Assembly: GCF_003008515.1 (NCBI RefSeq)
Contig: NZ_CP027668.1
Location: forward strand, 434,001-498,000
Direction: 5' to 3'
DNA: 64,000 nucleotides
Origin: Phreatobacter cathodiphilus
GTDB lineage: Bacteria > Pseudomonadota > Alphaproteobacteria > Rhizobiales > Phreatobacteraceae
Positions 1 to 64,000 of this stretch are shown here, in pieces. Made by a program: the position numbers and the translations under genes. The stretch's first letter is position 1; every line of letters begins with the position of its first letter. The notes beneath the pieces are model-generated. The model was not told where the DNA came from. It did no database searches and worked only from the letters and a program-made list of their open reading frames with translations.

Positions 1-934
1 GGTCTTCGATGTCCGTACCGCCCCAGCCGATACCGGGATTGGCCACCTGGAAGTAGCGGCCCGGCGTCGACTTGCGTCCCCGCACGCGGATGCCGGCCTG
101 CCGCATGTCCAGCACCTTGCCCGCCTGGTGCTCGGTCAGCACGCCGGTGATGTGGTCGTCGACGACGATGACCTCGTCGACATGGCCGAGCCACTGCTTG
201 GCGAAGATGCCGACGGTCGCCGAGCCGCAGCCCACCCGCATCCGCTGCTCGGGCTTGCCGTCGACGATCGGTGCCTGGTTCGCCGCCACCACCACCTCGT
301 GGCCGCCGTCGATCACCATGGTCACCGGTTCGCCGGCGCAGAGCTTGAGCATGGTGTCGCAGGTGACGTTGCCCTCCTTCTTGGAGCCGCCGGTGAGGTG
401 GCGCACGCCGCCGATGGAGAGCATCTGGCTGCCGTACTCGGCCGTCGTCACGTGGCCGACCTGCTCGCCGCCGACGCGGATGGGCGCGGCCTCCGGGCCG
501 AGGTGCCGGTCGGTGTCGATCTTCACCTTGACGCCGCAATAGCTGAAGATGCCCTCGGTCACGACGGTCACCGTGTCGACGCCCTCGTGAACCGCCGAGA
601 CGATGAAGGGCGCCGGCTTGTAGTCGGGATAGGTGGTGCCGGCGCCGATGGCGGTGACGAAGGTGCGGGAGGGATCCAGCACCTGGCCGTCCCAGTCGTT
701 CTTGCCGAACTCCACCAGCCTGCCGCCCTCCTCTACGGCCCTGGCCAGCAGCACGACCGGGTCGGTGCGTACGAGCTGGCCGTTCTCGTTGGCGTAGCGT
801 GAGCAGGCGCCGGAGCGCCCCGGGCGGATGCGGCACAGGACCGGGCATGCGTCGCAGCGCAGGATGCCGTCGCCTTCCGCGGCGCCGAACTTCTTCGAGC
901 GCGCCTCGAGCGAGAGATGGTCAGTGGCGGTCAT
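1..934 (-). CDS. 6-hydroxynicotinate reductase-like Fe-S protein (C-terminus cut by window edge)
   Basis: The first 311 residues are present and the frame runs off the left edge. The ATG at 934 follows AAGGAGGT with good spacing. The N-terminus has a cysteine cluster CDACPVLC (C27, C30, C34) followed by C44, as expected for an iron-sulfur site. From memory of the family this resembles proteins annotated as 6-hydroxynicotinate reductase (EC 1.3.7.1), which reduces 6-hydroxynicotinate to 1,4,5,6-tetrahydro-6-oxonicotinate using reduced ferredoxin. It lies downstream of, and codirectional with, the molybdenum hydroxylase and hydantoinase genes, which suits a reductive N-heterocycle pathway. The true substrate is inferred. 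The 250-bp upstream gap with a large inverted repeat may give it separate expression. Confidence 0.62.
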   Translation of the reverse strand, partial: MTATDHLSLEARSKKFGAAEGDGILRCDACPVLCRIRPGRSGACSRYANENGQLVRTDPVVLLARAVEEGGRLVEFGKNDWDGQVLDPSRTFVTAIGAGTTYPDYKPAPFIVSAVHEGVDTVTVVTEGIFSYCGVKVKIDTDRHLGPEAAPIRVGGEQVGHVTTAEYGSQMLSIGGVRHLTGGSKKEGNVTCDTMLKLCAGEPVTMVIDGGHEVVVAANQAPIVDGKPEQRMRVGCGSATVGIFAKQWLGHVDEVIVVDDHITGVLTEHQAGKVLDMRQAGIRVRGRKSTPGRYFQVANPGIGWGGTDIED

Positions 935-971
935 GGCGACCTCCTTGAAATTGTGCGCTCTGCAACAGCCA

Positions 972-1139
972 AGTGCGTCCTTCGAGGCTCGCTGCGCTCG
1001 CACCTCAGGATGAGGGAGGCTTGAGACCTGTAGCAGCCGTCGCCCCAGGTGCGCGGCGCTCCGACTGGCAGCCTCTGTTGCCATGCACCCGACCTCCTCA
1101 TCCTGAGGTGCGAGCGCAGCGAGCCTCGAAGGACGCACT
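972..1139. repeat. Perfect 44-bp inverted repeat with 80-bp spacer
   Basis: Arms 972-1015 and 1096-1139 are exact reverse complements. Each arm contains an internal palindromic core (GGCTCGCTGCGCTCGCACC). The element fills the gap between the hydroxylase stop and the reductase start. A second, less perfect copy occurs at 21077-21272, so this is a dispersed family resembling the short palindromic repeats common in Bradyrhizobium and relatives. As RNA it would form a very stable stem in the operon transcript. Confidence 0.9.
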
Positions 1140-1184
1140 CGGGTCGTGCAGGGTGACCGGTCAAGCAATGAGGCAGCCGCACGC

Positions 1185-3941
1185 TCATTCCGCCGCCTCC
1201 CTCTGGCCCTGCATCGCAGCCCACAGCTTGTGCGGCAGGACCGGCACCTCGGTCATGCGCACGCCGACCGCGTGGCGGATGGCGCCGAGGATGGCCGGGG
1301 CGGTCGCGACGAGCGCGGGCTCGCCGACGCCCTTGGCCCCATACGGCCCCTCCGGCTCGGTGTCCTCGACGAGGTGGATGGTGATCTCCGGCATGTCGCC
1401 GGCCGTGGGAACGAGGTAGTCGTGCAGGTTCTCTGTGCGGCCCGGGAGATATTCCTCCATCAGCGCCAGGCCCAGCCCCTGCGCGATGCCGCCGTGGATC
1501 TGGCCCTCGGTCAGTGTCGGGTTGATGGCGCGGCCCACGTCGTGGGCGGCGACGATGCGCGTCACCTTCACCGTGCCGAGCAGGCGGTCCACCTCCACCT
1601 CGGCCACCTGCGCGGCGAAGCCATAGGTGGCGTAGGGGATGCCCTGGCCTTTGGCGTCGAGGGCGGTGGTCGGCGGGTCGTATTCGCCGTCGCCCATGAG
1701 CACGATGCCCGCCGCGTCGGCGGCGAGGCCCGAGAGGTCGATGGTGCGGCTCGCCTCGCCGTCCTCCACGGTCAGCCTGTCACCGACGAGCGCGAGCCGC
1801 GCGGCGGGGCCGGCATTGGCCAGCGCCAGGATCTTCGCGCGGAGATCGGCGCCCGCGAGTTTGGCGGCGTTCCCTGAGACGAAGGTCTGGCGCGAGGCGG
1901 AGGTCTTGCCGGCGTCGAAGGTGCGGTCGGTGTCGCCGATGACGAAGCCGAAGGCCTGGGGCGGCAGTCCCAGCGCATCCGCCGCGATCTGCAGCAGGAC
2001 GGTGGACGATCCCTGGCCGATGTCGACGGCGCCGTTGAGGAAGGTCAGCCGCCCGTCGCGGGTGAGCGTGATCCGCATCTTCGACGGGTTGGACATGGAG
2101 GTGTTGCCGCAGCCGTACCACATGCAGGCGACGCCTACGCCGCGCGCGGTGCGGCCACCTTTCGCATTGTGCGCGGCGGCTTCCGCCATCAGCCGGTCGT
2201 AGTCCGCCTTCACCGCGTCGAGGCAGTCCGGCAGTCCGGCGGAGGCGTGGAGGATCTGCCCGGTCGGGGTCCTGTCGCCGTGGCCGATGGCGTTGACGCG
2301 GCGGATCTGCCAGCGGTCGAGCCCGAGGCGCTCCGCGAGATCGTCGATCAGCGTCTCGCCGGCGATCGCCGCCTGCGGCACGCCGAAGCCGCGGAAGGCG
2401 CCCGCCGGCACCTCGTTGGTGTGGACGGCGCGGGTGGCGTTGCGCACATGCGGCACCTTGTAGGGGCCGGTTGCGTGGACCGGCACGCGGTTCGCCACCG
2501 TCGGCCCCCAGGAGGCATAGGCACCCGTGTTGAAGTCGCCGGTCATCTCGTAGGCGGTGAAGCGGCCCTCCCGGTCCGCCGACATCCGCGCCTGGATCTT
2601 CGAAGGGTGACGCTTGGTGGTGGAGGCCATGCTCTCGGTGCGCGAATAGACGATGCGCACTGGCTTTTTGGTCAGCCAGGCGGCAACCGCGATCAGCGGT
2701 TGGATGGAGACGTCGAGCTTGCCGCCGAAACCGCCGCCGCAGGCGGTCGGGATGATGCGGACCTGGGCCATCGGCACGCCGACGACGCGGGCGACCTCCT
2801 CCTGATCCATCACCGCGGCCTGGGTGCAGGCGGTGACTTCAATTCGATCTCCGACCCTAACCGCGTAACCCGCCTCGGGCTCGATATAGGCGTGCTCGAC
2901 GAAGCCGGTGCGGAAACGGCCCTCGGCGGTGGCGGCGCCGAGCTTGTGGCCCTCGGCGACGTCGCCGGTCTCGAGATAGCCGCGGGTCAGCACGTTGTCG
3001 GGAATGTTGGCGTGGAGCGGCGTCGCGCCCGCGGCCAGCGCCGCCTCGACGCCGATCAGCGCTGGCTCCACCTGCCAGGTGATCGGCAGGTCGGCATCGG
3101 CGATGCCCTCCACCGCCCCGCGCGTGCCGACGAGCGCAAGGATCGCCTCGCCCCGATAGCGCACGAAGCCGGGCGCCAGCACCGGCTGGTCCTTGATGGT
3201 TGGGAAGATGCCGAAGGCATTGGCGCCGGGAATGTCCGAGGCGGTGAGGATGGCTTCCAGCCCCGGATGAGCGGCCTTCACCGCGGCGAGATCGCCGAGG
3301 GTGAAGCGCGCCCGCGCATGGGGCGAGCGCACGGCGCGCAGCCACAGCGCGCCCTCCGGTGCGTAATCCGCGCCGAAACGGTCGGTGCCCTGCACCTTCG
3401 GCAGCCCGTCGGCGCGGGCGATGCGGGTACCGACCGCGCAGCCCGCCTCCGCCACGGGTGCATAGGCGTTGGCGCCGCGCGCCACCGCGTCGATGGCCTC
3501 GATGATCTTGGCATAGCCGGTGCAGCGGCAGAGCACGCCGCCGATGCCGTCCTCGATCTCGCCGCGGCCGGGGGAAGGGTTGCGAGTGAGGAGATCCGCC
3601 GCCGCCATGATCATGCCCGGCGTGCAGATGCCGCACTGGGCCGCGCCGGCGGCCAGGAAGGCCGCGCGCAGCCGGTCGATGAGAGGGTCCGAGGCCTCGA
3701 TGGTGGTGATGGCGCGGCCCTCCGCCTGAGCCGTGGCGACGAGGCAGGCGCAGACCTGCTCGCCGTCCATCAGCACGGTGCAGGCGCCGCAGTCGCCGGC
3801 GTCGCAGCCGATCTTGGTGCCGGTGAGCCCCAGGCCTTCGCGCAGCGTGTCGGCGAGGCTGGCGAAGGGCTCGGCCTGAACCGGATGGGTGGTTCCGTTG
3901 ACGGTGAGCCTGACCGGCGTGGCAGCGGGACGGTCGAGCAT
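1185..3941 (-). CDS. Molybdenum hydroxylase, fused 2Fe-2S and molybdopterin subunits (xanthine dehydrogenase family)
   Basis: A 918-residue fusion. Residues 1-160 form the small subunit, with a plant-type 2Fe-2S site (C46, C51, C54, C66) and the second cluster motifs QCGICTPGM and CRCTGY. Residues from about 165 form the large molybdopterin subunit with GGGFGGK, AFRGFG and DIGQGS motifs and the catalytic glutamate in KGVGEPA near residue 874. The family hydroxylates N-heterocycles or aldehydes using water as oxygen donor. The FAD subunit is encoded immediately upstream and coupled by a TGATG overlap at 3939-3943. Given the neighbours, a nicotinate-like or other azaarene substrate is plausible; xanthine or aldehyde oxidation is the alternative. 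No XdhC-type maturation gene is visible. Confidence 0.9.
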   Translation of the reverse strand: MLDRPAATPVRLTVNGTTHPVQAEPFASLADTLREGLGLTGTKIGCDAGDCGACTVLMDGEQVCACLVATAQAEGRAITTIEASDPLIDRLRAAFLAAGAAQCGICTPGMIMAAADLLTRNPSPGRGEIEDGIGGVLCRCTGYAKIIEAIDAVARGANAYAPVAEAGCAVGTRIARADGLPKVQGTDRFGADYAPEGALWLRAVRSPHARARFTLGDLAAVKAAHPGLEAILTASDIPGANAFGIFPTIKDQPVLAPGFVRYRGEAILALVGTRGAVEGIADADLPITWQVEPALIGVEAALAAGATPLHANIPDNVLTRGYLETGDVAEGHKLGAATAEGRFRTGFVEHAYIEPEAGYAVRVGDRIEVTACTQAAVMDQEEVARVVGVPMAQVRIIPTACGGGFGGKLDVSIQPLIAVAAWLTKKPVRIVYSRTESMASTTKRHPSKIQARMSADREGRFTAYEMTGDFNTGAYASWGPTVANRVPVHATGPYKVPHVRNATRAVHTNEVPAGAFRGFGVPQAAIAGETLIDDLAERLGLDRWQIRRVNAIGHGDRTPTGQILHASAGLPDCLDAVKADYDRLMAEAAAHNAKGGRTARGVGVACMWYGCGNTSMSNPSKMRITLTRDGRLTFLNGAVDIGQGSSTVLLQIAADALGLPPQAFGFVIGDTDRTFDAGKTSASRQTFVSGNAAKLAGADLRAKILALANAGPAARLALVGDRLTVEDGEASRTIDLSGLAADAAGIVLMGDGEYDPPTTALDAKGQGIPYATYGFAAQVAEVEVDRLLGTVKVTRIVAAHDVGRAINPTLTEGQIHGGIAQGLGLALMEEYLPGRTENLHDYLVPTAGDMPEITIHLVEDTEPEGPYGAKGVGEPALVATAPAILGAIRHAVGVRMTEVPVLPHKLWAAMQGQREAAE

Positions 3942-4804
3942 CAGGCGGCCCTCCGGGCGGCGGGGGAGGCGAGGTCGGCGAGGGCGTCGCGCACCAGCGC
4001 CTCGGCCGCCGCGCGGCGATAGGCGGCGGTGGCGCGCACGTCGTCGATGGGCTGCAAGGCGGCGAGGTGGTCGCTGATCACGAGCCCTGCGGCTTCAGCG
4101 AGGGGCCGGCCGACGAGCGCCACCTCCAGCGCCGTCAGCCGCTGTGCCACGGCCGAGCAGGCGCCGACCGCGATGCGTGCGGCGGTGATCCTGCCGGCCT
4201 CGTCCGTGGCGATCACGGCGGCGACCATGGCGATGGAGATGACGAGATATTTGCGCGCGCCGAGCTTGAGGAAGGTCGAGCGCGCGCCGGCGAGCTTCGG
4301 CACGATGAGCGCCGTGACGATCTCGTCGGGCGCCAGCGCCGTCGTGCGATAGCCGGTCGAGAAGGCCTGAACGGGGAGGGCGCGCGTGCCAGCCTTGCCG
4401 ACGACCTCAACCATGGCGTCGAGCGCCATGAGGTTCGGGATGCCGTCGCCGGCCGGCGAGGCGGTGACGAGATTGCCCGCGAGCGTGCCGAGGTTCTGCA
4501 CCTGCAGGCCGCCGACCTCCCGCGCCGCGCGGCGCCAGCCGTCGAAGAGCGGCGGCAGGTCGGCGCGGGCAAGGTCGCTCCAGGTGGTGAGCGCGCCGAG
4601 GCGGACGTGATCGGCCTCCTCGGCGATGCCCTTCAGGCCGGGCACGGCGGTGATGTCGAGGATCGGCTTGTGGGCCGGGTCGCCCCAGGCCCGCCGGGCG
4701 GTGCGGACGGGATAGACGTCGGTGCCGCCGGCGAGCACGGTCACGTCTTTCCCGGCCTTGATGGCGATGGCCTCGGCGAGGCTGGTCGGACGAAAATAGC
4801 TCAT
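3941..4804 (-). CDS. FAD-binding subunit of the molybdenum hydroxylase
   Basis: This 287-residue protein has the FAD_binding_5/CO-dehydrogenase flavoprotein fold. It shows AGGTDVYP near the N-terminus and a NLGTLAGNLVTASPAGD flavin-contact segment. It would pass electrons from the Fe-S clusters of the fused partner to an acceptor. I chose the ATG at 4804 (MSYFRPTS) because it overlaps the hyuB stop as TGATG; an in-frame upstream start would add only six residues. Its own stop overlaps the next ATG in the same way, so the three genes are translationally coupled. Confidence 0.9.
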   Translation of the reverse strand: MSYFRPTSLAEAIAIKAGKDVTVLAGGTDVYPVRTARRAWGDPAHKPILDITAVPGLKGIAEEADHVRLGALTTWSDLARADLPPLFDGWRRAAREVGGLQVQNLGTLAGNLVTASPAGDGIPNLMALDAMVEVVGKAGTRALPVQAFSTGYRTTALAPDEIVTALIVPKLAGARSTFLKLGARKYLVISIAMVAAVIATDEAGRITAARIAVGACSAVAQRLTALEVALVGRPLAEAAGLVISDHLAALQPIDDVRATAAYRRAAAEALVRDALADLASPAARRAA

Positions 4805-6507
4805 CAGCCCCTCCGTCCCCACAGGGTCTCGGCCTCGGCCGCGGTGTAGTAGCCACGCGCCACGTCGCGGGCGACGGCGGCGGGATCGCGCTTCGCCGGG
4901 TCGCCGTAGCCGCCGCCGCCGGGCGTCATCACCTCGACCCGGTCGCCGGCGCGGATGCGCAAGCCCTGGTCCTTGGACAGGTGCTCGGGAATGGTCGTCT
5001 CGGTCCCGCGGTGGATCTTCACGACGTTCGGCGCGCCGTCCTTGCCGCCGAGCACGCCCGGCGGGCCGAAGCGGCCGTGGTCCATGACGAAGGAGGCGCG
5101 CGCCTCGCCGCGCAGCAGCTCCACCTCGTAGTGCACGCCGAAGCCGCCGCGCGCCTTGCCGGCGCCGCCCGAGCCCTCGCGCAGGGCGAAGCGGCGGAAC
5201 AGCACGGGATAATACTGCTCCATCACCTCCACCGGCGCGGTCTTGGAGATGCCGATGGTCGAGCAGCCGTTGGTCAGGCCGTCATGGGCGGCGTTGCCGC
5301 CATAGCCGCCGCCGGTGATCTGGTACATGACATAGCCGGCCTTTTTCGCCGGGTCGAAGCCGCCCAGGGCGAAATTGCCGGAGGTCCCCGCCGGCGCCGC
5401 CGTCACCTTGTCGGGAATGGCCTGGACGAGGGCGAGGAACACCGCCTCGGCAATGCGCTGCGACACCTCCGCCGCGCAGCCCGAGACGGGGCGCGGATAT
5501 TGCGCGTCGAGGAAAGTGCCTTCGGGTTTGAGGACGGTCAGCGGCTCGAAGGCGCCGGAATTGATCGGCACGTCCGGGAAGATGTGCTTCACGCCGAGAT
5601 AGACCGAGGAGCAGGTGGTGGCGAAGACCGAGTTCATCGGCCCCTGGCAGGGCGGGGACGACTCGGAGAAATCGAAGGTCATCGTCTCGCCGGCCTTGGT
5701 GACGGTGAGGGCGATCCGCAGCGGCTCGTTCACGACGCCGTCGGAATCGACGAAGCTTTCCGAGCGGTAGACGCCGTCGGGAATGGCCCGGATCTCCGCC
5801 CGCATCCGCTCGGCCGAGCGGGCGCGGATCTGGCGGATCGCCTCGTCCAGAGTCGCGGTTCCGTATTTCGCCACGAGGTCCATCAGTCGGGTTTCGCCCA
5901 CCAGCAGCGCCGCCGCCTGGGCCTTGATGTCGCCGATGCGCTGGTCGGCGATGCGGATGTTGGAGGAGATGATCGCGAAGATCTCCTGGTCCATCGCGCC
6001 GCGCTTGAACAGCTTCACCGGCGGCAGGCGGAGGCCCTCCTGCTCGACCTCGGTGGCATGGGCCGAGAAGCCGCCCGGCACCATGCCGCCGATGTCCGGC
6101 CAGTGGCCGGTGTTCTGCAGCCAGCAGAACAGCGCGCCGTCGACGAAGACCGGCTTGGCGAAGCGCACGTCCATGAGGTGCGTGCCGCCGAGATAGGGGT
6201 CGTTGACGATGTAGATGTCGCCGGGCTCCGGCTTGCCCGCCTTGCCCTCGCCGATCAGGCGGATGATGTGGCCGGTCGAGTGCTGCATCGTGCCGACGAA
6301 GACCGGCAGGCCGAATTCGCCCTGCGAAATCAGCGCGCCGGTGTCGCGGTCGTAGATGCCGTCGGCGCGGTCGTCGGCTTCCGCGATGACGGGCGAGAAG
6401 GCCGAGCGCGAGAAGGCGATGTCCATCTCGTTGCAGACCTGCTGCAGGCCGGCCTGGATGACCGCGAGGGTGAGGGCGTCGATGACGGTGGGGGTGTGGA
6501 GGGTCAT
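4804..6507 (-). CDS. hyuB: Hydantoinase B / oxoprolinase family protein
   Basis: At 567 residues this matches the usual HyuB length. It has typical sequence such as NDPYLGGTHLMDV and a Gly-rich C-terminus ending in TPGGGGYGDP. HyuA-HyuB pairs perform ATP-dependent hydrolysis of cyclic amides (hydantoins, 5-oxoproline, carbapenam-like lactams). The ATG at 6507 follows GGAGG. The partner hyuA lies 181 bp upstream, across a palindromic repeat. Next to a ring hydroxylase and a ring reductase, the likely job is opening a lactam produced from an N-heterocycle; this role is inference. Confidence 0.9.
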   Translation of the reverse strand: MTLHTPTVIDALTLAVIQAGLQQVCNEMDIAFSRSAFSPVIAEADDRADGIYDRDTGALISQGEFGLPVFVGTMQHSTGHIIRLIGEGKAGKPEPGDIYIVNDPYLGGTHLMDVRFAKPVFVDGALFCWLQNTGHWPDIGGMVPGGFSAHATEVEQEGLRLPPVKLFKRGAMDQEIFAIISSNIRIADQRIGDIKAQAAALLVGETRLMDLVAKYGTATLDEAIRQIRARSAERMRAEIRAIPDGVYRSESFVDSDGVVNEPLRIALTVTKAGETMTFDFSESSPPCQGPMNSVFATTCSSVYLGVKHIFPDVPINSGAFEPLTVLKPEGTFLDAQYPRPVSGCAAEVSQRIAEAVFLALVQAIPDKVTAAPAGTSGNFALGGFDPAKKAGYVMYQITGGGYGGNAAHDGLTNGCSTIGISKTAPVEVMEQYYPVLFRRFALREGSGGAGKARGGFGVHYEVELLRGEARASFVMDHGRFGPPGVLGGKDGAPNVVKIHRGTETTIPEHLSKDQGLRIRAGDRVEVMTPGGGGYGDPAKRDPAAVARDVARGYYTAAEAETLWGRRG

Positions 6508-6542
6508 GCGGCCTCCTGCTGCGTTCCGAGAGCCAAGCGCAT

Positions 6543-6655
6543 TTCCCCTCCCCCCGCTTGCGGAGGGGAGGGGTCAGGGGTGGGGGGAGAAGTTTGTGGA
6601 AGCTCGTATGCCCCCCACCCTAACCCTCCCCACCGCTGCGCGGGGGGAGGGGAAT
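6543..6655. repeat. Imperfect GC-rich inverted repeat between hyuA and hyuB
   Basis: Two imperfect complementary arms of the form CCCCTCC...GGAGGGGAGGGG and CCCTCCCC...GGGGAGGGG flank about 30 bases. This belongs to the same general class as the elements at 8791-8910 and 15911-16068. It fills the gap between hyuA and hyuB. Confidence 0.75.
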
Positions 6656-6688
6656 GGAGAGGACGGCGCGAACGTGGGAAGGTGCTGC

Positions 6689-8728
6689 TCATACCTTCAC
6701 CCTGAGGTTCCCGATGGCATCCACCGTCGCGACGGCACCCGGCTCGATCACCGTCGTGGCGTCGATCTGCTGGATGACGGCCGGGCCGGTGACCACGGCG
6801 CCGATGGGCAGCGCGTCGCGCGAATAGACCTTGGCGTCCCACCAGCGTCCGTCGGCATGGACCTGCCGCTCGCCGATGACGGCGCCCGCGACGTCCGCCG
6901 CCCGCGCGGCGGGATCGAGCAGGGCGGAGAGCGGGAAGGCGCGCCGCCGGCCGATGACCGAGGTCACGAGATTGACCAGCACGGCGCGGATCTCCGGCAG
7001 CCGCACCTGGAAGCGGTGGAAATAGGCCGCCTCGAAGGCCGCCTGGATCTCCTCGCGCGTCACGTCGGGCGAGGCGAGCGGCACGCGGATGAGATGGGTC
7101 TGGCCGCGGAACTGCATGTCGGCGCCGTGGATGACCAGCGTCTCCTCGATCTCCGCCTTCTCCTCCTCGACCACGGCGAGGGCGCTGTCGCGTTGCGCCG
7201 TCATCAGCCGCTTGACCTCGCCCATGTCGACCTGGTCGAGCGGCCTGTTCACGGTGTTGACGCGGTCCTGGCGCAGGTCCGCGACGAGGCATCCCAGCGC
7301 ATTGGTGAGACCGGGGCGCGCCGGCACCAGCACCTCGGGAATTCCGAGTTCGCGGGCGAGCGCCACGGCATGGAGGGGGCCTGCGCCGCCGAAGGCGAAG
7401 AGCACGAAGTCGCGGGGGTCGTAGCCCCGTGACAGCGACACCATGCGGATGGCACCGGACATATGGACGTTGCCGAGGCGGATGACGGCGGCTGCCGCCT
7501 CCTCGACGCTCATGCCCAGCGGCTGGGCCAGATCCCGCTCGAAGACAGAGCGGATGTCGGCGAGCGACACCTTGCCCTGCACCGCGGTGAGCCGGTCGGG
7601 GTCGAGGCGGCCGAGGATGAGGTTGGCGTCGGTGATGGTCGGCCGCGTGCCGCCGCGCCCATAGCAGATCGGCCCGGGCTCCGAGCCGGCCGAATGCGGG
7701 CCGACCTGCAGCATCCCCGCCGCGTTCACCGAGGCGATGGAGCCGCCGCCGGCACCGACCGTCCGCACGTCCACCATGGGCAGGTGGATCGGCAGGCCGT
7801 AATCGATGGTCAGCTCCGCCGAGACCTCCGGCACGCCGCCATGGATCAGCGCCACGTCGGTGGAGGTGCCGCCCATGTCGTAGGTGATGGCGTTGGTGAG
7901 CCCGGACTGGGCGAGCGTCGCCGCCGCCGCCATGACGCCCGAGGCGGGGCCGGACATCACCGTCTTCGCCGCCTCGCGCGCCACCAGCGTCGCCGGCACC
8001 GTGCCGCCGTTGCCGTTCATGACGAGAAGGTCGCGGGAAAAGCCCTTGGCGGAGAGGTCGGCCTGCAGCCGCTGCACATAGCGGTCGAGGATTGGCTGCA
8101 CGGCGGCGTTCACGCTCGCCGTCGTGCCGCGCTCGTACTCGCGATATTCCGACAGGAGTTCGTGGCCGAGGGTGACATAGCCGTTCGGCCAGACGCTGCG
8201 GACGATCTCGCCGGCGCGCAGCTCATGCTCCGGATTGGCGTAGGAATGCAGGAAATGGACGACGATGGCCTCGCAGCCGGCGGCGGCCAGCGCCTCCGCC
8301 TCGCGCCTGACGGCGGCTTCGTCGAGAGGGGTGACGACCTCTCCCAGCGCATTCATGCGCTCGGCCACCTCGCGGCGAAAGGGCCGCTCGATCAGCGGCT
8401 CGAAGGTGCCGGTCATGCCATAGGCGCGCGGGCGGGTGCGGCGCCCGAGTTCGAGAATGTCGCGGAAGCCCTCGGTGGTGATGAGGCCGACCTTGGCGAC
8501 CTTGCGCTCCAGCACCGCATTGGTGGTGGCCGTGGTGCCGTGAATGATGAGGTCGAGGTCGGCCGGGCCGACCCCCGCCGCCTCGATGGCCTTCACCACG
8601 CCCACCGCCTGGTTGGCGATGCTGGTCGGCACCTTGGCGAGCTTCACGGTCACGCTCGTCCCCTCCTGCTCGGTCAGGAGCAGGTCGGTGAAGGTGCCTC
8701 CAACGTCGATGCCGGCAACGCGCCTCAA
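6689..8728 (-). CDS. hyuA: Hydantoinase A / 5-oxoprolinase-type ATPase subunit
   Basis: A 679-residue protein with the ASKHA-type phosphate loop GIDVGGTFTD near residue 6 and a central TYDMGGTSTDVALI segment. It is the ATP-using subunit partnering HyuB in cyclic amide opening. The start codon is TTG at 8728; AAGGA about seven bases upstream supports it and no better start lies nearby. An operator-like palindrome lies 14 bases upstream (8742-8759). It follows livF with a 207-bp gap containing a perfect 27-bp inverted repeat. Confidence 0.92.
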   Translation of the reverse strand: MRRVAGIDVGGTFTDLLLTEQEGTSVTVKLAKVPTSIANQAVGVVKAIEAAGVGPADLDLIIHGTTATTNAVLERKVAKVGLITTEGFRDILELGRRTRPRAYGMTGTFEPLIERPFRREVAERMNALGEVVTPLDEAAVRREAEALAAAGCEAIVVHFLHSYANPEHELRAGEIVRSVWPNGYVTLGHELLSEYREYERGTTASVNAAVQPILDRYVQRLQADLSAKGFSRDLLVMNGNGGTVPATLVAREAAKTVMSGPASGVMAAAATLAQSGLTNAITYDMGGTSTDVALIHGGVPEVSAELTIDYGLPIHLPMVDVRTVGAGGGSIASVNAAGMLQVGPHSAGSEPGPICYGRGGTRPTITDANLILGRLDPDRLTAVQGKVSLADIRSVFERDLAQPLGMSVEEAAAAVIRLGNVHMSGAIRMVSLSRGYDPRDFVLFAFGGAGPLHAVALARELGIPEVLVPARPGLTNALGCLVADLRQDRVNTVNRPLDQVDMGEVKRLMTAQRDSALAVVEEEKAEIEETLVIHGADMQFRGQTHLIRVPLASPDVTREEIQAAFEAAYFHRFQVRLPEIRAVLVNLVTSVIGRRRAFPLSALLDPAARAADVAGAVIGERQVHADGRWWDAKVYSRDALPIGAVVTGPAVIQQIDATTVIEPGAVATVDAIGNLRVKV

Positions 8729-8741
8729 GGTCTCGTCCTTT

Positions 8742-8759
8742 TCATTCGCCTACGAACGG
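8742..8759 (-). promoter_or_regulatory. Operator-like palindrome upstream of hyuA
   Basis: TCATTCGC-CT-ACGAACGG is an imperfect dyad with 8-bp half-sites and a 2-bp spacer, 14 bases before the hyuA start. It is a variant of the sites at 13811-13828 (livK) and 30277-30294 (fpr). The TNGTNNACNA-like core resembles operators of GntR-type repressors, but the regulator is unknown. Confidence 0.5.
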
Positions 8760-8790
8760 TGCGGTCGGGACCGCACCATCCGGGTAGGCT

Positions 8791-8910
8791 CACCCTCCCC
8801 TGGAGGGGGAGGGTCGGCGCCGAGAGGCGCCGGGGTGGGGTGAGGACGGCGGGGTCACCCCACCCCGTCCTCGCTTCGCTCGTCCGACCCTCCCCCTCCA
8901 GGGGAGGGTG
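8791..8910. repeat. Perfect 27-bp inverted repeat between livF and hyuA
   Basis: Arms 8791-8817 and 8884-8910 are exact reverse complements. Each arm is itself near-palindromic (ACCCTCCCCTGGAGGGGG). It sits between the transporter and enzyme parts of the operon and could attenuate transcription or stabilise the upstream mRNA. Confidence 0.85.
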
Positions 8911-8935
8911 AAAGCGGCGGACCGGCCGGCTGCGC

Positions 8936-9664
8936 TCACACGCTGAGATAGGCTTCCCTGATCTCGTCGTTGGCCTCGAGGTCCTCCGTCGTCCCCTCGT
9001 AGCGAATGGCGCCCTTCTCGATGACATAGGCGCGGTCCGACACGGCGGAGGCGAAGTAGAGGTTCTGCTCGGAGAGCAGCACCGCGATGCCCTGTGCCTT
9101 CATGGCGAGCACGGCATCGGCCATCTGCTCGACGATGACGGGGGCGAGGCCCTCCGACGGCTCGTCCAGCAGCACGGCGTGCGGGTTGCCCATCAGCGTG
9201 CGGGCTATGGTCAGCATCTGCTGTTCGCCGCCCGACATGGCCGAGGCGCGGCGGCCCTTCATCTCCGCGAGGTTGGGGAAGATGGCGAAGAGCCTGTCCA
9301 GCGACCAGGGCTCCTTGCCGGGGCTGCCTGCCGCCGACTTCCGGCCGACCTCGAGGTTCTCGTACACGGTGAGATCGGTGAAGATGCGCCGGTCCTCGGG
9401 CACATAGCCGAGGCCGAGCCGGGCGATGCGGTAGGGCTGCCAGCCGGTGACGTCCTGGCCCTCGAAGGTGACGGTGCCGGCCTGCGACGGCACGACGCCC
9501 ATGATCGCCTTCAGCGTCGTCGACTTGCCCGCGCCGTTGCGGCCCATCAGCGCCACGACCTCGCCGGCGCGCAGCGTCACGTCGACGCCGAACAGCACCT
9601 GCGCATGGCCATAGGCGGCGGCGATGCCGCGCGTCTCCAAGATGGTGGTGGAGGCCGTCGACAT
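8936..9664 (-). CDS. livF: Branched-chain amino acid-type ABC transporter ATPase LivF
   Basis: A 242-residue ATPase with Walker A GRNGAGKST, signature MSGGEQQML and Walker B AVLLDEPSEGLAP, diagnostic of LivF. The start at 9664 overlaps the livG stop as TGATG. It energises HAAT-family import with LivG. Such systems in alphaproteobacteria carry amino acids but also amides, urea and aromatic or heterocyclic acids. Operon context suggests the substrate feeds the downstream hydroxylase, reductase and hydantoinase. Confidence 0.95.
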   Translation of the reverse strand: MSTASTTILETRGIAAAYGHAQVLFGVDVTLRAGEVVALMGRNGAGKSTTLKAIMGVVPSQAGTVTFEGQDVTGWQPYRIARLGLGYVPEDRRIFTDLTVYENLEVGRKSAAGSPGKEPWSLDRLFAIFPNLAEMKGRRASAMSGGEQQMLTIARTLMGNPHAVLLDEPSEGLAPVIVEQMADAVLAMKAQGIAVLLSEQNLYFASAVSDRAYVIEKGAIRYEGTTEDLEANDEIREAYLSV

Positions 9665-10455
9665 CAGTGCACCTCCGCCGCCTGCCGGCGTGCCTTGAGG
9701 GCCGCCTGCGATCCGGCCTCGCCGAGATAGACCTGCTTCACCCGCTGGTTCGACCGCACCTCGTCCGGCGTCCCCGTGGCGATGATCTCGCCGCGCACCA
9801 GCACGAGGATGCGGTCGGCGTGACCGAAGACCGAGTCCATGTCGTGCTCGGTGAAGAGCACGCCGATGCCGTGGGCGCGGGCGATGTCGGCGGTGAGCTG
9901 CATCAGAGCGGTGCGCTCCTTCGGCGCCATGCCGGCGGTCGGCTCGTCCATGAGGAGGAGCTTGGGTTCCGAGGCGAGCGCGATGGCGAGCTCGACCCGC
10001 TTCACGTCGCCATAGGCGAGCTCGTTCACCGGCCGGTCCGCCATGTCGGCCATGCCGACGCGGGCGAGGAAGCCGATGGCGGCCTCGCGGTGGAGGCGCG
10101 TGGCGGCGCCGGTGACCGAGCGGGTCTGCCCGTGGTGGGAGATCAGCGCCATCTGCACGTTCTCCACCACGCTCATCGACACGAAGGTCTGGGCGATCTG
10201 GAAGGTGCGTCCGACGCCGAGGCGCCAGATCTCGCGCGGCGGCTTGCCGGTGATGTCCTGCCCCGCCAGCACGATGGTGCCGGCATCGGGCTTCAGCTGA
10301 CCGCCGACCATGTTGAAGGTGGTCGACTTGCCCGCGCCGTTCGGCCCGATGATGGCGAGCATCTCGCCGGCCGCCAGGCTGAAGGTGACGTTCTTGCCGG
10401 CGGTGACGCCGCCGAAGCGCTTCTCGAGGCCGGTGACGGCGAGCAGCGTGGTCAT
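9664..10455 (-). CDS. livG: Branched-chain amino acid-type ABC transporter ATPase LivG
   Basis: A 263-residue ATPase with Walker A IGPNGAGKST, the LivG-type GVGRTFQIAQTF segment and LLLMDEPTAGMAP. The signature motif reads LAYGDVKRVE, with an unusual YGDVK in place of the common YGxQR or SGGQ. The start at 10455 overlaps the permease stop as TGATG. It forms the ATPase dimer with LivF. Confidence 0.94.
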   Translation of the reverse strand: MTTLLAVTGLEKRFGGVTAGKNVTFSLAAGEMLAIIGPNGAGKSTTFNMVGGQLKPDAGTIVLAGQDITGKPPREIWRLGVGRTFQIAQTFVSMSVVENVQMALISHHGQTRSVTGAATRLHREAAIGFLARVGMADMADRPVNELAYGDVKRVELAIALASEPKLLLMDEPTAGMAPKERTALMQLTADIARAHGIGVLFTEHDMDSVFGHADRILVLVRGEIIATGTPDEVRSNQRVKQVYLGEAGSQAALKARRQAAEVH

Positions 10456-12353
10456 CACGCGGCCTCCTTCGCGACGACCGGCGCGGCCGCGCCACGCCCC
10501 ATCCGCTCGCGCAGGCCCTCGATGGCGCCGACGACGCCCTTCGGGAAGACCAGCACGATGGCGATGATCGAGACGCCGAGGAAGAAGCGCCAGAAGTCGG
10601 TGAGCGGCATGAAGAAGTCCTTCACCGAGTGGAAGACGGCGGTACCGACGAGCGGCCCCATCACCGTCTGGATGCCGCCGGTGAGGATCATCATCAGGAA
10701 GTCGATGGACATGGCGATGGAGATCATCGTCGGGTCGATCGAGCCCTTGGAGAAGGAATAGAGGCCGCCGGCGAGGCCCGCCGCGGCGCCCGCGACGATG
10801 AAGGCGAGCCAGCGATGCGTCTTCACGTCGATGCCGATGGCATCCGCCCGGTTGGCGCTGTCGCGGGCGGCGCGCAGCGTGTAGCCGAAGGGCGTGTAGA
10901 AGAGATGCCGCAGCGCCACGATGGAGGCGAGCGCCAGCACCGCGACGACGTAGAAATAGACCTCGCGCGAGGCCGCCCAGCGCGACGGCCAGACGCCGAC
11001 GACGCCGTTGTCGCCGCCCGTCACCTCCACCCACTGGAAGCAGATCGCATAGGTGATCTGGGCGAAGGCCAGCGTCAGCATGGCGAGGTAGATGCCAGAG
11101 AGGCGCACGATGAAATAGCCGAACAGCGCGGCGGCGAGGCCGCCGGCGATGGGAGCCGCGACCAGCGCCAGCTCCATCGGCGCCTTCATCGGCCCGGTGA
11201 CGAGGAGGCCCGCCGCATAGGCGCCGACGCCGAAATAGGCGGCATGGCCGAAGGAGACGATGCCGCCGTTGCCGATCAGGAGGTTGAGCGAGAAAGCGGC
11301 GAGCGCGAAGACCATGATCTCGATGCCGACCTTCACCTTGTAGGTGTCGCCGACGATGGGGATCAGCAGGAGCGCGATGGTGAGCGCGATCCAGACGACG
11401 GTTTCGGTGCGCGAGAAGCCCTTGAGGTTGAGAATGCCCTCGGGGAGCACGGCGCGGCCCGAGGCGACCTCCGGCTTGCCCATCAGGCCCCAGGGCTTGA
11501 CCACCAGCACAACCGCCATGAGCAGGAAGACGAGGACGAGCGTGATCTTCGGGAAGATGAGGATGCCGAAGGCCTCCAGCATCTTGATGATCAGCGCGGC
11601 GATGAAGGCACCGGGCACCGAGCCCATGCCGCCGATGACGGTGACGACGAAGGCCTCGGTGATGATGGAGAGGTCCATGCCCGTATTGGCCGGCAGGCGC
11701 GGGATCTGCAGCGCGCCGCCGAGGCCGGCGAGGAAGGCGCCGAGAAACAGCGTGCCGGTGAACAGCATGGCCTGGTTGACGCCGAGTGCGCCGACCATCT
11801 CGCGGTCCTGCGTGGCGGCGCGGATGAGCACGCCGAAACGCGTCTTGTGCATGATGAGGAGCAGGGCCCCGAGCACCGTCGGCCCGACGAAGATGAGGAA
11901 CATCTCATAGGCGGGGAAACGCTGGCCGAGGATCTCGATGCCGTGGCGCATGCCCGGCGCGCGCGGGCCGGTGATGTCGACGGGACCCCAGATCTTCAGC
12001 ACCACGTCCTGGACGATGAGCACGACGCCGAAGGTGGCGAGCAGTTGGAACAGCTCCGGCACCCGGTAGATGCGGCGCAGCAGCACCACCTCCATGATGA
12101 CGCCGAGAATGCCCACCACCGTCGCCGAGGCGAGGACGCCGATGAAGAACAGCGTCGGCGAGCGGTCGAACTCCAAAAGCCAGGGCACGATGGTCACCGC
12201 CATATAGGCGCCGAGCATGTAGAACGAGCCGTGGGCGAAGTTCACGATCCGCGTCACGCCGAAGACGATGGTCAGTCCCGAGGCGATGACGAACAGCGCC
12301 GAGGCGCTGGCCAATCCCGACAGGGCCTGGATGACGAGGAAGGAGAGATCCAT
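10455..12353 (-). CDS. Fused LivH-LivM ABC transporter permease
   Basis: This 632-residue protein carries both permeases in one chain. Residues 1 to about 290 are LivH-like (IASGLTIVFGVTRIVNFAHG, IGGMGSVPGAFI) and about 320 to 632 are LivM-like (NLLIGNGGIVSFGHAAYFGV, GGDNGVVG). A 30-residue polar linker joins them after VVKPWGLMGKPE. I chose the ATG at 12353 (MDLSFLVIQ); upstream in-frame sequence is arginine- and proline-rich and unlike a membrane protein. LivH and LivM are usually separate genes, though fusions are known. The coding frame is continuous with no sign of frameshift. Confidence 0.92.
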   Translation of the reverse strand: MDLSFLVIQALSGLASASALFVIASGLTIVFGVTRIVNFAHGSFYMLGAYMAVTIVPWLLEFDRSPTLFFIGVLASATVVGILGVIMEVVLLRRIYRVPELFQLLATFGVVLIVQDVVLKIWGPVDITGPRAPGMRHGIEILGQRFPAYEMFLIFVGPTVLGALLLIMHKTRFGVLIRAATQDREMVGALGVNQAMLFTGTLFLGAFLAGLGGALQIPRLPANTGMDLSIITEAFVVTVIGGMGSVPGAFIAALIIKMLEAFGILIFPKITLVLVFLLMAVVLVVKPWGLMGKPEVASGRAVLPEGILNLKGFSRTETVVWIALTIALLLIPIVGDTYKVKVGIEIMVFALAAFSLNLLIGNGGIVSFGHAAYFGVGAYAAGLLVTGPMKAPMELALVAAPIAGGLAAALFGYFIVRLSGIYLAMLTLAFAQITYAICFQWVEVTGGDNGVVGVWPSRWAASREVYFYVVAVLALASIVALRHLFYTPFGYTLRAARDSANRADAIGIDVKTHRWLAFIVAGAAAGLAGGLYSFSKGSIDPTMISIAMSIDFLMMILTGGIQTVMGPLVGTAVFHSVKDFFMPLTDFWRFFLGVSIIAIVLVFPKGVVGAIEGLRERMGRGAAAPVVAKEAA

Positions 12354-12460
12354 CGGCGGGGGGCTCTCGGCGCAAGCGGTCAGAACGGGGTCGCGGCAAG
12401 TCGCGGCCCGTCGGGGGAGATGAACCGGGCGGACGCCCGGCAGGTGCATGCGAATGGGAC

Positions 12461-12485
12461 GCCCTCTCCCGCCAGGGGAGAGGGC
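12461..12485 (-). terminator. Intercistronic hairpin between receptor and permease genes
   Basis: GCCCTCTCCC-GCCA-GGGGAGAGGGC forms an almost perfect 10-bp GC stem, 15 bases past the livK stop, with no T-run after it. Such hairpins after receptor genes often protect the 5' mRNA and lower permease expression, so I read it as partial termination or stabilisation rather than the operon end. Confidence 0.6.
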
Positions 12486-12499
12486 TCGTACTGCGATCC

Positions 12500-13726
12500 T
12501 CAGATCTTGCGCGCGGCGCGGACCTCGGCCTCGGGGAACATGACGTCGGCGCCGTCGACGTAGCGGAAGTTCTTCATCGTCGGCAGCTTGCCCTTCAGCG
12601 TCGTCTCGCCGACCCAGGCGCCGAGCGTCGACTGCTGGTCGATGCCGCGCATGGTGACGGGACCGCAGATGGTCTGCGTCGTCAGGCCCTTGAAGGCCTC
12701 GATCATCGCCGCCGTCTCGGTCGACTTCGCCTTGTTGAACATGTCGCGGATCATGAAGGGCACGACGTAGCCGAGCACCGAACCGAGGCGCGGCGTGTCG
12801 TTGAACTTCGCCTTGTAGGCGGTGACGAAGGCCTGGTGGCCATGGGTCTCCACCTGCTCCGGCGGATAGCCGGTGACGATCCAGCCGTCCGGCGTCTCGT
12901 CGCCGAGGGGCAGGAGATATTCCGGCTCGCCGGTGAGGAGGCTGACCACCGTGCGGCGCTCGAACAGGCCGCGGGTGTTGCCCTCGCGCACGAAGGCGGT
13001 GAGGTCGGCGCCGAACAGCACGTTGAAGATGCCGTCGGGGCGGCTCTGGGCCAGGGCGCCGACGGTGGCGCCGGCGTCGACGCGGCCGAGCGCCGGGAAC
13101 TGCTCGGCGACCACCTCGAAGCCCGGAACCGCCGCGCCCATCAGGCGCTTGAAGGCGGCGACGGCCGACTGGCCGTATTCGTAGTTGGGCGCCACCACGG
13201 CCCAGCGCTTCACGCCCTTCCCCTTGGCGGCGTCGACCAGCATCTTGGTCTGCATGTAGGTGCCGGGGCGGACGCGGAACGTATAGGGATTGCCGCTGCC
13301 CATGGTGAGCGCGTCGGTGAGCGGCTCGGTGGCGAGGTAGAGCACCTTCTTCTGGTTGGCGAAGTCGGCGAGGGCGAGGCCGACGTTCGACAGGAAGGCG
13401 CCGGCGATGAACGAGACGTTCTCGCGGGTCATCAGCTCTTCGGCGACGCGCACCGCATCGCCCGGCGTCGAGCCGTCGTCGCGGAAGACGATCTCAAGCG
13501 GGCGACCGCCGAGGCCCGCCAGGCCGCCGGCGGCGTTGATCTGCTCGACGGCGAGCTGCATGCCGTTGCGATAGGGAACGGCGAAGGCGGCCATGCGGCT
13601 GTAGGAATTGAGCTCGCCGACCTTCACCGGGGCGCCCTGGGCGGAGCCGGTTCCGGTGGTCAGGGCGACACCGGTGGCCGCGAGGCCCCCGACGACGGTG
13701 CGGCGCGACAGATCGAGCTTCGACAT
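12500..13726 (-). CDS. ABC transporter substrate-binding protein, LivK/amide family
   Basis: The 408-residue receptor has a Tat-like leader (SRRTVVGGLAATGVAL) ending near AQG-AP and a periplasmic-binding type I fold (KVGELNSYSRMA, QLAVEQINAAGGL). The ATG at 13726 has GGGGAGA six bases upstream; a TTG two codons earlier is less well placed. It opens the operon and defines the imported ligand, which sequence alone cannot name. The upstream region holds a sigma70-like promoter overlapped by a palindromic operator. Confidence 0.92.
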   Translation of the reverse strand: MSKLDLSRRTVVGGLAATGVALTTGTGSAQGAPVKVGELNSYSRMAAFAVPYRNGMQLAVEQINAAGGLAGLGGRPLEIVFRDDGSTPGDAVRVAEELMTRENVSFIAGAFLSNVGLALADFANQKKVLYLATEPLTDALTMGSGNPYTFRVRPGTYMQTKMLVDAAKGKGVKRWAVVAPNYEYGQSAVAAFKRLMGAAVPGFEVVAEQFPALGRVDAGATVGALAQSRPDGIFNVLFGADLTAFVREGNTRGLFERRTVVSLLTGEPEYLLPLGDETPDGWIVTGYPPEQVETHGHQAFVTAYKAKFNDTPRLGSVLGYVVPFMIRDMFNKAKSTETAAMIEAFKGLTTQTICGPVTMRGIDQQSTLGAWVGETTLKGKLPTMKNFRYVDGADVMFPEAEVRAARKI

Positions 13727-13810
13727 CAACAATCTCCCCTCAGATGCGGGCGGCGGGGACCGCCCGTTCCACCTCTGACCGAAGCTTCCGTTGTTTTGTT
13801 CTTCGGAAGA

Positions 13811-13852
13811 TCATTCGTAAGCGAACGATACCGCGTCCCGGACCGCTGGCAA
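13811..13852 (-). promoter_or_regulatory. Predicted promoter and operator of the heterocycle operon
   Basis: On the minus strand TTGCCA (13847-13852) is followed after 16 bases by TATCGT (13825-13830). The dyad TCATTCGT-AA-GCGAACGA (13811-13828, plus-strand reading) overlaps the -10 and start region, the usual position for a repressor site. The fpr promoter has the same layout: TTGCC(T), a 16-bp spacer ending in GCGG, TATCAT and a near-identical dyad. Confidence 0.6.
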
Positions 13853-13884
13853 GAGGCTTTTTTGGAATTCCTGAGAACTGGACG

Positions 13885-13906
13885 GGGGAGCCCCGACGAG
13901 CTCCCC
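13885..13906 (-). terminator. Weak hairpin downstream of the asparaginase gene
   Basis: GGGGAGC and GCTCCCC form a 7-bp stem with an 8-base loop shortly after the asparaginase stop. There is no T-run directly after it on the minus strand, so termination is uncertain. It does separate the asparaginase gene from the operon promoter. Confidence 0.35.
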
Positions 13907-13940
13907 TTGATCCGCAGAATCGTATCGGCCGATCAAACGG

Positions 13941-14948
13941 TTAGGAGAAGGTCGGACGCAGTCCGCCCACCGTGATCCCGTTCCAGTTCTTCATGACGGG
14001 CGTGACGAAGCGGCGGAATTTGGCAGCCTCCGCCTCGTTCATGGGCAGAAGTTTCGCGATGAGCGTGGCCATCATGACCTCGCTGGCGCGCGGGGCACCG
14101 TCGACGCATTTCAGCGCGATTCCGAGGCCTTGGTCGGGCAGTGCCGCGCAGAACACGCCCTCGGCGCCCGTCTTGACGAAGACACGCTGGCCGAGAAGCT
14201 CCATCACGTCGGTGCAGAACCGGCCGGAGCCCGCCACCAAGAAGGGCTCGGCGGCGCAGGCGGCGCGCAGCCGCACGAAGGCCTTGGCCCGCTCCGGCCC
14301 GACCCCCTCGCCGGTGGCGAGTTTGGCGAAGCCCTGGGCGAGCTTGGTCAGCGGCACGGCGAAGGTCGGAATCGAGCAGCCGTCGGTGCCCACCGCCGTA
14401 TCGGCGTCGAGCCTGTGGCCGGTGACCTCGCCCACCGCCTCGGCGACGAAGCGCTGCACCTTGTGATCGATGCCGACATAGCCACGGGTGTCGATGTCCT
14501 GCGAGCAGGCGAAGCACAGGAAGCCGGAATGCTTGCCCGAGCAGTTGTTGTGCAGGGCGGAGGGCTTGCCGCCGGAGCGGGCGAGGGCGTGGGTCGCCGC
14601 CGCTCCCGAGGGCCAGTGCGCCCCGCATTCCAGATCGGCCTCGCCGAGCCCGGCCCTGGCCAGCATGCCGGCGGCCGTCGCCACGTGGCGCTCCTCGCCG
14701 GAGTGGGACGAGCAGGCGAGCGCCAGTTCGGCATTGCCGAAACCGAAGCGATCGGCGGCCCCGCTCTCCACCAGCGGCAGCGCCTGCAGCGCCTTGATGG
14801 CCGAGCGCGGATAGATGGCGCGGTCGATGTCGCCGAGGGAGAAGACGATCCGGCCGGCGGCATCCGAGACGACGGCGGCGCCGCGGTGGACGCATTCGAC
14901 GCTGTCGCCGCGCAGGACTTCGACGAGGATGGGATCGCTCAGCGACAT
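13941..14948 (-). CDS. L-asparaginase, Rhizobium etli ReAV-type (asparaginase II family)
   Basis: A 335-residue protein of the class represented by inducible R. etli asparaginase, which uses a beta-lactamase-like fold and hydrolyses asparagine to aspartate and ammonium. Recalled ReAV catalytic positions map here with a shift of one: SxxK S49/K52, S81, metal-binding C136 and K139 within NCSGKHSG. The ATG at 14948 follows AGGGAG. It is codirectional with the downstream catabolic operon but separated by a hairpin and a promoter, so it is probably independent. Confidence 0.9.
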   Translation of the reverse strand: MSLSDPILVEVLRGDSVECVHRGAAVVSDAAGRIVFSLGDIDRAIYPRSAIKALQALPLVESGAADRFGFGNAELALACSSHSGEERHVATAAGMLARAGLGEADLECGAHWPSGAAATHALARSGGKPSALHNNCSGKHSGFLCFACSQDIDTRGYVGIDHKVQRFVAEAVGEVTGHRLDADTAVGTDGCSIPTFAVPLTKLAQGFAKLATGEGVGPERAKAFVRLRAACAAEPFLVAGSGRFCTDVMELLGQRVFVKTGAEGVFCAALPDQGLGIALKCVDGAPRASEVMMATLIAKLLPMNEAEAAKFRRFVTPVMKNWNGITVGGLRPTFS

Positions 14949-15009
14949 GGACGGGCTCCCTGGAGGCAGACCGCCGCGATAAGCCAGAACCGCTGCCGGG
15001 AAAAGCCCG

Positions 15010-15267
15010 TTATTCCGCCGCCTGGGCGCCCGGCGTCACCTGGCCCTGCGGCGCGTCCATGCGGGCATTCATGTTGGCGACCATCTTCTTGACGATGGTC
15101 GAGGCCGTCTTCTCGAACAGGAAGGGGAAGAAGGCGTGCACGAAGGCGCAGAAGGCGCAGAAGGCGAAGGTGCCGGAATAGCGCAGCGCCACGCCCATAT
15201 GCTCGAAATAGCTCTCGTTGACCGAGCGGGGATGGGCGAGGAAGGCGGTCTTGGCACGTTCGATCAT
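15010..15267 (-). CDS. DUF6356 family small membrane protein
   Basis: This 85-residue protein starts MIERAKTAFLAHP and contains SVNESYFEHMGVALRYS followed by one hydrophobic segment (about residues 26-48) and a basic helical tail. It resembles the DUF6356 family common in alphaproteobacteria, whose function is unknown. I chose the ATG at 15267; the longer frame upstream lacks the family signature. It is divergent from the Lrp/AsnC gene across 140 bp. Confidence 0.75.
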   Translation of the reverse strand: MIERAKTAFLAHPRSVNESYFEHMGVALRYSGTFAFCAFCAFVHAFFPFLFEKTASTIVKKMVANMNARMDAPQGQVTPGAQAAE

Positions 15268-15342
15268 GACGGGGGCTCCGGCGCGGCAGGGCGCGAGTCG
15301 CACAATGGGGATGATCGTAACTCCGCCCCCGTGGGATGATGT

Positions 15343-15356
15343 CCCAAACGTTTGGG
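15343..15356. promoter_or_regulatory. Perfect 14-bp palindrome between divergent genes
   Basis: CCCAAACGTTTGGG is an exact palindrome, 52 bases before the Lrp/AsnC start and 76 before the DUF6356 start. Lrp/AsnC proteins commonly autoregulate through short dyads, so this is a candidate operator. Confidence 0.5.
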
Positions 15357-15407
15357 TTAATGCCGCGACTTGGTGGACAGTGTTGCGGGTTTGGATAAGA
15401 TGATGGG

Positions 15408-15887
15408 ATGACATCCTCACCGCTCGTGCTCGATTCCACCGACAAGGCGCTGCTGCGGCTGGTGCAACAGGACGCCGGCCTCTCCATGGAGCAACTCGCC
15501 GAGAAGGTGAACCTGTCGCGCAACGCCTGCTGGCGGCGGCTGAAGCGGCTCGAGGACGAGGGCGTCATCCGCGCCCGCGTCGTCCTCGCCGACGCCGCCA
15601 AGCTCAACCTCGAGCTCACCGTCTTCATCGCCGTGCGCACCAGCCGCCACGACGCCGACTGGGCGGCGCGCTTCCATGCCGCCGTGCAGGACATTCCCGA
15701 GCTCCTCGGCGTCTACCGCACCGCCGGAGAGATCGACTACATCCTGCACGCCCGCGTGCCCAACGTCGCGGCCTACGATCGTCTCTACAGGAAGCTCACC
15801 GCCCGCATCGAGATGCAGGACGTCTCGGCGAGCTTCGTCATGGAGGAGATCAAGGAGGTCACGGCCCTGCCGCTCGACTTCGTTTGA
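15408..15887 (+). CDS. Lrp/AsnC family transcriptional regulator
   Basis: The 159-residue protein has an N-terminal winged HTH (about 10-60; LDSTDKALLRLVQQDAGLS, LSRNACWRRLKRLEDEGVI) and a C-terminal RAM/AsnC ligand-binding domain (about 68-150; GEIDYILHARVPNVAAYD). These regulators respond to amino acids. The nearby asparaginase or DUF6356 gene could be targets, together with autoregulation through the palindrome at 15343-15356; this is inference. Confidence 0.93.
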   Translation: MTSSPLVLDSTDKALLRLVQQDAGLSMEQLAEKVNLSRNACWRRLKRLEDEGVIRARVVLADAAKLNLELTVFIAVRTSRHDADWAARFHAAVQDIPELLGVYRTAGEIDYILHARVPNVAAYDRLYRKLTARIEMQDVSASFVMEEIKEVTALPLDFV

Positions 15888-15910
15888 GGGCGGACGGGTC
15901 TCCAAGAAAT

Positions 15911-16068
15911 GGCCCCACCCTGACCCTCCCCGCTGCGCGGGGAGGGGACGACCGCGTCCCGCCGGTCGTCCGCCGTCGTGCCTGGCGCCGCCGGAGCCGG
16001 ACGGAGCGCGGGGTCAAAGTCCCCCTCTCCTTGGAGCGGAGCGACAAGGGGAGGGTGAGGGTGGGGCC
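15911..16068. repeat. GC-rich inverted repeat after the Lrp gene
   Basis: Arms 15911-15931 and 16048-16068 are reverse complements with one mismatch (GGCCCCACCCTGACCCTCCCC). Smaller palindromes lie inside each half. It separates two convergent genes and resembles the elements near hyuA. Confidence 0.75.
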
Positions 16069-16095
16069 TCCCTGGCCCCCCCTACCCCCAAATCC

Positions 16096-17007
16096 TCACG
16101 CTGCGCGGAATTCGCCGGTCAGCGACGGGGCGCCGTCGCTGGTGGCGAGGCCCTTCGCCACCAGGTCTTCCAGATGGGCGAAGACCGACAGCCCCGCCGC
16201 GCTCTTCAGCCGGGGGTCGAGCCCTTCGTAGATCGCCGCGACGATCTCCGGGATCGACCGGTCGCCTGTCGCCAGGCGCTTGAGGATCGCCGCCTCGCGC
16301 AGCTTGCGGTGATGCGACAGCGCCCGCATGAACTTCGCCGGCTCGCGCACAGGCCCGCCGTGGCCGGGCCAGAACAGCCTCTCGCCGCGCGCCCGGAGCT
16401 TGTCGAGGGAGGCCATGTAGTCGCCCATCGACCCGTCCGGCGGCGCCACGATGGAGGTCGACCAGGCCATGACGTGGTCGCCGGAGAACAGCGTCTCCTC
16501 CTCGCGGAGGGCGAAGGCCATGTGGTTGGCGGTATGGCCCGGCGTGAACACCGCCTCCATGGTCCAGCCCGTGCCGGAGACGACGTCGCCGTCCTTCAGC
16601 ACGACGTCCGGCCGGAAATCCTTGTCGCCCGAGGCGTCGAGCGCATTGGTCTCGCCGAGGTTCAGCGCGCGCGCCGCCCGGTGCGGCCCCTCCGCATAGA
16701 CCGGCGCGCCGGTCGCCGCCTTGACGGCGGCCGTGGCCGGCGAGTGGTCGCGGTGGGTGTGGGTGACGAGGATCGCCTCCACCGTCTCCCCCTTCACCGC
16801 CTCCAGCACGGCGGCGACATGGCGGGGATCGTCGGGGCCGGGGTCGATGATGGCGACGCGGCCGGTGCCGACCACATAGGTCACCGTGCCCTTGAAGGTG
16901 AAGGGCCCGGGATTGTCGCAGAGAACCCGGCGGATCAGCGGCGAAAGCTGTTCCGGCCGGCCGGGCACGGCCGCGTCCTCGCGCTCGAAGGGGATATCCT
17001 CGGCCAT
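16096..17007 (-). CDS. MBL-fold metallohydrolase with C-terminal winged helix (LACTB2-like)
   Basis: A 303-residue protein with the metallo-beta-lactamase metal motif THTHRDHSP (H83, H85, D87, H88), later metal ligands in FTPGHTANH and FSGDHVM, and a C-terminal helical or winged-helix part after PGHGGPV. This matches the glyoxalase II/LACTB2-like group, which cleaves thioesters or RNA. The substrate cannot be told. I chose the ATG at 17007 (MAEDIPFER); the upstream in-frame extension is unlike the family. Confidence 0.85.
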   Translation of the reverse strand: MAEDIPFEREDAAVPGRPEQLSPLIRRVLCDNPGPFTFKGTVTYVVGTGRVAIIDPGPDDPRHVAAVLEAVKGETVEAILVTHTHRDHSPATAAVKAATGAPVYAEGPHRAARALNLGETNALDASGDKDFRPDVVLKDGDVVSGTGWTMEAVFTPGHTANHMAFALREEETLFSGDHVMAWSTSIVAPPDGSMGDYMASLDKLRARGERLFWPGHGGPVREPAKFMRALSHHRKLREAAILKRLATGDRSIPEIVAAIYEGLDPRLKSAAGLSVFAHLEDLVAKGLATSDGAPSLTGEFRAA

Positions 17008-17060
17008 TCTGCCTCTGTCGAAACGGGGTGGGCCGGCGCCTTGCCGATGCCGCAGGTCAC

Positions 17061-17124
17061 GGGCTATGGGGGTGAAGCCACCACGTCGGCAGCCGAATGA
17101 CAAGCTGACCCAACGGCATAGCCC
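17061..17124. promoter_or_regulatory. Possible structured leader of bioY
   Basis: GGGCTATG (17061-17068) pairs exactly with CATAGCCC (17117-17124), enclosing about 48 bases that contain a second perfect small stem (TCGGC-A-GCCGA). The 3' arm ends just before the bioY ribosome site (GAAGGA, about 17129-17134). This layout could control translation, though it could equally be a protein site in a divergent promoter. I do not recognise a known riboswitch and see no TTATMKATAA-type BioR site. Confidence 0.4.
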
Positions 17125-17142
17125 CCACGAAGGATTTCACCC

Positions 17143-17730
17143 ATGTCCGACGCGACCATTGCCGCGACCCTCTGGCCATCCGGTTCGGCCGCCCTGCCGG
17201 CGACGACCCTGCGCTCGCTCGCGTTGGTTGCCGGCGGCGTCTGCCTGATCACGCTCGGCGCCAAGGCGAGCGTGCCCTTCTGGCCGGTGCCGCTGACCCT
17301 GCAGACCCTCGCCATCTCGGTTGTCGCCGCCGCCTACGGCCTGCGCCTCGGCGTCGCGACCGTCGCGACCTATCTCCTCGCCGGCCTCCTCGGCGCGCCG
17401 GTCTTCGCCGGCTGGTCCGTCGGCATCGCTCCCTTCATGGGCCCGACAGGCGGCTTCCTCGCCGGCTTCCTGGTGATGTCGGCGATCATCGGCGCCGCCG
17501 CCGACCGCGGCTGGGACAAGGCGTGGCCGACGACCCTCGCCGCCATGGCCCTCGCCAACGTCATCGTCTTCGTGCCCGGCCTCCTCTGGCTCGGCACCTT
17601 CACCGGCTATGGCGACAAGCTGCTCGCGGCCGGCCTCTGGCCCTTCGCGCTGGGCACGCTGGTGAAGACGGCGCTCGCCGCCGCGCTCATGCCGCTGGCC
17701 TGGGGCATCGTCGCCCGCCTGCGCGGCTAG
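17143..17730 (+). CDS. bioY: Biotin transporter BioY (ECF S-component)
   Basis: A 195-residue protein with about six hydrophobic segments and BioY-typical sequence (GAKASVPFWPVPLTLQT, AGLLGAPVFA, GPTGGFLAGF). BioY imports biotin, either alone or with the ECF energising module BioMN, which is absent here. The ATG at 17143 has GAAGGA upstream. It is divergent from the MBL hydrolase gene. Confidence 0.95.
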   Translation: MSDATIAATLWPSGSAALPATTLRSLALVAGGVCLITLGAKASVPFWPVPLTLQTLAISVVAAAYGLRLGVATVATYLLAGLLGAPVFAGWSVGIAPFMGPTGGFLAGFLVMSAIIGAAADRGWDKAWPTTLAAMALANVIVFVPGLLWLGTFTGYGDKLLAAGLWPFALGTLVKTALAAALMPLAWGIVARLRG

Positions 17731-17752
17731 GCCTCGACGCCCTGGTCGCCGT

Positions 17753-19180
17753 CTATCGTCGCGACGCGATGGCGTGAGCCACGCGCGCGCGCTCGATGTG
17801 GTCAAGCTTGGCGGCGAACAGGCTCCAGTCGTCGCGCTCGGCGATGGGGGCCCACAGCGCCTCCACCTCCTCGATCAGCAGCGTCGCCGGACCCTCGCCC
17901 TCGAAATAGGCGGCGGCGCCGGGCGCCGGCGGCACGGGCTCGTGAGCGCCGAGCGCCGCCTCGAGCCGGGCGAAATCCTCGCCCTGGTAGAAATGCGCCT
18001 GCGGCCCCGCCATGGCGAAGGCGCGCCGCGCCAGGCCGCCGTGCCAGTCGAACAGGGTGCGCTCGAAGGGGGCCTGCGACTTCAGCAGGAACTGGAAGAC
18101 CGCGGCGGCGAGCTCGTCATCGGTGTCCGCGTCGACCTGGCGCAGGCCGAGCCGTGCGCAGAGCGCCCGCCGCAGACCTTCGTGGAAGGCGCCGGCATAG
18201 GTTCTCAGTGCGTCCTCGAGCTCGGCCACCGGGGCGACCAGCGTCAGGCATTCGGCGAAGCGCTCGAGGTTCCAGGCCACCGCCCCCGGCTGACGCCCGA
18301 AGGCGTAGAGGCCGGTCTGGTCGAAATAGGCGGCGGTGAAACCGGGCTCGTAGCGCGGCAGGAAGCGCCAGGGGCCGTAGTCGAAGCTCTCGCCGGTGAC
18401 GACCATGTTGTCGGTGTTGAGCACGCCGTGGACGAAGCCCGCGGCCATCCACTCGCCGGCGAGGGCGCCCGTCGCCTGGGAGACCGCGGCGAGCAGGGCG
18501 GCAGCCTCCTTCGCCACGTCTCCGCCGCGCGCCGCCTGCGGGTGGTAGTGGCGGATACAATGGGCGACGAGGGCCGCGATGCCGTCGGAGTCGTTGTGGG
18601 CGAGGCAGCGCTGGAAGGTGCCGAAGCGCACGTGGCTGTGCGACAGCCGCACCATGACCGCGGAGCGTGTCGGCGAGGGCTCGTCGCCGCGCATGAGCTG
18701 CTCGCCGGTCTCGATGAGCGAGAAGGTCTTGGAGGTGTAGACGCCGAAGGCCTCCAGCAGGGTCGAGGCCAGCACCTCGCGCACGCCGCCCTTGAGGGTC
18801 AGGCGCCCGTCGCCGGAGCGCGAATAGGGCGTCTGCCCCGAGCCCTTGGTGCCGAGGTCGAGGAGGCGTCCCTCGCCGTCGACGAGCTGCGCGGCGAGGA
18901 AGCCGCGCCCGTCGCCGAGGTCCGGGTTGTAGGAGCGGAACTGGTGGCCGTGATAGCGCAGCGCCAGGGGCTGAGGGAGGTTGTCCGGCAGAGGCTCGAA
19001 CTGGCCGAAATGGGAGATCCATTGCGCATCCGACAGGCCGCCGAGGCCGACCGCCTCGGCCCAGCGCTGGTTGCGGAAGCGCAGGACGTGCTGCGGGAAC
19101 CGTGCCGGCGCGACGACGTCAAAGAAGGCGGGGCCGAGATCGGCATGGGCAGTGGAGGGCCGGTAGGTCATCATGGACAT
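17753..19180 (-). CDS. selO: Protein adenylyltransferase SelO (YdiU family)
   Basis: A 475-residue pseudokinase-fold enzyme that AMPylates protein hydroxyl residues. Signatures are YHGHQFRSYNPDLGDGRG, TKGSGQTPYSRSGDG and the metal and nucleotide segment HGVLNTDNMVV with a following DYGP. Length matches bacterial SelO. Bacterial SelO often lacks the C-terminal selenocysteine of the human form, and none is evident here. Three ATGs cluster at 19171-19180; the choice changes only the first residues. Confidence 0.95.
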   Translation of the reverse strand: MSMMTYRPSTAHADLGPAFFDVVAPARFPQHVLRFRNQRWAEAVGLGGLSDAQWISHFGQFEPLPDNLPQPLALRYHGHQFRSYNPDLGDGRGFLAAQLVDGEGRLLDLGTKGSGQTPYSRSGDGRLTLKGGVREVLASTLLEAFGVYTSKTFSLIETGEQLMRGDEPSPTRSAVMVRLSHSHVRFGTFQRCLAHNDSDGIAALVAHCIRHYHPQAARGGDVAKEAAALLAAVSQATGALAGEWMAAGFVHGVLNTDNMVVTGESFDYGPWRFLPRYEPGFTAAYFDQTGLYAFGRQPGAVAWNLERFAECLTLVAPVAELEDALRTYAGAFHEGLRRALCARLGLRQVDADTDDELAAAVFQFLLKSQAPFERTLFDWHGGLARRAFAMAGPQAHFYQGEDFARLEAALGAHEPVPPAPGAAAYFEGEGPATLLIEEVEALWAPIAERDDWSLFAAKLDHIERARVAHAIASRR

Positions 19181-19273
19181 ATAGCGTTCGGCGGGGGGGA
19201 AAGGTCCAATGCGGGGTGTCTGGCGAGGGTGAGGGGCCAGGACCCGCAGGACTGTGAGGGGCCCGCCGGGCCC

Positions 19274-20281
19274 TCACGCCGCGGCGGCTTCGCCCGCGAG
19301 ATCCTTCACCACCTCGGCCAGCATCTCGTAGGAGCGCACCCGTTTGGCGTGGTCGAAGATCGCCGAGGCCACCATCACCTCGTCGACGCCCGTCTGGGTG
19401 ACGAACTGCTTCAGGCCGCGGCGCACCGTCTCTGGCGATCCGACGAAGGAGAACTGCAGCATGCGCGAGGCCTGCGCCTTCTCCATCGGGCTCCAGAAGG
19501 TCTCGATGTCGTCGATCGGCGGCGGCAGGAGGCCGCGGACCCCGCGGAAGATGCCGGCGGCGCGCTGCTGCGCCGAGGTGAAGAGGTGCCGCGCCTCCTC
19601 GTCGGTGGGGGCGAGGAAGACGTTGCAGCCGGCCATGGCATAGGACGTCGCCTGCTGTTCGGAGGGCGTGAACTTCGCCCGGTAGAGCGTCAGCGCCTGC
19701 ATCAGCGCATCGGGCGCGAAATGCGAGGCGAAGGCGTAAGGGAGCCCCAGCATGGCGGCGAGCTGGGCGCCGAAGGTCGAGGAGCCGAGGATCCACAGCG
19801 GCACCTCGGTGCCGGCGCCGGGCACCGCCTGGATCGGCTGGCCGGGCTGGACGGGAGCGAGGAAAGCCTGCAGCTCCAGCACGTCCTGCGGGAAATTGTC
19901 GGAGTCCATGGGGTCGACGCGCAACGCCCTGAGGGTGCGCTGGTCGGTGCCCGGCGCGCGGCCGAGCCCGAGGTCGATGCGGCCGGGAAACAGGCTCTCC
20001 AGCGTGCCGAACTGCTCGGCGATCACCATGGGCGCGTGGTTCGGCAGCATGATGCCGCCGGCGCCGACGCGGATGCGGTTGGTGGCGGCCGCCACCTGGC
20101 CGATCACCACCGCGGTGGCCGCGCTGGCGATGCCGGTCATGTTGTGGTGCTCGGCGAGCCAGTAGCGGTTGTAGCCGAGCCGGTCGGCATGGCCGGCGAG
20201 GTCGATCGTGTTGCGCAGCGCGTCGCCGGGCGTCTTGCCCTCCGGCACGGGCGCGAGGTCGAGGATGGAGAAGAGGGTCAT
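19274..20281 (-). CDS. LLM-class flavin-dependent oxidoreductase
   Basis: A 335-residue bacterial luciferase-like protein (LDLAPVPEG start, [44 protein letters not shown]). It resembles the YhbW/MsnO8 subgroup, which uses reduced FMN. The substrate is unknown. I chose the ATG at 20281 over an upstream TTG. It is codirectional with, and downstream of, the GntR regulator gene. Confidence 0.9.
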
Positions 20282-20364
20282 GGCGTCATCCGGGGTCAAG
20301 GGCCGGGGTCGGGTCCCTCAAGATAGGCGCTTCCCGCGGGATGGCGAGGGGAGGGGGCAGCGGA

Positions 20365-21045
20365 TCAGCCCTGCTCCGGCGCCCCGAGCTGGCGCAGCGC
20401 CTCGTGAACGACATCGGCCTTGTGGCGCAGATGTTCGCGCATCAGGGTCGAGAGCGCCGCGCCGTCTCGCTTTCGAAGCGCCGCCATCATCCGCTCGTGG
20501 TCCTCGATGGCCTCGGCCCAGCGCTCTGGCGTCTTGCGGGCGACGAAGCGCACCGCATGGATGCGCACCATCAGGTTCTGGTAAAGGCCGGCCAGCGTGG
20601 CGTTGCCGGCGATGCGGAATATCTCCTCGTGGATGCGCCGGTTCAGGCCGGAATAGGGCACCCATTCGCCGCGCCGCCAATGGCCGATCATCTCGGCGTG
20701 CATGGTTTCGAGGCGGGAGAGGTCGTCAGGTGTCAGGCGGGCGCAGGCGAGTTCGCCCGCCAGAGCCTCCAGCATGCCCATGATGGGGAAGAGCTCCTCC
20801 ACCGCCTCCGGCGCGATGCGGGCGACGCGGGCGCCGCGGTTGGGCGTGAGGTCGACGAGGCCCTCGGCGGCGAGAACTTTCAGCGCCTCGCGCAACGGCG
20901 TGCGGGAGACGCCGAAGAGGTCGCAGAGGTCGGGCTCGGAAATCTTGTCGCCGGCCTTCAGCGTGCCCTCGACGATCATGTCGCGCAGCCGGCCGGTCAG
21001 CTCCGTGGCGAGCGAGCGGCGGGCGATGAGCGGATGCTCGTTCAT
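20365..21045 (-). CDS. GntR family transcriptional regulator, FCD domain
   Basis: A 226-residue regulator with an N-terminal wHTH (about 10-75; LFGVSRTPLREALKVLAAEG, PNRGARV) and a C-terminal FCD domain with metal-ligand-type histidines (NRRIHEEIF, EDHERMM, REHLRHK). FCD regulators sense small carboxylates. It lies downstream of serine-glyoxylate aminotransferase in the same direction. The TNGTNNACNA-type palindromes at livK, hyuA and fpr are of a kind GntR proteins bind, but no such site is seen next to this gene. Confidence 0.93.
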   Translation of the reverse strand: MNEHPLIARRSLATELTGRLRDMIVEGTLKAGDKISEPDLCDLFGVSRTPLREALKVLAAEGLVDLTPNRGARVARIAPEAVEELFPIMGMLEALAGELACARLTPDDLSRLETMHAEMIGHWRRGEWVPYSGLNRRIHEEIFRIAGNATLAGLYQNLMVRIHAVRFVARKTPERWAEAIEDHERMMAALRKRDGAALSTLMREHLRHKADVVHEALRQLGAPEQG

Positions 21046-21076
21046 GATCGGCTCCTGTTCAGCCCTGCATTACGGA

Positions 21077-21272
21077 AGTGCGTCCTTCGAGGCTCGCGCT
21101 GCGCGCTCGCACCTCAGGATGAGGGAGGAGGAGCGTTGCACCGACGGGCGAACACTCGGTCGGAGCTGGCTTGCGTCGTACCCCAATGCAGGTCACCCCC
21201 ATCCTCATCCTGAGGTGCGAGCGCGCGGCGATGCGTCAGCATCGTCCGCAAGCGAGCCTCGAAGGACGCACT
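21077..21272. repeat. Second copy of the large inverted-repeat family
   Basis: Arm 21077-21124 matches the 972-1015 arm with small insertions. The facing arm 21203-21272 carries an extra block of about 25 bases near its centre. The element again lies in a codirectional gap (aminotransferase to GntR gene), as the first copy does. Confidence 0.85.
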
Positions 21273-21292
21273 GCCGTCCTGCAAGGCAACCG

Positions 21293-22498
21293 TCACGCCG
21301 CCTTGGCACCACCCTCGCGCTTGCCTTCCGCCAGATAGGCCATCGCCGCCGCGACGCCGCCCGCCTTGTGCGGCACGCCGGCGAGGCCGAGGCCCATCTC
21401 GACGCCGCCCAGCGTGCCGACGAGCGTCAGATCGTTGATGTCGCCGAGATGGCCGATGCGGAAGACCTTCTTGGCAACCTTCGACAGGCCGGTGCCGAGC
21501 GACATGTCGAAGGCGTCGAGGATCACCGAGCGCAGCCGGTCGGCGTCGTGGCCCTCCGGCATGACGACGGCGGTGAGCACGGGCGAGAAATGCTTCGGGT
21601 TGGTGCAGAGGTTTTCCAGGCCCCAGGCCGCCACCGCCCGGCGCGTCGCCTCGCCGTGGCGCAGATGGCGGGCGAAGACGGCGTCGAGGCCCTCCTCGTG
21701 CAGCATCTGGATGGCCTCGTCGAGGCCGTAGAGCAGGTTCGTCGCCGGCGTGTAGGGGAAGTAGCCGGACTTGCCGGCAGCGATCATCTCCTCCCAGCCC
21801 CAGAAGCTCTTCGGCAGGCGCGAGGCCTTCGAGGCTGCGAGCGCCTTTTCCGACACCGCGTTGAACGACAGGCCCGGCGGCAGCATCAGGCCCTTCTGCG
21901 AGCCCGCGACGGTGACGTCGACGCCCCACTCGTCGTGGCGGTAGTCGACGGAAGCGAGCGAGGAGATGGTGTCGACCATCAGCAGGGCCGGGTGGCCGGC
22001 GGCGTCGATGGCCTTCCTCACCTCGTCGATGCGCGAGGTCGAGCCCGTCGAGGTCTCGTTGTGGACGACGCAGACCGCCTTGAAGGCATGCTCCTTGTCC
22101 TCGCGCAGCGCCGCCTCGATGGCGGCGGGATCGGCGCCGGCGCGCCAGTCGGAGGGGATGAAGGTCGCCTCGACGCCGAGCTTGCCGGCCATGGTCTTCC
22201 ACAGGGTGGCGAAATGGCCGGTCTCCACCATCAGCACCTTGTCGCCTGGGGAGAGCGTGTTGGCGAGCGCGGCCTCCCAGGCGCCGGTGCCCGAGGCCGG
22301 ATAGATCACCACGGCGCCGCGGGTCTTGAAAATCGAGCGCATGCCGTCGAGGACGCGCAGGCCGAGCTTGCCGAAATCCGGGCCGCGATGGTCGATCGTC
22401 TGCCGCGCGATGGCGCTGAGGATGCGCTCCGGCACGGGCGAGGGTCCGGGAATCTGCAGGAAGTGGCGGCCCGCGACGCGGGGGGCATTGGTGGCCAT
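21293..22498 (-). CDS. sgaA: Serine-glyoxylate aminotransferase (class V)
   Basis: A 401-residue class V PLP enzyme with ASGTGAWEAAL, HNETSTGS (146-153), D176 and the PLP lysine K202 in VAGSQKGLMLPPGLS. It matches serine-glyoxylate aminotransferases of methylotrophs and alphaproteobacteria: serine plus glyoxylate to hydroxypyruvate plus glycine. Alanine-glyoxylate or phosphonate transaminases are the alternatives. The ATG at 22498 follows GAGGAGA. A clear sigma70-like promoter lies upstream, and the divergent neighbour is a 2-hydroxyacid-type dehydrogenase. Confidence 0.9.
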   Translation of the reverse strand: MATNAPRVAGRHFLQIPGPSPVPERILSAIARQTIDHRGPDFGKLGLRVLDGMRSIFKTRGAVVIYPASGTGAWEAALANTLSPGDKVLMVETGHFATLWKTMAGKLGVEATFIPSDWRAGADPAAIEAALREDKEHAFKAVCVVHNETSTGSTSRIDEVRKAIDAAGHPALLMVDTISSLASVDYRHDEWGVDVTVAGSQKGLMLPPGLSFNAVSEKALAASKASRLPKSFWGWEEMIAAGKSGYFPYTPATNLLYGLDEAIQMLHEEGLDAVFARHLRHGEATRRAVAAWGLENLCTNPKHFSPVLTAVVMPEGHDADRLRSVILDAFDMSLGTGLSKVAKKVFRIGHLGDINDLTLVGTLGGVEMGLGLAGVPHKAGGVAAAMAYLAEGKREGGAKAA

Positions 22499-22554
22499 CG
22501 GGGGTCTCCTCGGAATCGGCGGGCGCGGCTTCTCGCAGCGGCCTCTTGCCAGAA

Positions 22555-22582
22555 TGAATAATGAATGCAAAATTCAAGTCAA
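22555..22582 (-). promoter_or_regulatory. Predicted sigma70-like promoter of sgaA
   Basis: TTGACT (22577-22582) and TATTCA (22555-22560) are separated by 16 bases in a markedly AT-rich island (22551-22582) within GC-rich sequence. It lies 57 bases before the sgaA start. The direct repeat TGAATAATGAAT within it may be a regulator site. Confidence 0.55.
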
Positions 22583-22627
22583 GGGACCTCGGCGGCTCAT
22601 GGCCCTTTCGGGCGCCGACCGCTGGGT

Positions 22628-22754
22628 CCACCTCTCCCCGGTGGGGAGAGGTCGGCCGAAGGCCGGGTGAGGGGGCAGGGCTCGTCAGCAGCGTTTCCCC
22701 CTCACCCGACCGTCGCTGTCGCTCCGGTCGACCTCTCCCCGCTGGGGAGAGGTG
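22628..22754. repeat. Palindromic repeat in the 321-bp sgaA/dehydrogenase gap
   Basis: Two units of the form ACCTCTCCCC-GG-GGGGAGAGGT (starting about 22629 and 22731) face each other across CCGGGTGAGGGGG and CCCCCTCACCCG. It is the same family as 41929-42051 and the half unit at 56890-56913. The rest of the gap (22499-22819) holds the sgaA promoter; I see no gene in it. Confidence 0.85.
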
Positions 22755-22819
22755 AAGGCGGAGCCTTCACGTCCGATCGCCCGATCGATGGCCTCCCGGC
22801 CCGAATTGAGACTGTGCCG

Positions 22820-25777
22820 ATGAACGACATGAGCAAGACGCCCGACACGCCGCTGCAGCGCCGCCTCGCCTCCGAGGTGAAGGGCGACGTTCTCTTCGAT
22901 CGCTTCTCGCGCGGCCGCTACGCCACCGACGCCTCGATCTACCAGATCATGCCGCTGGGCGCGGTGGTCCCCGAGACCATTGACGATGCCATCCGCGCCG
23001 TGGCGCTCGCCCGCGATGCGGGCGTCACCGTCCTCCCCCGCGGCGGCGGCACCTCCCAGTGCGGCCAGACGGTCAATGCCTCCCTCGTCGTCGACTGTTC
23101 GAAGCGCCTCAACCGCATCCTCGACCTCGACGTCGCCGGCCGCACCGTCCGCGTCGAGCCGGGCATCGTCCTCGACGACCTCAACCGCCAGCTCAAGAAG
23201 CACGGCCTCTGGTATCCGGTCGACGTCTCCACCGCCTCCCGCGCCACCATCGGCGGCATGACCGCCAACAATTCCTGCGGCGGCCGCTCGCTGCGCTACG
23301 GCACCATGCGCGACAACGTTCTCCAGGTGGAGGCGGCGCTCGCCGACGGCACCCGCCGCTGGTTCGGCGAGGTCTCCCGCGACGATGCGATGCGCAATGA
23401 CGCCGACCTTCTGACCCGCGACCTCCTCACCCTCGGCGAGCGCGAGGCCTCGGAGGTCGAGGTGCGCTTCCCGAAGGTCCAGCGCCGCGTCGGCGGCTAC
23501 AACCTCGACGCTCTCGTGCCGAGGGGCGCCGCCAACAACATGGCCCATATCCTCGTGGGCTCGGAGGGCACGCTCGCCTTCACCACCGCGGTCGACCTGA
23601 AGCTCTGGCCGCTGCTCGGCCCGAAGGTCTTCGGCATCTGCCATTTCGGCTCCTTCCACGAGGCGATGGACGCCGCCCAGCACCTCGTCACCCTGAAGCC
23701 CATCGCGGTGGAGCTGGTCGACCGCACCATGATCGGGCTTGCCCGCGACATCGCCATGTTCCGCCCGACGGTGGAGCGCGTGGTGCGCGGGGATCCGGAC
23801 GCGCTGCTGGTGGTGGAATTCGCCGAGGAGACGGAAGCCCAGAACCTGCAGAAGCTGAAGGATCTCGCGGGCCTGATGGGCGATCTCGGCTTCTCCTGGC
23901 AGGGGGAGGGCGCCCGCTTCGGCGGCGTGGTGCCGGTCACGGAGCCCGCCTGGCAGGCGGCGGTGACCGAGATGCGCTCCTCGGGCCTCAACATCATGAT
24001 GTCGATGAAGGAGGCGGGAAAGCCGGTTTCCTTCGTCGAGGATTGCGCCGTGCCGCTGCCCGATCTCGCGGCCTACACCGCCGGCCTCACGGAGATCTTC
24101 CGCGCCCACGGCACCGAGGGCACCTGGTACGCCCACGCCTCGGTCGGCTGCCTCCACGTGCGCCCCGTGCTCAACATGAAGCTGGACGTGGATGCCAAGC
24201 GCATGCGCTCCATGGCAGAGCAGGCCTTCGAACTGGTGCGCCGCTACAAGGGCTCGCATTCCGGCGAGCATGGCGACGGCATCGTCCGCTCCGAGTTCCA
24301 CGAACAGATGTTCGGCACCCGCCTCGTCCGCGCCTTCGAGGAGGTGAAGGACCGCTTCGATCCCGAGGGCCTGTTCAATCCCGGCAAGATCACCCGCGCC
24401 CCCGCCATGGACGACCGGACGCTGTTCCGCTACCCGCCGGGCTACGAGGGCATCGAGATCACGCCCGCCCTCGACTGGTCCGACTATCCCGGTGCGAGCA
24501 AGGGTTTCCTCGGCGCCATCGAGATGTGCAACAACAACGGCACCTGCCGGAAGCTCGACGGCGGCGCCATGTGCCCGAGCTACCGCGTCACCCGTGACGA
24601 GCAGCATGTGACGCGCGGGCGGGCCAACACGCTGCGCCTCGCCATGACCGGCCAGCTCGGTCCCGATGCGCTGCTGGCGCCGGAAATGGAGGAGACGCTG
24701 AAGCTCTGCGTCTCCTGCAAGGCCTGCAAGCGCGAGTGCCCGACCGGCGTCGACATGGCCCGCATGAAGATCGAGGTGGCGGCCGTGCGGCATGCCGCCA
24801 GAGGCGCGAGCCTGCACGAGACCCTGGTGGCGCACCTGCCGCGTTTCGCCCCCTTCGCGGCGATGGCGCCCTGGCTCTTCAACCTGCGCGACCGCCTGCC
24901 TGGCCTCGCGGCGCTGTCGGAGAAGCTGGCGCAGTTCTCGGCCCGCCGGTCCCTGCCGCGTTGGCGCTCCGACGTCTTTGCGCCGCCCGCCGCCGAGGGC
25001 CCCGAGGCGGGGCGCGAGGTGGTTCTCTTCGCCGACACCTTCAACCGCGCCTTCGAGCGCGAGAACCTCGACGCCGCGGTGACCGTGCTGACAACAGCCG
25101 GCTACCGCGTCCACCATGCGCGGCCCGCGGGCGGCGGCCGGCCGCTGTGCTGCGGTCGCACCTATCTCGCCACCGGCATGGTCGACAATGCCCGACGCGA
25201 GGCGGAGCGGCTGGTGGCGGCGCTGGCGCCCTTCGCCGCCCGCGGCGTGCCGGTAATCGGCCTCGAACCCTCCTGCCTCTTCTCCCTGCGCGACGAGATC
25301 CCGGCGCTGCTGCGCTCGGAGGACGCGACGGCGGTGGCCGGGGTGGCGGTGCTCTTCGAAGAGTTGATCGCCGCCGAAGCCAAGGCCGGCCGGCTCGCCC
25401 TGCCGCTCGGCGAGATGAAGGCGAAGGCGGTTCTCCACGGCCATTGCCATCAGAAGGCCTTCGGCGCCATGGGCGCGGTGGAGGGGGCGCTGCGCCTCAT
25501 TCCCGGCCTCGAGGTGCAGACGGTGGAGAGCTCCTGCTGCGGCATGGCGGGGGCCTTCGGCTATCACGCCGAGACCATCGACGCCTCGCTCGCCATGGCA
25601 GAGTTGTCGCTGCTCCCCGCCGTCCGCAAGGCGCCCGACGACGCGATCATCGTCGCCGACGGCACCTCGTGCCGTCACCAGATCGCCGACGGCGCCGGTC
25701 GCGAGGCGGTGCATGTGGCGCGCGTTCTGGCCATGAGCCTGGGGCAGAAGGCGGGAGCAGGGACGACCACGCCCTGA
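22820..25777 (+). CDS. FAD-linked dehydrogenase with Fe-S and CCG domains (YdiJ/D-2-hydroxyglutarate dehydrogenase-like)
   Basis: A 985-residue protein of the YdiJ type. Residues about 40-230 form a vanillyl-alcohol-oxidase FAD domain (PRGGGTSQCGQTVN, SRATIGGMTANNSCGG), then a C-terminal oxidase cap (GSEGTLAF, HSGEHGDGIVRSEF). Two 4Fe-4S motifs follow (NNNGTCRK...MCPSYR and CVSCKACKRECPTGVDM), then CCG-type redox motifs (CCGRTY, HGHCHQ, SSCCGMAGAFG). The family oxidises D-2-hydroxyacids such as D-2-hydroxyglutarate or D-lactate. I chose the ATG at 22820 because the longer open frame reads through a repeat. The divergent glyoxylate transaminase hints at 2-hydroxyacid metabolism. Confidence 0.9.
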   Translation: MNDMSKTPDTPLQRRLASEVKGDVLFDRFSRGRYATDASIYQIMPLGAVVPETIDDAIRAVALARDAGVTVLPRGGGTSQCGQTVNASLVVDCSKRLNRILDLDVAGRTVRVEPGIVLDDLNRQLKKHGLWYPVDVSTASRATIGGMTANNSCGGRSLRYGTMRDNVLQVEAALADGTRRWFGEVSRDDAMRNDADLLTRDLLTLGEREASEVEVRFPKVQRRVGGYNLDALVPRGAANNMAHILVGSEGTLAFTTAVDLKLWPLLGPKVFGICHFGSFHEAMDAAQHLVTLKPIAVELVDRTMIGLARDIAMFRPTVERVVRGDPDALLVVEFAEETEAQNLQKLKDLAGLMGDLGFSWQGEGARFGGVVPVTEPAWQAAVTEMRSSGLNIMMSMKEAGKPVSFVEDCAVPLPDLAAYTAGLTEIFRAHGTEGTWYAHASVGCLHVRPVLNMKLDVDAKRMRSMAEQAFELVRRYKGSHSGEHGDGIVRSEFHEQMFGTRLVRAFEEVKDRFDPEGLFNPGKITRAPAMDDRTLFRYPPGYEGIEITPALDWSDYPGASKGFLGAIEMCNNNGTCRKLDGGAMCPSYRVTRDEQHVTRGRANTLRLAMTGQLGPDALLAPEMEETLKLCVSCKACKRECPTGVDMARMKIEVAAVRHAARGASLHETLVAHLPRFAPFAAMAPWLFNLRDRLPGLAALSEKLAQFSARRSLPRWRSDVFAPPAAEGPEAGREVVLFADTFNRAFERENLDAAVTVLTTAGYRVHHARPAGGGRPLCCGRTYLATGMVDNARREAERLVAALAPFAARGVPVIGLEPSCLFSLRDEIPALLRSEDATAVAGVAVLFEELIAAEAKAGRLALPLGEMKAKAVLHGHCHQKAFGAMGAVEGALRLIPGLEVQTVESSCCGMAGAFGYHAETIDASLAMAELSLLPAVRKAPDDAIIVADGTSCRHQIADGAGREAVHVARVLAMSLGQKAGAGTTTP

Positions 25778-25795
25778 AAGCGCCCTCTCCGCGCC

Positions 25796-25885
25796 CGTCA
25801 TGCCCGGGCTCGTCCCGGGCATCCACGACTTCCTCATAGGGCGGTGTCCAGGTCGTGGACGGCCAAGACGAGCCCGGCCATGACG
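25796..25885. repeat. Inverted repeat of the CATGCCCGGGC family
   Basis: CGTCATGCCCGGGCTCGTC and a later GACGAGCCCGGCCATGACG face each other, with a second pair (CCACGAC and GTCGTGG) inside. This is a third palindromic family in the window, lying between two convergent genes. Confidence 0.8.
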
Positions 25886-25940
25886 CGGTGAGGTAGCGCT
25901 CAACATGGCAGAGGCTTGGCTTGAGCCTCACCCCCAACGC

Positions 25941-25964
25941 AAAAGGCCCGCCGAAGCGGGCCTT
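25941..25964 (-). terminator. Rho-independent terminator of the TTT receptor gene
   Basis: On the minus strand AAGGCCCGC-TTCG-GCGGGCCTT is followed by TT, giving a perfect 9-bp stem with a stable tetraloop and a TTTT tract. It lies 36 bases after the stop of the gene ending at 26001. Confidence 0.85.
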
Positions 25965-26000
25965 CCAACGTCTTCGCCTGGCTCGCGGAGCCCCGCCGGA

Positions 26001-26972
26001 TCACTCCAGCTTCACCCCCGCATCGGTCACGACCTTGCGCCAGCGCTGCACCTCGGACGACACGAAGCGGCCGAATTCCGCGCCCTCGAGGGTCGGGATG
26101 TCCGAACCGTTCCGCGCCCAGGCCTCCTTGATCATCGGCACCTGCAGCGCCGTCCGGATCTCGGTGCGCATGCGCTCGATGATCGGCGCCGGCGTGTTCT
26201 TCGGCGCGAAGACCGCATACCAGGTGGAAACGTCGAAGTTCTGCAGGCCGGCTTCCGACGCCGTCGGCACGTTGGGCACCGCCGGGCTGCGGGCCGGAGC
26301 CGCCACGGCGATGCCGCGGATGGCGCCGCCCTGGATCTGCGGCGCCGAGGTACCGAGGCCGTCGAAGACCATGTCGATCTGGCCGGCGACGAGATCGGCC
26401 ATGGCCGGGCCCGCGCCGCGATAGGGCACGTGGCGGATCTTCGTCTGGGTCAGGATCTTGAACAATTCGCCGACCAGGTGGTGGGTCGTGCCGATGCCGG
26501 CCGAGCCGTAGATCAGCTCGTCGGGCTTCGATTTCGCCAGCGCGATGAGCTCGGCGAGCGTCGTCGCCGGCACGCGGCGCGGATTGACCACGATGATCTG
26601 CGGCGGCTGGGCGATGATCGCGATCGGGATGAAGTCCGTCTCGATGTTGTAGTCGAGGCGCGGATAGAGCGAGGGAGCGATCGTGTGGTGCGCGGCGCCG
26701 ACGAAGAAGGAATAGCCGTCGGGCGCGGCGCGCGAGGCGACCAGCGCACCGGCCGTGCCGCCGGCGCCGGCCCGGTTCTCGATGACGACACCCTGGCCGA
26801 GCTGCTTCTCGAGCTGGGCGGCGAGCGGACGGGCGAAAGCGTCGGTGCCGCCGCCGGCGGCGAAGGGCACGTGGAAGGTGATCGGCCGTGTCGGCCAGGT
26901 CTGAGCCTCCGCCGCCGCACCGAACAGCGACATGGAGAGCGCGGCGAAGCCGGCGAATATGAACTTGCGCAT
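26001..26972 (-). CDS. TTT-family (Bug) solute-binding receptor
   Basis: A 323-residue Bordetella-uptake-gene receptor. It has a Sec-type signal peptide (residues 1-23, ending AEAQT), then TWPTRPITFHVPFAAGGGTD and GVVIENRAGAGGTAGA, which are hallmarks of the family. It would bind a carboxylate in the periplasm. No TctA/TctB pair is adjacent, so it is an orphan receptor. It shares direction with nadX 149 bp upstream. The ligand is unknown. Confidence 0.92.
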   Translation of the reverse strand: MRKFIFAGFAALSMSLFGAAAEAQTWPTRPITFHVPFAAGGGTDAFARPLAAQLEKQLGQGVVIENRAGAGGTAGALVASRAAPDGYSFFVGAAHHTIAPSLYPRLDYNIETDFIPIAIIAQPPQIIVVNPRRVPATTLAELIALAKSKPDELIYGSAGIGTTHHLVGELFKILTQTKIRHVPYRGAGPAMADLVAGQIDMVFDGLGTSAPQIQGGAIRGIAVAAPARSPAVPNVPTASEAGLQNFDVSTWYAVFAPKNTPAPIIERMRTEIRTALQVPMIKEAWARNGSDIPTLEGAEFGRFVSSEVQRWRKVVTDAGVKLE

Positions 26973-27121
26973 GGGGTCCCTCGAGACGGTTTCCTCTGGC
27001 GGCCCTTGGCGGGCTGCTCGTCCGGCTTTGTCTGCCGGTTGAGACAGAGACTAGCGCCTGTTCGGGGGGTTGCAAGCTGTTGTGGCCGCCGCCGCTGCGT
27101 CGCGGCGGCGCAGGACCACCA

Positions 27122-27931
27122 TCAGGTACCGACGCGCACCGGTGCGTTGAGCTTGCGCAGGGCAGCGATGACCGAAAGGGCGGTGATGCGGCCGGTCTTC
27201 GGGTTGTCCGAAGGGATGTTCTCGATGGCGAGCGACAGTTTCGCCGAATCGGAATCGACCTCGATGGCGTGACAGTTGCGGGTCACCGTCGGATCGGCCC
27301 AGATGTCGATGGTCGTGCGGTCGGGGCCGATGCCGGCGAGCGACAACGCCACGGCGACGTTGACGTTGGCGGGAAAGCCCTTGGCCGCCTCGCGCGCCGT
27401 GCCCGAGAAGATCAGGGTCGGCTCTGTCACCGCGTCCATGTCGAGCCCCTTTTCGACGAGATATGGCGCGCCCACCAGGCCCTTCGGCGGCTTGCGGGTG
27501 ATCATGCGCACCGAATGGATCGTGCCCTCGGCGGCGGCCGTGACCGCGTCGAGGCCGAGCAGCGCGCCGGTCGGCACGATGATCTGGCCGCCATGGGTCT
27601 TCGCCAGCTCCATCAGGTGCGGGCGCGGCAGCAGCGCGCCGCAGGACAGCACCATGACCTTCTTGCCGGCGGTGAGCATCGGCGTGCAGATCTCCTCGAT
27701 CACCGCCGCGGGGGCGCATTCCACGGCGAGATCGGCATGGGCCGGAAAGTCGGCGAGGGGGACCACGGGAGCCGCAATGCCCTGCTCGGCGAGCCAGGCC
27801 TTCGCCTTGGCCTCGTCGCGCGCGGCGACACAGGCGAGGCTCGTTCCGGGGATGGTTCCGCCGGCGATCTTCGCGGCGAGGGTGCGGCCGATGGCGCCGA
27901 GACCGGCGATCGCGATGCGGGTGGTGGTCAT
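27122..27931 (-). CDS. nadX: L-aspartate dehydrogenase
   Basis: A 269-residue protein with an N-terminal Rossmann motif (IAGLGAIGRTLA, residues 8-19), the conserved SCGALLPR segment, NVNVAVALSLAG and the catalytic histidine H221 in NCHAIEVDS. It oxidises aspartate to iminoaspartate, which can feed NAD synthesis, or runs in reverse for amination. It is flanked on both sides by TTT receptor genes. A link to transported dicarboxylates is possible but inferred. Confidence 0.9.
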   Translation of the reverse strand: MTTTRIAIAGLGAIGRTLAAKIAGGTIPGTSLACVAARDEAKAKAWLAEQGIAAPVVPLADFPAHADLAVECAPAAVIEEICTPMLTAGKKVMVLSCGALLPRPHLMELAKTHGGQIIVPTGALLGLDAVTAAAEGTIHSVRMITRKPPKGLVGAPYLVEKGLDMDAVTEPTLIFSGTAREAAKGFPANVNVAVALSLAGIGPDRTTIDIWADPTVTRNCHAIEVDSDSAKLSLAIENIPSDNPKTGRITALSVIAALRKLNAPVRVGT

Positions 27932-28128
27932 GGGACTCTCCGGCGAAAGGGTGGCGGACCATAGAGCCTCGGGCGCCGATTGCCAGTCCTGCCCTTCATG
28001 GCCTCCATGCCCGGGACGGGTGATCCAGCGGGCCGGGAGGTCAATGCGGCGGTGTGCCGCTGCCCGCTTTCGGGGCTGGACATCAGGGGGCTTTTGACCA
28101 TGATCCGCCGTTCCAGAGGAGATTATCG

Positions 28129-29121
28129 ATGAAAAATACCTCTCGCCGCGCGCTTCTCGCCTTGGCTGCAGCCGCTCCCCTTCTCGCCGCCGCCCCCGCC
28201 GTGGAGGCGCAGACCTGGCCGACCAGGCCGGTGACGATGATCATCCCCTTCGCTGCGGGCGGTCCCACCGACGTCCTCGGCCGCATCATGGCCGAGCGCA
28301 TGTCGCAGATCCTGGGCCAGCAGGTGGTGGTCGAGAACGTCGGCGGCGCCGGCGGCATGACCGGCACGGCGCGCGTCTCCCGCGGCTCGCCCGACGGCTA
28401 CAGCTTCGTGCTCGGCACCGTCGGCACCCATGCGGTGAACCAGACGCTCTACAAGCAGCCGCTCTACAACGCCGCCACCGATTTCGCTCCCGTCACCCTC
28501 ATCGCCGAGGTGCCGCTGATCCTCATCACCCGCAAGGATTTCCCGGCGACGAACCTCCAGGAGTTCATCGCCCACGTGAAGGCCAACCAGGCGAAGATGC
28601 AGTTCGCCTCGGCAGGTGCCGGATCGGCGGTCCACCTGGGCTGCCTCTACCTGAACTCGGTGATCGGCACCAACGACGTCACCCACGTGCCCTATCGCGG
28701 CTCGGCTCCGGCCATCCAGGACCTCATCGGCGGCCGCGTCGACTACATGTGCGAGATTTCCTCCACCGCCATGCCCCACATCCAGGGCGGCGCCGTGAAG
28801 GCGCTGGCGACGCTCACCGCCAACCGGTCCACCGTCTTCCCCGACCTGCCGACCGCGCAGCAGCAGGGCCTGCAGGGCTTCGAGGCCTATACCTGGAACG
28901 CCTTCTTCTTCCACAAGGACACCCCGCCCGCCATCGTCGAGCGCCTGCGCGCCGTCACCGTCGAGGCGATGGACACGCCGGCCGTGAAGGAGCGGCTGGA
29001 GAGCCTCGGCGCCATCATGGCGACGCCGGAGCGTCGCGGCCCGGCCTATCTCGGCCAGCTCGTCCGCAGCGAGATCGAGAAGTGGGCCGCTCCCATCCGC
29101 GCCAGCGGCGTCAGCCAGTAA
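28129..29121 (+). CDS. TTT-family (Bug) solute-binding receptor
   Basis: A 330-residue receptor with a signal peptide (MKNTSRRALLALAAAAPLL, cleavage near VEAQT) and the family motifs WPTRPVTMIIPFAAGGPTD and VVENVGGAGGMTGTA. The ATG at 28129 follows AGAGGAG. It is divergent from nadX and followed by a strong terminator, so it is monocistronic and lacks local TctAB partners. The ligand is unknown. Confidence 0.92.
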   Translation: MKNTSRRALLALAAAAPLLAAAPAVEAQTWPTRPVTMIIPFAAGGPTDVLGRIMAERMSQILGQQVVVENVGGAGGMTGTARVSRGSPDGYSFVLGTVGTHAVNQTLYKQPLYNAATDFAPVTLIAEVPLILITRKDFPATNLQEFIAHVKANQAKMQFASAGAGSAVHLGCLYLNSVIGTNDVTHVPYRGSAPAIQDLIGGRVDYMCEISSTAMPHIQGGAVKALATLTANRSTVFPDLPTAQQQGLQGFEAYTWNAFFFHKDTPPAIVERLRAVTVEAMDTPAVKERLESLGAIMATPERRGPAYLGQLVRSEIEKWAAPIRASGVSQ

Positions 29122-29147
29122 AGCTGGTCACAACACCGGAATGACGG

Positions 29148-29176
29148 CACCCGGCGGGCCTCCCGCCGGGTGTTTT
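29148..29176 (+). terminator. Rho-independent terminator
   Basis: CACCCGGCGGG-CCT-CCCGCCGGGTG forms a perfect 11-bp stem followed by TTTT, 27 bases after the receptor stop. Confidence 0.92.
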
Positions 29177-29202
29177 CGTTGCGGGGCGAGCGGCCTCGGC
29201 CC

Positions 29203-30117
29203 TCAGCCCAGCACCGCCAGAACTTCGTCCCGCCGCGGCAGGGGCGCGACTGCCCCGTAGCCGCGGGTGGAGAGCGCCGCCGCCGCGCAGGCATAGCGCC
29301 CGGCGCGGAACGGATCGCCCGTCGCCAGCCACTCGGCGAGAAACGCCCCGTCGAAACAGTCGCCCGCGCCCGTCGCGTCCACCGCGCCCACCGGGATCGA
29401 GGGGATGATCCGCCGCTCCTCGGCGGTGGCGATCAGCGCCCCGTCCTTGCCGAGGGTCAGCGCCACGATCTTCGAACCGCCGTCGAGGTAGAAGTCGGCG
29501 ATGGCGTCCGGCGTGTCGCGGCCTGTGAGCTGGCGCGCATCGTCGAGGCCCGGCAGGGCGATGTCGGCGAGGCGCATGGCCTCGTTGGTCACCTCGCGCG
29601 CCCGCTCCAGCGGCCAGAGCCGGAGGCGCAGGTTGGTGTCGTAGGAGACGGTGACGCCCGCCGCCCTGGCCTCGGCGATGGCGAGGCGCACCGCCGCGCT
29701 CGCCGACGGCGAGATCGCCTGCGAGATGCCGGAGACGTGGAGGATCTTCGCGGCCCGGATGGCGGTCACCGGCAGGTCGGCGGAGGTGAACCGCGCCGCC
29801 GCCGATCCGGCGCGGCGATAGGCGAACTCATGGCCGTCCGGGCCGTGGGTGATGAAGTAGATGCCGGTTTCGCTCTGCGGCGGCATGCGCATGGCGCCGG
29901 TGTCGATGCCCTCGGCCCGCCACAGGTCCATGAAGGCGCGGCCGAAGGTGTCGTCGCCGACGGCTCCGATCACCCCGACGCTCGCCCCCGATCGCGCCGC
30001 CGCGATGGCGCAATTCGACGTGTCGCCGCCGAAGCCGAAGAGATAGGTGGGCTCGCGCGGAATGGTCTGGTTGAACTCGCCGAGGGCTTCGCCGAAGCAG
30101 AGGATGTCGGAAGGCAT
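29203..30117 (-). CDS. PfkB-family sugar kinase, probable 2-keto-3-deoxygluconate kinase
   Basis: A 304-residue ribokinase-fold protein with CFGEALGEFNQ, FGGDTSNCAIAAARSGA and the C-terminal PfkB signature DATGAGDCFDGAF, whose aspartate is the catalytic base. The pattern fits KdgK, which phosphorylates 2-dehydro-3-deoxygluconate, but other sugar kinases are possible. I chose the ATG at 30117. It is divergent from fpr across a 211-bp region. Confidence 0.85.
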   Translation of the reverse strand: MPSDILCFGEALGEFNQTIPREPTYLFGFGGDTSNCAIAAARSGASVGVIGAVGDDTFGRAFMDLWRAEGIDTGAMRMPPQSETGIYFITHGPDGHEFAYRRAGSAAARFTSADLPVTAIRAAKILHVSGISQAISPSASAAVRLAIAEARAAGVTVSYDTNLRLRLWPLERAREVTNEAMRLADIALPGLDDARQLTGRDTPDAIADFYLDGGSKIVALTLGKDGALIATAEERRIIPSIPVGAVDATGAGDCFDGAFLAEWLATGDPFRAGRYACAAAALSTRGYGAVAPLPRRDEVLAVLG

Positions 30118-30252
30118 GGCAGGACCGTGCAATGAGGGCCGGCCAGCATAGGCGGCAACCCGCGTCCGGCAAGGGTTCGCGGCGGCGACGACGGCTCCCC
30201 GCGGGGCTTTTGATCCAGCACAGCGATTTTGCTGTTGCCTTGCCGCATGCTC

Positions 30253-30294
30253 TTGCCTAGTTGGTGCAATGCGGTATCATTCGTACACGAATGA
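30253..30294 (+). promoter_or_regulatory. Predicted promoter and operator of fpr
   Basis: TTGCCT (30253-30258) and TATCAT (30275-30280) are 16 bases apart. The perfect dyad TCATTCGT-AC-ACGAATGA (30277-30294) overlaps the -10 and ends 34 bases before the start codon. Counted from the GCGG just before the -10, 20 of 24 bases match the livK promoter on its own strand. Confidence 0.65.
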
Positions 30295-30328
30295 ACTGCC
30301 GTCGGCGCCAGTCACCCCGGGCTCTGCC

Positions 30329-31102
30329 ATGTCGAACCTGAATTCCGAGCGCGTCCTCGATGTCCGCCACTACACGGACCGGCTCTTCTCCTTCAAGACG
30401 ACCCGCGACCCGTCATTCCGCTTCGTCAACGGCCAGTTCACGATGATCGGGCTTGAGATCGACGGCCGGCCGCTGCTGCGCGCCTATTCCATCGTCTCCT
30501 CCAACTACGAGGACAACCTCGAGTTCTTCTCCATCAAGGTGCCCGACGGGCCACTGACCAAGCACCTGCAGAACATCAAGGTCGGCGATCGCATCCTGGT
30601 CGGCCGCAAGCCGGTCGGCACGCTCGTCCAGGACGCGCTGCTGCCGGGCAAGAATCTCTATCTCTGCGGGACGGGGACGGGCCTCGCCCCCTTCATCAGC
30701 GTGGTGAAGGACCCGGAGGTCTATGACCGCTTCGACAACATCGTCCTCATCCACGGCACGCGCTTCATCGCCGAGCAGGCCTATGGCGACTATGTCTCGA
30801 AGGAGCTTCCCGACGACGAGCTCATCGGCGAGCTGGTCCGTGCCAAGCTGAAATACTATCCCACCGTCACCCGCGAGCCCTATGTCCACAACGGCCGCAT
30901 CACCGAGCTGCTCGACACCGGCCGGATTCAGGCCGAGTTCGGCCTGCCGCCGCTCGACAAGGCCAATGACCGGGTGATGATCTGCGGCTCGCCCGCCTTC
31001 CTGAAGGACATGGTCGACATGCTCGTCGCCCGCGGTTTCGAGGAGGGGGCGATCTCCGGCCCCGGCCATTTCGTCATCGAAAAGGCCTTCGTCGAGAAGT
31101 GA
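30329..31102 (+). CDS. fpr: Ferredoxin-NADP(+) reductase, bacterial subclass I
   Basis: A 257-residue flavoprotein with FAD motif RAYSIVSSNYED, NADP-binding GTGTGLAPFISV and C-terminal HFVIEKAFVEK, as in Azotobacter and Rhodobacter FPR. It moves electrons between NADPH and ferredoxin or flavodoxin. I chose the ATG at 30329 (MSNLNSERV); the upstream in-frame stretch covers the operator. Sharing an operator with the operon that ends in a putative ferredoxin-dependent reductase suggests it supplies reduced ferredoxin there. Confidence 0.93.
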   Translation: MSNLNSERVLDVRHYTDRLFSFKTTRDPSFRFVNGQFTMIGLEIDGRPLLRAYSIVSSNYEDNLEFFSIKVPDGPLTKHLQNIKVGDRILVGRKPVGTLVQDALLPGKNLYLCGTGTGLAPFISVVKDPEVYDRFDNIVLIHGTRFIAEQAYGDYVSKELPDDELIGELVRAKLKYYPTVTREPYVHNGRITELLDTGRIQAEFGLPPLDKANDRVMICGSPAFLKDMVDMLVARGFEEGAISGPGHFVIEKAFVEK

Positions 31103-31193
31103 CCGGCGGGCCGCCGCTGGCGGCACGCTGAACCTTATTGCCTCCCGGCGCGACTGAACCTGCGAGCCGCTTGCGCGGCGCGACAGTCGAGCC

Positions 31194-31925
31194 ATGTCCG
31201 ATCCACGCCCGTTCCGCAGTTCCGCCCGCTCCCGCTCATCCGGTAGCCGGCACCATCCCGCCCTGGTCCTCGCCGCCCTCCTGGTGGCGGCGCTGGCGGG
31301 CGCCGCCGTCGCCGGCCTCGCCAGCCGCCACGGCGCGCTCGCCTTCGCCGGCTGGCTCGACCTCGGCAGGTCGGGCGACAGGCTCGCCTTTGCCGCGGTG
31401 ATGGGCGGGATCGGGGCCGCGGCCGGCGCCGCCCTCGGCCTCTGGCTGGCGCTCAGCCGCCTGTCGCGGCCCGCCTCGATCGCGCGGGGCGCTGCCGGCG
31501 CCGCCGCAGCCCTCGCTTCCGTCTCGGTGGCGGTCGGCTACATGGCCTTCGCCCTCACCACCCCGCCGCCGCCGATCCAGCCCTTCCTCCTCGTGCAACT
31601 GCGCCTGGAGGGCGAGGGCTGGACCGACCTCGCCCTCGCCGGCGCCGGTACCCGCGCCGCCATTCCGCCCCTCGACCTGCACTGGCGGCCGGACGAGGAC
31701 GGCGCGACCACCGCCGAGGCGGTGTTCCCGATGAGCGAAGCCGGCGGCGTCAGGGCCGTGGTCCTGCGGCGCGGCGACGGCGAGATCGCCCGCTTCAGCC
31801 TCGACCTGCCGGGCGACCCGCCGGCCACCGCCCGGTTCAGCCACTGGCTCACCCCCGACCGTCGCCCCGACGCCGCGCGCGGCGTGGAGATGCGCTTCCG
31901 TATCGAGCGGCGCGTCGTGCGCTAG
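31194..31925 (+). CDS. Hypothetical membrane protein
   Basis: A 243-residue protein of unknown function. It has a basic Ser/Arg-rich N-terminus, three hydrophobic segments (about 22-42, 62-86 and 98-120), then a soluble part after TTPPPPIQPF that looks like a small beta-rich periplasmic domain (LEGEGWTDLALAG, HWRPDEDG). The ATG at 31194 is the natural start. Its end overlaps the convergent carbonic anhydrase gene by 4 bases. Confidence 0.75.
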   Translation: MSDPRPFRSSARSRSSGSRHHPALVLAALLVAALAGAAVAGLASRHGALAFAGWLDLGRSGDRLAFAAVMGGIGAAAGAALGLWLALSRLSRPASIARGAAGAAAALASVSVAVGYMAFALTTPPPPIQPFLLVQLRLEGEGWTDLALAGAGTRAAIPPLDLHWRPDEDGATTAEAVFPMSEAGGVRAVVLRRGDGEIARFSLDLPGDPPATARFSHWLTPDRRPDAARGVEMRFRIERRVVR

Positions 31926-32503
31926 GGGCGCCGGGTGAAACCGAATCGCGCGGCGGCGGCGTCGAGGTCCGCCTCGTCCCAGAAGCGGTGCTCGCCGCGG
32001 GCATAGGCCTCGGCGTTGCTGGTGTAGAGCCAAGCGTTGAACCGGTTGGCCGGGCCACAGTCGCGGCTCGCCTTCAGCACGGCCGGCACTCCTGCGACGA
32101 TGGAGTTCGGCGGGATCACCGTGTTCTCCTTGAGGAAGGCGCCGCCCGCGACGATCGAGTTCTCGCCGATGACGCAGCCGTCCATGATCGTGGCGCCGAT
32201 CCCCACCAGCACGTTGTCGCCGATGGTGCAGCCATGCAGCGTGACGCGGTGGGTGATGGAGCAGTTGCGCCCCACCGTCGTGCCGGTGCCGCCGCCGATA
32301 TGGATCATGGCGAAGTCCTGGATGTTCGAGCCCTCGCCGATGGCGACCTCATACATCTCCGCCCGGATGACGGCGTTGGGCCAGACCGAGACGCCCGCGG
32401 CGAGGCTCACCTTGCCGTAGATCTGCGCCGAGGCATGCACATAGGCCGCCGGATCGATGGCGACGAGCGGCCCGCTCCGCGGAACCGCCGAACCCCTGAT
32501 CAT
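31922..32503 (-). CDS. Gamma-carbonic anhydrase family protein
   Basis: A 193-residue left-handed beta-helix protein of hexapeptide repeats. The zinc-ligand histidines fall in AMIHIGG and in SITHRVTLHGC, matching the three-histidine site of Cam/CaiE/YrdA-like proteins. It may hydrate CO2 or be an inactive paralogue. I chose the ATG at 32503 (MIRGSAVPR) because upstream sequence is low-complexity. Confidence 0.9.
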   Translation of the reverse strand: MIRGSAVPRSGPLVAIDPAAYVHASAQIYGKVSLAAGVSVWPNAVIRAEMYEVAIGEGSNIQDFAMIHIGGGTGTTVGRNCSITHRVTLHGCTIGDNVLVGIGATIMDGCVIGENSIVAGGAFLKENTVIPPNSIVAGVPAVLKASRDCGPANRFNAWLYTSNAEAYARGEHRFWDEADLDAAAARFGFTRRP

Positions 32504-32583
32504 GGTCGTTGTCCTCCTCGCCGTCTGACGCGGCTGGGGCGGGACGATGCCCGCCGTGGGGCGGGCGGGGCAAGCGGGCGCGC

Positions 32584-32718
32584 TCAGTCCTTTCGGACGA
32601 TGGTTCCGCTCGCCAGCCACTCGACCTCGTGCAGGTCGGCGACGTCGGCGTCGAAGGAGGCGGCCGGCGAGAGCGGCGGTGCGACGATGAGGGGCAGAGC
32701 GGTCTCGTCGGGGGTCAT
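32584..32718 (-). CDS. Small 44-residue protein coupled to the upstream secreted protein
   Basis: The frame starts at ATG 32718, overlapping the upstream stop as ATGA, and encodes an acidic 44-residue peptide (MTPDETALPLIVAPPLSPAA... ending ASGTIVRKD). No domain is recognised. The overlap start and GC-rich third positions support it as a real gene, but only family conservation would settle it. Confidence 0.5.
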   Translation of the reverse strand: MTPDETALPLIVAPPLSPAASFDADVADLHEVEWLASGTIVRKD

Positions 32719-33203
32719 GGCCGGGTTCCCGTGGCGGGAGGGGCGGCCGGCCGCGCGACCGAACCGGTCGAGAGCGGGCCGGACTGCGCCAGCAGGTGGA
32801 AGACGATGGTGCGCATCGCCGCCGTGTTCTCCTGCTCCGGCAGCGCGTGCAGGTGCGGGTAGAGCGGGCGGAAGGCGGCGCCGATCAGGGCGATCAGGGC
32901 CGGCGAGACCTGCGGGATCTCGTCGGCGGCATAGGTGGCGTAGGAGGTCCGTCCCGCGAGCGCGGCGACATGGACGAGGACGCGTTCCTCGATCTCGCCG
33001 ACATTGCGGAACTGGTCGAGGGCGAAGCTCGCGCAACCATGGAGCGCCGCCTCGGCTTCCGCCCTCAGATCGGCGTCGCTCACCATCGCTTCCGCGGTGA
33101 AGCGGGTGAGGTCGGCGGGGGCGCAGGCCTGCTGCGCCATGGCGGGCGCGGCGAGGGCGAGAACCACGGCGGTTGCCGCGAAGACCTTTGCAAGCGCGCG
33201 CAT
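32715..33203 (-). CDS. Hypothetical secreted protein
   Basis: A 162-residue protein with a clear signal peptide (MRALAKVFAATAVVLALAAP, cleavage near AMAQQ). The mature part is helical with two cysteines (QQACAP and HGCASF) that could form a disulfide, and a Pro-rich tail. No family is recognised. I chose the ATG at 33203 because it begins the signal peptide. It is coupled to the 44-residue gene downstream. Confidence 0.7.
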   Translation of the reverse strand: MRALAKVFAATAVVLALAAPAMAQQACAPADLTRFTAEAMVSDADLRAEAEAALHGCASFALDQFRNVGEIEERVLVHVAALAGRTSYATYAADEIPQVSPALIALIGAAFRPLYPHLHALPEQENTAAMRTIVFHLLAQSGPLSTGSVARPAAPPATGTRP

Positions 33204-33362
33204 GGGGCGGCTCCGGACAGGGCTGACCGGCAAACCGTGGACTGATCCGGTTAACGGGGTCTTAACGCCGCGGACCGGCGGTGCCCGCGTCCTCGACACA
33301 TTCCGCGTTCAGGATGGGGCGCTGAGCCCCATTCCGCCCCTCAAGCCGGATTGCCGCCCCCG

Positions 33363-34442
33363 ATGTTCTTCGACCTTCCCGCCTGGATTCCCGACTGGGC
33401 CGTCAGCCTCGGCCTCTACGCCGCCGCCATCCTCGTCGCCGTGCTGCTCTATCGCGTCGCCTTCCGTGCCGCGACGCGGCTGGTGCGCGACCGCGACCTG
33501 TTCTGGCGCTCCCTCGTCTCGCGCAACCGCCGGCCGGTGCGCCTCGCCTTCGTCACCGCAGCCGTCGCCCTCGTCACCCCGGCCGCGCCCCTCACCATCG
33601 CCCAGGCCGAGGCCGTCCAGCACCTGCTGGTCCTCTGCATCATCGGCCTCTTCGCCTGGGTCGCCATCAGCGCCCTGCATGTCTGGACGGTCGTCTATCT
33701 GCGTCGCTACAAGCTCGATTCCAGCGACAACCTGCTGGCGCGCAAGCACGTGACCCAGACGCAGATCCTCCAGCGCGTCGGCCGCATCCTGGTCATCGCC
33801 GTGGCGCTGTCGGTGGCGCTGATGACCTTCGACGGCGTCCGCCAGTACGGCATCAGTCTTCTCGCCTCGGCGGGCGCCGCCGGCATCATCGTCGGCCTCG
33901 CGCTCCAGCCGGTGCTGAAGAACGTCTTCGCCGGCATCCAGCTCGCCATCACCCAGCCGATCCGCATCGACGACGCGCTGCTCGTCGAGGGCGAGTGGGG
34001 CAATGTCGAGGAGATCACCGCGACCTATGTCGTCGTCAGGATCTGGGACCTCAGGCGCCTCGTCATTCCGCTCACCTATTTCATCGAGAAGCCGTTCCAG
34101 AACTGGACGCGCGAGGAGGCGAACCTCATCGGCACCGTCTTCCTGCATCTCGACTACCGGGCGCCGGTGGAGGCGATCCGGGAAAAGGCGCGCACGGTCA
34201 TCGCCGCGAGCGAACTGTGGGACCGCAAGGTCTTCGCCGTGCAGGTGACGGAGCTCCGCCAGGACACGATGGAGGTCCGCATCCTCGCCAGCGCCGCCAA
34301 TTCGCCCCGCGCCTTCGACCTGCGCTGCCTCATCCGCGAAGAGATGATGGCCTGGCTCCAGCAGGCCCATCCCGAGGCCCTGCCGCGCCGCCGTGTGGAG
34401 GCGGAGGTGGAGCGGTCGAAGGCTGCGGCGGCGGCAACCTGA
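33363..34442 (+). CDS. MscS-family mechanosensitive ion channel
   Basis: A 359-residue protein with about four N-terminal hydrophobic segments, then the MscS pore helix and beta domain (SLLASAGAAGIIVGLALQPV, IQLAITQPIRIDDALLVEGE, VIPLTYFIEKPFQNWTR). Channels of this class release solutes under membrane tension. I chose the ATG at 33363. It ends 3 bases before the convergent beta-helix gene. Confidence 0.93.
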   Translation: MFFDLPAWIPDWAVSLGLYAAAILVAVLLYRVAFRAATRLVRDRDLFWRSLVSRNRRPVRLAFVTAAVALVTPAAPLTIAQAEAVQHLLVLCIIGLFAWVAISALHVWTVVYLRRYKLDSSDNLLARKHVTQTQILQRVGRILVIAVALSVALMTFDGVRQYGISLLASAGAAGIIVGLALQPVLKNVFAGIQLAITQPIRIDDALLVEGEWGNVEEITATYVVVRIWDLRRLVIPLTYFIEKPFQNWTREEANLIGTVFLHLDYRAPVEAIREKARTVIAASELWDRKVFAVQVTELRQDTMEVRILASAANSPRAFDLRCLIREEMMAWLQQAHPEALPRRRVEAEVERSKAAAAAT

Positions 34443-34445
34443 GTC

Positions 34446-35774
34446 TCAGCGCACCCTGTTGCCGGAGACGCTGAGCTGTGCGAAGCGCCCGACACCCTCG
34501 CGGGCCATGTCGCCCGTCACCGGCTTCTTCCACTCCATGCCGACGACGGCGCCGATCCGCGCGCCCTGCACGAGATTGTCGGCGATCAGCGCCTGGCCCG
34601 CGCCCGGCACCACCGAGACGGCGATGCCGACGGGGGCGCCCTTGATGACGTTGGCGGTCACCGAGAGGTCGCGCATGTACTGGCCCCAGCCGAGCTGGAT
34701 GCCGGCGGTCGGCGCGCCCTCGATGACGTTGGCGGAGATGGCGGCGTCGGCCTCGGCCGAGATGCCGATGCCGGCTCCGTCGTTCGGATCCGTGCCCGCC
34801 GGGCGGCGGTTCACCAGGTTGCGGATGATGTTGCCGTGGATGTTGGCGAGCCGGCCGCCGTGGTTGAAGTTGGTGGCGACGATGCCGAGCGCCGCTCCGT
34901 CGATGATGTTGTTGGCGACGACCGCCCCCTCGAAGCCGAACTCGACATAGATGGCGACCTCGCCGAGCGAGGCGCAGTTGTTGCCGGTGATCGCCACGTT
35001 CGCGGCGCCGTTGGCGCGCACGGCGGAAAAGGCGGCGCCGCGGATGCGGTTGCCGGTGACGGTGACGTTGCCGGCGCGGTAGACGTTGATGGCGTTGCCG
35101 TTCTGGCCCGAGCCGCCGTCCCGCGCGCCGATCTCCTCGATGCGGTTGCCCTCGACGATCGTGCCGTCGTCGCCGGCGATGGTGCGCCAGACGAGGATGC
35201 CGTTGTTGGCGGCCGAGCGGATGGTGTTCTGGGTGACCGTCAGCCCGCGGCTGTCGAGCGCGACGATCGCCGCCTTGGCGACGCCGGAGACCGTATTGCC
35301 CCGCACCAGGCCGTCGATGCCTTCGAGGACCATGCCGTGGTGGCTGGAGCCGGCGATCTCGCAATCCTCGACGCGCACGCCGCGGCCGTGTTCGAGCACG
35401 ATGAGGCCGCGCTTGTCCGGCAGGGGCCGGCCGTTGCCCTCCACGACGAGGCCCGACAAGGTCACCATGTCGGCGCGCTGGGCGGAGAGACAGGCCGTCC
35501 CGCCCTGGAACACCAGGCGGGTGGCGCCGCGCACGCCGATGACCTGGGTGCCGGCCGGCATCCGGATCTCACCGACCTTATAGGCGCCCGGCGCGAGGCG
35601 CAGCGGCATGCGCGAGCCGGCGGCCGTTTCCACGGCCCGCTGCATGGCGCGGGTCTGGTCCTCCGCCGCGCCGGGCTTCAGGCCGAAGGAGGCCGCATCC
35701 AGCGTCGCGGCGCGGGCGGAGGCGGGCAGGGCCAGGGCGGCGGCTGCGAACAGGAAGGAACGGCGGGCGAGCAT
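34446..35774 (-). CDS. TIGR03808-type Tat-exported parallel beta-helix protein
   Basis: A 442-residue protein with a twin-arginine leader (MLARRSFLFAAAALALPASA). It is then made of beta-helix repeats of the pectate-lyase type, rich in NVTVTGNRI and VVANNII-like turns. It resembles TIGR03808 proteins found in Rhizobiales, whose function is unknown; a polysaccharide-binding or lyase role is a guess. I chose the ATG at 35774 from the leader. Confidence 0.88.
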   Translation of the reverse strand: MLARRSFLFAAAALALPASARAATLDAASFGLKPGAAEDQTRAMQRAVETAAGSRMPLRLAPGAYKVGEIRMPAGTQVIGVRGATRLVFQGGTACLSAQRADMVTLSGLVVEGNGRPLPDKRGLIVLEHGRGVRVEDCEIAGSSHHGMVLEGIDGLVRGNTVSGVAKAAIVALDSRGLTVTQNTIRSAANNGILVWRTIAGDDGTIVEGNRIEEIGARDGGSGQNGNAINVYRAGNVTVTGNRIRGAAFSAVRANGAANVAITGNNCASLGEVAIYVEFGFEGAVVANNIIDGAALGIVATNFNHGGRLANIHGNIIRNLVNRRPAGTDPNDGAGIGISAEADAAISANVIEGAPTAGIQLGWGQYMRDLSVTANVIKGAPVGIAVSVVPGAGQALIADNLVQGARIGAVVGMEWKKPVTGDMAREGVGRFAQLSVSGNRVR

Positions 35775-35909
35775 GGGGCACTCCGGTGTTGCGGAAGCCA
35801 GCGCAAGCACCGTGCCGTGGAGTCTTGTGCCGGATCGGGATGCCGGAATGGCTGTTGTCCGGCCCGCGAGCCGACCCGATGATGGAGCCTCGAGATCAGG
35901 ACCATCCGC

Positions 35910-36662
35910 ATGCGCCTCGCCGTCATCGCCGACATCCACGGCAACCTCCTCGCCCTCGAGGCGGTGCTCGCCGACATCGCTGCCCGGGGCGTGGACCTCA
36001 CGGTCAATCTCGGCGACTGCGTCTCGGGTCCGCTCTGGCCGGCCGAAACCGCCGCGCGGCTGATGGCGCTGGGCCTGCCGACGGTGCGCGGCAATCACGA
36101 CCGCTGGGTGGTCGAGGCGGAGGGAGAGGCGCTCTATTTCTCGGACAAGCTCGCCCGCGAGCGGCTGGACGCGGCGCAGCGCGCCTGGCTCGCTGGGCTC
36201 CCCATGCAGCGCGACGTCGACGGCGCAGGCCTTGCGGTGCGGCTGTTCCACGCCACCCCGGCCGACGACGACACCTACCTGATGGAGGACAAGCGCGACG
36301 GGCGCCTCGTCCAGTCGGAGGCCGCGACCATCCGGGCCCGCCTCGGTGACGTGGGCGCCGCCCGCCTCATGCTCTGCGGCCACAGCCACCTGCCGCGGCT
36401 TCTGGTCCTCGACGGGACCACCATCGTCAATCCCGGCAGTGTGGGACAGCCGGCCTATTCCGATCCGACGCCGCCCGACGCCCATGTCTCGGAGGCCGGC
36501 TCGCCCCACGCGCGCTATGCGGTGGTCACCATGGCGCAGGGCGCGGTGGTGAGCGTCGAGATGGTCGCCGTGGCCTATGATTGGGAAGCTGCGGCCCTGA
36601 AGGCCGAGAGCTACGGCCGGGCCGACTGGGCCCGCGGCCTGCGCACCGGCTTCGCCAAGTAA
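35910..36662 (+). CDS. Calcineurin-like metallophosphoesterase
   Basis: A 250-residue protein with all dimetal motifs: ADIHGN (residues 7-12), NLGDCVSG, RGNHD (60-64) and GHSH followed by NPGSVGQP. It belongs to the YfcE/MJ0936-like cluster of phosphodiesterases. The substrate is unknown. Its last 52 bases overlap the convergent pyroglutamyl peptidase gene. Confidence 0.92.
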   Translation: MRLAVIADIHGNLLALEAVLADIAARGVDLTVNLGDCVSGPLWPAETAARLMALGLPTVRGNHDRWVVEAEGEALYFSDKLARERLDAAQRAWLAGLPMQRDVDGAGLAVRLFHATPADDDTYLMEDKRDGRLVQSEAATIRARLGDVGAARLMLCGHSHLPRLLVLDGTTIVNPGSVGQPAYSDPTPPDAHVSEAGSPHARYAVVTMAQGAVVSVEMVAVAYDWEAAALKAESYGRADWARGLRTGFAK

Positions 36663-37276
36663 CCGCGGCCAGTGATGGCCAGTGCGGCTCCGACGGCGGC
36701 CTCGGCCAAATCGTCCGCCGTCATCCTGCGGGAAAAGGCACCGCGCGCGGATCGGCCGGCCTGCAGCGGCAGCGGCACGTGGACGAAGAGCGCGCGCTTC
36801 ACCTGATGGCGCTTCACCGCCTCCAGCGCCAGCCAATAGGCGAAGTTGCAGAGATAGTCCCCCGCCGAGGGCGACAGCCGGGCGTCTAAGCCGCTGCGCC
36901 GCAGCCGAGCGACGAGGGGTCCGCAGGCGAAGTCGGTCGGCACCCGCCATGCCCCCTCGGCAACGATGTCGGCGGAGACATGGAAGACGCCGGAGGCATC
37001 CGGCACCCGCCGCGACGTGACGTTATGGGCGTGCTTCTCGATGCGGATGTGTCCGGTGCGGCCGGCGAGGCCGAAGAGCAGGATCGCGTCCGGCCGGTGG
37101 CGCGCGATGAGGGCCGGCAGGTCGCGGGCGACCTCGGCATAGACGGTGTTGAACACTTGCCCAACGATGCGGATGCCGGGCAGGCGCAGCCCCGCCACCG
37201 CCTTCACCATGGCGGGCGTCGGATTGCGCTCCCAGCCGGGGAAGGGGCCGAAACCGGTGACGAGAAGGGTGGTCAC
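36611..37276 (-). CDS. pcp: Pyroglutamyl-peptidase I
   Basis: A 221-residue C15 cysteine peptidase with the complete triad at expected positions: E80 (HIRIEKHAHN), C143 (SAGDYLCN) and H166 (LFVHVPLP). It removes N-terminal pyroglutamate. The start is GTG at 37276, overlapping the aminotransferase stop as GTGA, so it is translationally coupled. A basic tail of about 15 residues extends into the opposite gene. Confidence 0.9.
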   Translation of the reverse strand: MTTLLVTGFGPFPGWERNPTPAMVKAVAGLRLPGIRIVGQVFNTVYAEVARDLPALIARHRPDAILLFGLAGRTGHIRIEKHAHNVTSRRVPDASGVFHVSADIVAEGAWRVPTDFACGPLVARLRRSGLDARLSPSAGDYLCNFAYWLALEAVKRHQVKRALFVHVPLPLQAGRSARGAFSRRMTADDLAEAAVGAALAITGRGYLAKPVRRPRAQSARP

Positions 37277-38484
37277 CGCAACCACGCCCCGAGCCGCTTC
37301 ACCGCTTCCTCCATGTCCGCCGTCGATCCGGCGAAGGAGAAGCGGACGGCGTGCATGCCGCCATAGGGGTCGAAGTCGGGCCCCGGCGTCGCGGCGATGC
37401 CGGTCTCGGCCAGCATGCGGCGGGCGAAGTCGAGGCTGTCGTTGGTGTAGCGGGAGACGTCGGCATAGACGTAGAAGGCTCCGTCCACCGGCAGGAGCCG
37501 GTCGAGCCCCGCCTTCGGCAGGCCCTCCAGCAGCACCCGGCGGTTCGCGGCATAGCCGGCCTTGATCACCTCGAGTTCGGCGGTGGCCCCGAAGGCCGCA
37601 AGCGCCGCTACCTGGGAGAGCTGCGGCGCCGAGATGAACAGGTTCTGCGCCAGGCACTCCACCGAGCGGGCGAGGCTCTCCGGCACGATCATCCAGCCGA
37701 TGCGCCAGCCGGTCATGCAGTAATATTTCGAGAAGGAGTTGATCACGACCACGTCGTCGCTGGTCTCCAGCGCCGTGTGGCAGGGCATCTCGTAGGAGAG
37801 CCCGTGATAGATCTCGTCGGAGATGAAGCGGATGCCGAGGTCGCGCGAGGCCTCCACCAGCGCCTTCAGTGCTTCCGGCGTCATCATCGTGCCCGTCGGA
37901 TTGGCGGGGCTGGCGATGAGAATGCCGTCGAGCTTCTTCTTCGCGTGTTCCGCCGCCAGCATCTGCGGCGTCACCGCCCAGCGCGTCGCCGCGGTCGTCT
38001 CGATGAAGACCACCTCGCAGCCCAGTGCCTCCAGGATGTTCTTGTAGGCGGGATAGCCGGGGCTGGCGATCGCCACCCGCGCGCCGTGCTCGAACAGGGC
38101 GAGGAAGGACAGGATGAAGGCCGAGGAGGATCCCATGGTCACCGCGATGCGGCCGGTGGGCACCTCCACCCCATGCGTCTCGGCATAGTGGCGGGCGATG
38201 CGCCGGCGCAGCTCCGGCGTGCCGAGAGCGAGCGTATAGCCGATCTGCCCGTCCATCAGGGCCTCGGCCGCGGCCTTGCGGATGCTCATGGGCGTCGGTG
38301 CGGCGGGCTGGCCCACCTCCATGTGGATGACGCTCTGCCCCTCCGCCTCGGCCTTCGCCGCCGCCGTCATCACGTCCATGACGAGGAATGGTGCCACCGA
38401 GCCCCGCCGGGTCGGATGGAGGATCTGGCGGGCAAGGTCCTGGCGCGTCATACTGTTAAAGTCCCGAAATGGCGGCCGCGTCAT
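37273..38484 (-). CDS. Class I/II PLP-dependent aminotransferase
   Basis: A 403-residue fold-type I aminotransferase with MEVGQPAAPTP, YTLALGTPELRRRIA, SPANPTGTMM, the DEIYHGL segment and the PLP lysine in NSFSKYYCMTGWRIGW. It resembles aspartate/alanine-type transaminases; exact substrates are unknown. I chose the ATG at 38484 with AAGGGGG upstream; another ATG at 38451 is possible. Coupling to pyroglutamyl peptidase suggests amino-acid recycling. Confidence 0.88.
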   Translation of the reverse strand: MTRPPFRDFNSMTRQDLARQILHPTRRGSVAPFLVMDVMTAAAKAEAEGQSVIHMEVGQPAAPTPMSIRKAAAEALMDGQIGYTLALGTPELRRRIARHYAETHGVEVPTGRIAVTMGSSSAFILSFLALFEHGARVAIASPGYPAYKNILEALGCEVVFIETTAATRWAVTPQMLAAEHAKKKLDGILIASPANPTGTMMTPEALKALVEASRDLGIRFISDEIYHGLSYEMPCHTALETSDDVVVINSFSKYYCMTGWRIGWMIVPESLARSVECLAQNLFISAPQLSQVAALAAFGATAELEVIKAGYAANRRVLLEGLPKAGLDRLLPVDGAFYVYADVSRYTNDSLDFARRMLAETGIAATPGPDFDPYGGMHAVRFSFAGSTADMEEAVKRLGAWLR

Positions 38485-38618
38485 GGTTTCGCCCCCTTGG
38501 CGCGCCAAGAGGGTCGCCAAGCGCCTATCACACGGGGCGGGCCGGGTCACCGCTCTCTCCCTGTTGTGACCGGCCCCCGCGTTGACCCCCGTCAGCCTGC
38601 TCCTTAGGATTCCGAGCG

Positions 38619-39998
38619 ATGACGTCGTTCACATTTCCGCTTCGCGCCGCGGCTGCGGCCCTCGCCGGCCTGATGGCGATGACGCCCGCCGCCGAGGCCC
38701 AGATGCCGGGCGGCCTGCCGATCATCCGCGACACGGAGATCGAGAATCTCCTGCGCGACTACGCGCGGCCGCTGTTCCGCGCCGCCGGTGTCGGCGGCAG
38801 CCAGACCAACGTCATCATCGTCAACAACCGCGGCTTCAACGCCTTCGTCGCCAACGGCCGCCGCATCTTCATCAATGCCGGCGCCATCCTCGATTCGCGC
38901 ACGCCGAACGAGCTGATCGGCGTCATGGCCCATGAGACCGGCCACATCGCCGGCGGCCATCTCGCCCGCCTGCGCGAGGCAGTGGAGCGCGCCCAGATCA
39001 TCGCCGCCCTCGGCATGATCGTCGGCGCCGCGGGCGTCGCCGCGAGCGCTGCGACCGGCGGCGGCCGGTCCGGCGTCGGTGAGGCTGCGCCCGGCGCCAT
39101 CACCGCCGGCGCCCATATGGGCATGCGCTCGCTCCTGTCCTACCAGCGGGGCGAGGAGGCGGCCGCCGACCGCGCCGCCATCAACTACCTCAACGCCACC
39201 GGCCAGTCGGCGAAGGGCATGGTCGAGACGTTCCGCCGCCTGCAGAACGAGACCATGTTCGTCGCCCGCCACGTCGACCCCTATACGGTCAGCCACCCCA
39301 TGCCGGCCGACCGCATCGCCATCATCGAGCCGCTCGCCAAGGCCAGTCCCCATTACGGCAAGGTCGATCCGCCGGCGCTGGACGCCCGGCACCAGCTGGC
39401 GCGCGCCAAGCTCGCCGGCTTCCTCGACCGGTCGGACGCCATCACCCGGCGCTATCCCCCGTCCGACACGTCGCTGCCGGCGCGCTATGCCCGCACCATC
39501 CAGATGTTCCGCTTCGGTGACCGCACTCGCGCCGCCGGCATGGCCGACGACCTGATCCGCTCCCAGCCGAACAACCCCTATTTCCACGAGATCAAGGGGC
39601 AGATCCTGCTGGAGACCGGGCAGCCCGCGGCCGCCATGGGGCCGCTGCGTCGCGCCGTGTCGCTGGCGCCCAATGCCGGCCTCATCCGGATCATGCTCGG
39701 GCACGCTCTCGTCGCCTCCGGCAACAATGCCGTGCTGGACGAGGCCATCCGCGAACTGCGTCTCGCCCTCCAGCGCGAGCCGGAGGCCGGCGACGGCTAT
39801 CGCCAGCTCGCCATCGCCTATGGCCGCAAGAACGACCGCGGCCAGGCCGATCTCGCCTCCGCCCAGGCGGCCTATCATTCCGGCGACCTGGCGACCGCGC
39901 GCGGTCTCGCCCGCCGCGCCCAGGGCTCGCTGCCGACCGGTTCTCCCGGCTGGCTCATCGCCGAAGACATCTACAATCAGCGCCCCCGGCGCAACTGA
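38619..39998 (+). CDS. BepA-like M48 metalloprotease with TPR-type C-terminus
   Basis: A 459-residue protein with a signal peptide (cleavage near AEAQM), HExxH zinc motif HETGH (105-109) and downstream acidic motif EEAAADR (179-185). C-terminal helical repeats (about 270-440; FHEIKGQILLETGQPAAA) resemble TPRs. It likely works in periplasmic outer-membrane protein quality control, as E. coli BepA does. It is followed 11 bases later by a DsbA-like gene, a fitting partner for envelope folding. Confidence 0.92.
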   Translation: MTSFTFPLRAAAAALAGLMAMTPAAEAQMPGGLPIIRDTEIENLLRDYARPLFRAAGVGGSQTNVIIVNNRGFNAFVANGRRIFINAGAILDSRTPNELIGVMAHETGHIAGGHLARLREAVERAQIIAALGMIVGAAGVAASAATGGGRSGVGEAAPGAITAGAHMGMRSLLSYQRGEEAAADRAAINYLNATGQSAKGMVETFRRLQNETMFVARHVDPYTVSHPMPADRIAIIEPLAKASPHYGKVDPPALDARHQLARAKLAGFLDRSDAITRRYPPSDTSLPARYARTIQMFRFGDRTRAAGMADDLIRSQPNNPYFHEIKGQILLETGQPAAAMGPLRRAVSLAPNAGLIRIMLGHALVASGNNAVLDEAIRELRLALQREPEAGDGYRQLAIAYGRKNDRGQADLASAQAAYHSGDLATARGLARRAQGSLPTGSPGWLIAEDIYNQRPRRN

Positions 39999-40009
39999 GG
40001 ACGTAATCC

Positions 40010-40783
40010 ATGTTCAAGCGCCTGATCGCGCCGGCCCTCGCGGCCCTGCTCGCCGTGACCGCGCCCGTCCTCGCCCAGTCGGCGCCGCCGACGGCCGAGG
40101 AGCGCGCCCGCATCGAATCCATGATCAGGGACTATCTCCTGAAGAACCCGGAAATCCTCCAGGAGGCGCTCGTCGAGCTCGAAAAGCGCCAGGCCCAGGC
40201 CGAGGACCGCGCCCGCGCCGCCGCCTTCGCCGCCAACCGCGACGCCCTCTACCGCTCGCCCAATCAGGTGGTGCTCGGCAATCCCCAGGGCGACGTCACC
40301 CTGGTCGAGTTCTTCGACTACAATTGCGGCTTCTGCAAAAGGGCGCTGCCCGAGACCATGGAGCTGCTGCGCTCGGATTCGCGCCTGCGCATCGTGCTGA
40401 AGGACTTCCCCGTCCTCGGCCAGGGCTCGGTCGAGGCGGCGCAGGTCGCCGTCGCCCTGAAGATGCAGATCGCCCCGCCCAAATATCTCGAGTTCCACCA
40501 GAAGCTGCTCGGGGGCCGCGGCCAGGCCAACGGGGCCCGCGCCCTGGAGGTCGCCCGCGAGGTCGGCGCCGACATGACGCGCCTGCAGCGCGACATGCAG
40601 TCGCCCCAGGTCCAGCAGACGCTCGCCGAGAACATGCGCCTCGCCGAGATGCTGCGCATCAACGGCACGCCGACCTATGTGGTGGGTGACGAGGTGGTGG
40701 TCGGCGCGGTGGGCCTCGAAAAGCTGCGCGAGAACCTCGCCCGCGCCCGCACCGCCTGCGCCGCCCAGCCCAACATGTGCTGA
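40010..40783 (+). CDS. DsbA-family thiol:disulfide oxidoreductase (ScsC/Com1-like)
   Basis: A 257-residue periplasmic protein with a signal peptide (residues 1-23) and a charged helical stretch (about 28-75) resembling ScsC trimerisation stalks. A thioredoxin-fold domain follows, with active site C106-GF-C109 and cis-proline segment NGTPTYVV. It introduces or isomerises disulfides. It is probably cotranscribed with the M48 protease gene. Confidence 0.93.
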   Translation: MFKRLIAPALAALLAVTAPVLAQSAPPTAEERARIESMIRDYLLKNPEILQEALVELEKRQAQAEDRARAAAFAANRDALYRSPNQVVLGNPQGDVTLVEFFDYNCGFCKRALPETMELLRSDSRLRIVLKDFPVLGQGSVEAAQVAVALKMQIAPPKYLEFHQKLLGGRGQANGARALEVAREVGADMTRLQRDMQSPQVQQTLAENMRLAEMLRINGTPTYVVGDEVVVGAVGLEKLRENLARARTACAAQPNMC

Positions 40784-40880
40784 GGCGGGGGCGCGGCCTC
40801 GCAAGGGCGGCGAACCCGCGCCGTCCTCCTCGTCAGTCCCGGGCCAGGCCCGCGCATGACAACCTCTGAGCGCACCTGAC

Positions 40881-40906
40881 AAAAAGGGGACCCGCGGGTC
40901 CCCTTT
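40881..40906. terminator. Bidirectional intrinsic terminator
   Basis: A perfect 24-bp palindrome (40883-40906; AAAGGGGACCCG and its complement) with flanking A- and T-rich ends lies between two convergent genes. On the minus strand it gives a TTTTT run; on the plus strand TTTCT. Confidence 0.88.
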
Positions 40907-40940
40907 CTCGATCAGCCCGAACGGGCAGGGGGCTTTGCCC

Positions 40941-41345
40941 TCACTCGCGGACGTCGAAGCGGTAGGACTTCGACACGATGCGCCAGCCCTCGTTGAGCTT
41001 CATCAGCACCAGATAGTCGGTGAAGAAGCGCGGCAGAAGCGCGCACTGCACCTTCACGAAGGCGGTGCTCTCGTCCGAACGGTCCACCGTCACCACGAAG
41101 TCGTGGCGCGCATGGCCCTGGCCCTTGGCCGAGGGGCGCTTGGCGACCCGGTCCAGCCAGTCCTGGTAGGGCAGGACCTGCAACTCGCCCTTGTCCTGCC
41201 AGCGCAGATCGGCGGTCGGATGGAAGGCGGCGCCGAGCTTGTCGACGTCGCTCTCGTAGAGCCCGTCGAAATAGAGCTGGATCACCGCCTCGACGGTGGA
41301 ACGGTCATAGGCGGGCGTCGGCTTCAGGGCTTGTACGGCGGTCAT
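40941..41345 (-). CDS. Nuclear transport factor 2-like (SnoaL-type) protein
   Basis: A 134-residue single-domain cone fold (VEAVIQLYFDGLYESDVDKL, FHPTADLRW, DYLVLMKLNEGWRIVSKSYR) of the putative lumazine-binding/DUF4440-like group. Such proteins bind small ligands or act as isomerases; no catalytic residue can be assigned. The ATG at 41345 follows GAGGAGG. It is divergent from the DUF2267 gene. Confidence 0.82.
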   Translation of the reverse strand: MTAVQALKPTPAYDRSTVEAVIQLYFDGLYESDVDKLGAAFHPTADLRWQDKGELQVLPYQDWLDRVAKRPSAKGQGHARHDFVVTVDRSDESTAFVKVQCALLPRFFTDYLVLMKLNEGWRIVSKSYRFDVRE

Positions 41346-41500
41346 GTGTCGCCTCCTCAGGCTGGTATGCGGGGCGTGAGCAAAGCACAGCCGGGGCTCC
41401 GGCGAAACAGGCGGGCGCTTGCTCCCCGCCTGGCCGTTGGCCATAGTGCGCCGCAACCGACGGGGCAGTCAGCCGGAGCCGTCGAAGCCGGGAGACCATC

Positions 41501-41887
41501 ATGATTCAGGAGCTCATCAACCGCGTCGCGGCCGCTGCCGGCCTCGACGAAGGGCTCGCCGCCAAGGCCGTCGGCATGATCCTCGGCTTCCTCCAGAAAG
41601 AGGGTCCGCAGGCCGAGGTGCAGCAGATGCTGGCCGCCCTGCCGGGCGCCGAGGGCCTCATCGCCCAGAGCGAGGGCGGCGGTGGCGGCGGCCTCATGGG
41701 CATGATGGGCGGCATGATGGGCGGCGGCATCATGGGCCTCGGCGCCAACCTGATGGGCGCCGGCCTCGACATGGGCCAGATCTCCACGGTCGGCAAGGAA
41801 CTCATGGCCTTCGGCCGCGAGCACGCCGGGGAGGACGTCATGGGCCGCATCGTCGCCGGCACGCCGGGCCTGTCGCAGTTCGTCTGA
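41501..41887 (+). CDS. DUF2267-like protein with Gly/Met-rich linker
   Basis: A 128-residue protein with an N-terminal helical domain (1-55; MIQELINRVAAAAGLDEGLA), a Gly/Met-rich stretch (about 58-90, repeated GGMMGGG-like units) and a C-terminal helix ending PGLSQFV. It resembles a DUF2267-type protein common in Rhizobiales. The function is unknown. The low-complexity linker suggests flexible or assembly behaviour. Confidence 0.75.
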   Translation: MIQELINRVAAAAGLDEGLAAKAVGMILGFLQKEGPQAEVQQMLAALPGAEGLIAQSEGGGGGGLMGMMGGMMGGGIMGLGANLMGAGLDMGQISTVGKELMAFGREHAGEDVMGRIVAGTPGLSQFV

Positions 41888-41928
41888 GGCCGATCGTTAG
41901 GGACTCGCAGGGGTCGTCGCCGCCTCTT

Positions 41929-42051
41929 CACCTCTCCCCGACGGGGAGAGGAAAGGCCGCAGGCCGGGTGAGGGGGCAAGCCTGCGCCGTTTGCTCTCCC
42001 CCGCACCCGCCTCGCTGTCGCTCGGCGACCTCTCCCCGCCGGGGAGAGGTG
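41929..42051. repeat. Palindromic repeat in the 348-bp gap before folP
   Basis: Two facing units of ACCTCTCCCCG...CGGGGAGAGG type with GGCCGGGTGAGGGGG and CTCCCCCGCACCC between them form the same family as 22628-22754. The remainder of the gap 41888-42235 shows no gene; the folP promoter must lie in its last ~180 bases, but I cannot place it. Confidence 0.85.
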
Positions 42052-42235
42052 ACGCTGCGGGACGCTGCGGCCGGAGAGGCTCCCCCCTGCAACCCCTGGA
42101 TCCCTTATCCCCCCGCTGCGCTCGGCCGGGGATGGCGGCCGACGGAGGCGGCATCCGCTCCCGTCCCGCGGAAGAGACGACCCCTGCCACGCCCGGTATT
42201 GACAGCGCCGGGGGCTTGGCGTCCAAGGCTGCCCC

Positions 42236-43084
42236 ATGGCGCCATCGTACACCCCCGACCCCATCCCGTCCGGCGGGCCGCTCGGCCGTTTCCTGCGTAA
42301 CGACCGCCCCGCCGTCATGGGCATCCTCAACCTGACGCCGGATTCCTTCTCCGACGCCGGGCGCTTTTTCGACCCCCTCGTCGCCATCCGCCATGCCGAG
42401 CGCATGGCGCATGAGGGCGCCGATATCCTGGACATCGGCGCCGAATCCACACGGCCCTACGGCGGCGCCGAGCCCGTCGATCGCGACGAGGAGATCGCCC
42501 GCCTGGCCCCCGTCCTGCCGGAGGTGGTGAAGCTCGGCCTGCCCGTCTCCATCGACACGATCAAGGCGGAGGTCGCCCGCTGGGCGCTCGACCAAGGCGC
42601 CCTCATCGTCAACGACGTCTGGGGCCTGCAGCGCGACCCCGCCATGGCGCCCCTCGTCGCCGAGCGCGGCGTTCCCGTCGTCGTCATGCACAACCGTGAC
42701 GGCGCCGATCCCGACCTCGACATCATGGCCGATGTGCTGGCCTTCCTCGCCCGTTCCGTCGCCATCGCCGAGGCCGCCGGCATCGCCCGCGACCGCATCG
42801 CGGTCGATCCCGGCATCGGCTTCGGCAAGACGCCGCTTCAGAGCATCGAGACGCTCGCGAAGCTCGACCGGCTGAAGGCCCTCGGCCTGCCCGTGCTGGT
42901 CGGCGCCTCGCGCAAGCGCTTCATCGACCTCGTCGACCCCTCCGGCGTCGACGAGCGCATCGGCGGGTCCCTCGCCTCCCATATCCTCGCCATGCAGGCG
43001 GGAGCCGCCATCATCCGTGCCCACGACGTCCGCGAGACGGTACAGGCGCTGAAGGTGGCTGCCGCCATCGGGAACGCCGCATGA
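42236..43084 (+). CDS. folP: Dihydropteroate synthase
   Basis: A 282-residue TIM-barrel enzyme with MGILNLTPDSFSD, DIGAESTRP, DPGIGFGKT and GASRKRFI motifs. It condenses p-aminobenzoate with dihydropterin pyrophosphate in folate synthesis. It is the first gene of folP-folB-folK; its stop overlaps the folB start as ATGA. Confidence 0.97.
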   Translation: MAPSYTPDPIPSGGPLGRFLRNDRPAVMGILNLTPDSFSDAGRFFDPLVAIRHAERMAHEGADILDIGAESTRPYGGAEPVDRDEEIARLAPVLPEVVKLGLPVSIDTIKAEVARWALDQGALIVNDVWGLQRDPAMAPLVAERGVPVVVMHNRDGADPDLDIMADVLAFLARSVAIAEAAGIARDRIAVDPGIGFGKTPLQSIETLAKLDRLKALGLPVLVGASRKRFIDLVDPSGVDERIGGSLASHILAMQAGAAIIRAHDVRETVQALKVAAAIGNAA

Positions 43085-43449
43085 CCGACCGCATCTTCCT
43101 CAAGGGCCTGCTGGTTCATGCCCATCACGGCCTCCTGTCGCACGAGAGCGAGGTCGGCCAGCGCTTCGTCATCGACCTCGACATGGCGCTCGACCTGTCG
43201 GCCGCGGCGGCGAGCGACCATCTCGCCGACACCGTCTCCTATGCCGACGTCGCCGCGGTCACCGTCCGTACCTTCAAGGCGCGCAACTTCAAGCTGTTGG
43301 AAGCGGCGGCCGGCGCCGTGGCCGACGCGATCCTGTCCGCCTTCCCGCCCATCGCCGCCGTGACGGTGACGGTTCACAAGCCGCATGCGCCCATCGCCGC
43401 CATCTTCGACGACGTGGGCGTGGTCATGACGCGCCGGCGCCCCTCCTGA
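43081..43449 (+). CDS. folB: Dihydroneopterin aldolase
   Basis: A 122-residue protein with the folB pattern FLKGLLVHAHHGLLSHE, SYADVAAV, the catalytic region and HKPHAPI. It converts dihydroneopterin to hydroxymethyl-dihydropterin. The start overlaps folP (ATGA) and the stop overlaps folK (TGATG), so all three are coupled. Confidence 0.96.
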   Translation: MTDRIFLKGLLVHAHHGLLSHESEVGQRFVIDLDMALDLSAAAASDHLADTVSYADVAAVTVRTFKARNFKLLEAAAGAVADAILSAFPPIAAVTVTVHKPHAPIAAIFDDVGVVMTRRRPS

Positions 43450-43940
43450 TGGCCGAGGCGCTCATCGGCCTCGGCGGCAATGTCGGTGATGTTCGGGAGA
43501 CCCTCGACCGTGCGGTCGCGGCCTTCTGCGACGGCACGGCCGTGCGGCTCCTCGCCCGTTCCGCCGACTACGAGACGCCGCCCTGGGGCGTCACCGACCA
43601 GCCGGCCTTCGTCAATCTCTGCCTGAGGATCGCCACCGATCTCCCTCCGCGCGAACTCCTGAAGCGGGCGCTGGCGGTGGAGGCCTCCCTCGGCCGCGAC
43701 CGCGCTACGGGGCGGCGCTGGGGCCCTCGGCCGGTGGACATCGACATTCTCGCTTATGATGATGTGGTCCTCGACGAGCCCGACCTGCACCTGCCGCATC
43801 CGCGCATGACGGACCGGGCCTTCGTCCTGGTGCCGCTGGCGGAGATTGCGCCCGACTGGGTCGTCGGCGGTGTCCGTGTCGGAGATCTCGCCGCGCGCAT
43901 CGACAGCGCGGGCGTGACGCGCCTGCCGGACCGTCCCTAG
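43449..43940 (+). CDS. folK: 6-hydroxymethyl-7,8-dihydropterin pyrophosphokinase
   Basis: A 163-residue HPPK with GLGGNVGD, YETPPWG, FVNLCLRI and the magnesium/ATP segment RWGPRPVDIDIL. It makes the pyrophosphorylated pterin used by FolP. Its last 4 bases overlap the convergent methyltransferase gene. Confidence 0.97.
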   Translation: MAEALIGLGGNVGDVRETLDRAVAAFCDGTAVRLLARSADYETPPWGVTDQPAFVNLCLRIATDLPPRELLKRALAVEASLGRDRATGRRWGPRPVDIDILAYDDVVLDEPDLHLPHPRMTDRAFVLVPLAEIAPDWVVGGVRVGDLAARIDSAGVTRLPDRP

Positions 43941-44719
43941 GCGAAGCTCACGCGCGCGCGCCCCTGCGGGCTGAGGCGGATATGCGCGGCCGCGAGCATC
44001 TGCGGCATGACCTCGACGAAGGAGATGTCGGTGGCATCCAGCGCCGCATCAAGGGCGGCGGCGACGGCCGAGCCCTTCCGGGCGATGATCAGGTCGCTCA
44101 TGTCCGTGCTGGTCAGCGCGACGGGCACGAAATCCGCGCGCTTCAGGAAGCTGCCCACCGCCTCCAGCACCCCGAGGTTCTGGTTCATGCCCTTCTGGCT
44201 GTGGCAGCAGTCGTTGAGCATCATCACGCCGTCCTCGGCCAGCAGGTGCTGGTAGTAGAGGAGGTCGCGCAGCACATATTCGTACTGGTGGTTGGCATCG
44301 ACGTAGATGAAGTCGAAGGCGCCGTCGCCGTGCCGGTCGCGGATGCGCGCGAAGGCGGAGATGGTGTCGTCGCGGATGATCTCCACGTCGCCGCGCCCCT
44401 CGAAGCGCTGGCGCGCGACCTCGTAGGTCCTGTCGAAGGTGGCCTGGTCGGAGAGGCTGCCGCCGAAATAGCGCTCGAAGGCGGTCAGCGGCAGGATCCA
44501 GGGCGGTAGCCTGTCGAAATGGGAATAGGTCTTCAGCGCCTCGGCGCTCCAGGCGTCGACCAGGACGGAGTGGCGGGTCCCCAGCACATCCATCAGCCGC
44601 GTGGCGTTGTCGCCCTTGTGGACGCCGAGCTCGATCATCGCGGGCTGGCGGCCGAGCGTCGTGAAGGCGCCGGCGACGACGTCGTAGAGGCGGGCGCGGG
44701 GGCAGTCGACGACTTTCAT
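43937..44719 (-). CDS. Class I SAM-dependent methyltransferase (Methyltransf_24-like)
   Basis: A 260-residue protein with a SAM-binding start (MIELGVHKGDNATRLMDVLG), acidic motif DFIYVDANHQYEYV and MLNDCCHSQ. It resembles methyltransferases found in surface-glycan loci. The start overlaps the nucleotidyltransferase stop as TGATG, so the two are made together. The substrate is unknown; a sugar or sugar-nucleotide is plausible. Confidence 0.8.
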   Translation of the reverse strand: MKVVDCPRARLYDVVAGAFTTLGRQPAMIELGVHKGDNATRLMDVLGTRHSVLVDAWSAEALKTYSHFDRLPPWILPLTAFERYFGGSLSDQATFDRTYEVARQRFEGRGDVEIIRDDTISAFARIRDRHGDGAFDFIYVDANHQYEYVLRDLLYYQHLLAEDGVMMLNDCCHSQKGMNQNLGVLEAVGSFLKRADFVPVALTSTDMSDLIIARKGSAVAAALDAALDATDISFVEVMPQMLAAAHIRLSPQGRARVSFA

Positions 44720-45525
44720 CAGGCGATCCCGTTGACGGTGGCGGTCGGTGCCATGGCGGGGCGGATCCAGGGGGCTTCGCCGCTGTCCCACAGGCCCTCG
44801 AGCAGTTTCAGTGCGCGCAGCGTGTCGGCGGCGAGCCAGAAACCCTCGTGCCGGTAGGCGCCGAGGCGGCGTTCGTTGGCGAGCGTCTCGAACAGGCCGT
44901 TGAGGGTCGCGCCGCGGGCGGAGAGCGCGGGATGCTCGAAGACCGCGGGATCGAAGATGGCGAAGCCACCGTTGATCCAACCCTCGCCGATCTGCGGCTT
45001 CTCGACGAAGCCGGCCACCTTGTCGCCGTCGAAGCGGATGCCGCCGAAGCGCGAGGGCGGACGCACCGCCGTGACGGTCACCAGGTGCCCGCGGCGGCGG
45101 TGCTGATCGACGACGGCCCCGACGTCGACGTCGGAGACGCTGTCGCCATAGGTGACGATGAAGGGCACTTGCCCGAGGACGTCGCGAAGGCGCATCACCC
45201 GCTCGCCCGTCTCCGTGTGAAGGCCCGTGTCGACGATCCGCACCCGCCAGTGATCGTCGGGACCACCGGTCCGGTCGATCTGCCGGCGGCCGGCATCGAT
45301 GGCGAGGTCGCCGGCCGTGTCGACCTCGTCGAGGAAGAAGCGCTTGATCTTCTCCGCCTGCTGCCCGGCGGCGACGACGAAATCGTCGAAACCCTGCAGG
45401 CAGAAAGACCGCATGATGTGCCAGAGGATGGGACGGCCGCCGATGTCGAGCATCGGCTTCGGCGCCAGGTCGCCGTCGGCCGACATGCGCGTGCCGCCGC
45501 CGCCGGCGAGGATCACCACCTTCAT
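44719..45525 (-). CDS. Sugar-phosphate nucleotidyltransferase (RfbF-like)
   Basis: A 268-residue protein with the pyrophosphorylase loop LAGGGGTRM, KPMLDIGGRPILWHIM and VEKPQIGEGWINGGFAIF. These match glucose-1-phosphate cytidylyltransferase (RfbF/DdhA), which makes CDP-glucose for dideoxysugars. The next CDP-glucose enzyme is not in the window, so the pair is isolated. The canonical loop lysine after R (GTRLxxE) is absent here, reading GTRMSADGD. Confidence 0.85.
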   Translation of the reverse strand: MKVVILAGGGGTRMSADGDLAPKPMLDIGGRPILWHIMRSFCLQGFDDFVVAAGQQAEKIKRFFLDEVDTAGDLAIDAGRRQIDRTGGPDDHWRVRIVDTGLHTETGERVMRLRDVLGQVPFIVTYGDSVSDVDVGAVVDQHRRRGHLVTVTAVRPPSRFGGIRFDGDKVAGFVEKPQIGEGWINGGFAIFDPAVFEHPALSARGATLNGLFETLANERRLGAYRHEGFWLAADTLRALKLLEGLWDSGEAPWIRPAMAPTATVNGIA

Positions 45526-45666
45526 GCAAACCCCGCTGGAGCCTGTTGGTTCTCGTCCGTTTTGCGGCGATCGTGGTTAACGCCGGGTAAAGGCGGCGCG
45601 CCGGAACGGGCGCTCCGCCCAAAGGACGCCTTCCCGCAGGCGCGCCGTCGTGGCATCGAAGGGGCC

Positions 45667-47643
45667 ATGACCACAGCCACGACCACGCCCGCCGCACCGC
45701 TCGCGCTCGCCGCCGAATTCCCGCCAGCCACGGAAGCCCAGTGGCGCGCCGCCGTCGACGCGGTTCTGAAGGGCAAGCCCTTCGACAAGGTGCTGGTCGG
45801 CCGCACTGCCGACGGCATCCCCGTCCAGCCGCTCTATCCGCGCAAGGAAGGCGCCGCGCCGCTCGCGGGCCGGGCACCGGGCATCCCCTGGACCATCGCC
45901 CAGCGCGCCGACCATCCCGATCCCGCAGCCGCCAACGCCCAGGCGCTGGAGGACCTCTCGGGCGGCGCCTCCGGCCTCGTCGTGGTCACCCGCGGCGCCA
46001 TCGGTGACCGGCGCGGCGACGCCATGGTGATCGACGGCCTCGCCGATCTCGATGCCCTCCTCGCCGGCGTGATGCTCGACCTCATTCCCCTGCGCGTCGA
46101 CGCCGGCACCTCCGCCGGGCACGTCGCCGCCATTCTGGCGGCGAAGGCGGAACGCGACGGGCTCGATCCGAAGAGCCTCACAATCGCCTTCGGCATCGAT
46201 CCGATCGGCGCCTTCGCGCGGCGCGGCACGCTGGAAAGCTGGAATGGCACCGCCGCCAAGGCATCGGATGCCGTCCTCGCCCTGCGCGCCCGCGGCTTCG
46301 CGGGTACGCAGCTCCTGGCCGACGGCCGCGTCATCCACGACGCCGGGGGCTCCGAGGCGCAGGAGCTCGCCTATGTGCTCGGCACCGCCGTCCAGTACTG
46401 GCGCATGCTGGAGGCGGCGGGTCTGCCGCTCGGTGAGGCGGCGCGCGCCCTCTCCGTCGTGCTCTCCGTCGATGCCGACCAGTTCCTCTCGGCCGCCAAG
46501 ATCCGCGCCATGCGCAGGCTCTGGGCGCGGCTGGAGACGGCCTGCGGTCTCGCGCCCTCCCATCTCGACCTTCATGCCGAGACGGCCTGGCGAATGGTGA
46601 CGAAGGTCGATCCCGCGGTGAACTGGCTGCGCACCACCACGGCGGTCTTCGCGGCCGGCATCGGCGGCGCCGACCATGTCGTCGTGGAGCCGTGGACCGC
46701 CGCCATCGGCCTGCCGGACGGCTTCGCCCGCCGCGTCGCCCGCAACACCCAGCTCATCCTCATCGAGGAATCGAACCTCCACCGCGTCGCCGACGCGGCG
46801 GCGGGCTCCGGCGGCATCGAGGCGCTCACCGACGAACTCTGCCGGCGGGCCTGGGCCCTTTTTCAGGACTGGGAGGGGGCAGGGGGGATCGTCGCCGCGC
46901 TATCGTCCGGCACTGTCCAGGCCGCCGTCGCCGGGGTCCGTGCCGAACGCGCGACGGCCATCGCCCGGCGCCGGGCGCCGCTCACTGGCGCCTCCGAATT
47001 CCCCAATGTGCGAGAGGCGGTTCCCGAGGTGCTGACGCCTCCGAAGCGCGAGACCCGGCGCGGCGCGGCGCCCATCGAGCTGCCCGAGGCGGCCGGAGGC
47101 GAGCGTTTCGAGGCCCAGGTGAGGGCTTTCGCAGGCGGTGCCATCCGTTCGGCCCTGTCCCGGCTGAAGAGCGATACCATCTTCGTCGATCCCCTGGCGC
47201 CCGCCCGTCTCGCCGAGCCCTTCGAGGCGCTGCGTGCCGAGCTCGACGCCCTCGCCGCCGCCGGCACCCGGCCGAAGGTCTTTCTCGCGGTCATCGGACC
47301 CGTCGCCGCCTTCACGGCGCGCGCCACCTTCGCCCGCAACCTCTTCGAGGCCGGCGGCTTCGACGCGCCCATCCCCGAGCCCTTCCCCGACGCTGCCGCT
47401 CTCACCGCCGCCTTCCGGGCGAGCGGCGCCGCGATCGCCTGCCTGTGTTCGACGGACGAGCTCTATTCGGCCGAGGCAACGGATGTCGCGAAGGCGCTCA
47501 AGGCGGCAGGTGCCCGCCAGCTCTGGCTCGCCGGCCGCCCCGGCGATCTCGAGCAGGGCCTGAAGGCCGCCGGCATCGACGGCTTCATCCAGGCCGGCGG
47601 CGACGTGCTGGAGGTTCTGCGCACGGCCCGTGGTGCCCTCTGA
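45667..47643 (+). CDS. mutA: Methylmalonyl-CoA mutase small subunit
   Basis: A 658-residue TIM-barrel protein with a degenerate C-terminal B12-like domain, as expected for the non-catalytic MutA chain (SVDADQFLSAAKIRAMRRLW, RNTQLILIEESNLHRVAD). The cobalamin DxHxxG motif is absent. It pairs with MutB to interconvert methylmalonyl-CoA and succinyl-CoA. I chose the ATG at 45667 with GAAGGGG upstream. It is separated from mutB by a toxin-antitoxin module. Confidence 0.93.
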   Translation: MTTATTTPAAPLALAAEFPPATEAQWRAAVDAVLKGKPFDKVLVGRTADGIPVQPLYPRKEGAAPLAGRAPGIPWTIAQRADHPDPAAANAQALEDLSGGASGLVVVTRGAIGDRRGDAMVIDGLADLDALLAGVMLDLIPLRVDAGTSAGHVAAILAAKAERDGLDPKSLTIAFGIDPIGAFARRGTLESWNGTAAKASDAVLALRARGFAGTQLLADGRVIHDAGGSEAQELAYVLGTAVQYWRMLEAAGLPLGEAARALSVVLSVDADQFLSAAKIRAMRRLWARLETACGLAPSHLDLHAETAWRMVTKVDPAVNWLRTTTAVFAAGIGGADHVVVEPWTAAIGLPDGFARRVARNTQLILIEESNLHRVADAAAGSGGIEALTDELCRRAWALFQDWEGAGGIVAALSSGTVQAAVAGVRAERATAIARRRAPLTGASEFPNVREAVPEVLTPPKRETRRGAAPIELPEAAGGERFEAQVRAFAGGAIRSALSRLKSDTIFVDPLAPARLAEPFEALRAELDALAAAGTRPKVFLAVIGPVAAFTARATFARNLFEAGGFDAPIPEPFPDAAALTAAFRASGAAIACLCSTDELYSAEATDVAKALKAAGARQLWLAGRPGDLEQGLKAAGIDGFIQAGGDVLEVLRTARGAL

Positions 47644-47656
47644 CGCACCCCATGGT

Positions 47657-47685
47657 TTGACGGGTGATCGCATTTTTGCGATGAT
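47657..47685 (+). promoter_or_regulatory. Predicted promoter and operator of the toxin-antitoxin module
   Basis: TTGACG (47657-47662) and GATGAT (47680-47685) are 17 bases apart, and the spacer holds the dyad ATCGCA-TTTT-TGCGAT (47667-47682). A dyad inside the promoter is typical of HigBA-type autorepression. Confidence 0.5.
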
Positions 47686-47714
47686 CGCCCTCCATGACCT
47701 GATCGGTCGAGACG

Positions 47715-48017
47715 TTGAACGCGACGGTGGACGGTGAAATCCTGAGCTTGCCGCCGGAGTTTCAAGGCAAGCTCTTGAGGATGATCGACGCCGTCCAGGT
47801 TCTGGGTCCGATGGGCCTGCCGCGCGACTGGTCGAAAAGCTTGGGCGACGGCCTGTGGGAGCTGCGACTTCAGGGACGCGACGGGATCGCCAGGGCCATC
47901 TACGTGACGGCCACCGGGCGGCGCGTCGTGATCGTCAGGGTCTTCGTGAAGAAAACACAGAAGACGCCGGGGCACGAAATGGAACTGGCGCGCAGGCGCG
48001 CCAAGGAGATCCGATGA
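47715..48017 (+). CDS. RelE/HigB-family toxin (phage Gp49-like)
   Basis: A 100-residue protein with the Gp49-like core (MGLPRDWSKSLGDGLWELRL, GRRVVIVRVFVKKTQKTP) and a basic C-terminus. The family cleaves mRNA at the ribosome. The start is uncertain: TTG at 47715 or GTG at 47727; no ATG is in frame. It ends overlapping the antitoxin start as ATGA, with the toxin-first order of HigBA modules. Confidence 0.88.
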   Translation: MNATVDGEILSLPPEFQGKLLRMIDAVQVLGPMGLPRDWSKSLGDGLWELRLQGRDGIARAIYVTATGRRVVIVRVFVKKTQKTPGHEMELARRRAKEIR

Positions 48018-48295
48018 CGGAATGGACGGTTCTGCGCGAAAGGATGCTGGTGAACCCTGCGGTCCGTGCCGAATATGACGCCCTTGCGGACGAGTTCGCC
48101 CTCGTGGAGGAACTGATCAAGGCGCGCGCCCATTCGGGCCTGACCCAGGAGGAGATCGCCCGCCGCATGGGCACGACCCAGTCCGTCGTGGCGCGGCTGG
48201 AGAGCGGCAAGTCCATGCCCTCGACCCGCACCTTGAAGAAATACGCCGAGGCGACCGGCACCCGCCTCGTCATCCGTTTCGAGCCGGCGGCGTGA
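48014..48295 (+). CDS. XRE-family HTH antitoxin (HigA-like)
   Basis: A 93-residue protein with a helix-turn-helix at about 45-80 (SGLTQEEIARRMGTTQSVVA, LESGKSMPSTRTLKKYAEA). It would neutralise the adjacent toxin and repress the module. It overlaps the toxin gene by four bases and ends 83 bases before mutB. Confidence 0.9.
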   Translation: MTEWTVLRERMLVNPAVRAEYDALADEFALVEELIKARAHSGLTQEEIARRMGTTQSVVARLESGKSMPSTRTLKKYAEATGTRLVIRFEPAA

Positions 48296-48378
48296 CACTC
48301 ACCCTTTTCGCCGTCTTGCGCTTCGCCCCGAATTCGCGTCCCTGACGCTTAAACACGCTTCATGACCGGGAGAGGTCC

Positions 48379-50526
48379 ATGACCCGCATCCCAGACTTCA
48401 CGACCATCCCCTTCGCCGATGCAGCCCCGGCCGCCACCGGTGGCGCCACCTGGCTGACGCCGGAGGAGATCGCGGTGCGCCCGGTCCATTCCGAGGCGGA
48501 TCTCGCAGGCATCGACTTCCTCGACACGTACCCCGGCATCAAGCCGTTCCTGCGCGGTCCTTATCCGACCATGTACGTGAACCAGCCCTGGACCATCCGG
48601 CAATATGCCGGCTTCTCCACGGCCGAGGATTCCAACGCCTTCTACCGGCGCAATCTCGCGGCGGGCCAGAAGGGCCTCTCCGTCGCCTTCGATCTCGCCA
48701 CCCACCGCGGCTACGACAGCGACCACCCCCGCGTCTCCGGCGACGTCGGCATGGCGGGCGTCGCCATCGACAGCATCTACGACATGCGCACGCTGTTCTC
48801 CGGCATCCCGCTGGACCAGATGAGCGTGTCCATGACGATGAACGGCGCGGTGCTGCCGATCCTCGCGCTCTACATCGCCGCGGCGGAAGAGCAGGGCGTG
48901 CCGCAGGCCAAGCTCTCCGGGACCATCCAGAACGACATCCTCAAGGAGTTCATGGTCCGCAACACCTACATCTATCCGCCGAAGCCCTCGATGCGGATCA
49001 TCTCCGACATCTTCGCCCACACGGCGAAGGAGATGCCGAAATACAATTCCATCTCGATCTCCGGCTATCACATGCAGGAGGCCGGGGCGACGCAGGACCT
49101 CGAGCTCGCCTACACGCTGGCCGACGGTGTCGAATATATCCGCGCCGGTATCGCCGCGGGCATGACGGTGGACCAGTTCGCGCCGCGCCTGTCCTTCTTC
49201 TGGGCCATCGGCATGAACTTCTTCATGGAGGTGGCGAAGCTGCGCGCCGCGCGCCTCCTCTGGGCGAAGCTCGTCAAACAGTTCGACCCGCAGAGCGACA
49301 AGTCCCTGCCGTTGCGCACCCACAGCCAGACGTCGGGTTGGTCGCTGACCGCTCAGGACGTCTTCAACAACGTCGTGCGCACCCAGATCGAGGCCATGGC
49401 GGCGACTCAAGGCCACACCCAGTCGCTGCACACCAACGCCCTCGACGAGGCGCTGGCCCTGCCCACCGACTTCTCCGCCCGCATCGCCCGCAACACCCAG
49501 CTCTTCTTGCAGCAGGAGAGCGGGACGACCCGTATCATCGACCCCTGGGGCGGCTCGCTCTATGTCGAGCGCCTCACCGCCGACCTCGCGGCGAAAGCGT
49601 GGGAGCACATCCAGGAGGTCGAGGCCCTCGGCGGCATGGCGAAGGCCATCGATGCCGGCATCCCCAAGCTGCGCATCGAGGAGGCCGCCGCCAAGACCCA
49701 GGCCCGCATCGATTCGGGCGTCCAGTCGGTGATCGGCGTCAACAAGTTCCGCCCCGACGGCGAGAAGCCCATCGATGTGCTCAAGGTCGACAATTCCGCC
49801 GTCCGCGCCAGCCAGATCGAAAAGCTCAAGCGTCTGCGCGCCGAGCGCAACCCGGCGGAGGTGCAGGCGGCGCTGGACGCGCTGACCGCCGGCGCGGCCG
49901 GCAACGGCAATCTCCTCGCCCTCGCGATCGCTGCGGCCCGCGCCAAGGCCACCGTCGGCGAGATGTCCGATGCCATGGAGAAGGTGTTCGGCCGCCACAA
50001 GGCCGAGATCAAGGCCATTTCGGGGGTCTACAAGCGCGAGGTCGGCGCCATGAACGAGAACGTCTCGAAGGTCCAGCACATGGTCGAGGCCTTTGCCGAG
50101 AACGAGGGCCGCCGCCCCCGCATCCTCGTCGCCAAGGTCGGCCAGGACGGCCACGACCGCGGCCAGAAGGTCATCGCCTCCGCCTTCGCCGATCTCGGCT
50201 TCGACGTCGACATCGGACCGCTCTTCGCCACCCCGGCGGAGGCCGCCAGGCAGGCTATCGAGAACGACGTCCACTGCGTCGGCGTCTCATCCCTCGCCGC
50301 CGGCCACCTGACGCTGGTGCCGGAGCTCAGGGCGGAGCTGGAAAAGCAGGGCCGCGACGACATCATGATCGTGGTGGGCGGCGTCATCCCGCCGCAGGAT
50401 TTCGACGCGCTCTACGCGGCCGGCGCCTCCTCCATCTTCCCGCCGGGCACGCCCATCGCCGACGCCGCCATCGACCTCATGGACAAGCTCAACGCCAAGC
50501 TCGGCTACGTGCAGGCGGCGGAGTAG
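48379..50526 (+). CDS. mutB: Methylmalonyl-CoA mutase large subunit
   Basis: A 715-residue catalytic chain. The barrel carries the substrate region [20 protein letters not shown] and the C-terminus holds the cobalamin-binding motif DGHDRG with GGVIPPQDF. It performs the adenosylcobalamin-dependent rearrangement between (R)-methylmalonyl-CoA and succinyl-CoA in propionate use. GGGAGAGG precedes the ATG. Its chaperone gene meaB lies about 5 kb downstream on the same strand. Confidence 0.97.
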
Positions 50527-50549
50527 GGCCGGGCCGCCACGCGCCCTGC

Positions 50550-50574
50550 CGGCCGCAACCCTCCCTTGCGGCCG
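50550..50574 (+). terminator. Possible hairpin after mutB
   Basis: CGGCCGCAA and TTGCGGCCG form a perfect 9-bp stem with a 7-base loop, 24 bases past the stop. No T-run follows, so it may be a weak terminator or mRNA-end stabiliser. Confidence 0.45.
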
Positions 50575-50685
50575 CAAATTCGGTCGATCGAAACGGTTGA
50601 ACTGGCCGCCGTTCCGGTGCAGCTTTCTGTGATCACAGACAAGGACCGGATCAACCGGCCTCATTTTGATCTCGGGAGGATCACC

Positions 50686-51675
50686 ATGACTGACTTCACG
50701 CGTCGTCACCTCATGGCCGGCGCCGCCGGCCTCGGCCTCGCTTCGCAACTTTCCGCCCCGGCCATTGCCCAGAGCTTCCCCGCCCGCCCGATCACGCTGG
50801 TGGTGCCCTGGGGCGCCGGCGGCGGCACCGACGCCACCGCCCGCATCGTCGGCTCGCTGATGGAGAAGGAGTTCGGCCAGCCGGTGAACGTCGTGAACCG
50901 CACGGGCGGCTCCGGCGTCGTCGGCCACTCGGCCATCGCGACGGGCGCGCCCGACGGCTACACGATCGGCATGATCACCGTCGAGATCTCGATGATGCAC
51001 TGGCAGGGCCTCACCCAGCTGAAGCCCGACAGCTACACGCCCCTCGCGCTGATGAACGAGGATCCGCCGGGCGTGCAGGTTTCCGCCTCCGGCCCCTACA
51101 AGGACCTCAAGACGCTCGCCGACTTCATCAAGGCCAATCCCGGCAAGCTGAAGGCCTCCGGCACGGGCCAGGGCGGCATCTGGCATCTCGCCCTCGTCGG
51201 CTGGCTCGGCGCCATGGGCCTGCCCGCCAATGCCGTGCCGTGGGTGCCGTCGAACGGCGCTGCGCCTGCCATGCAGGACCTCGCGGCCGGCGGCATCGAC
51301 ATCGTCACCTGCTCGGTGCCGGAGGCCAAGGCCATGCTGGACGCCGGCCGTGCCAAGTCTCTCGCCATCATGGCGGCGGCGCGCAACCCGCAGTTCGCCG
51401 ACGTGCCGACGCTGAAGGAGGCCATCGGGGTCGACTATACGGTCGGCGCCTGGCGTGGCATCGCCGCGCCGAAGAACCTGCCGGCCCCGATCGCCGAGCG
51501 CTACACCTCGGTGCTCAAGAAGATCAACGAGTCGAAGGAGTTCCGCGACTTCATGTCGGCCCGCGGCTTCGGCGTGAAGTGGGCCGACGGTGCCGGCTTC
51601 GCCAAGTTCATGGACGAGGGCAACACTGCCATGGGTGTCGCCATGAAGGCCGCCGGCCTCGCCCGCCAGGCCTGA
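50686..51675 (+). CDS. tctC: TTT transporter solute-binding protein TctC
   Basis: A 329-residue Bug-family receptor with a Tat-like leader (TRRHLMAGAAGLGLASQL, cleavage near AIAQS), then FPARPITLVVPWGAGGGTD and VNVVNRTGGSGVVGH. The ATG at 50686 follows GGGAGGA. It heads a complete TctCBA operon, so unlike the other two receptors here it has cognate membrane partners. The ligand is an unspecified carboxylate. Confidence 0.94.
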   Translation: MTDFTRRHLMAGAAGLGLASQLSAPAIAQSFPARPITLVVPWGAGGGTDATARIVGSLMEKEFGQPVNVVNRTGGSGVVGHSAIATGAPDGYTIGMITVEISMMHWQGLTQLKPDSYTPLALMNEDPPGVQVSASGPYKDLKTLADFIKANPGKLKASGTGQGGIWHLALVGWLGAMGLPANAVPWVPSNGAAPAMQDLAAGGIDIVTCSVPEAKAMLDAGRAKSLAIMAAARNPQFADVPTLKEAIGVDYTVGAWRGIAAPKNLPAPIAERYTSVLKKINESKEFRDFMSARGFGVKWADGAGFAKFMDEGNTAMGVAMKAAGLARQA

Positions 51676-51690
51676 TCCACTCTCCCGGGG

Positions 51691-51708
51691 AGCGGCCCGC
51701 GGGCCGCT
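51691..51708 (+). terminator. Intercistronic hairpin between tctC and tctB
   Basis: AGCGGCCCG-CGGGCCGCT is a perfect 18-bp palindrome, 15 bases after the receptor stop. There is no T-run. It mirrors the livK hairpin at 12461-12485 and probably favours receptor over membrane subunit expression. Confidence 0.6.
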
Positions 51709-51738
51709 TCCCTCCATCTCTGCGGCGAGGGCATCCCC

Positions 51739-52212
51739 GTGCGGTTCAACGATCTCGTCAGCGGGGCGATGCTGATCGCCGCCGCCCTCTTGGTCATCGT
51801 GCTGACGTCGAAATTCCCGGATTTTCCCGGCCAGAACTACGGACCGGCAGTTTTCCCGCGCCTGCTCGCGGTCCTCCTCATCCTCTGCGGCGTGATGATG
51901 ATGATCCGCGGCTTCGCCGCCTGGCGGGCCGGCGAGCCGCTGGCCGACATGCCGTCCTGGGCCCGCGACCCGGCGAACGTGGTCTCCGCCCTGCTCGTCC
52001 TCGGCGCGGCCCTCGCCTACATCCTTGTCCTCGATGCCGTCGGCTTCGTACCGCTGACCATCGTCGTGCTGCTCGTCCTCTTTCTCTGGTTCAAGGTGCG
52101 GGTGCCCGTGGCGGTCGTCACCGCGCTGGTGGCGGCCTTCGGCGTCAACTGGTTCTTCGCCAGCCTGATGCGCGTGCCCCTGCCGCGCGGCCTGATGGAC
52201 TGGATCCTGTGA
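51739..52212 (+). CDS. tctB: TTT transporter small membrane subunit TctB
   Basis: A 157-residue protein with four hydrophobic segments (about 8-24, 40-57, 82-100, 108-142) and the NYGPAVFPRLLA motif after the first. The start is GTG at 51739. It is the poorly conserved small subunit of the secondary tricarboxylate transporter. Confidence 0.93.
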   Translation: MRFNDLVSGAMLIAAALLVIVLTSKFPDFPGQNYGPAVFPRLLAVLLILCGVMMMIRGFAAWRAGEPLADMPSWARDPANVVSALLVLGAALAYILVLDAVGFVPLTIVVLLVLFLWFKVRVPVAVVTALVAAFGVNWFFASLMRVPLPRGLMDWIL

Positions 52213-52222
52213 GGAGCGCCCG

Positions 52223-53725
52223 ATGACCGTCGACATCCTCTTCCAGGCCTTCGCCCTCGTCTTCCGCTGGGACGTCATCCTCATCATTCTGGCGTCGGGC
52301 CTGTTCGGCATGTTCGTCGGTGCCATGCCAGGCCTCACCGCCACCATGGCGACGGCCCTGCTCATCCCCGTTACCTTCTTCATGGACCCGGTGCCGGCGC
52401 TCGGCGCCATCGTCACCGCCACGGCCATGGCGATCTTCGCCGGCGACATCCCGGCCGCCATGCTGCGCATGCCGGGAACACCGGCCTCCGCCGCCTATAC
52501 CGACGAGAGCTACCTGATGGGCCGCAAGGGCCTCCTCGACCTCAATCTCGGCACCAATCTCGTCACCTCGGTGCTGGGCGGTCTCATCGGCGTCGCCATC
52601 CTCGTTCTCGCCGCGCCCGCCCTCGCCGAATTCGCCCTGGCCTTCTCGAGCTTCGAATATTTCTGGCTCGCCGCCCTCGGGCTCACCTGCGCCGTCTTCC
52701 TCGCCACCAACGATCCCCTCAAGGGCTTCGCCTCGCTCTTCATCGGCCTCGGCCTCGGCACCATCGGCATCGACCCGGCGGCGGGCTTCCCGCGCTTCAC
52801 CTTCGGCTCGGTCGAGCTCATGCAGGGCATCAGCTTCATCCCAGCGATGATCGGCATGTTCGCGATCTCCGAGCTGCTCCGCGGCGTCACCAGCATGGGC
52901 GCTGCCAGCGAGGCCGCGCTCCAGCAGGTCGGCAACGTCTTCAAGGGCGTCGGCGGGGTGCTCCGGCAGTACTGGGTCAATTTCCTGCGCGGGTCTGGCA
53001 TCGGCGTCGTCATTGGGGCGCTGCCGGGTGCCGGCGCCGACATCGCCGCCTGGATCTCCTACGCCGTCTCCAAGCGCTTCTCGAAGGAGCCGGAGAAGTT
53101 CGGCACCGGCCATGTCGAGGGCATCGTGGATGCCGGCGCTGCCAACAACTCGGCGCTCGCCGCCGCCTGGATCCCCGCCCTCGTCTTCGGCATCCCCGGC
53201 GATTCCATCACCGCCATCGTCATCGGCGTGCTCTACATGAAGGGCATGAACCCCGGCCCCACCGTGTTCCTGCAGAATCCGCAGCTCATCTACGCGGTTT
53301 TCATGATCTTCGTCCTCGCGAACCTGCTGATGCTCCCCCTGGGATGGGCCATCATCAAGTCGGCGAAACAGGTGCTGCGCGTGCCGAAGAACATCCTCCT
53401 GCCGATGATCCTCATCTTCTGCGTCGTCGGCTCCTACGCCATGACCAACTCGGTCTACGGCATCATCATCATGCTCGTCCTCGGCGTCTTCGCCTTCATG
53501 CTGGAGGAGAACGGCTTTCCCATCGCGCCGATCATCCTCGGCCTGGTGCTCGGCGAGATGTTCGAGCAGAACTTCATCACCTCGATGATCAAGTCGGACG
53601 GTTCCTTCCTCGCCTTCTTCGCCCGGCCCATCGCCGGCATGCTCGGCGTCGCCACCATCGCCATCTGGCTGATCATGCTCTGGCGGATGGGCCCCTGGGC
53701 AAAGGCGAAACCTGCGGCGGCGTGA
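52223..53725 (+). CDS. tctA: TTT transporter large membrane subunit TctA
   Basis: A 500-residue permease with about 11-12 hydrophobic segments and TctA signatures GAMPGLTATMATALLIPVTF, ALGAIVTATAMAIFAGDIP and GALPGAGADIAAWISY. It drives ion-coupled uptake of the ligand delivered by TctC. It sits 10 bases after tctB. Confidence 0.96.
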   Translation: MTVDILFQAFALVFRWDVILIILASGLFGMFVGAMPGLTATMATALLIPVTFFMDPVPALGAIVTATAMAIFAGDIPAAMLRMPGTPASAAYTDESYLMGRKGLLDLNLGTNLVTSVLGGLIGVAILVLAAPALAEFALAFSSFEYFWLAALGLTCAVFLATNDPLKGFASLFIGLGLGTIGIDPAAGFPRFTFGSVELMQGISFIPAMIGMFAISELLRGVTSMGAASEAALQQVGNVFKGVGGVLRQYWVNFLRGSGIGVVIGALPGAGADIAAWISYAVSKRFSKEPEKFGTGHVEGIVDAGAANNSALAAAWIPALVFGIPGDSITAIVIGVLYMKGMNPGPTVFLQNPQLIYAVFMIFVLANLLMLPLGWAIIKSAKQVLRVPKNILLPMILIFCVVGSYAMTNSVYGIIIMLVLGVFAFMLEENGFPIAPIILGLVLGEMFEQNFITSMIKSDGSFLAFFARPIAGMLGVATIAIWLIMLWRMGPWAKAKPAAA

Positions 53726-53762
53726 ATTTGACCGTCCGTCGGGCTGCTGGTAGCCGGTCGTG

Positions 53763-54404
53763 ATGACCGGCTACAGGCTCGCCATCTTCGACTTCGACGG
53801 CACCCTCGCCGACAGCGCCGACTGGGTCTTCGGCATCATGAACGACGTCGCCCGTCGCTACGGCTTCCGCGAGATCGACGCGGCGGAGCGCGAGGCGCTG
53901 CGCGGCCGGCCGAACCGCGAGGTGATCCGCGCCCTCGGCGTGCCTGTCTGGAAGCTGCCGCAGATCGCCGCGCACATGCGCAGCCTCGTCCGGGAGAAGG
54001 CTGACGACATCCCGCTCTTCCCCTGGACGCCGGGGCTGCTGGCCGAACTGGCCGATGCCGGGGTGAAGGTCGCCGTCGCCAGTTCCAACGACCGCGACAC
54101 GATTTTGAGCATCCTGGGGCCGGAGACCGCCGTCCACGTCTCCGCCGTCGAAGGGGGCGCCGCGCTGTTCGGTAAGGCGGCGAAGTTCCGCCGACTGATG
54201 CGGCAGTTCGGTGTCTCGCCCGCCGAGACCGTCTGCATCGGCGATGAACATCGTGACGTCGAGGCGGCGCAGCAGGCGGGCGCCGCCAGCATCGCCGTCA
54301 CCTGGGGCTTCGCCACCCTGCCGGCGCTCGCCGCGGCCCGCCCCACGGCGCTCGCCGCCGACGCCGCCGAACTCGCGCGACTCATCCTCTCGGGCAGATC
54401 CTGA
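53763..54404 (+). CDS. HAD-superfamily hydrolase (phosphoglycolate phosphatase-like)
   Basis: A 213-residue protein with motif I DFDGTLADS, motif II VASSN, a lysine at GKAAKF and motif IV IGDEHRDVEAA, with a helical cap (about 20-85). It removes phosphate from a small metabolite that cannot be named. A GTG one codon before the ATG could also start it. It is 37 bases after tctA and perhaps cotranscribed. Confidence 0.9.
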   Translation: MTGYRLAIFDFDGTLADSADWVFGIMNDVARRYGFREIDAAEREALRGRPNREVIRALGVPVWKLPQIAAHMRSLVREKADDIPLFPWTPGLLAELADAGVKVAVASSNDRDTILSILGPETAVHVSAVEGGAALFGKAAKFRRLMRQFGVSPAETVCIGDEHRDVEAAQQAGAASIAVTWGFATLPALAAARPTALAADAAELARLILSGRS

Positions 54405-54464
54405 ACCGGCTGGCCCAGGGGGCGACGGTCTTGCACCGCAGGTGGCAGCCGGCTTCGTTCAGGC

Positions 54465-55712
54465 TCAGTCGGCCGGTACCGCAGGCGGGGACGTTACCGG
54501 CTCCGCCGAGGGCAGCGGCTCGGCCGTCACGGCCCTGGCGCTCTCCGGCTGGCCGGCCATCGGCCGCTGCTCCTGGGGCGGCCGGAGCTCGGACGGGAGC
54601 GGCGGGGCCTCGGCCACCCGCGGCAGCGAATCTTCGATCACCGGCGGCTGGCTGATCTTGCCGCCGATCAGCCGCACGATCTCCGGCGCTTCGGCGAAGG
54701 TGCCGTGGCGGATCAGGTCGGTCCAGCCCGTGGCGCTCATGGTGAAGACGCGCACGCCGAGCCCCGAAATGATGCGGCGGTGTTCCGGATTGCGCACGTC
54801 GAGCGCGCCGACCCTCTGGCGGTCCCACGCGACCGTCGAGGAGACGGCCAGGGCCCGGTCGTCCGACTGCACGAAGAGCGAGACACGCGAGGGCCGGGAG
54901 ATCCGCGCCATCTGCTGGCGGAACACCTCGACGTCGAGGTCGGGCGCCGCGAGGATTACCTCGCCGAGCCGGCCGCCCAACTCGCCGTTGCCGGCGATCG
55001 ACACCTGCCGCAGGGCTTCCATGGTCAGGAAGGCGCCCATGGAATGGGCGAGGATGTGGATGCGCCCGACGCCGGGCGTGCGACCGATATCGGTGAGCAG
55101 CCTGTCCAGCGCGTCGCGAGAGGCCGTGGCGACCTCGCGGTCGCCGCCATAGGCCAGCACGCGGCGGTAGCTCGGCCAGGTGAAGAGCACATGGGTGCCG
55201 CGGAAGCCGCCGTCGGCCGCCACCTGCACGACCCGGAAGGCGGCCTCGTCGTAATCAGTGTTGAAGCCGTGCACATAGACCAGCACGTCGCGCCCGTCAT
55301 AGGGCTTGGCGTTGACCGCCTCGCCCAGCTGCCGGCGGAAGGCGTCGGGAGTCAGCGCTGCCCGGTCAGCCAGCACGGCATGACGGCTGGGGCTCTCCGG
55401 CGTGATCTGCGGGCGCGGGATGGTGCCCGTGGCGCGGCCCGGCGGCATGGTCACCACCTGGCGGTAGAACCGCGCCCGTTCGGCCGAGGGCGCGCCGAGC
55501 CGGTCGCCGGGGAAGGCGGGGCGGGTGGAGGCGACGAAGACGGGGGTTGCCGTCGGCGCGGCCGCAGGCGCTGTCAGCGCGCCGATCGAACCGGTCACCG
55601 TCGACAATCCCGTGCCGAAACAGCCGCCGAGCGTCAGCGTCGCGACCGCCAGGGCGGCGAGGCGCAGGACGGGGAAGGGTGCGGCGACGGGGGCGGTCGA
55701 CGGCTCTGGCAT
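54465..55712 (-). CDS. Alpha/beta-hydrolase lipoprotein (DUF900/COG4782)
   Basis: A 415-residue protein with a lipobox (LTLGGC, cysteine about residue 31), so probably membrane-anchored. The hydrolase core has DVLVYVHGFNTDYDEAAFR, LFTWPSYR and the nucleophile elbow HSMGAF, with Pro-rich, low-complexity ends. It matches DUF900-type predicted esterases. The substrate is unknown. Confidence 0.88.
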   Translation of the reverse strand: MPEPSTAPVAAPFPVLRLAALAVATLTLGGCFGTGLSTVTGSIGALTAPAAAPTATPVFVASTRPAFPGDRLGAPSAERARFYRQVVTMPPGRATGTIPRPQITPESPSRHAVLADRAALTPDAFRRQLGEAVNAKPYDGRDVLVYVHGFNTDYDEAAFRVVQVAADGGFRGTHVLFTWPSYRRVLAYGGDREVATASRDALDRLLTDIGRTPGVGRIHILAHSMGAFLTMEALRQVSIAGNGELGGRLGEVILAAPDLDVEVFRQQMARISRPSRVSLFVQSDDRALAVSSTVAWDRQRVGALDVRNPEHRRIISGLGVRVFTMSATGWTDLIRHGTFAEAPEIVRLIGGKISQPPVIEDSLPRVAEAPPLPSELRPPQEQRPMAGQPESARAVTAEPLPSAEPVTSPPAVPAD

Positions 55713-55866
55713 GCGGTACGGGACTCGGATCGGTCAGGAATGGCGGGGCAGGGCCCCTGGGGTCCTGCCGCCTAGCGGGCGGGCATGGCCGCAATGGGGC
55801 GGGAGGGAGGCGCCGCCATCATCCGAATCGCTCGCCTCCGGAGCGTGGCTTTGATACCACGCCGCC

Positions 55867-56850
55867 ATGCGTGCCCTTCCCGATCCCTCAGAGCTTGCCG
55901 AGGCCATCCGCGCCGGTGACCGCGCCGTGCTCGCCCGCGCCATCACCCTGGTGGAATCGACGAAGGCCGAGCACCAGGCGGTGGCGCGTCGGCTTGTCCA
56001 GATCCTGCTGCCCCACACCGGCGGCTCCATCCGCATCGGCATCACTGGCGTGCCCGGTGCCGGCAAGTCCACCACCATCGACACGTTCGGCACCAATCTC
56101 ACCGCCGCCGGCCACCGCGTCGCGGTGCTGGCGGTGGATCCCTCCTCCTCGCGCACCGGCGGGTCGATCCTCGGCGACAAGACGCGCATGGCTCGCCTCG
56201 TCAACGACGAGAACGCCTATGTCAGGCCCTCGCCCTCATCGGGCACTCTCGGCGGCGTCGCCGCCAAGACGCGGGAGACGATGCTGCTCTGCGAGGCGGC
56301 GGGGTTCGACGTGATCCTCGTCGAGACGGTCGGCGTCGGGCAGTCGGAGACGGCGGTGGCCGACATGACGGACCTGTTCCTCGTGCTCATGCTGCCCGGC
56401 GCCGGCGACGAGCTGCAAGGCATCAAGAAGGGCATCCTGGAACTCGCCGACATCATCGCCGTCAACAAGGCCGACGGCGACGGGGCGCTGCGCGCCAAGG
56501 CCGCCGCGGCGGAATACCGGGCGGCGCTGCACATCATGGCGCCGAAATCGCGTGTCTGGTCGCCGCCGGTGCTGATGATCTCCGGCCTCGCCAATCAGGG
56601 GCTGGACGCCCTGTGGGAGCAGATCGGCGTCTTCCGGACGAAGACCGAGGCCTCCGGCGACTTCGCCGCCCGCCGCCGTGCCCAGGGCGTGCGGTGGATG
56701 TGGACCATGCTGCACGAGCGTGTCGCCGACCGGCTGAAGCGCGATCCCGTGCTCAAGGCCCGCCTGCCGGCGCTGGAGGCGGACGTCGCCGCGGGTCGCC
56801 TCGCGCCCATGGTGGCGGTGGAGGAGATCGCCGGGGTGCTGGGGATCTGA
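55867..56850 (+). CDS. meaB: Methylmalonyl-CoA mutase-associated GTPase MeaB
   Basis: A 327-residue G3E GTPase with P-loop GVPGAGKST (61-69), VDPSSSRTGGSILGDKTRM, ETVGVGQSE and the NKADGD guanine motif. It protects and reloads methylmalonyl-CoA mutase with adenosylcobalamin. Its presence near mutA and mutB supports an active mutase system, although the TTT genes lie between. Confidence 0.96.
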   Translation: MRALPDPSELAEAIRAGDRAVLARAITLVESTKAEHQAVARRLVQILLPHTGGSIRIGITGVPGAGKSTTIDTFGTNLTAAGHRVAVLAVDPSSSRTGGSILGDKTRMARLVNDENAYVRPSPSSGTLGGVAAKTRETMLLCEAAGFDVILVETVGVGQSETAVADMTDLFLVLMLPGAGDELQGIKKGILELADIIAVNKADGDGALRAKAAAAEYRAALHIMAPKSRVWSPPVLMISGLANQGLDALWEQIGVFRTKTEASGDFAARRRAQGVRWMWTMLHERVADRLKRDPVLKARLPALEADVAAGRLAPMVAVEEIAGVLGI

Positions 56851-56889
56851 GACGCCGACGCGCCTCGGGGGCAGCACAGGGCTCTCCTT

Positions 56890-56913
56890 CGCCTCTCCCG
56901 GCGGGGAGAGGTG
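56890..56913. repeat. Half unit of the CTCTCCCC palindrome family
   Basis: GCCTCTCCC-GGC-GGGGAGAGGT is a single short palindrome between meaB and the amidase gene, related to the paired elements at 22628-22754 and 41929-42051. Confidence 0.7.
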
Positions 56914-57033
56914 AACGGTGCGACCCGCGCTAGAGGGGGCGGTCCCGCGCATGACCAGTCCCCGCTGCGGGCACTTCCCCCCGTGCCCTTCCCCGCGCAC
57001 CATCCGCTCCTCATCACGAGGGGAACAGCGACA

Positions 57034-58458
57034 GTGGCGAAAGCACCGATCTGGCAGTGGGGGGCGGTCGAGACCGCCAAGGCGATCAAGTCCGGCAAGG
57101 TCTCGTCGGAAGAGGTGGTGAAGGCGAGCATCGACCGGATGAAGGCGGTGAACCCGAAGCTCAACGCCGTCGTCGTCGACCTGTCGAAGGACGCGCTGAA
57201 GGCCGCGAAAGCCGCCGACAAGGCCCTGGCCAAGGGCGAGGCGGTCGGGCCGCTGCACGGCGTCCCCGTCACCATCAAGATCAATCTCGACGTCAAGGGC
57301 CAGGCCAATTCCAACGGCGTCGTCGCCTTCAAGGACAACATCGCTCCCGACGATTCCGCCGTCACCGCCAACCTGCGCAAGGCCGGCGCGGTCATCGTCG
57401 GCCTCACCAACACGCCCGAATTCTCCATGCGCGGCTTCACCGAGAACCCGCTGCACGGCCTCACCCTCAACCCCTGGGACCCCGCCATCACCTGCGGCGG
57501 CTCCTCGGGCGGCGCGGGCTCGGCGGTCGCCGCCGGCATCGGCGCCATCGCCCACGGCAACGACATCGGCGGCTCGCTGCGCTGGCCGGCCTTCTGCAAC
57601 GGCGTCGCCACCATCAAGCCGACGCAGGGGCGCATCCCCGCCTTCAACCCCACCCAGATGAACGGCGACGAGCGCCCGCTCATGGCCCAGTTCATGTCGG
57701 CCCAGGGGCCGATCGCCCGCTCCGTCGCCGACGTGCGCCTCGGCCTCGAGGTCATGGCGATGCGCGACCCGCGCGACCCCTGGTGGGTGCCGGCACCGCT
57801 CAAGGGCCCGAAGCTGAAGGGGCCGATCAAGGTCGCGGTCGCGAAGATCCCGCGCGACATGAAGACCGACACGAAGGTGATCTCGCTGGTCCGCAAGGCG
57901 GCCGACCACCTCGCCGATTCCGGCTACGACGTGAACGAGGTCGAACTGCCCGATCTCGACGGCACCTGGAAGCTCTGGTCGGACCTCATCTTCACCGAGC
58001 TGACGGTGCTGCAGGAGCCGACCATGCGCCAGCACGGCAGCCCCGACTTCATCAAGGCCATCGAGGCGATGAAGGGCACGAGCACGGTGCTGGACCGCGA
58101 AGGCTACATGAAGGCCATCGCCCGCCGCTCCCGCGTGCTGCGCGACTGGATGATGTTCCTTGAGGAACACCCGGTGATCCTGTCGCCGCTCTCGGTGCGG
58201 CAGACGCCGTCCTACAACGCCGATCTCGAAAGCCCCGAGCGCGGGCGCGAGCTGTTCTGGAACGACCTGCGCTTCATGTCGGCCATCAACGTGCTCGGCT
58301 TGCCGGCCGCCGTCGTGCCGGTCGGCCTCGTCGACGGCAAGCCCATCGGCGTGCAGCTCATCACCTCGCGCTACCGCGAGGACGTCTGTCTCGACGCGGC
58401 GGCCGCCATCGAGAAGAAGGCGGGCACCGTCGTCGGCGAACTCTGGGCGCGCGGCTGA
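57034..58458 (+). CDS. Amidase signature enzyme
   Basis: A 474-residue protein with the Ser-cisSer-Lys triad: K82 (VTIKINLDVKG), S158 (CGGSSGGAGSAV) and S181 (DIGGSLRWPA). It hydrolyses a linear amide to acid and ammonia. The start is GTG at 57034 with GAGGGGA upstream; earlier in-frame sequence is non-coding in character and overlaps a repeat. The substrate is unknown. It lies well outside the heterocycle operon. Confidence 0.92.
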   Translation: MAKAPIWQWGAVETAKAIKSGKVSSEEVVKASIDRMKAVNPKLNAVVVDLSKDALKAAKAADKALAKGEAVGPLHGVPVTIKINLDVKGQANSNGVVAFKDNIAPDDSAVTANLRKAGAVIVGLTNTPEFSMRGFTENPLHGLTLNPWDPAITCGGSSGGAGSAVAAGIGAIAHGNDIGGSLRWPAFCNGVATIKPTQGRIPAFNPTQMNGDERPLMAQFMSAQGPIARSVADVRLGLEVMAMRDPRDPWWVPAPLKGPKLKGPIKVAVAKIPRDMKTDTKVISLVRKAADHLADSGYDVNEVELPDLDGTWKLWSDLIFTELTVLQEPTMRQHGSPDFIKAIEAMKGTSTVLDREGYMKAIARRSRVLRDWMMFLEEHPVILSPLSVRQTPSYNADLESPERGRELFWNDLRFMSAINVLGLPAAVVPVGLVDGKPIGVQLITSRYREDVCLDAAAAIEKKAGTVVGELWARG

Positions 58459-58495
58459 GTCGCGCGATCGGGAAGGGCGCCGCGGCTGCGGCGCC

Positions 58496-58618
58496 TCACT
58501 CGCCCGGGCCGGGAACCGGCGGGCGCAGGTCCTTGCCCGAATAGTCGACCCAGGCGAGCGTGGCGCCGAAGCCGCAGAACACGACCAGCACGAGCCCGAG
58601 GAACAGCGTTTCCGTCAT
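58496..58618 (-). CDS. Small membrane protein of 40 residues
   Basis: MTETLFLGLVLVVFCGFGAT begins a 40-residue protein with one membrane segment (about 4-25) and a short charged tail ending PVPGPGE. GGAGGGGG precedes the ATG at 58618. The shape is of a single-pass small protein. The function is unknown. Confidence 0.65.
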   Translation of the reverse strand: MTETLFLGLVLVVFCGFGATLAWVDYSGKDLRPPVPGPGE

Positions 58619-58790
58619 GGCAGAACCCCCTCCGAAATGTCGGCGGGAGATTGCCCGCGCCGGCCGGTCCGGGGCCTTGATCCACGTCAACATGCCCCTG
58701 GGGGAGCGCGGCCGTTCATCGCGCTTGGCGAGCGCCCGGCCCCGTTGCTAGAACGGACGGACCGCAGCGCTGCAGCTTCAGGATCAGATC

Positions 58791-60311
58791 ATGGCCGACG
58801 ACGCCCTCCTCCTCGGCAAGAGCACCAAGCAGGAATGGCTGGCGCTGAGGTTCGGCAACCGCCACGGCCTGATCACGGGCGCCACCGGCACCGGCAAGAC
58901 CGTGTCGCTGCAGGTGCTCGCCGAGGGCTTTTCGGCGGCGGGCGTGCCGGTCTTCGCCGCCGACATCAAGGGTGACCTCTCCGGCGTCGCCGCCATGGGC
59001 GAGGAGAAGCCCTTCATCCTCGAACGGGCCAAGACCGTCGGCCTCGACTGGCACGCGGACGAATTTCCCGTCGTCTTCTGGGACCTCTTCGGCGAGCAGG
59101 GCCATCCGATCCGCGCGACGGTGGCCGAGATGGGGCCGCTGCTGCTCTCCCGCCTGATGGATCTCAACGAGATCCAGGAAGGCGTCATCAACATCCTCTT
59201 CCACTATGCCGACAACAACGGCCTCGCGCTCCTCGACCTGAAGGACCTGCGCGCCATGCTGCAGGAACTCGGATCGAACAAGGAGCTGCAGAACGAGTTG
59301 CGCGCCGCCTACGGCAACGTCTCCGCCGCCTCGGTCGGCGCCATCCAGCGCCAGCTCCTCACCCTGGAGAACCAGGGCGGTTCGAAATTCTTCGGCGAGC
59401 CGGCGCTGGCGCTGAAGGATCTGATGCGCACCGACAGGGAGGGGCGCGGCCACATCAACCTGCTTGCCGCCGACAAGCTGATGGCGAGCCCGCAGCTCTA
59501 CGCCACCTTCCTGCTCTGGCTGCTGTCTGAACTCTTCGAGGAACTGCCGGAGGTCGGCGACGTCGACAAGCCGAAGCTGGTCTTCTTCTTCGACGAGGCC
59601 CACCTCCTGTTCAAGGACGCGCCGAAAGCGCTGGTGGAGAAGATCGAGCAGGTGGTCCGTCTCATCCGCTCCAAGGGCGTCGGCGTCTATTTCGTCACCC
59701 AGAACCCGCTCGACGTGCCGGAGACGGTCCTCGCCCAGCTCGGCAACCGCGTGCAGCATGCGCTCCGTGCCTTCACGCCGCGCGACCAGCGGGCGGTGAA
59801 GGCCGCCGCCACCACCTTCCGCCAGAATCCGAAGCTGAACACCGAGGAGGTCATCACCCAGCTCGGCAAGGGCGAGGCTCTGGTCTCCACCCTCGAGGGC
59901 AACGGCGTGCCTTCCATCGTCGAGCGCACCCTCATCTCGCCGCCGCTGGCGCGCATCGGCCCCGTTTCCGAGCAGGAGCGGCGTCAGATCATGGCGAAGA
60001 GCCCCTTCCGCGGCAAATACGACGAAACGATCGACACCGAGTCGGCCTACGAGATCCTGCAGAAGCGTGCGCGCCAGAAGATCGAGGAGGCCGAACAGGC
60101 CCAGCAGGCCGACAGCGGCGGGCTCGGCGGCCTTCTCGGCTCCATCCTCGGCGGCGGCTCCGCACCGACGGGCAAGGGCCGCGGCCGGGCGCCGATGTCC
60201 ACGACCGAGATCATCATCAAGAACGCCTCCAGTTCGCTCGCGCGCAGCGTCGGCACCCAGATCGGCCGAGCCATCATGCGCGGCGTGCTCGGCGGCCTCG
60301 GCCGCCGCTGA
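58791..60311 (+). CDS. HerA/YjgR-type ATPase (DUF853)
   Basis: A 506-residue protein with Walker A GATGTGKT (30-37), Walker B LVFFFDEAHLL and FVTQNPLDVPE, typical of DUF853/YjgR HerA-like ATPases. Near the C-terminus a Gly-rich linker precedes a tail (SSSLARSVGTQIGRAIMRG) conserved in the family. The role is not well defined; FtsK/HerA-like translocation is the family assumption. AGGATCAG precedes the ATG. Confidence 0.92.
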   Translation: MADDALLLGKSTKQEWLALRFGNRHGLITGATGTGKTVSLQVLAEGFSAAGVPVFAADIKGDLSGVAAMGEEKPFILERAKTVGLDWHADEFPVVFWDLFGEQGHPIRATVAEMGPLLLSRLMDLNEIQEGVINILFHYADNNGLALLDLKDLRAMLQELGSNKELQNELRAAYGNVSAASVGAIQRQLLTLENQGGSKFFGEPALALKDLMRTDREGRGHINLLAADKLMASPQLYATFLLWLLSELFEELPEVGDVDKPKLVFFFDEAHLLFKDAPKALVEKIEQVVRLIRSKGVGVYFVTQNPLDVPETVLAQLGNRVQHALRAFTPRDQRAVKAAATTFRQNPKLNTEEVITQLGKGEALVSTLEGNGVPSIVERTLISPPLARIGPVSEQERRQIMAKSPFRGKYDETIDTESAYEILQKRARQKIEEAEQAQQADSGGLGGLLGSILGGGSAPTGKGRGRAPMSTTEIIIKNASSSLARSVGTQIGRAIMRGVLGGLGRR

Positions 60312-60475
60312 TCCAGAGTCCCGCCGGATTGCGTCAATTGCAGCGAAATTCGTAGAGGGTCTTCAAGACGGTATCATTATCCCCTCGCCCGGGAGCCGAA
60401 GACCGAGCCCGGACGGTCGTCGCCGCGTTGATTCAACAGGCTGCGAAGTCCTGCCGGTCCCGGCTGGTGTCGGGA

Positions 60476-60931
60476 ATGATGCGAATGGCGGGAACGAAAC
60501 AGATTCACGGCGCCCGGGTCGTCGTGCTGCGCCTCGACGGGGTGGATCCCTCTGTCGCGGCGGAGGGCCTCAGGAGCCTCGGCATGATCCATGCGGTGGG
60601 TCTGGCGGACCAGGGCGAACTGTCGCTCCACGTCGAACAGGGGCGGGTCGACGTGATCGTCGTCGCCGCCGCACGCGCCGCACCCGATCCGGTGGCCCCG
60701 GCGGGGGCCCTGCCGCGGCCCCCCGATGCGGCGCTGCGCAGCGGCATTCCCTGTCTCCTTCTGGTGCCCGCCTTCTCCCGCGCCGTCGCGCGGGCCGCCC
60801 TGACGCTCGGCTATGCCGCCGCCATGTCCGCCGACGCCGCGCCCCGCCTCGTCTATCGCCGGGTCGGCGCCCTGATGCAGCGCGTGCGCCGCTCCGGCCG
60901 CGCCCGCGACGTCGCGGGCGAAACAGGCTGA
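60476..60931 (+). CDS. Hypothetical protein, possibly a degenerate receiver domain
   Basis: About 151 residues, with alternating hydrophobic strands and helices (ARVVVLRLDGVDPS, GRVDVIVVAAARA, GIPCLLLVPAFSRAVARAAL, GYAAAMSADAAP) that recall a response-regulator receiver fold. The acidic pocket and phospho-acceptor aspartate are not evident. The start is uncertain among ATGs at 60476, 60479 and 60485 or a TTG at 60428. No HTH follows. Confidence 0.6.
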   Translation: MMRMAGTKQIHGARVVVLRLDGVDPSVAAEGLRSLGMIHAVGLADQGELSLHVEQGRVDVIVVAAARAAPDPVAPAGALPRPPDAALRSGIPCLLLVPAFSRAVARAALTLGYAAAMSADAAPRLVYRRVGALMQRVRRSGRARDVAGETG

Positions 60932-61033
60932 GGCCCTGCCGCGGCGGGTGGCTGTCACGCTTCGCGCCGCGTTTGCAATCCAGGGCGAGGTTGCTAGCGT
61001 CCCGCCCTCGCTCCCCAACCGGACGCATCCGCC

Positions 61034-62422
61034 ATGACATCCCGCCCCGTCGACCAGGTCCTCGCCGCCGTCGATTCCGGCCTCGACCAGAGCCTCGAGC
61101 GCCTCTTCGCGCTGCTGCGTATCCCCTCCGTCTCCACCGACAGCGCCTATGCCGCCCATTGCGTCGCGGCCGCCGAGTGGCTGGCCGCCGATCTCGCCGC
61201 CATGGGCTTCACCGCAGAGGCCCGCGCCACGGGCGGTCATCCGGCGGTGGTCGCGAAGAGCCCCGGCAACGGCGGCCCGCACGCGCTCTTCTACGGGCAT
61301 TACGACGTGCAGCCGGTCGATCCGCTGGATCTGTGGGAGACCCCGCCCTTCGAGCCGCGCATCGCCACTGCGCCCGACGGCTCCAAGCGGATCGTCGCCC
61401 GCGGTGCCAGCGACGACAAGGGCCAGGTCATGACCTTCGTCGAGGCCTGCCGCGCCTGGAAGGCCGTGACCGGCACACTGCCCCTCGGCATCACCATGCT
61501 CATCGAGGGCGAGGAGGAGAGCGGCTCGAAGCACCTCTTCGACTTCGTGCGCGCCAACAAGGCCGACCTCGCCGCCGACATCGCGCTCGTCTGCGACACC
61601 GGCATGTGGGACCGCGAGATCCCGGCGATCACCACCTCGCTGCGCGGCATCGTCGTCGACGAGTTCAAGGTCGTGGCGGCGAACCGCGACCTGCACTCGG
61701 GCGTCTATGGTGGCGCGGCCGCCAACCCCATCCACATGCTGGCCAAGGCCATCGCCTCGATCCACGGCGCCGACGGCCGCATCGCCATTCCCGGCTTCTA
61801 CGACGGCGTGGAGGACCTTCCGCCCGACGTCCTCGCGGACTGGAAGGGCCTGAACCTCCGTGCCGAGGAGTTCCTCGGCGCCGTCGGTCTGAAGCACCCG
61901 ATCGGCGAGAAGGACCGCCTGCTCATCGAGATGGTGACCTCGCGCCCCACCTGCGACATCAACGGCATCTGGGGCGGCTATACCGGCGAGGGCTCGAAGA
62001 CCGTCATTCCCTCGGAGGCCTGGGCCAAGGTGACGTTCCGCCTGGTCGGCAAGCAGGATCCGGTGAAGGTGCGCGAGGCCTTCCGCGCCCATATCCGCGC
62101 CCAGCTTCCCGCCGATTGCCGCGCCGAGTTCTTCGGTTCGCGCGGCAGCGCCGCCATCGCGCTGCCCTGGGACATGCCGGTCCTCGCCAAGGCCCGCGCC
62201 GCCCTGACGGACGAATGGGGGCGCAAGGCGGTGACCATCGGCACCGGCGGCTCGATCCCCATCGTGGGCGCCTTCAAGGAGGATCTCGGCCTCGACACGC
62301 TGCTCGTCGGCTTCGGCCTCGAAGACGACCGCGTCCACTCGCCCAACGAGAAATACGACCTGACCTCGTTCCACAAGGGCATCCGCTCCTGGGTCCGCAT
62401 CATCGACGCGCTGGCCGGTTGA
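61034..62422 (+). CDS. M20 family dipeptidase/carboxypeptidase
   Basis: A 462-residue M20 peptidase with metal motifs FYGHYDVQPV, GASDDKGQ and EGEEESGS, and a lid domain from about 200 with HSGVYGG. It resembles ArgE/DapE-type and CNDP-like dipeptidases. The GTGGSIP motif and late histidine in DDRVHSPNEK complete the site. Probably a cytosolic peptidase. Confidence 0.93.
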   Translation: MTSRPVDQVLAAVDSGLDQSLERLFALLRIPSVSTDSAYAAHCVAAAEWLAADLAAMGFTAEARATGGHPAVVAKSPGNGGPHALFYGHYDVQPVDPLDLWETPPFEPRIATAPDGSKRIVARGASDDKGQVMTFVEACRAWKAVTGTLPLGITMLIEGEEESGSKHLFDFVRANKADLAADIALVCDTGMWDREIPAITTSLRGIVVDEFKVVAANRDLHSGVYGGAAANPIHMLAKAIASIHGADGRIAIPGFYDGVEDLPPDVLADWKGLNLRAEEFLGAVGLKHPIGEKDRLLIEMVTSRPTCDINGIWGGYTGEGSKTVIPSEAWAKVTFRLVGKQDPVKVREAFRAHIRAQLPADCRAEFFGSRGSAAIALPWDMPVLAKARAALTDEWGRKAVTIGTGGSIPIVGAFKEDLGLDTLLVGFGLEDDRVHSPNEKYDLTSFHKGIRSWVRIIDALAG

Positions 62423-62426
62423 CCGG

Positions 62427-63002
62427 TCAGCCCGGGTCACCCGCCGGCGCCCGCCAGGTGCGGATGGCCGGCGCCCGGGCCGGCCCTGTCGCCGTCTCGC
62501 CCAGACCATAGGACCGGGCGAGCGTGCCGAGCGCCAGCTTGAGCACGACCTTGCCGGCCCTGAGCGGCCAGCGCCGCTCGCGCTCGGCCTCCTCCAGTCC
62601 CTTGAGGAAGCCGCAGACGTCGAGGAGCAGGGAGGCGAAATCCGGTCCGACGGCGGCGATCGCCCGGTCGAGCCGCTGTTTCGCCGCGACCACGACATCC
62701 GCATAGTCCGGTCCCGACCCCGCAGGCCGCCCGCCGGAGACCGGCGCCGCCCAGGTGGCGCCGAGCCGCGGCGAGAGGCCCGCCAGTGTGAAGTCGCGAC
62801 GGAAGCGCTCGCCGGCCTCGACCTCGGTGGATGACAGGAAGGGCCGGCCCGCCGCATCCTTCCGGCTGGCGAGCCAGCGCAGCGGGCTCTCCGTGAGGTC
62901 GATCTCCACCGGCCCCTCCGGCCCCTCCACCAGAGCGCGCTCCTGATGGGCGCGCCGGAAGCGGTCCGCATCGTCGCCGGCCTGGCCTCGCGCACCGGTC
63001 AT
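62427..63002 (-). CDS. DUF6456 domain protein
   Basis: A 191-residue protein with the DUF6456 core (LTESPLRWLASRKDAAGRPF, EVEAGERFRRDFTLAG, LLLDVCGFLKGLEEAERER). The start overlaps the upstream HTH gene as ATGA. This pair recurs in Rhizobiales. The function is unknown; the fold and partner suggest DNA-related regulation. Confidence 0.85.
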   Translation of the reverse strand: MTGARGQAGDDADRFRRAHQERALVEGPEGPVEIDLTESPLRWLASRKDAAGRPFLSSTEVEAGERFRRDFTLAGLSPRLGATWAAPVSGGRPAGSGPDYADVVVAAKQRLDRAIAAVGPDFASLLLDVCGFLKGLEEAERERRWPLRAGKVVLKLALGTLARSYGLGETATGPARAPAIRTWRAPAGDPG

Positions 63003-63367
63003 CGGCAGCGCCCTCCGACGGTGACGCGCTCGCGCCGCAGCGGCATCAGGATGGCTTCCAGCCCGGTGAGCTGCCGGTCGAAGGCGGGATCGTCGCGCTC
63101 GTCCTCGATCCGGCGCAGGGCATGACGGAGCGTGGCGCGGTCGCGACCGAAGGCGGCGGCGAGCCGTGTCAGCTCATAGCCGAGCGCGACATGGGCCAGG
63201 TAGATCGCGAGCTGACGCGCCGCCGCCACCTGGGCGCCGCCACGGCTTGCCCCGAAGAGAGCGAGGCGGTCCACCCCGGCGACCCAGGCAGCGAGCGCCG
63301 CGGCGACATCGATCCCGGCCTCTCCGGGCCTCGCGGACCTGGAAGGCGGCGAGAGGTGAGGGGACAT
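62999..63367 (-). CDS. DnaA C-terminal-like HTH protein
   Basis: A 122-residue protein whose second half (AARQLAIYLAHVALGYELTR, AAAFGRDRATLRHALRRIED) matches the DnaA domain IV helix-turn-helix that reads DnaA boxes. It lacks the AAA+ ATPase. It might bind DnaA-box-like DNA as a regulator. The ATG at 63367 follows GGAGGT. It is coupled to the DUF6456 gene. A small dyad AAGGA...TCCTT lies upstream at 63386-63401. Confidence 0.88.
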   Translation of the reverse strand: MSPHLSPPSRSARPGEAGIDVAAALAAWVAGVDRLALFGASRGGAQVAAARQLAIYLAHVALGYELTRLAAAFGRDRATLRHALRRIEDERDDPAFDRQLTGLEAILMPLRRERVTVGGRCR

Positions 63368-63592
63368 CGTTAGGACCTCCGTGAAAAGGACTACAATCCT
63401 TAAGAGCGGGAGGCGCAAGGGTAATAAGTTTTTATTCCTTCGGATGTCAGCAGGCTGTCGGCCCACCGGGAAATCGCGTCTTCGCAGGGACTTAACCCGC
63501 GGGTGCAACCGCCGGGAGGAAGAATCGCGGAAAAGTTGTCCCCATCATTCCCCTGCCCGCCATCCTCGCGCATGGACGCAAGGAGGATCGCG

Positions 63593-64000
63593 ATGACCGG
63601 AACCGGACGAGGGGATTGCCGCATCCGTAGCTGGCGCGCCACCGAGGGACGCTCCGATGCCGATGCCGCCTGCCCTGTGATGCGGGCCAGCGGCCTGTTC
63701 GGTCCGGCGGAGCGTGGCGGCGCCCTGTTGCGCCGGCTGGAGCGGCAGTTGCGCCGCGAGCGTGCTCTGAGCAGGGCGGCAGGCGAGGGTTACGACCTCG
63801 GGCGGCACGTCGCCCTGCTGCGGGCGGTGGCGCAGATGAAGAGGGGCGCCGAAAAGCAGACGACGCCGCCCGGAGATCCGGACGGCGTCGTCGAAGACGG
63901 AGTGGATGAGCTCAGCGGCCCTTGCGGCGGCGCTGCTGGCCGAGGCCCATCTGCTTGGCGAGCTGCGAGCGGGCGGCGGCATAGTTCGGCGCCACCATCG
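63593..64000 (+). CDS. Possible open frame running off the right edge
   Basis: AGGAGG (63581-63586 region) is ideally placed before the ATG at 63593, and the frame stays open to the window end. Its first ~90 residues are Arg-rich and helical (LLRRLERQLRRERALSRAAG). It then runs antisense through the mucR terminator and C-terminus, which argues against it being intact. It may end just beyond the window or be spurious. Confidence 0.3.
   Translation, partial: MTGTGRGDCRIRSWRATEGRSDADAACPVMRASGLFGPAERGGALLRRLERQLRRERALSRAAGEGYDLGRHVALLRAVAQMKRGAEKQTTPPGDPDGVVEDGVDELSGPCGGAAGRGPSAWRAASGRRHSSAPPS
63852..63892 (-). terminator. Intrinsic terminator of mucR
   Basis: On the minus strand a 15-bp stem with one mismatch (GACGACGCCG pairing with CGGCGTCGTC; loop ATCT) is followed by TGCTTTT, about 20 bases past the mucR stop. 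Confidence 0.85.
63912..64000 (-). CDS. mucR: MucR family transcriptional regulator (C-terminus only)
   Basis: Only the last 28 codons are present: MVAPNYAAARSQLAKQMGLG followed by a basic tail and stop. This is the characteristic end of MucR/Ros zinc-finger regulators, which act as H-NS-like gene silencers in alphaproteobacteria. The zinc-finger part lies beyond the right edge. Confidence 0.8.
   Translation of the reverse strand, partial: MVAPNYAAARSQLAKQMGLGQQRRRKGR

Follow-up and report, generated by a model that had tools for sequence, protein, structure and literature searches.

We analyzed a 64,000-nt stretch of DNA (hereafter, the window) whose start is occupied by a minus-strand Phreatobacter operon encoding LivK, a fused LivHM, LivG, LivF, HyuA, HyuB, an FAD subunit, an Fe-S/molybdopterin hydroxylase, and 6-hydroxynicotinate reductase (HNR). 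The source genome belongs to the Phreatobacter group of the Hyphomicrobiales. THON denotes 1,4,5,6-tetrahydro-6-oxonicotinate and Ena the enamidase. The features are as follows.

12500..13726, minus strand: periplasmic binding protein of the LivK type, with its ATG at 13726; Pfam Peripla_BP_6, 8e-64.
10455..12353, minus strand: fused LivH-LivM permease; BPD_transp_2 twice in a single ORF, 1.2e-66.
9664..10455, minus strand: LivG ATPase; ABC_tran 5.9e-31, BCA_ABC_TP_C 3.1e-10; TGATG with LivHM.
8936..9664, minus strand: LivF ATPase; ABC_tran 2.2e-30; TGATG with LivG.
6689..8728, minus strand: HyuA, starting with TTG and proposed to supply the ATP site of an ATP-dependent lactamase; Hydantoinase_A 2.7e-89.
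4804..6507, minus strand: HyuB, proposed to supply the metal site of this lactamase; Hydantoinase_B 1.4e-162.
3941..4804, minus strand: FAD subunit of the hydroxylase; FAD_binding_5 1.6e-39, CO_deh_flav_C; TGATG with HyuB.
1185..3941, minus strand: fused [2Fe-2S] and molybdopterin hydroxylase subunit; 918 aa; TGATG with the FAD subunit.
935..1184, no strand assigned: intergenic spacer with a dispersed repeat, read as residues 1-73 by an over-extended ORF.
1..934, minus strand: 5' part of HNR; remainder at G000:C1:433426-434000, beyond the window.
Beyond the window, after HNR (L007): MarR 12974-13429; UPF0280 12105-12971; AA_synth 11527-12108.

Domain searches bore out the protein classes that the preliminary description had assigned from LivK to the molybdenum hydroxylase, and the TGATG couplings claimed there are present at LivHM/LivG, LivG/LivF, HyuB/FAD, and FAD/Mo. 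The 918-aa hydroxylase subunit combines the Pfam domains MoCoBD_2 (6.3e-73), MoCoBD_1 (2e-71), Fer2_2 (7.1e-23), and Fer2 (2e-5), while the 73 residues read from the spacer yield scattered matches across genomes of the genus. The HNR gene begins with an ATG at 934, after AAGGAGGTCGCC, and crosses the window edge to end 575 bases beyond it, where the operon continues with MarR, UPF0280, and AA_synth.

The first protein of the window, previously described as 6-hydroxynicotinate reductase-like, is one annotated as HNR in relatives, since plasmid homologues so named by RefSeq or their depositors are 59-67% identical to it. Sequence, profile, and family searches retrieved neither a Pfam family above cut-off nor a PDB relative; a weak GCV_T_C match (best 1.8e-4, below cut-off) recurs in 42/42 members of the HNR family, and the AlphaFold model of a 97% identical HNR (L008), with a mediocre pLDDT of 71, gave no PDB fold match at E≤0.001. 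The name therefore rests on the annotated homologues and on PMC3511419, an excerpt of which reports that the HNR orthologue of SG-6C is 42% identical to its E. barkeri counterpart. A search for conservation of the cluster across genomes recovered HNR loci with conserved neighbors, and the gene occurs in 12/12 searched genomes of the genus and in 72/297 genomes of the order, which argues against a chance assembly. Regarding the components of a reductive nicotinate cluster, the locus thus holds an HNR gene and an adjoining molybdenum hydroxylase but shows no enamidase match.

HyuA and HyuB have sequence hallmarks of an oxoprolinase/hydantoinase-type lactamase, namely both subunits, the ATP-site Asp pair, and the four-residue metal site essential in the caprolactamase CapAB. 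In PDB searches, HyuA matched N-methylhydantoinase (1.3e-139) and caprolactamase 6yra_A (2.7e-119), and HyuB matched caprolactamase 6yra_B (8.7e-79). All six caprolactamase catalytic residues tested are kept: CapA D11/D295 correspond to HyuA D8/D284 at the ATP site, and CapB D41/H99/D102/H124 to HyuB D46/H110/D113/H135 at the metal site. Wherever they are covered, the ATP-site residues of HyuA (38-41 of 42 loci) and the Zn-site residues of HyuB (36-38 of 39) are invariant. HyuAB shares with CapAB (6YRA; described in part of PMC8453981) the two-subunit make-up, the Pfam families, and these catalytic residues, yet differs in its operon and presumed six-membered substrate and falls under the NCBIfam caprolactamase cut-offs: HyuA matches the alpha model at 7.1e-147, and the scores of HyuA and HyuB against NF050156/NF050157 (490.6 and 324.6 bits) remain below the curated 1000 bits. 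ATP-dependent lactam opening, the function proposed for Phreatobacter HyuAB, is likewise that of the 5-oxoprolinase OplAB and of N-methylhydantoinase, and according to an excerpt of PMC11033972 an OplAB pair opens six-membered lactams, including delta-valerolactam. Unlike these enzymes, HyuAB is encoded in an HNR operon, whose identified genes give no hint of a pathway for oxoproline or hydantoin.

We then compared the distribution of HyuAB with that of Ena, whose ORF matches 2vun, the E. barkeri enamidase, at 3.6e-106. Among 74 named HNR loci, 15 carry Ena, 29 HyuAB, none both, and 30 neither. Genome-wide, 27 of the 29 genomes with HyuAB loci lack Ena at E≤1e-20 and the other two encode only homologues of 39-44% identity; no enamidase match was found at E≤1e-5 in the complete genome to which the window belongs. 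Twenty-one genomes with neither opener at the locus were searched, revealing Ena of 57-83% identity in 11 and none in 10. The best-scoring HyuA reached at most 53% identity in the 15 Ena genomes, versus at least 59% in the 14 Hyu genomes searched. In the order sample, the 72 HNR-positive genomes split into 26 with HyuA only, 38 with Ena only, three with both, and five with neither (Fisher p 1.6e-11), and the pattern persisted upon removal of the genus itself (15, 38, three, and four, respectively; p 4.6e-8). HyuA at 60% identity or more was evident in 29/72 HNR-positive genomes versus 1/225 HNR-negative ones. Several observations count against our reading: a few HNR-positive genomes of this sample hold both openers or neither, Ena is found in seven HNR-negative ones, and in part of group f23 g62 HyuA lies distant from HNR or on a separate contig (G143, G208, G278, G315, G331). 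A third opener was also sought in three f18 loci devoid of Ena and HyuA orthologues (L138, L143, L149), and this candidate was discarded, as the sole conserved unmatched ORF identified encodes a thiamine-diphosphate enzyme.

On the HNR tree (103 rows), the opener changes nine times, eight of them forced by supported branches (bootstrap 9-10), compared with a mean of 32 changes when labels are shuffled; on the hydroxylase tree (73 rows), it changes seven times, five of them forced. Scoring of 141 loci by hydroxylase type located FAD-Mo genes in 36 Ena, 41 Hyu, three double, and 20 unlabelled loci, NicAB-type genes in 11 Ena and one Hyu, and neither type in 19 Ena, eight Hyu, and two unlabelled loci.

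Given the near-exclusion of one opener by the other, the repeated switches, and the conserved catalytic residues, HyuAB probably acts on THON as an ATP-dependent lactamase in place of enamidase. We consider it likely, on these comparative grounds, that the operon serves degradation of nicotinate, or a closely related pyridine carboxylate, with HyuAB opening the ring in enamidase's place. The compound would be imported by the Liv-type ABC transporter and receive a 6-hydroxyl from water through the FAD/Fe-S/Mo hydroxylase; HNR, presumably fed by a low-potential electron donor, for which the FNR encoded at 30329-31099 is a candidate, would then convert 6-hydroxynicotinate to the cyclic enamide-lactam THON. 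HyuA-HyuB would spend ATP on opening this lactam, in the manner of caprolactamase and 5-oxoprolinase on their own lactams, thus occupying the slot of the ATP-independent enamidase of other HNR clusters, and the resulting aminomethylene-glutarate may hydrolyze to 2-formylglutarate and ammonia. Against this scheme, ATP is not obviously needed, because enamidase opens THON without it. A CaiB CoA-transferase encoded downstream was considered as a glutarate activator and rejected, its best model (succinate-glutarate CoA-transferase) yielding 232.8 bits against a 750-bit cut-off; copies at least 84% identical are confined to eight Phreatobacter-like loci.

HyuAB clusters might instead degrade another heterocycle, such as a different pyridine carboxylate or a substituted pyridone, that on reduction gives a lactam too stable to be opened by enamidase, with the specificity of HNR and hydroxylase shifted. 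A stable lactam would suit ATP coupling, hydrolysis of caprolactam being strongly disfavoured according to part of PMC8453981; moreover, the HNRs nearest that of the window are mostly in HyuAB loci (Hyu up to 96% identity, Ena at most 79%), and the eight Hyu loci without hydroxylase in the fetched stretch include L021, L092, and L099. However, opener labels are interleaved on both trees, the identity ranges of HNR overlap widely (59-96% for Hyu, 61-79% for Ena), and hnr and hyuAB occur together with genes deposited as nicA/nicB in Neorhizobium (L093) and, in Pleomorphomonas (L096), with a MarR gene to which the depositors gave the name nicR, which makes this alternative rather unlikely. Even less credit can be given to HyuAB acting as an ATP-dependent carboxylase, or on a later intermediate, while an unlinked enzyme opens the ring: subunits of acetone and acetophenone carboxylases do share the HyuA/HyuB Pfam families, but the best matches are lactamases and hydantoinases, the caprolactamase Zn site is intact in HyuB, and the near-exclusion of enamidase would be left unexplained. 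That the openers exclude each other merely through common descent, two lineages having inherited two cluster types with openers not tied to HNR function, fits the far-from-random clustering of labels but is hardly tenable given at least eight supported switches on the HNR tree, five on the hydroxylase tree, and the near-absence of window-type HyuA from HNR-negative genomes.

UPF0280 is encoded on the same strand as HNR and at most 2 kb after it in 117 of the 123 loci with room. The model of its L008 homologue matches 2o34 (DVU1097) at 1e-10 and has an ApbE-type fold, with matches to FmnB, Ftp, and ApbE from 1.8e-5 and TM-scores of 0.33-0.56. Its conserved stretch GRSFSLGIAD, which would correspond to the ApbE His motif, contains no His. 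HNR of E. barkeri reportedly contains covalently bound flavin. Very tentatively, UPF0280, as an ApbE-superfamily member, could be a cytoplasmic maturase dedicated to HNR, either attaching covalent flavin or loading sulfur as its COG2122 relatives may do; if true, HyuAB, HNR, and UPF0280 would make up a variant pathway that spends ATP and brings along a dedicated maturase. Roles in homocysteine synthesis and sulfide assimilation are reported for the COG2122 proteins DVU1097 and MA1715 in excerpts of PMC5764234 and PMC12068725. A plain ApbE was not retained other than as speculation: the fold agrees, yet a mismatch is reported for the flavin-binding region (part of PMC5764234). DVU1097 and MA1715 belong to the same family as the operon UPF0280, which differs in its linkage to HNR. 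As for AA_synth, presumably of RidA-like fold, a role as an enamine deaminase specific to HyuAB loci was rejected because its paralogues, separated solely by the better of two reference matches, also occur in Ena loci: among loci with room, the first is found in 35/62 Ena and 32/42 Hyu loci, and the second in 45/62 Ena versus 4/42 Hyu loci.

The nicotinate pathway of Eubacterium barkeri was reportedly described by Alhapel in 2006. Outlined also in an excerpt of PMC9304392, it resembles the Phreatobacter operon in its Mo hydroxylase, HNR, and reductive route via THON, but a bifunctional enamidase opens the ring, whereas the genome containing the window has HyuAB in the operon and no enamidase match. 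In Azorhizobium and SG-6C, HNR likewise lies in a conserved cluster, together with an ABC transporter and two conserved proteins of unknown function, and Bradyrhizobiaceae strain SG-6C mineralises nicotinate (both from part of PMC3511419). Group f35 g35 of the order sample, likely Bradyrhizobium judging by layout only, combines NicB-NicA, HNR, UPF0280, AA_synth, Liv, and MarR without HyuAB, and Ena or FNR is seen where the fetched stretch reaches. The replacement of enamidase by HyuAB, as advanced in the preliminary description, is supported by exclusivity at the 74 loci, near-exclusivity genome-wide (both openers in 3/72), and nine switches on the HNR tree; the substrate and ATP-driven opening are inferred. 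Its further remark that it knew of no description of the combination holds for the ring-opener swap but not for the pathway, since reductive nicotinate clusters are known in Azorhizobium and Bradyrhizobiaceae (excerpt of PMC3511419). The new element is therefore the swap, HNR clusters, with enamidase as the ring opener on record, being an already known nicotinate-degrading type in Alphaproteobacteria; a search of open-licence papers with the wording "hydantoinase" found none tying hydantoinase to enamidase or to nicotinate catabolism or degradation.

Collectively, these data point to a step in the degradation of vitamin B3 at which two unrelated enzymes, an amidohydrolase relying on metal only and a two-subunit lactamase driven by ATP, have repeatedly been exchanged. 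HyuA/HyuB proteins so far named merely hydantoinase or oxoprolinase would gain a testable substrate, and UPF0280 and AA_synth are placed in a pathway that allows functional tests. The swap also raises the question of why many lineages spend ATP where others do not.

Domain searches identified, on the minus strand of the window (G000:C1:434001-498000, in a 4.49-Mb single-contig genome), genes for LivK, fused LivHM, LivG, LivF, HyuA, HyuB, an FAD subunit, a fused [2Fe-2S]/molybdopterin subunit and 6-hydroxynicotinate reductase (HNR). The one-strand operon with TGATG couplings proposed in the preliminary description was confirmed, with four such overlaps (LivHM/LivG, LivG/LivF, HyuB/FAD and FAD/Mo). 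HNR starts at window position 934 behind a good ribosome-binding site, and its 3' end, beyond the window, overlaps a MarR regulator gene. Further genes follow in the order UPF0280, AA_synth (PF06684), a BrnT-like toxin gene with its HTH partner, and a class III CoA-transferase. A dispersed repeat with many copies in the genomes of the genus occupies window positions 935-1184, between the Mo subunit and HNR. The closest named HNR loci belong to a Rhizobiales MAG (97% identical) and to Phreatobacter MAGs (90-96%), on which basis the genome is assigned to Phreatobacter. Features around the operon, including those at L007, a locus showing its continuation, are as follows.

L007:12105-12971, minus strand: UPF0280, an ApbE-superfamily protein
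L007:10851-11472, minus strand: BrnT-like toxin gene and HTH partner, between AA_synth and CoA-transferase
Window 13941-14948, minus strand: Asparaginase_II family gene, co-oriented with LivK and directly upstream of it
Window 17753-19180, minus strand: gene for a protein adenylyltransferase of the SelO family, lying upstream of the operon
Window 30329-31099, plus strand: ferredoxin-NADP reductase, sharing 61% identity with the enzyme next to a Comamonadaceae HNR and lying ~30 kb from the window HNR

BpsR is a MarR protein, and the MarR gene of one relative was deposited as NicR. Bordetella BpsR is reported to be controlled by 6-hydroxynicotinic acid (PMC6837509), and MarR regulators fit a nicotinate cluster. 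HNR clusters as such are already known: a Bradyrhizobiaceae strain described as degrading nicotinate and 6-hydroxynicotinate for use as its only source of carbon has an HNR 42% identical to the Eubacterium barkeri enzyme (PMC3511419), and two unknown proteins of that report may correspond to UPF0280 and AA_synth. In E. barkeri, 1,4,5,6-tetrahydro-6-oxonicotinate is reportedly opened by a bifunctional enamidase (PMC9304392). Group f35 g35 of the order sample described below, likely Bradyrhizobium as assigned from layout alone, carries NicB-NicA divergent from HNR, UPF0280, AA_synth, LivKHMGF and MarR (L122-L125, L128, L129, L132, L133), with enamidase or ferredoxin-NADP reductase after MarR where the stretch extends that far. 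A ferredoxin-NADP reductase at least 50% identical to the Comamonadaceae one accompanies HNR at 24 of 141 loci (14 enamidase, 9 HyuAB, 1 both; here, as in the UPF0280, residue-invariance, hydroxylase and AA_synth counts below, some records are included twice) and at none of the eight Phreatobacter-like loci; the window enzyme is a candidate electron donor for HNR.

UPF0280 lies less than 2 kb after HNR on the same strand at 117 of 123 loci with room, and the six exceptions represent five genomes, each with a UPF0280 copy of 42-58% identity elsewhere. The AlphaFold model (pLDDT 93) of the homologue from L008, a locus with a 97% identical HNR, matched UPF0280 2o34 and then the ApbE/Ftp/FmnB flavin transferases. 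A role as HNR maturase is possible, and attractive because the HNR of E. barkeri reportedly has a covalent flavin. Published work on COG2122 proteins counts against it: the roles ascribed to them are in sulfide assimilation and in making homocysteine, and the flavin-binding region of ApbE is reportedly absent from them (PMC5764234, PMC12068725).

In comparisons with solved structures, N-methylhydantoinase is the best match to HyuA, with caprolactamase second; for HyuB this order is reversed, and carboxylases score lower in both cases. Window HyuB residues D46, H110, D113 and H135 align with CapB D41, H99, D102 and H124, whose mutation is reported to kill caprolactamase (PMC8453981, Table 4; the abstract prints D101), and HyuA D8/D284 with CapA D11/D295. 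Wherever covered, these residues are invariant in HNR-linked loci (HyuB, 36-38 of 39; HyuA, 38-41 of 42). An OplAB pair is described as hydrolyzing delta-valerolactam with ATP (PMC11033972), and a six-membered lactam is therefore a fitting substrate for HyuAB.

The proposal that HyuAB stands in place of enamidase was supported by the distribution of both openers. One HNR scan of genome contigs yielded 74 named loci, 29 with HyuA/HyuB (>50% identity), 15 with enamidase (>45%; query ORF against solved enamidase 2vun, 3.6e-106), none with both and 30 with neither. When the 29 HyuAB genomes were searched in full at 1e-20, 27 lacked any enamidase match and the other two had only homologues of 39-44% identity; the window's own genome gave no match at 1e-5. 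Among 21 genomes searched for the 30 'neither' loci, 11 had an enamidase of 57-83% and 10 had none. The best-scoring HyuA was at most 53% identical in the 15 enamidase genomes versus at least 59% in the 14 HyuAB genomes searched. In a 297-genome sample of the order (HyuA ≥60%, enamidase ≥61%), 72 genomes carried HNR: 26 with HyuA only, 38 with enamidase only, three with both (G172, G278, G315) and five with neither (G003, G107, G139, G231, G313), a split with Fisher p = 1.6e-11 (4.6e-8 with the own genus removed). Operon-type HyuA occurred in 29 of these 72 versus 1 of 225 genomes without HNR, and enamidase in 7 of the latter.

Genomes are not independent, and trees were therefore used. The more careful HNR tree, with 103 rows (62 enamidase, 41 HyuAB), required 9 opener changes, 8 forced by supported branches; its bootstrap trees gave 9-10, a quick 129-row tree 11, and a 73-row hydroxylase tree 7 (5 forced). 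FAD-Mo hydroxylase genes accompany 36 enamidase, 41 HyuAB, 3 both and 20 unlabelled loci among the 141, NicAB-type genes 11 enamidase loci and one HyuAB locus (Neorhizobium NCHU2750, L093; deposited nicA, nicB, hnr, hyuA, hyuB), and neither type is present at 19, 8 and 2 enamidase, HyuAB and unlabelled loci, respectively. HNR-HyuAB clusters L021, L092 and L099, two being named Methylobacterium records, have no molybdenum hydroxylase in the stretch examined. L138, L143 and L149, from one family, have neither enamidase, a ≥60% HyuA orthologue nor AA_synth in the stretch, and a divergent thiamine-diphosphate enzyme adjoins them.

A second AA_synth paralogue is found at 45 of 62 enamidase loci with room versus 4 of 42 HyuAB loci. 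These four (L093, L098, L137, L151) have HNRs near enamidase rows in the 129-row tree, as if enamidase had recently been replaced there. AA_synth genes adjoin HNR or enamidase, for example at L040, L078, L093 and L098.

Hydroxylase and reductase are thus retained when the opener is exchanged, a pattern expected if the two openers share one product as substrate. Sequence comparisons support a known reductive nicotinate pathway in which enamidase and an ATP-dependent lactamase have substituted for one another repeatedly; the use of ATP could drive ring opening at low substrate or may reflect a somewhat different lactam.
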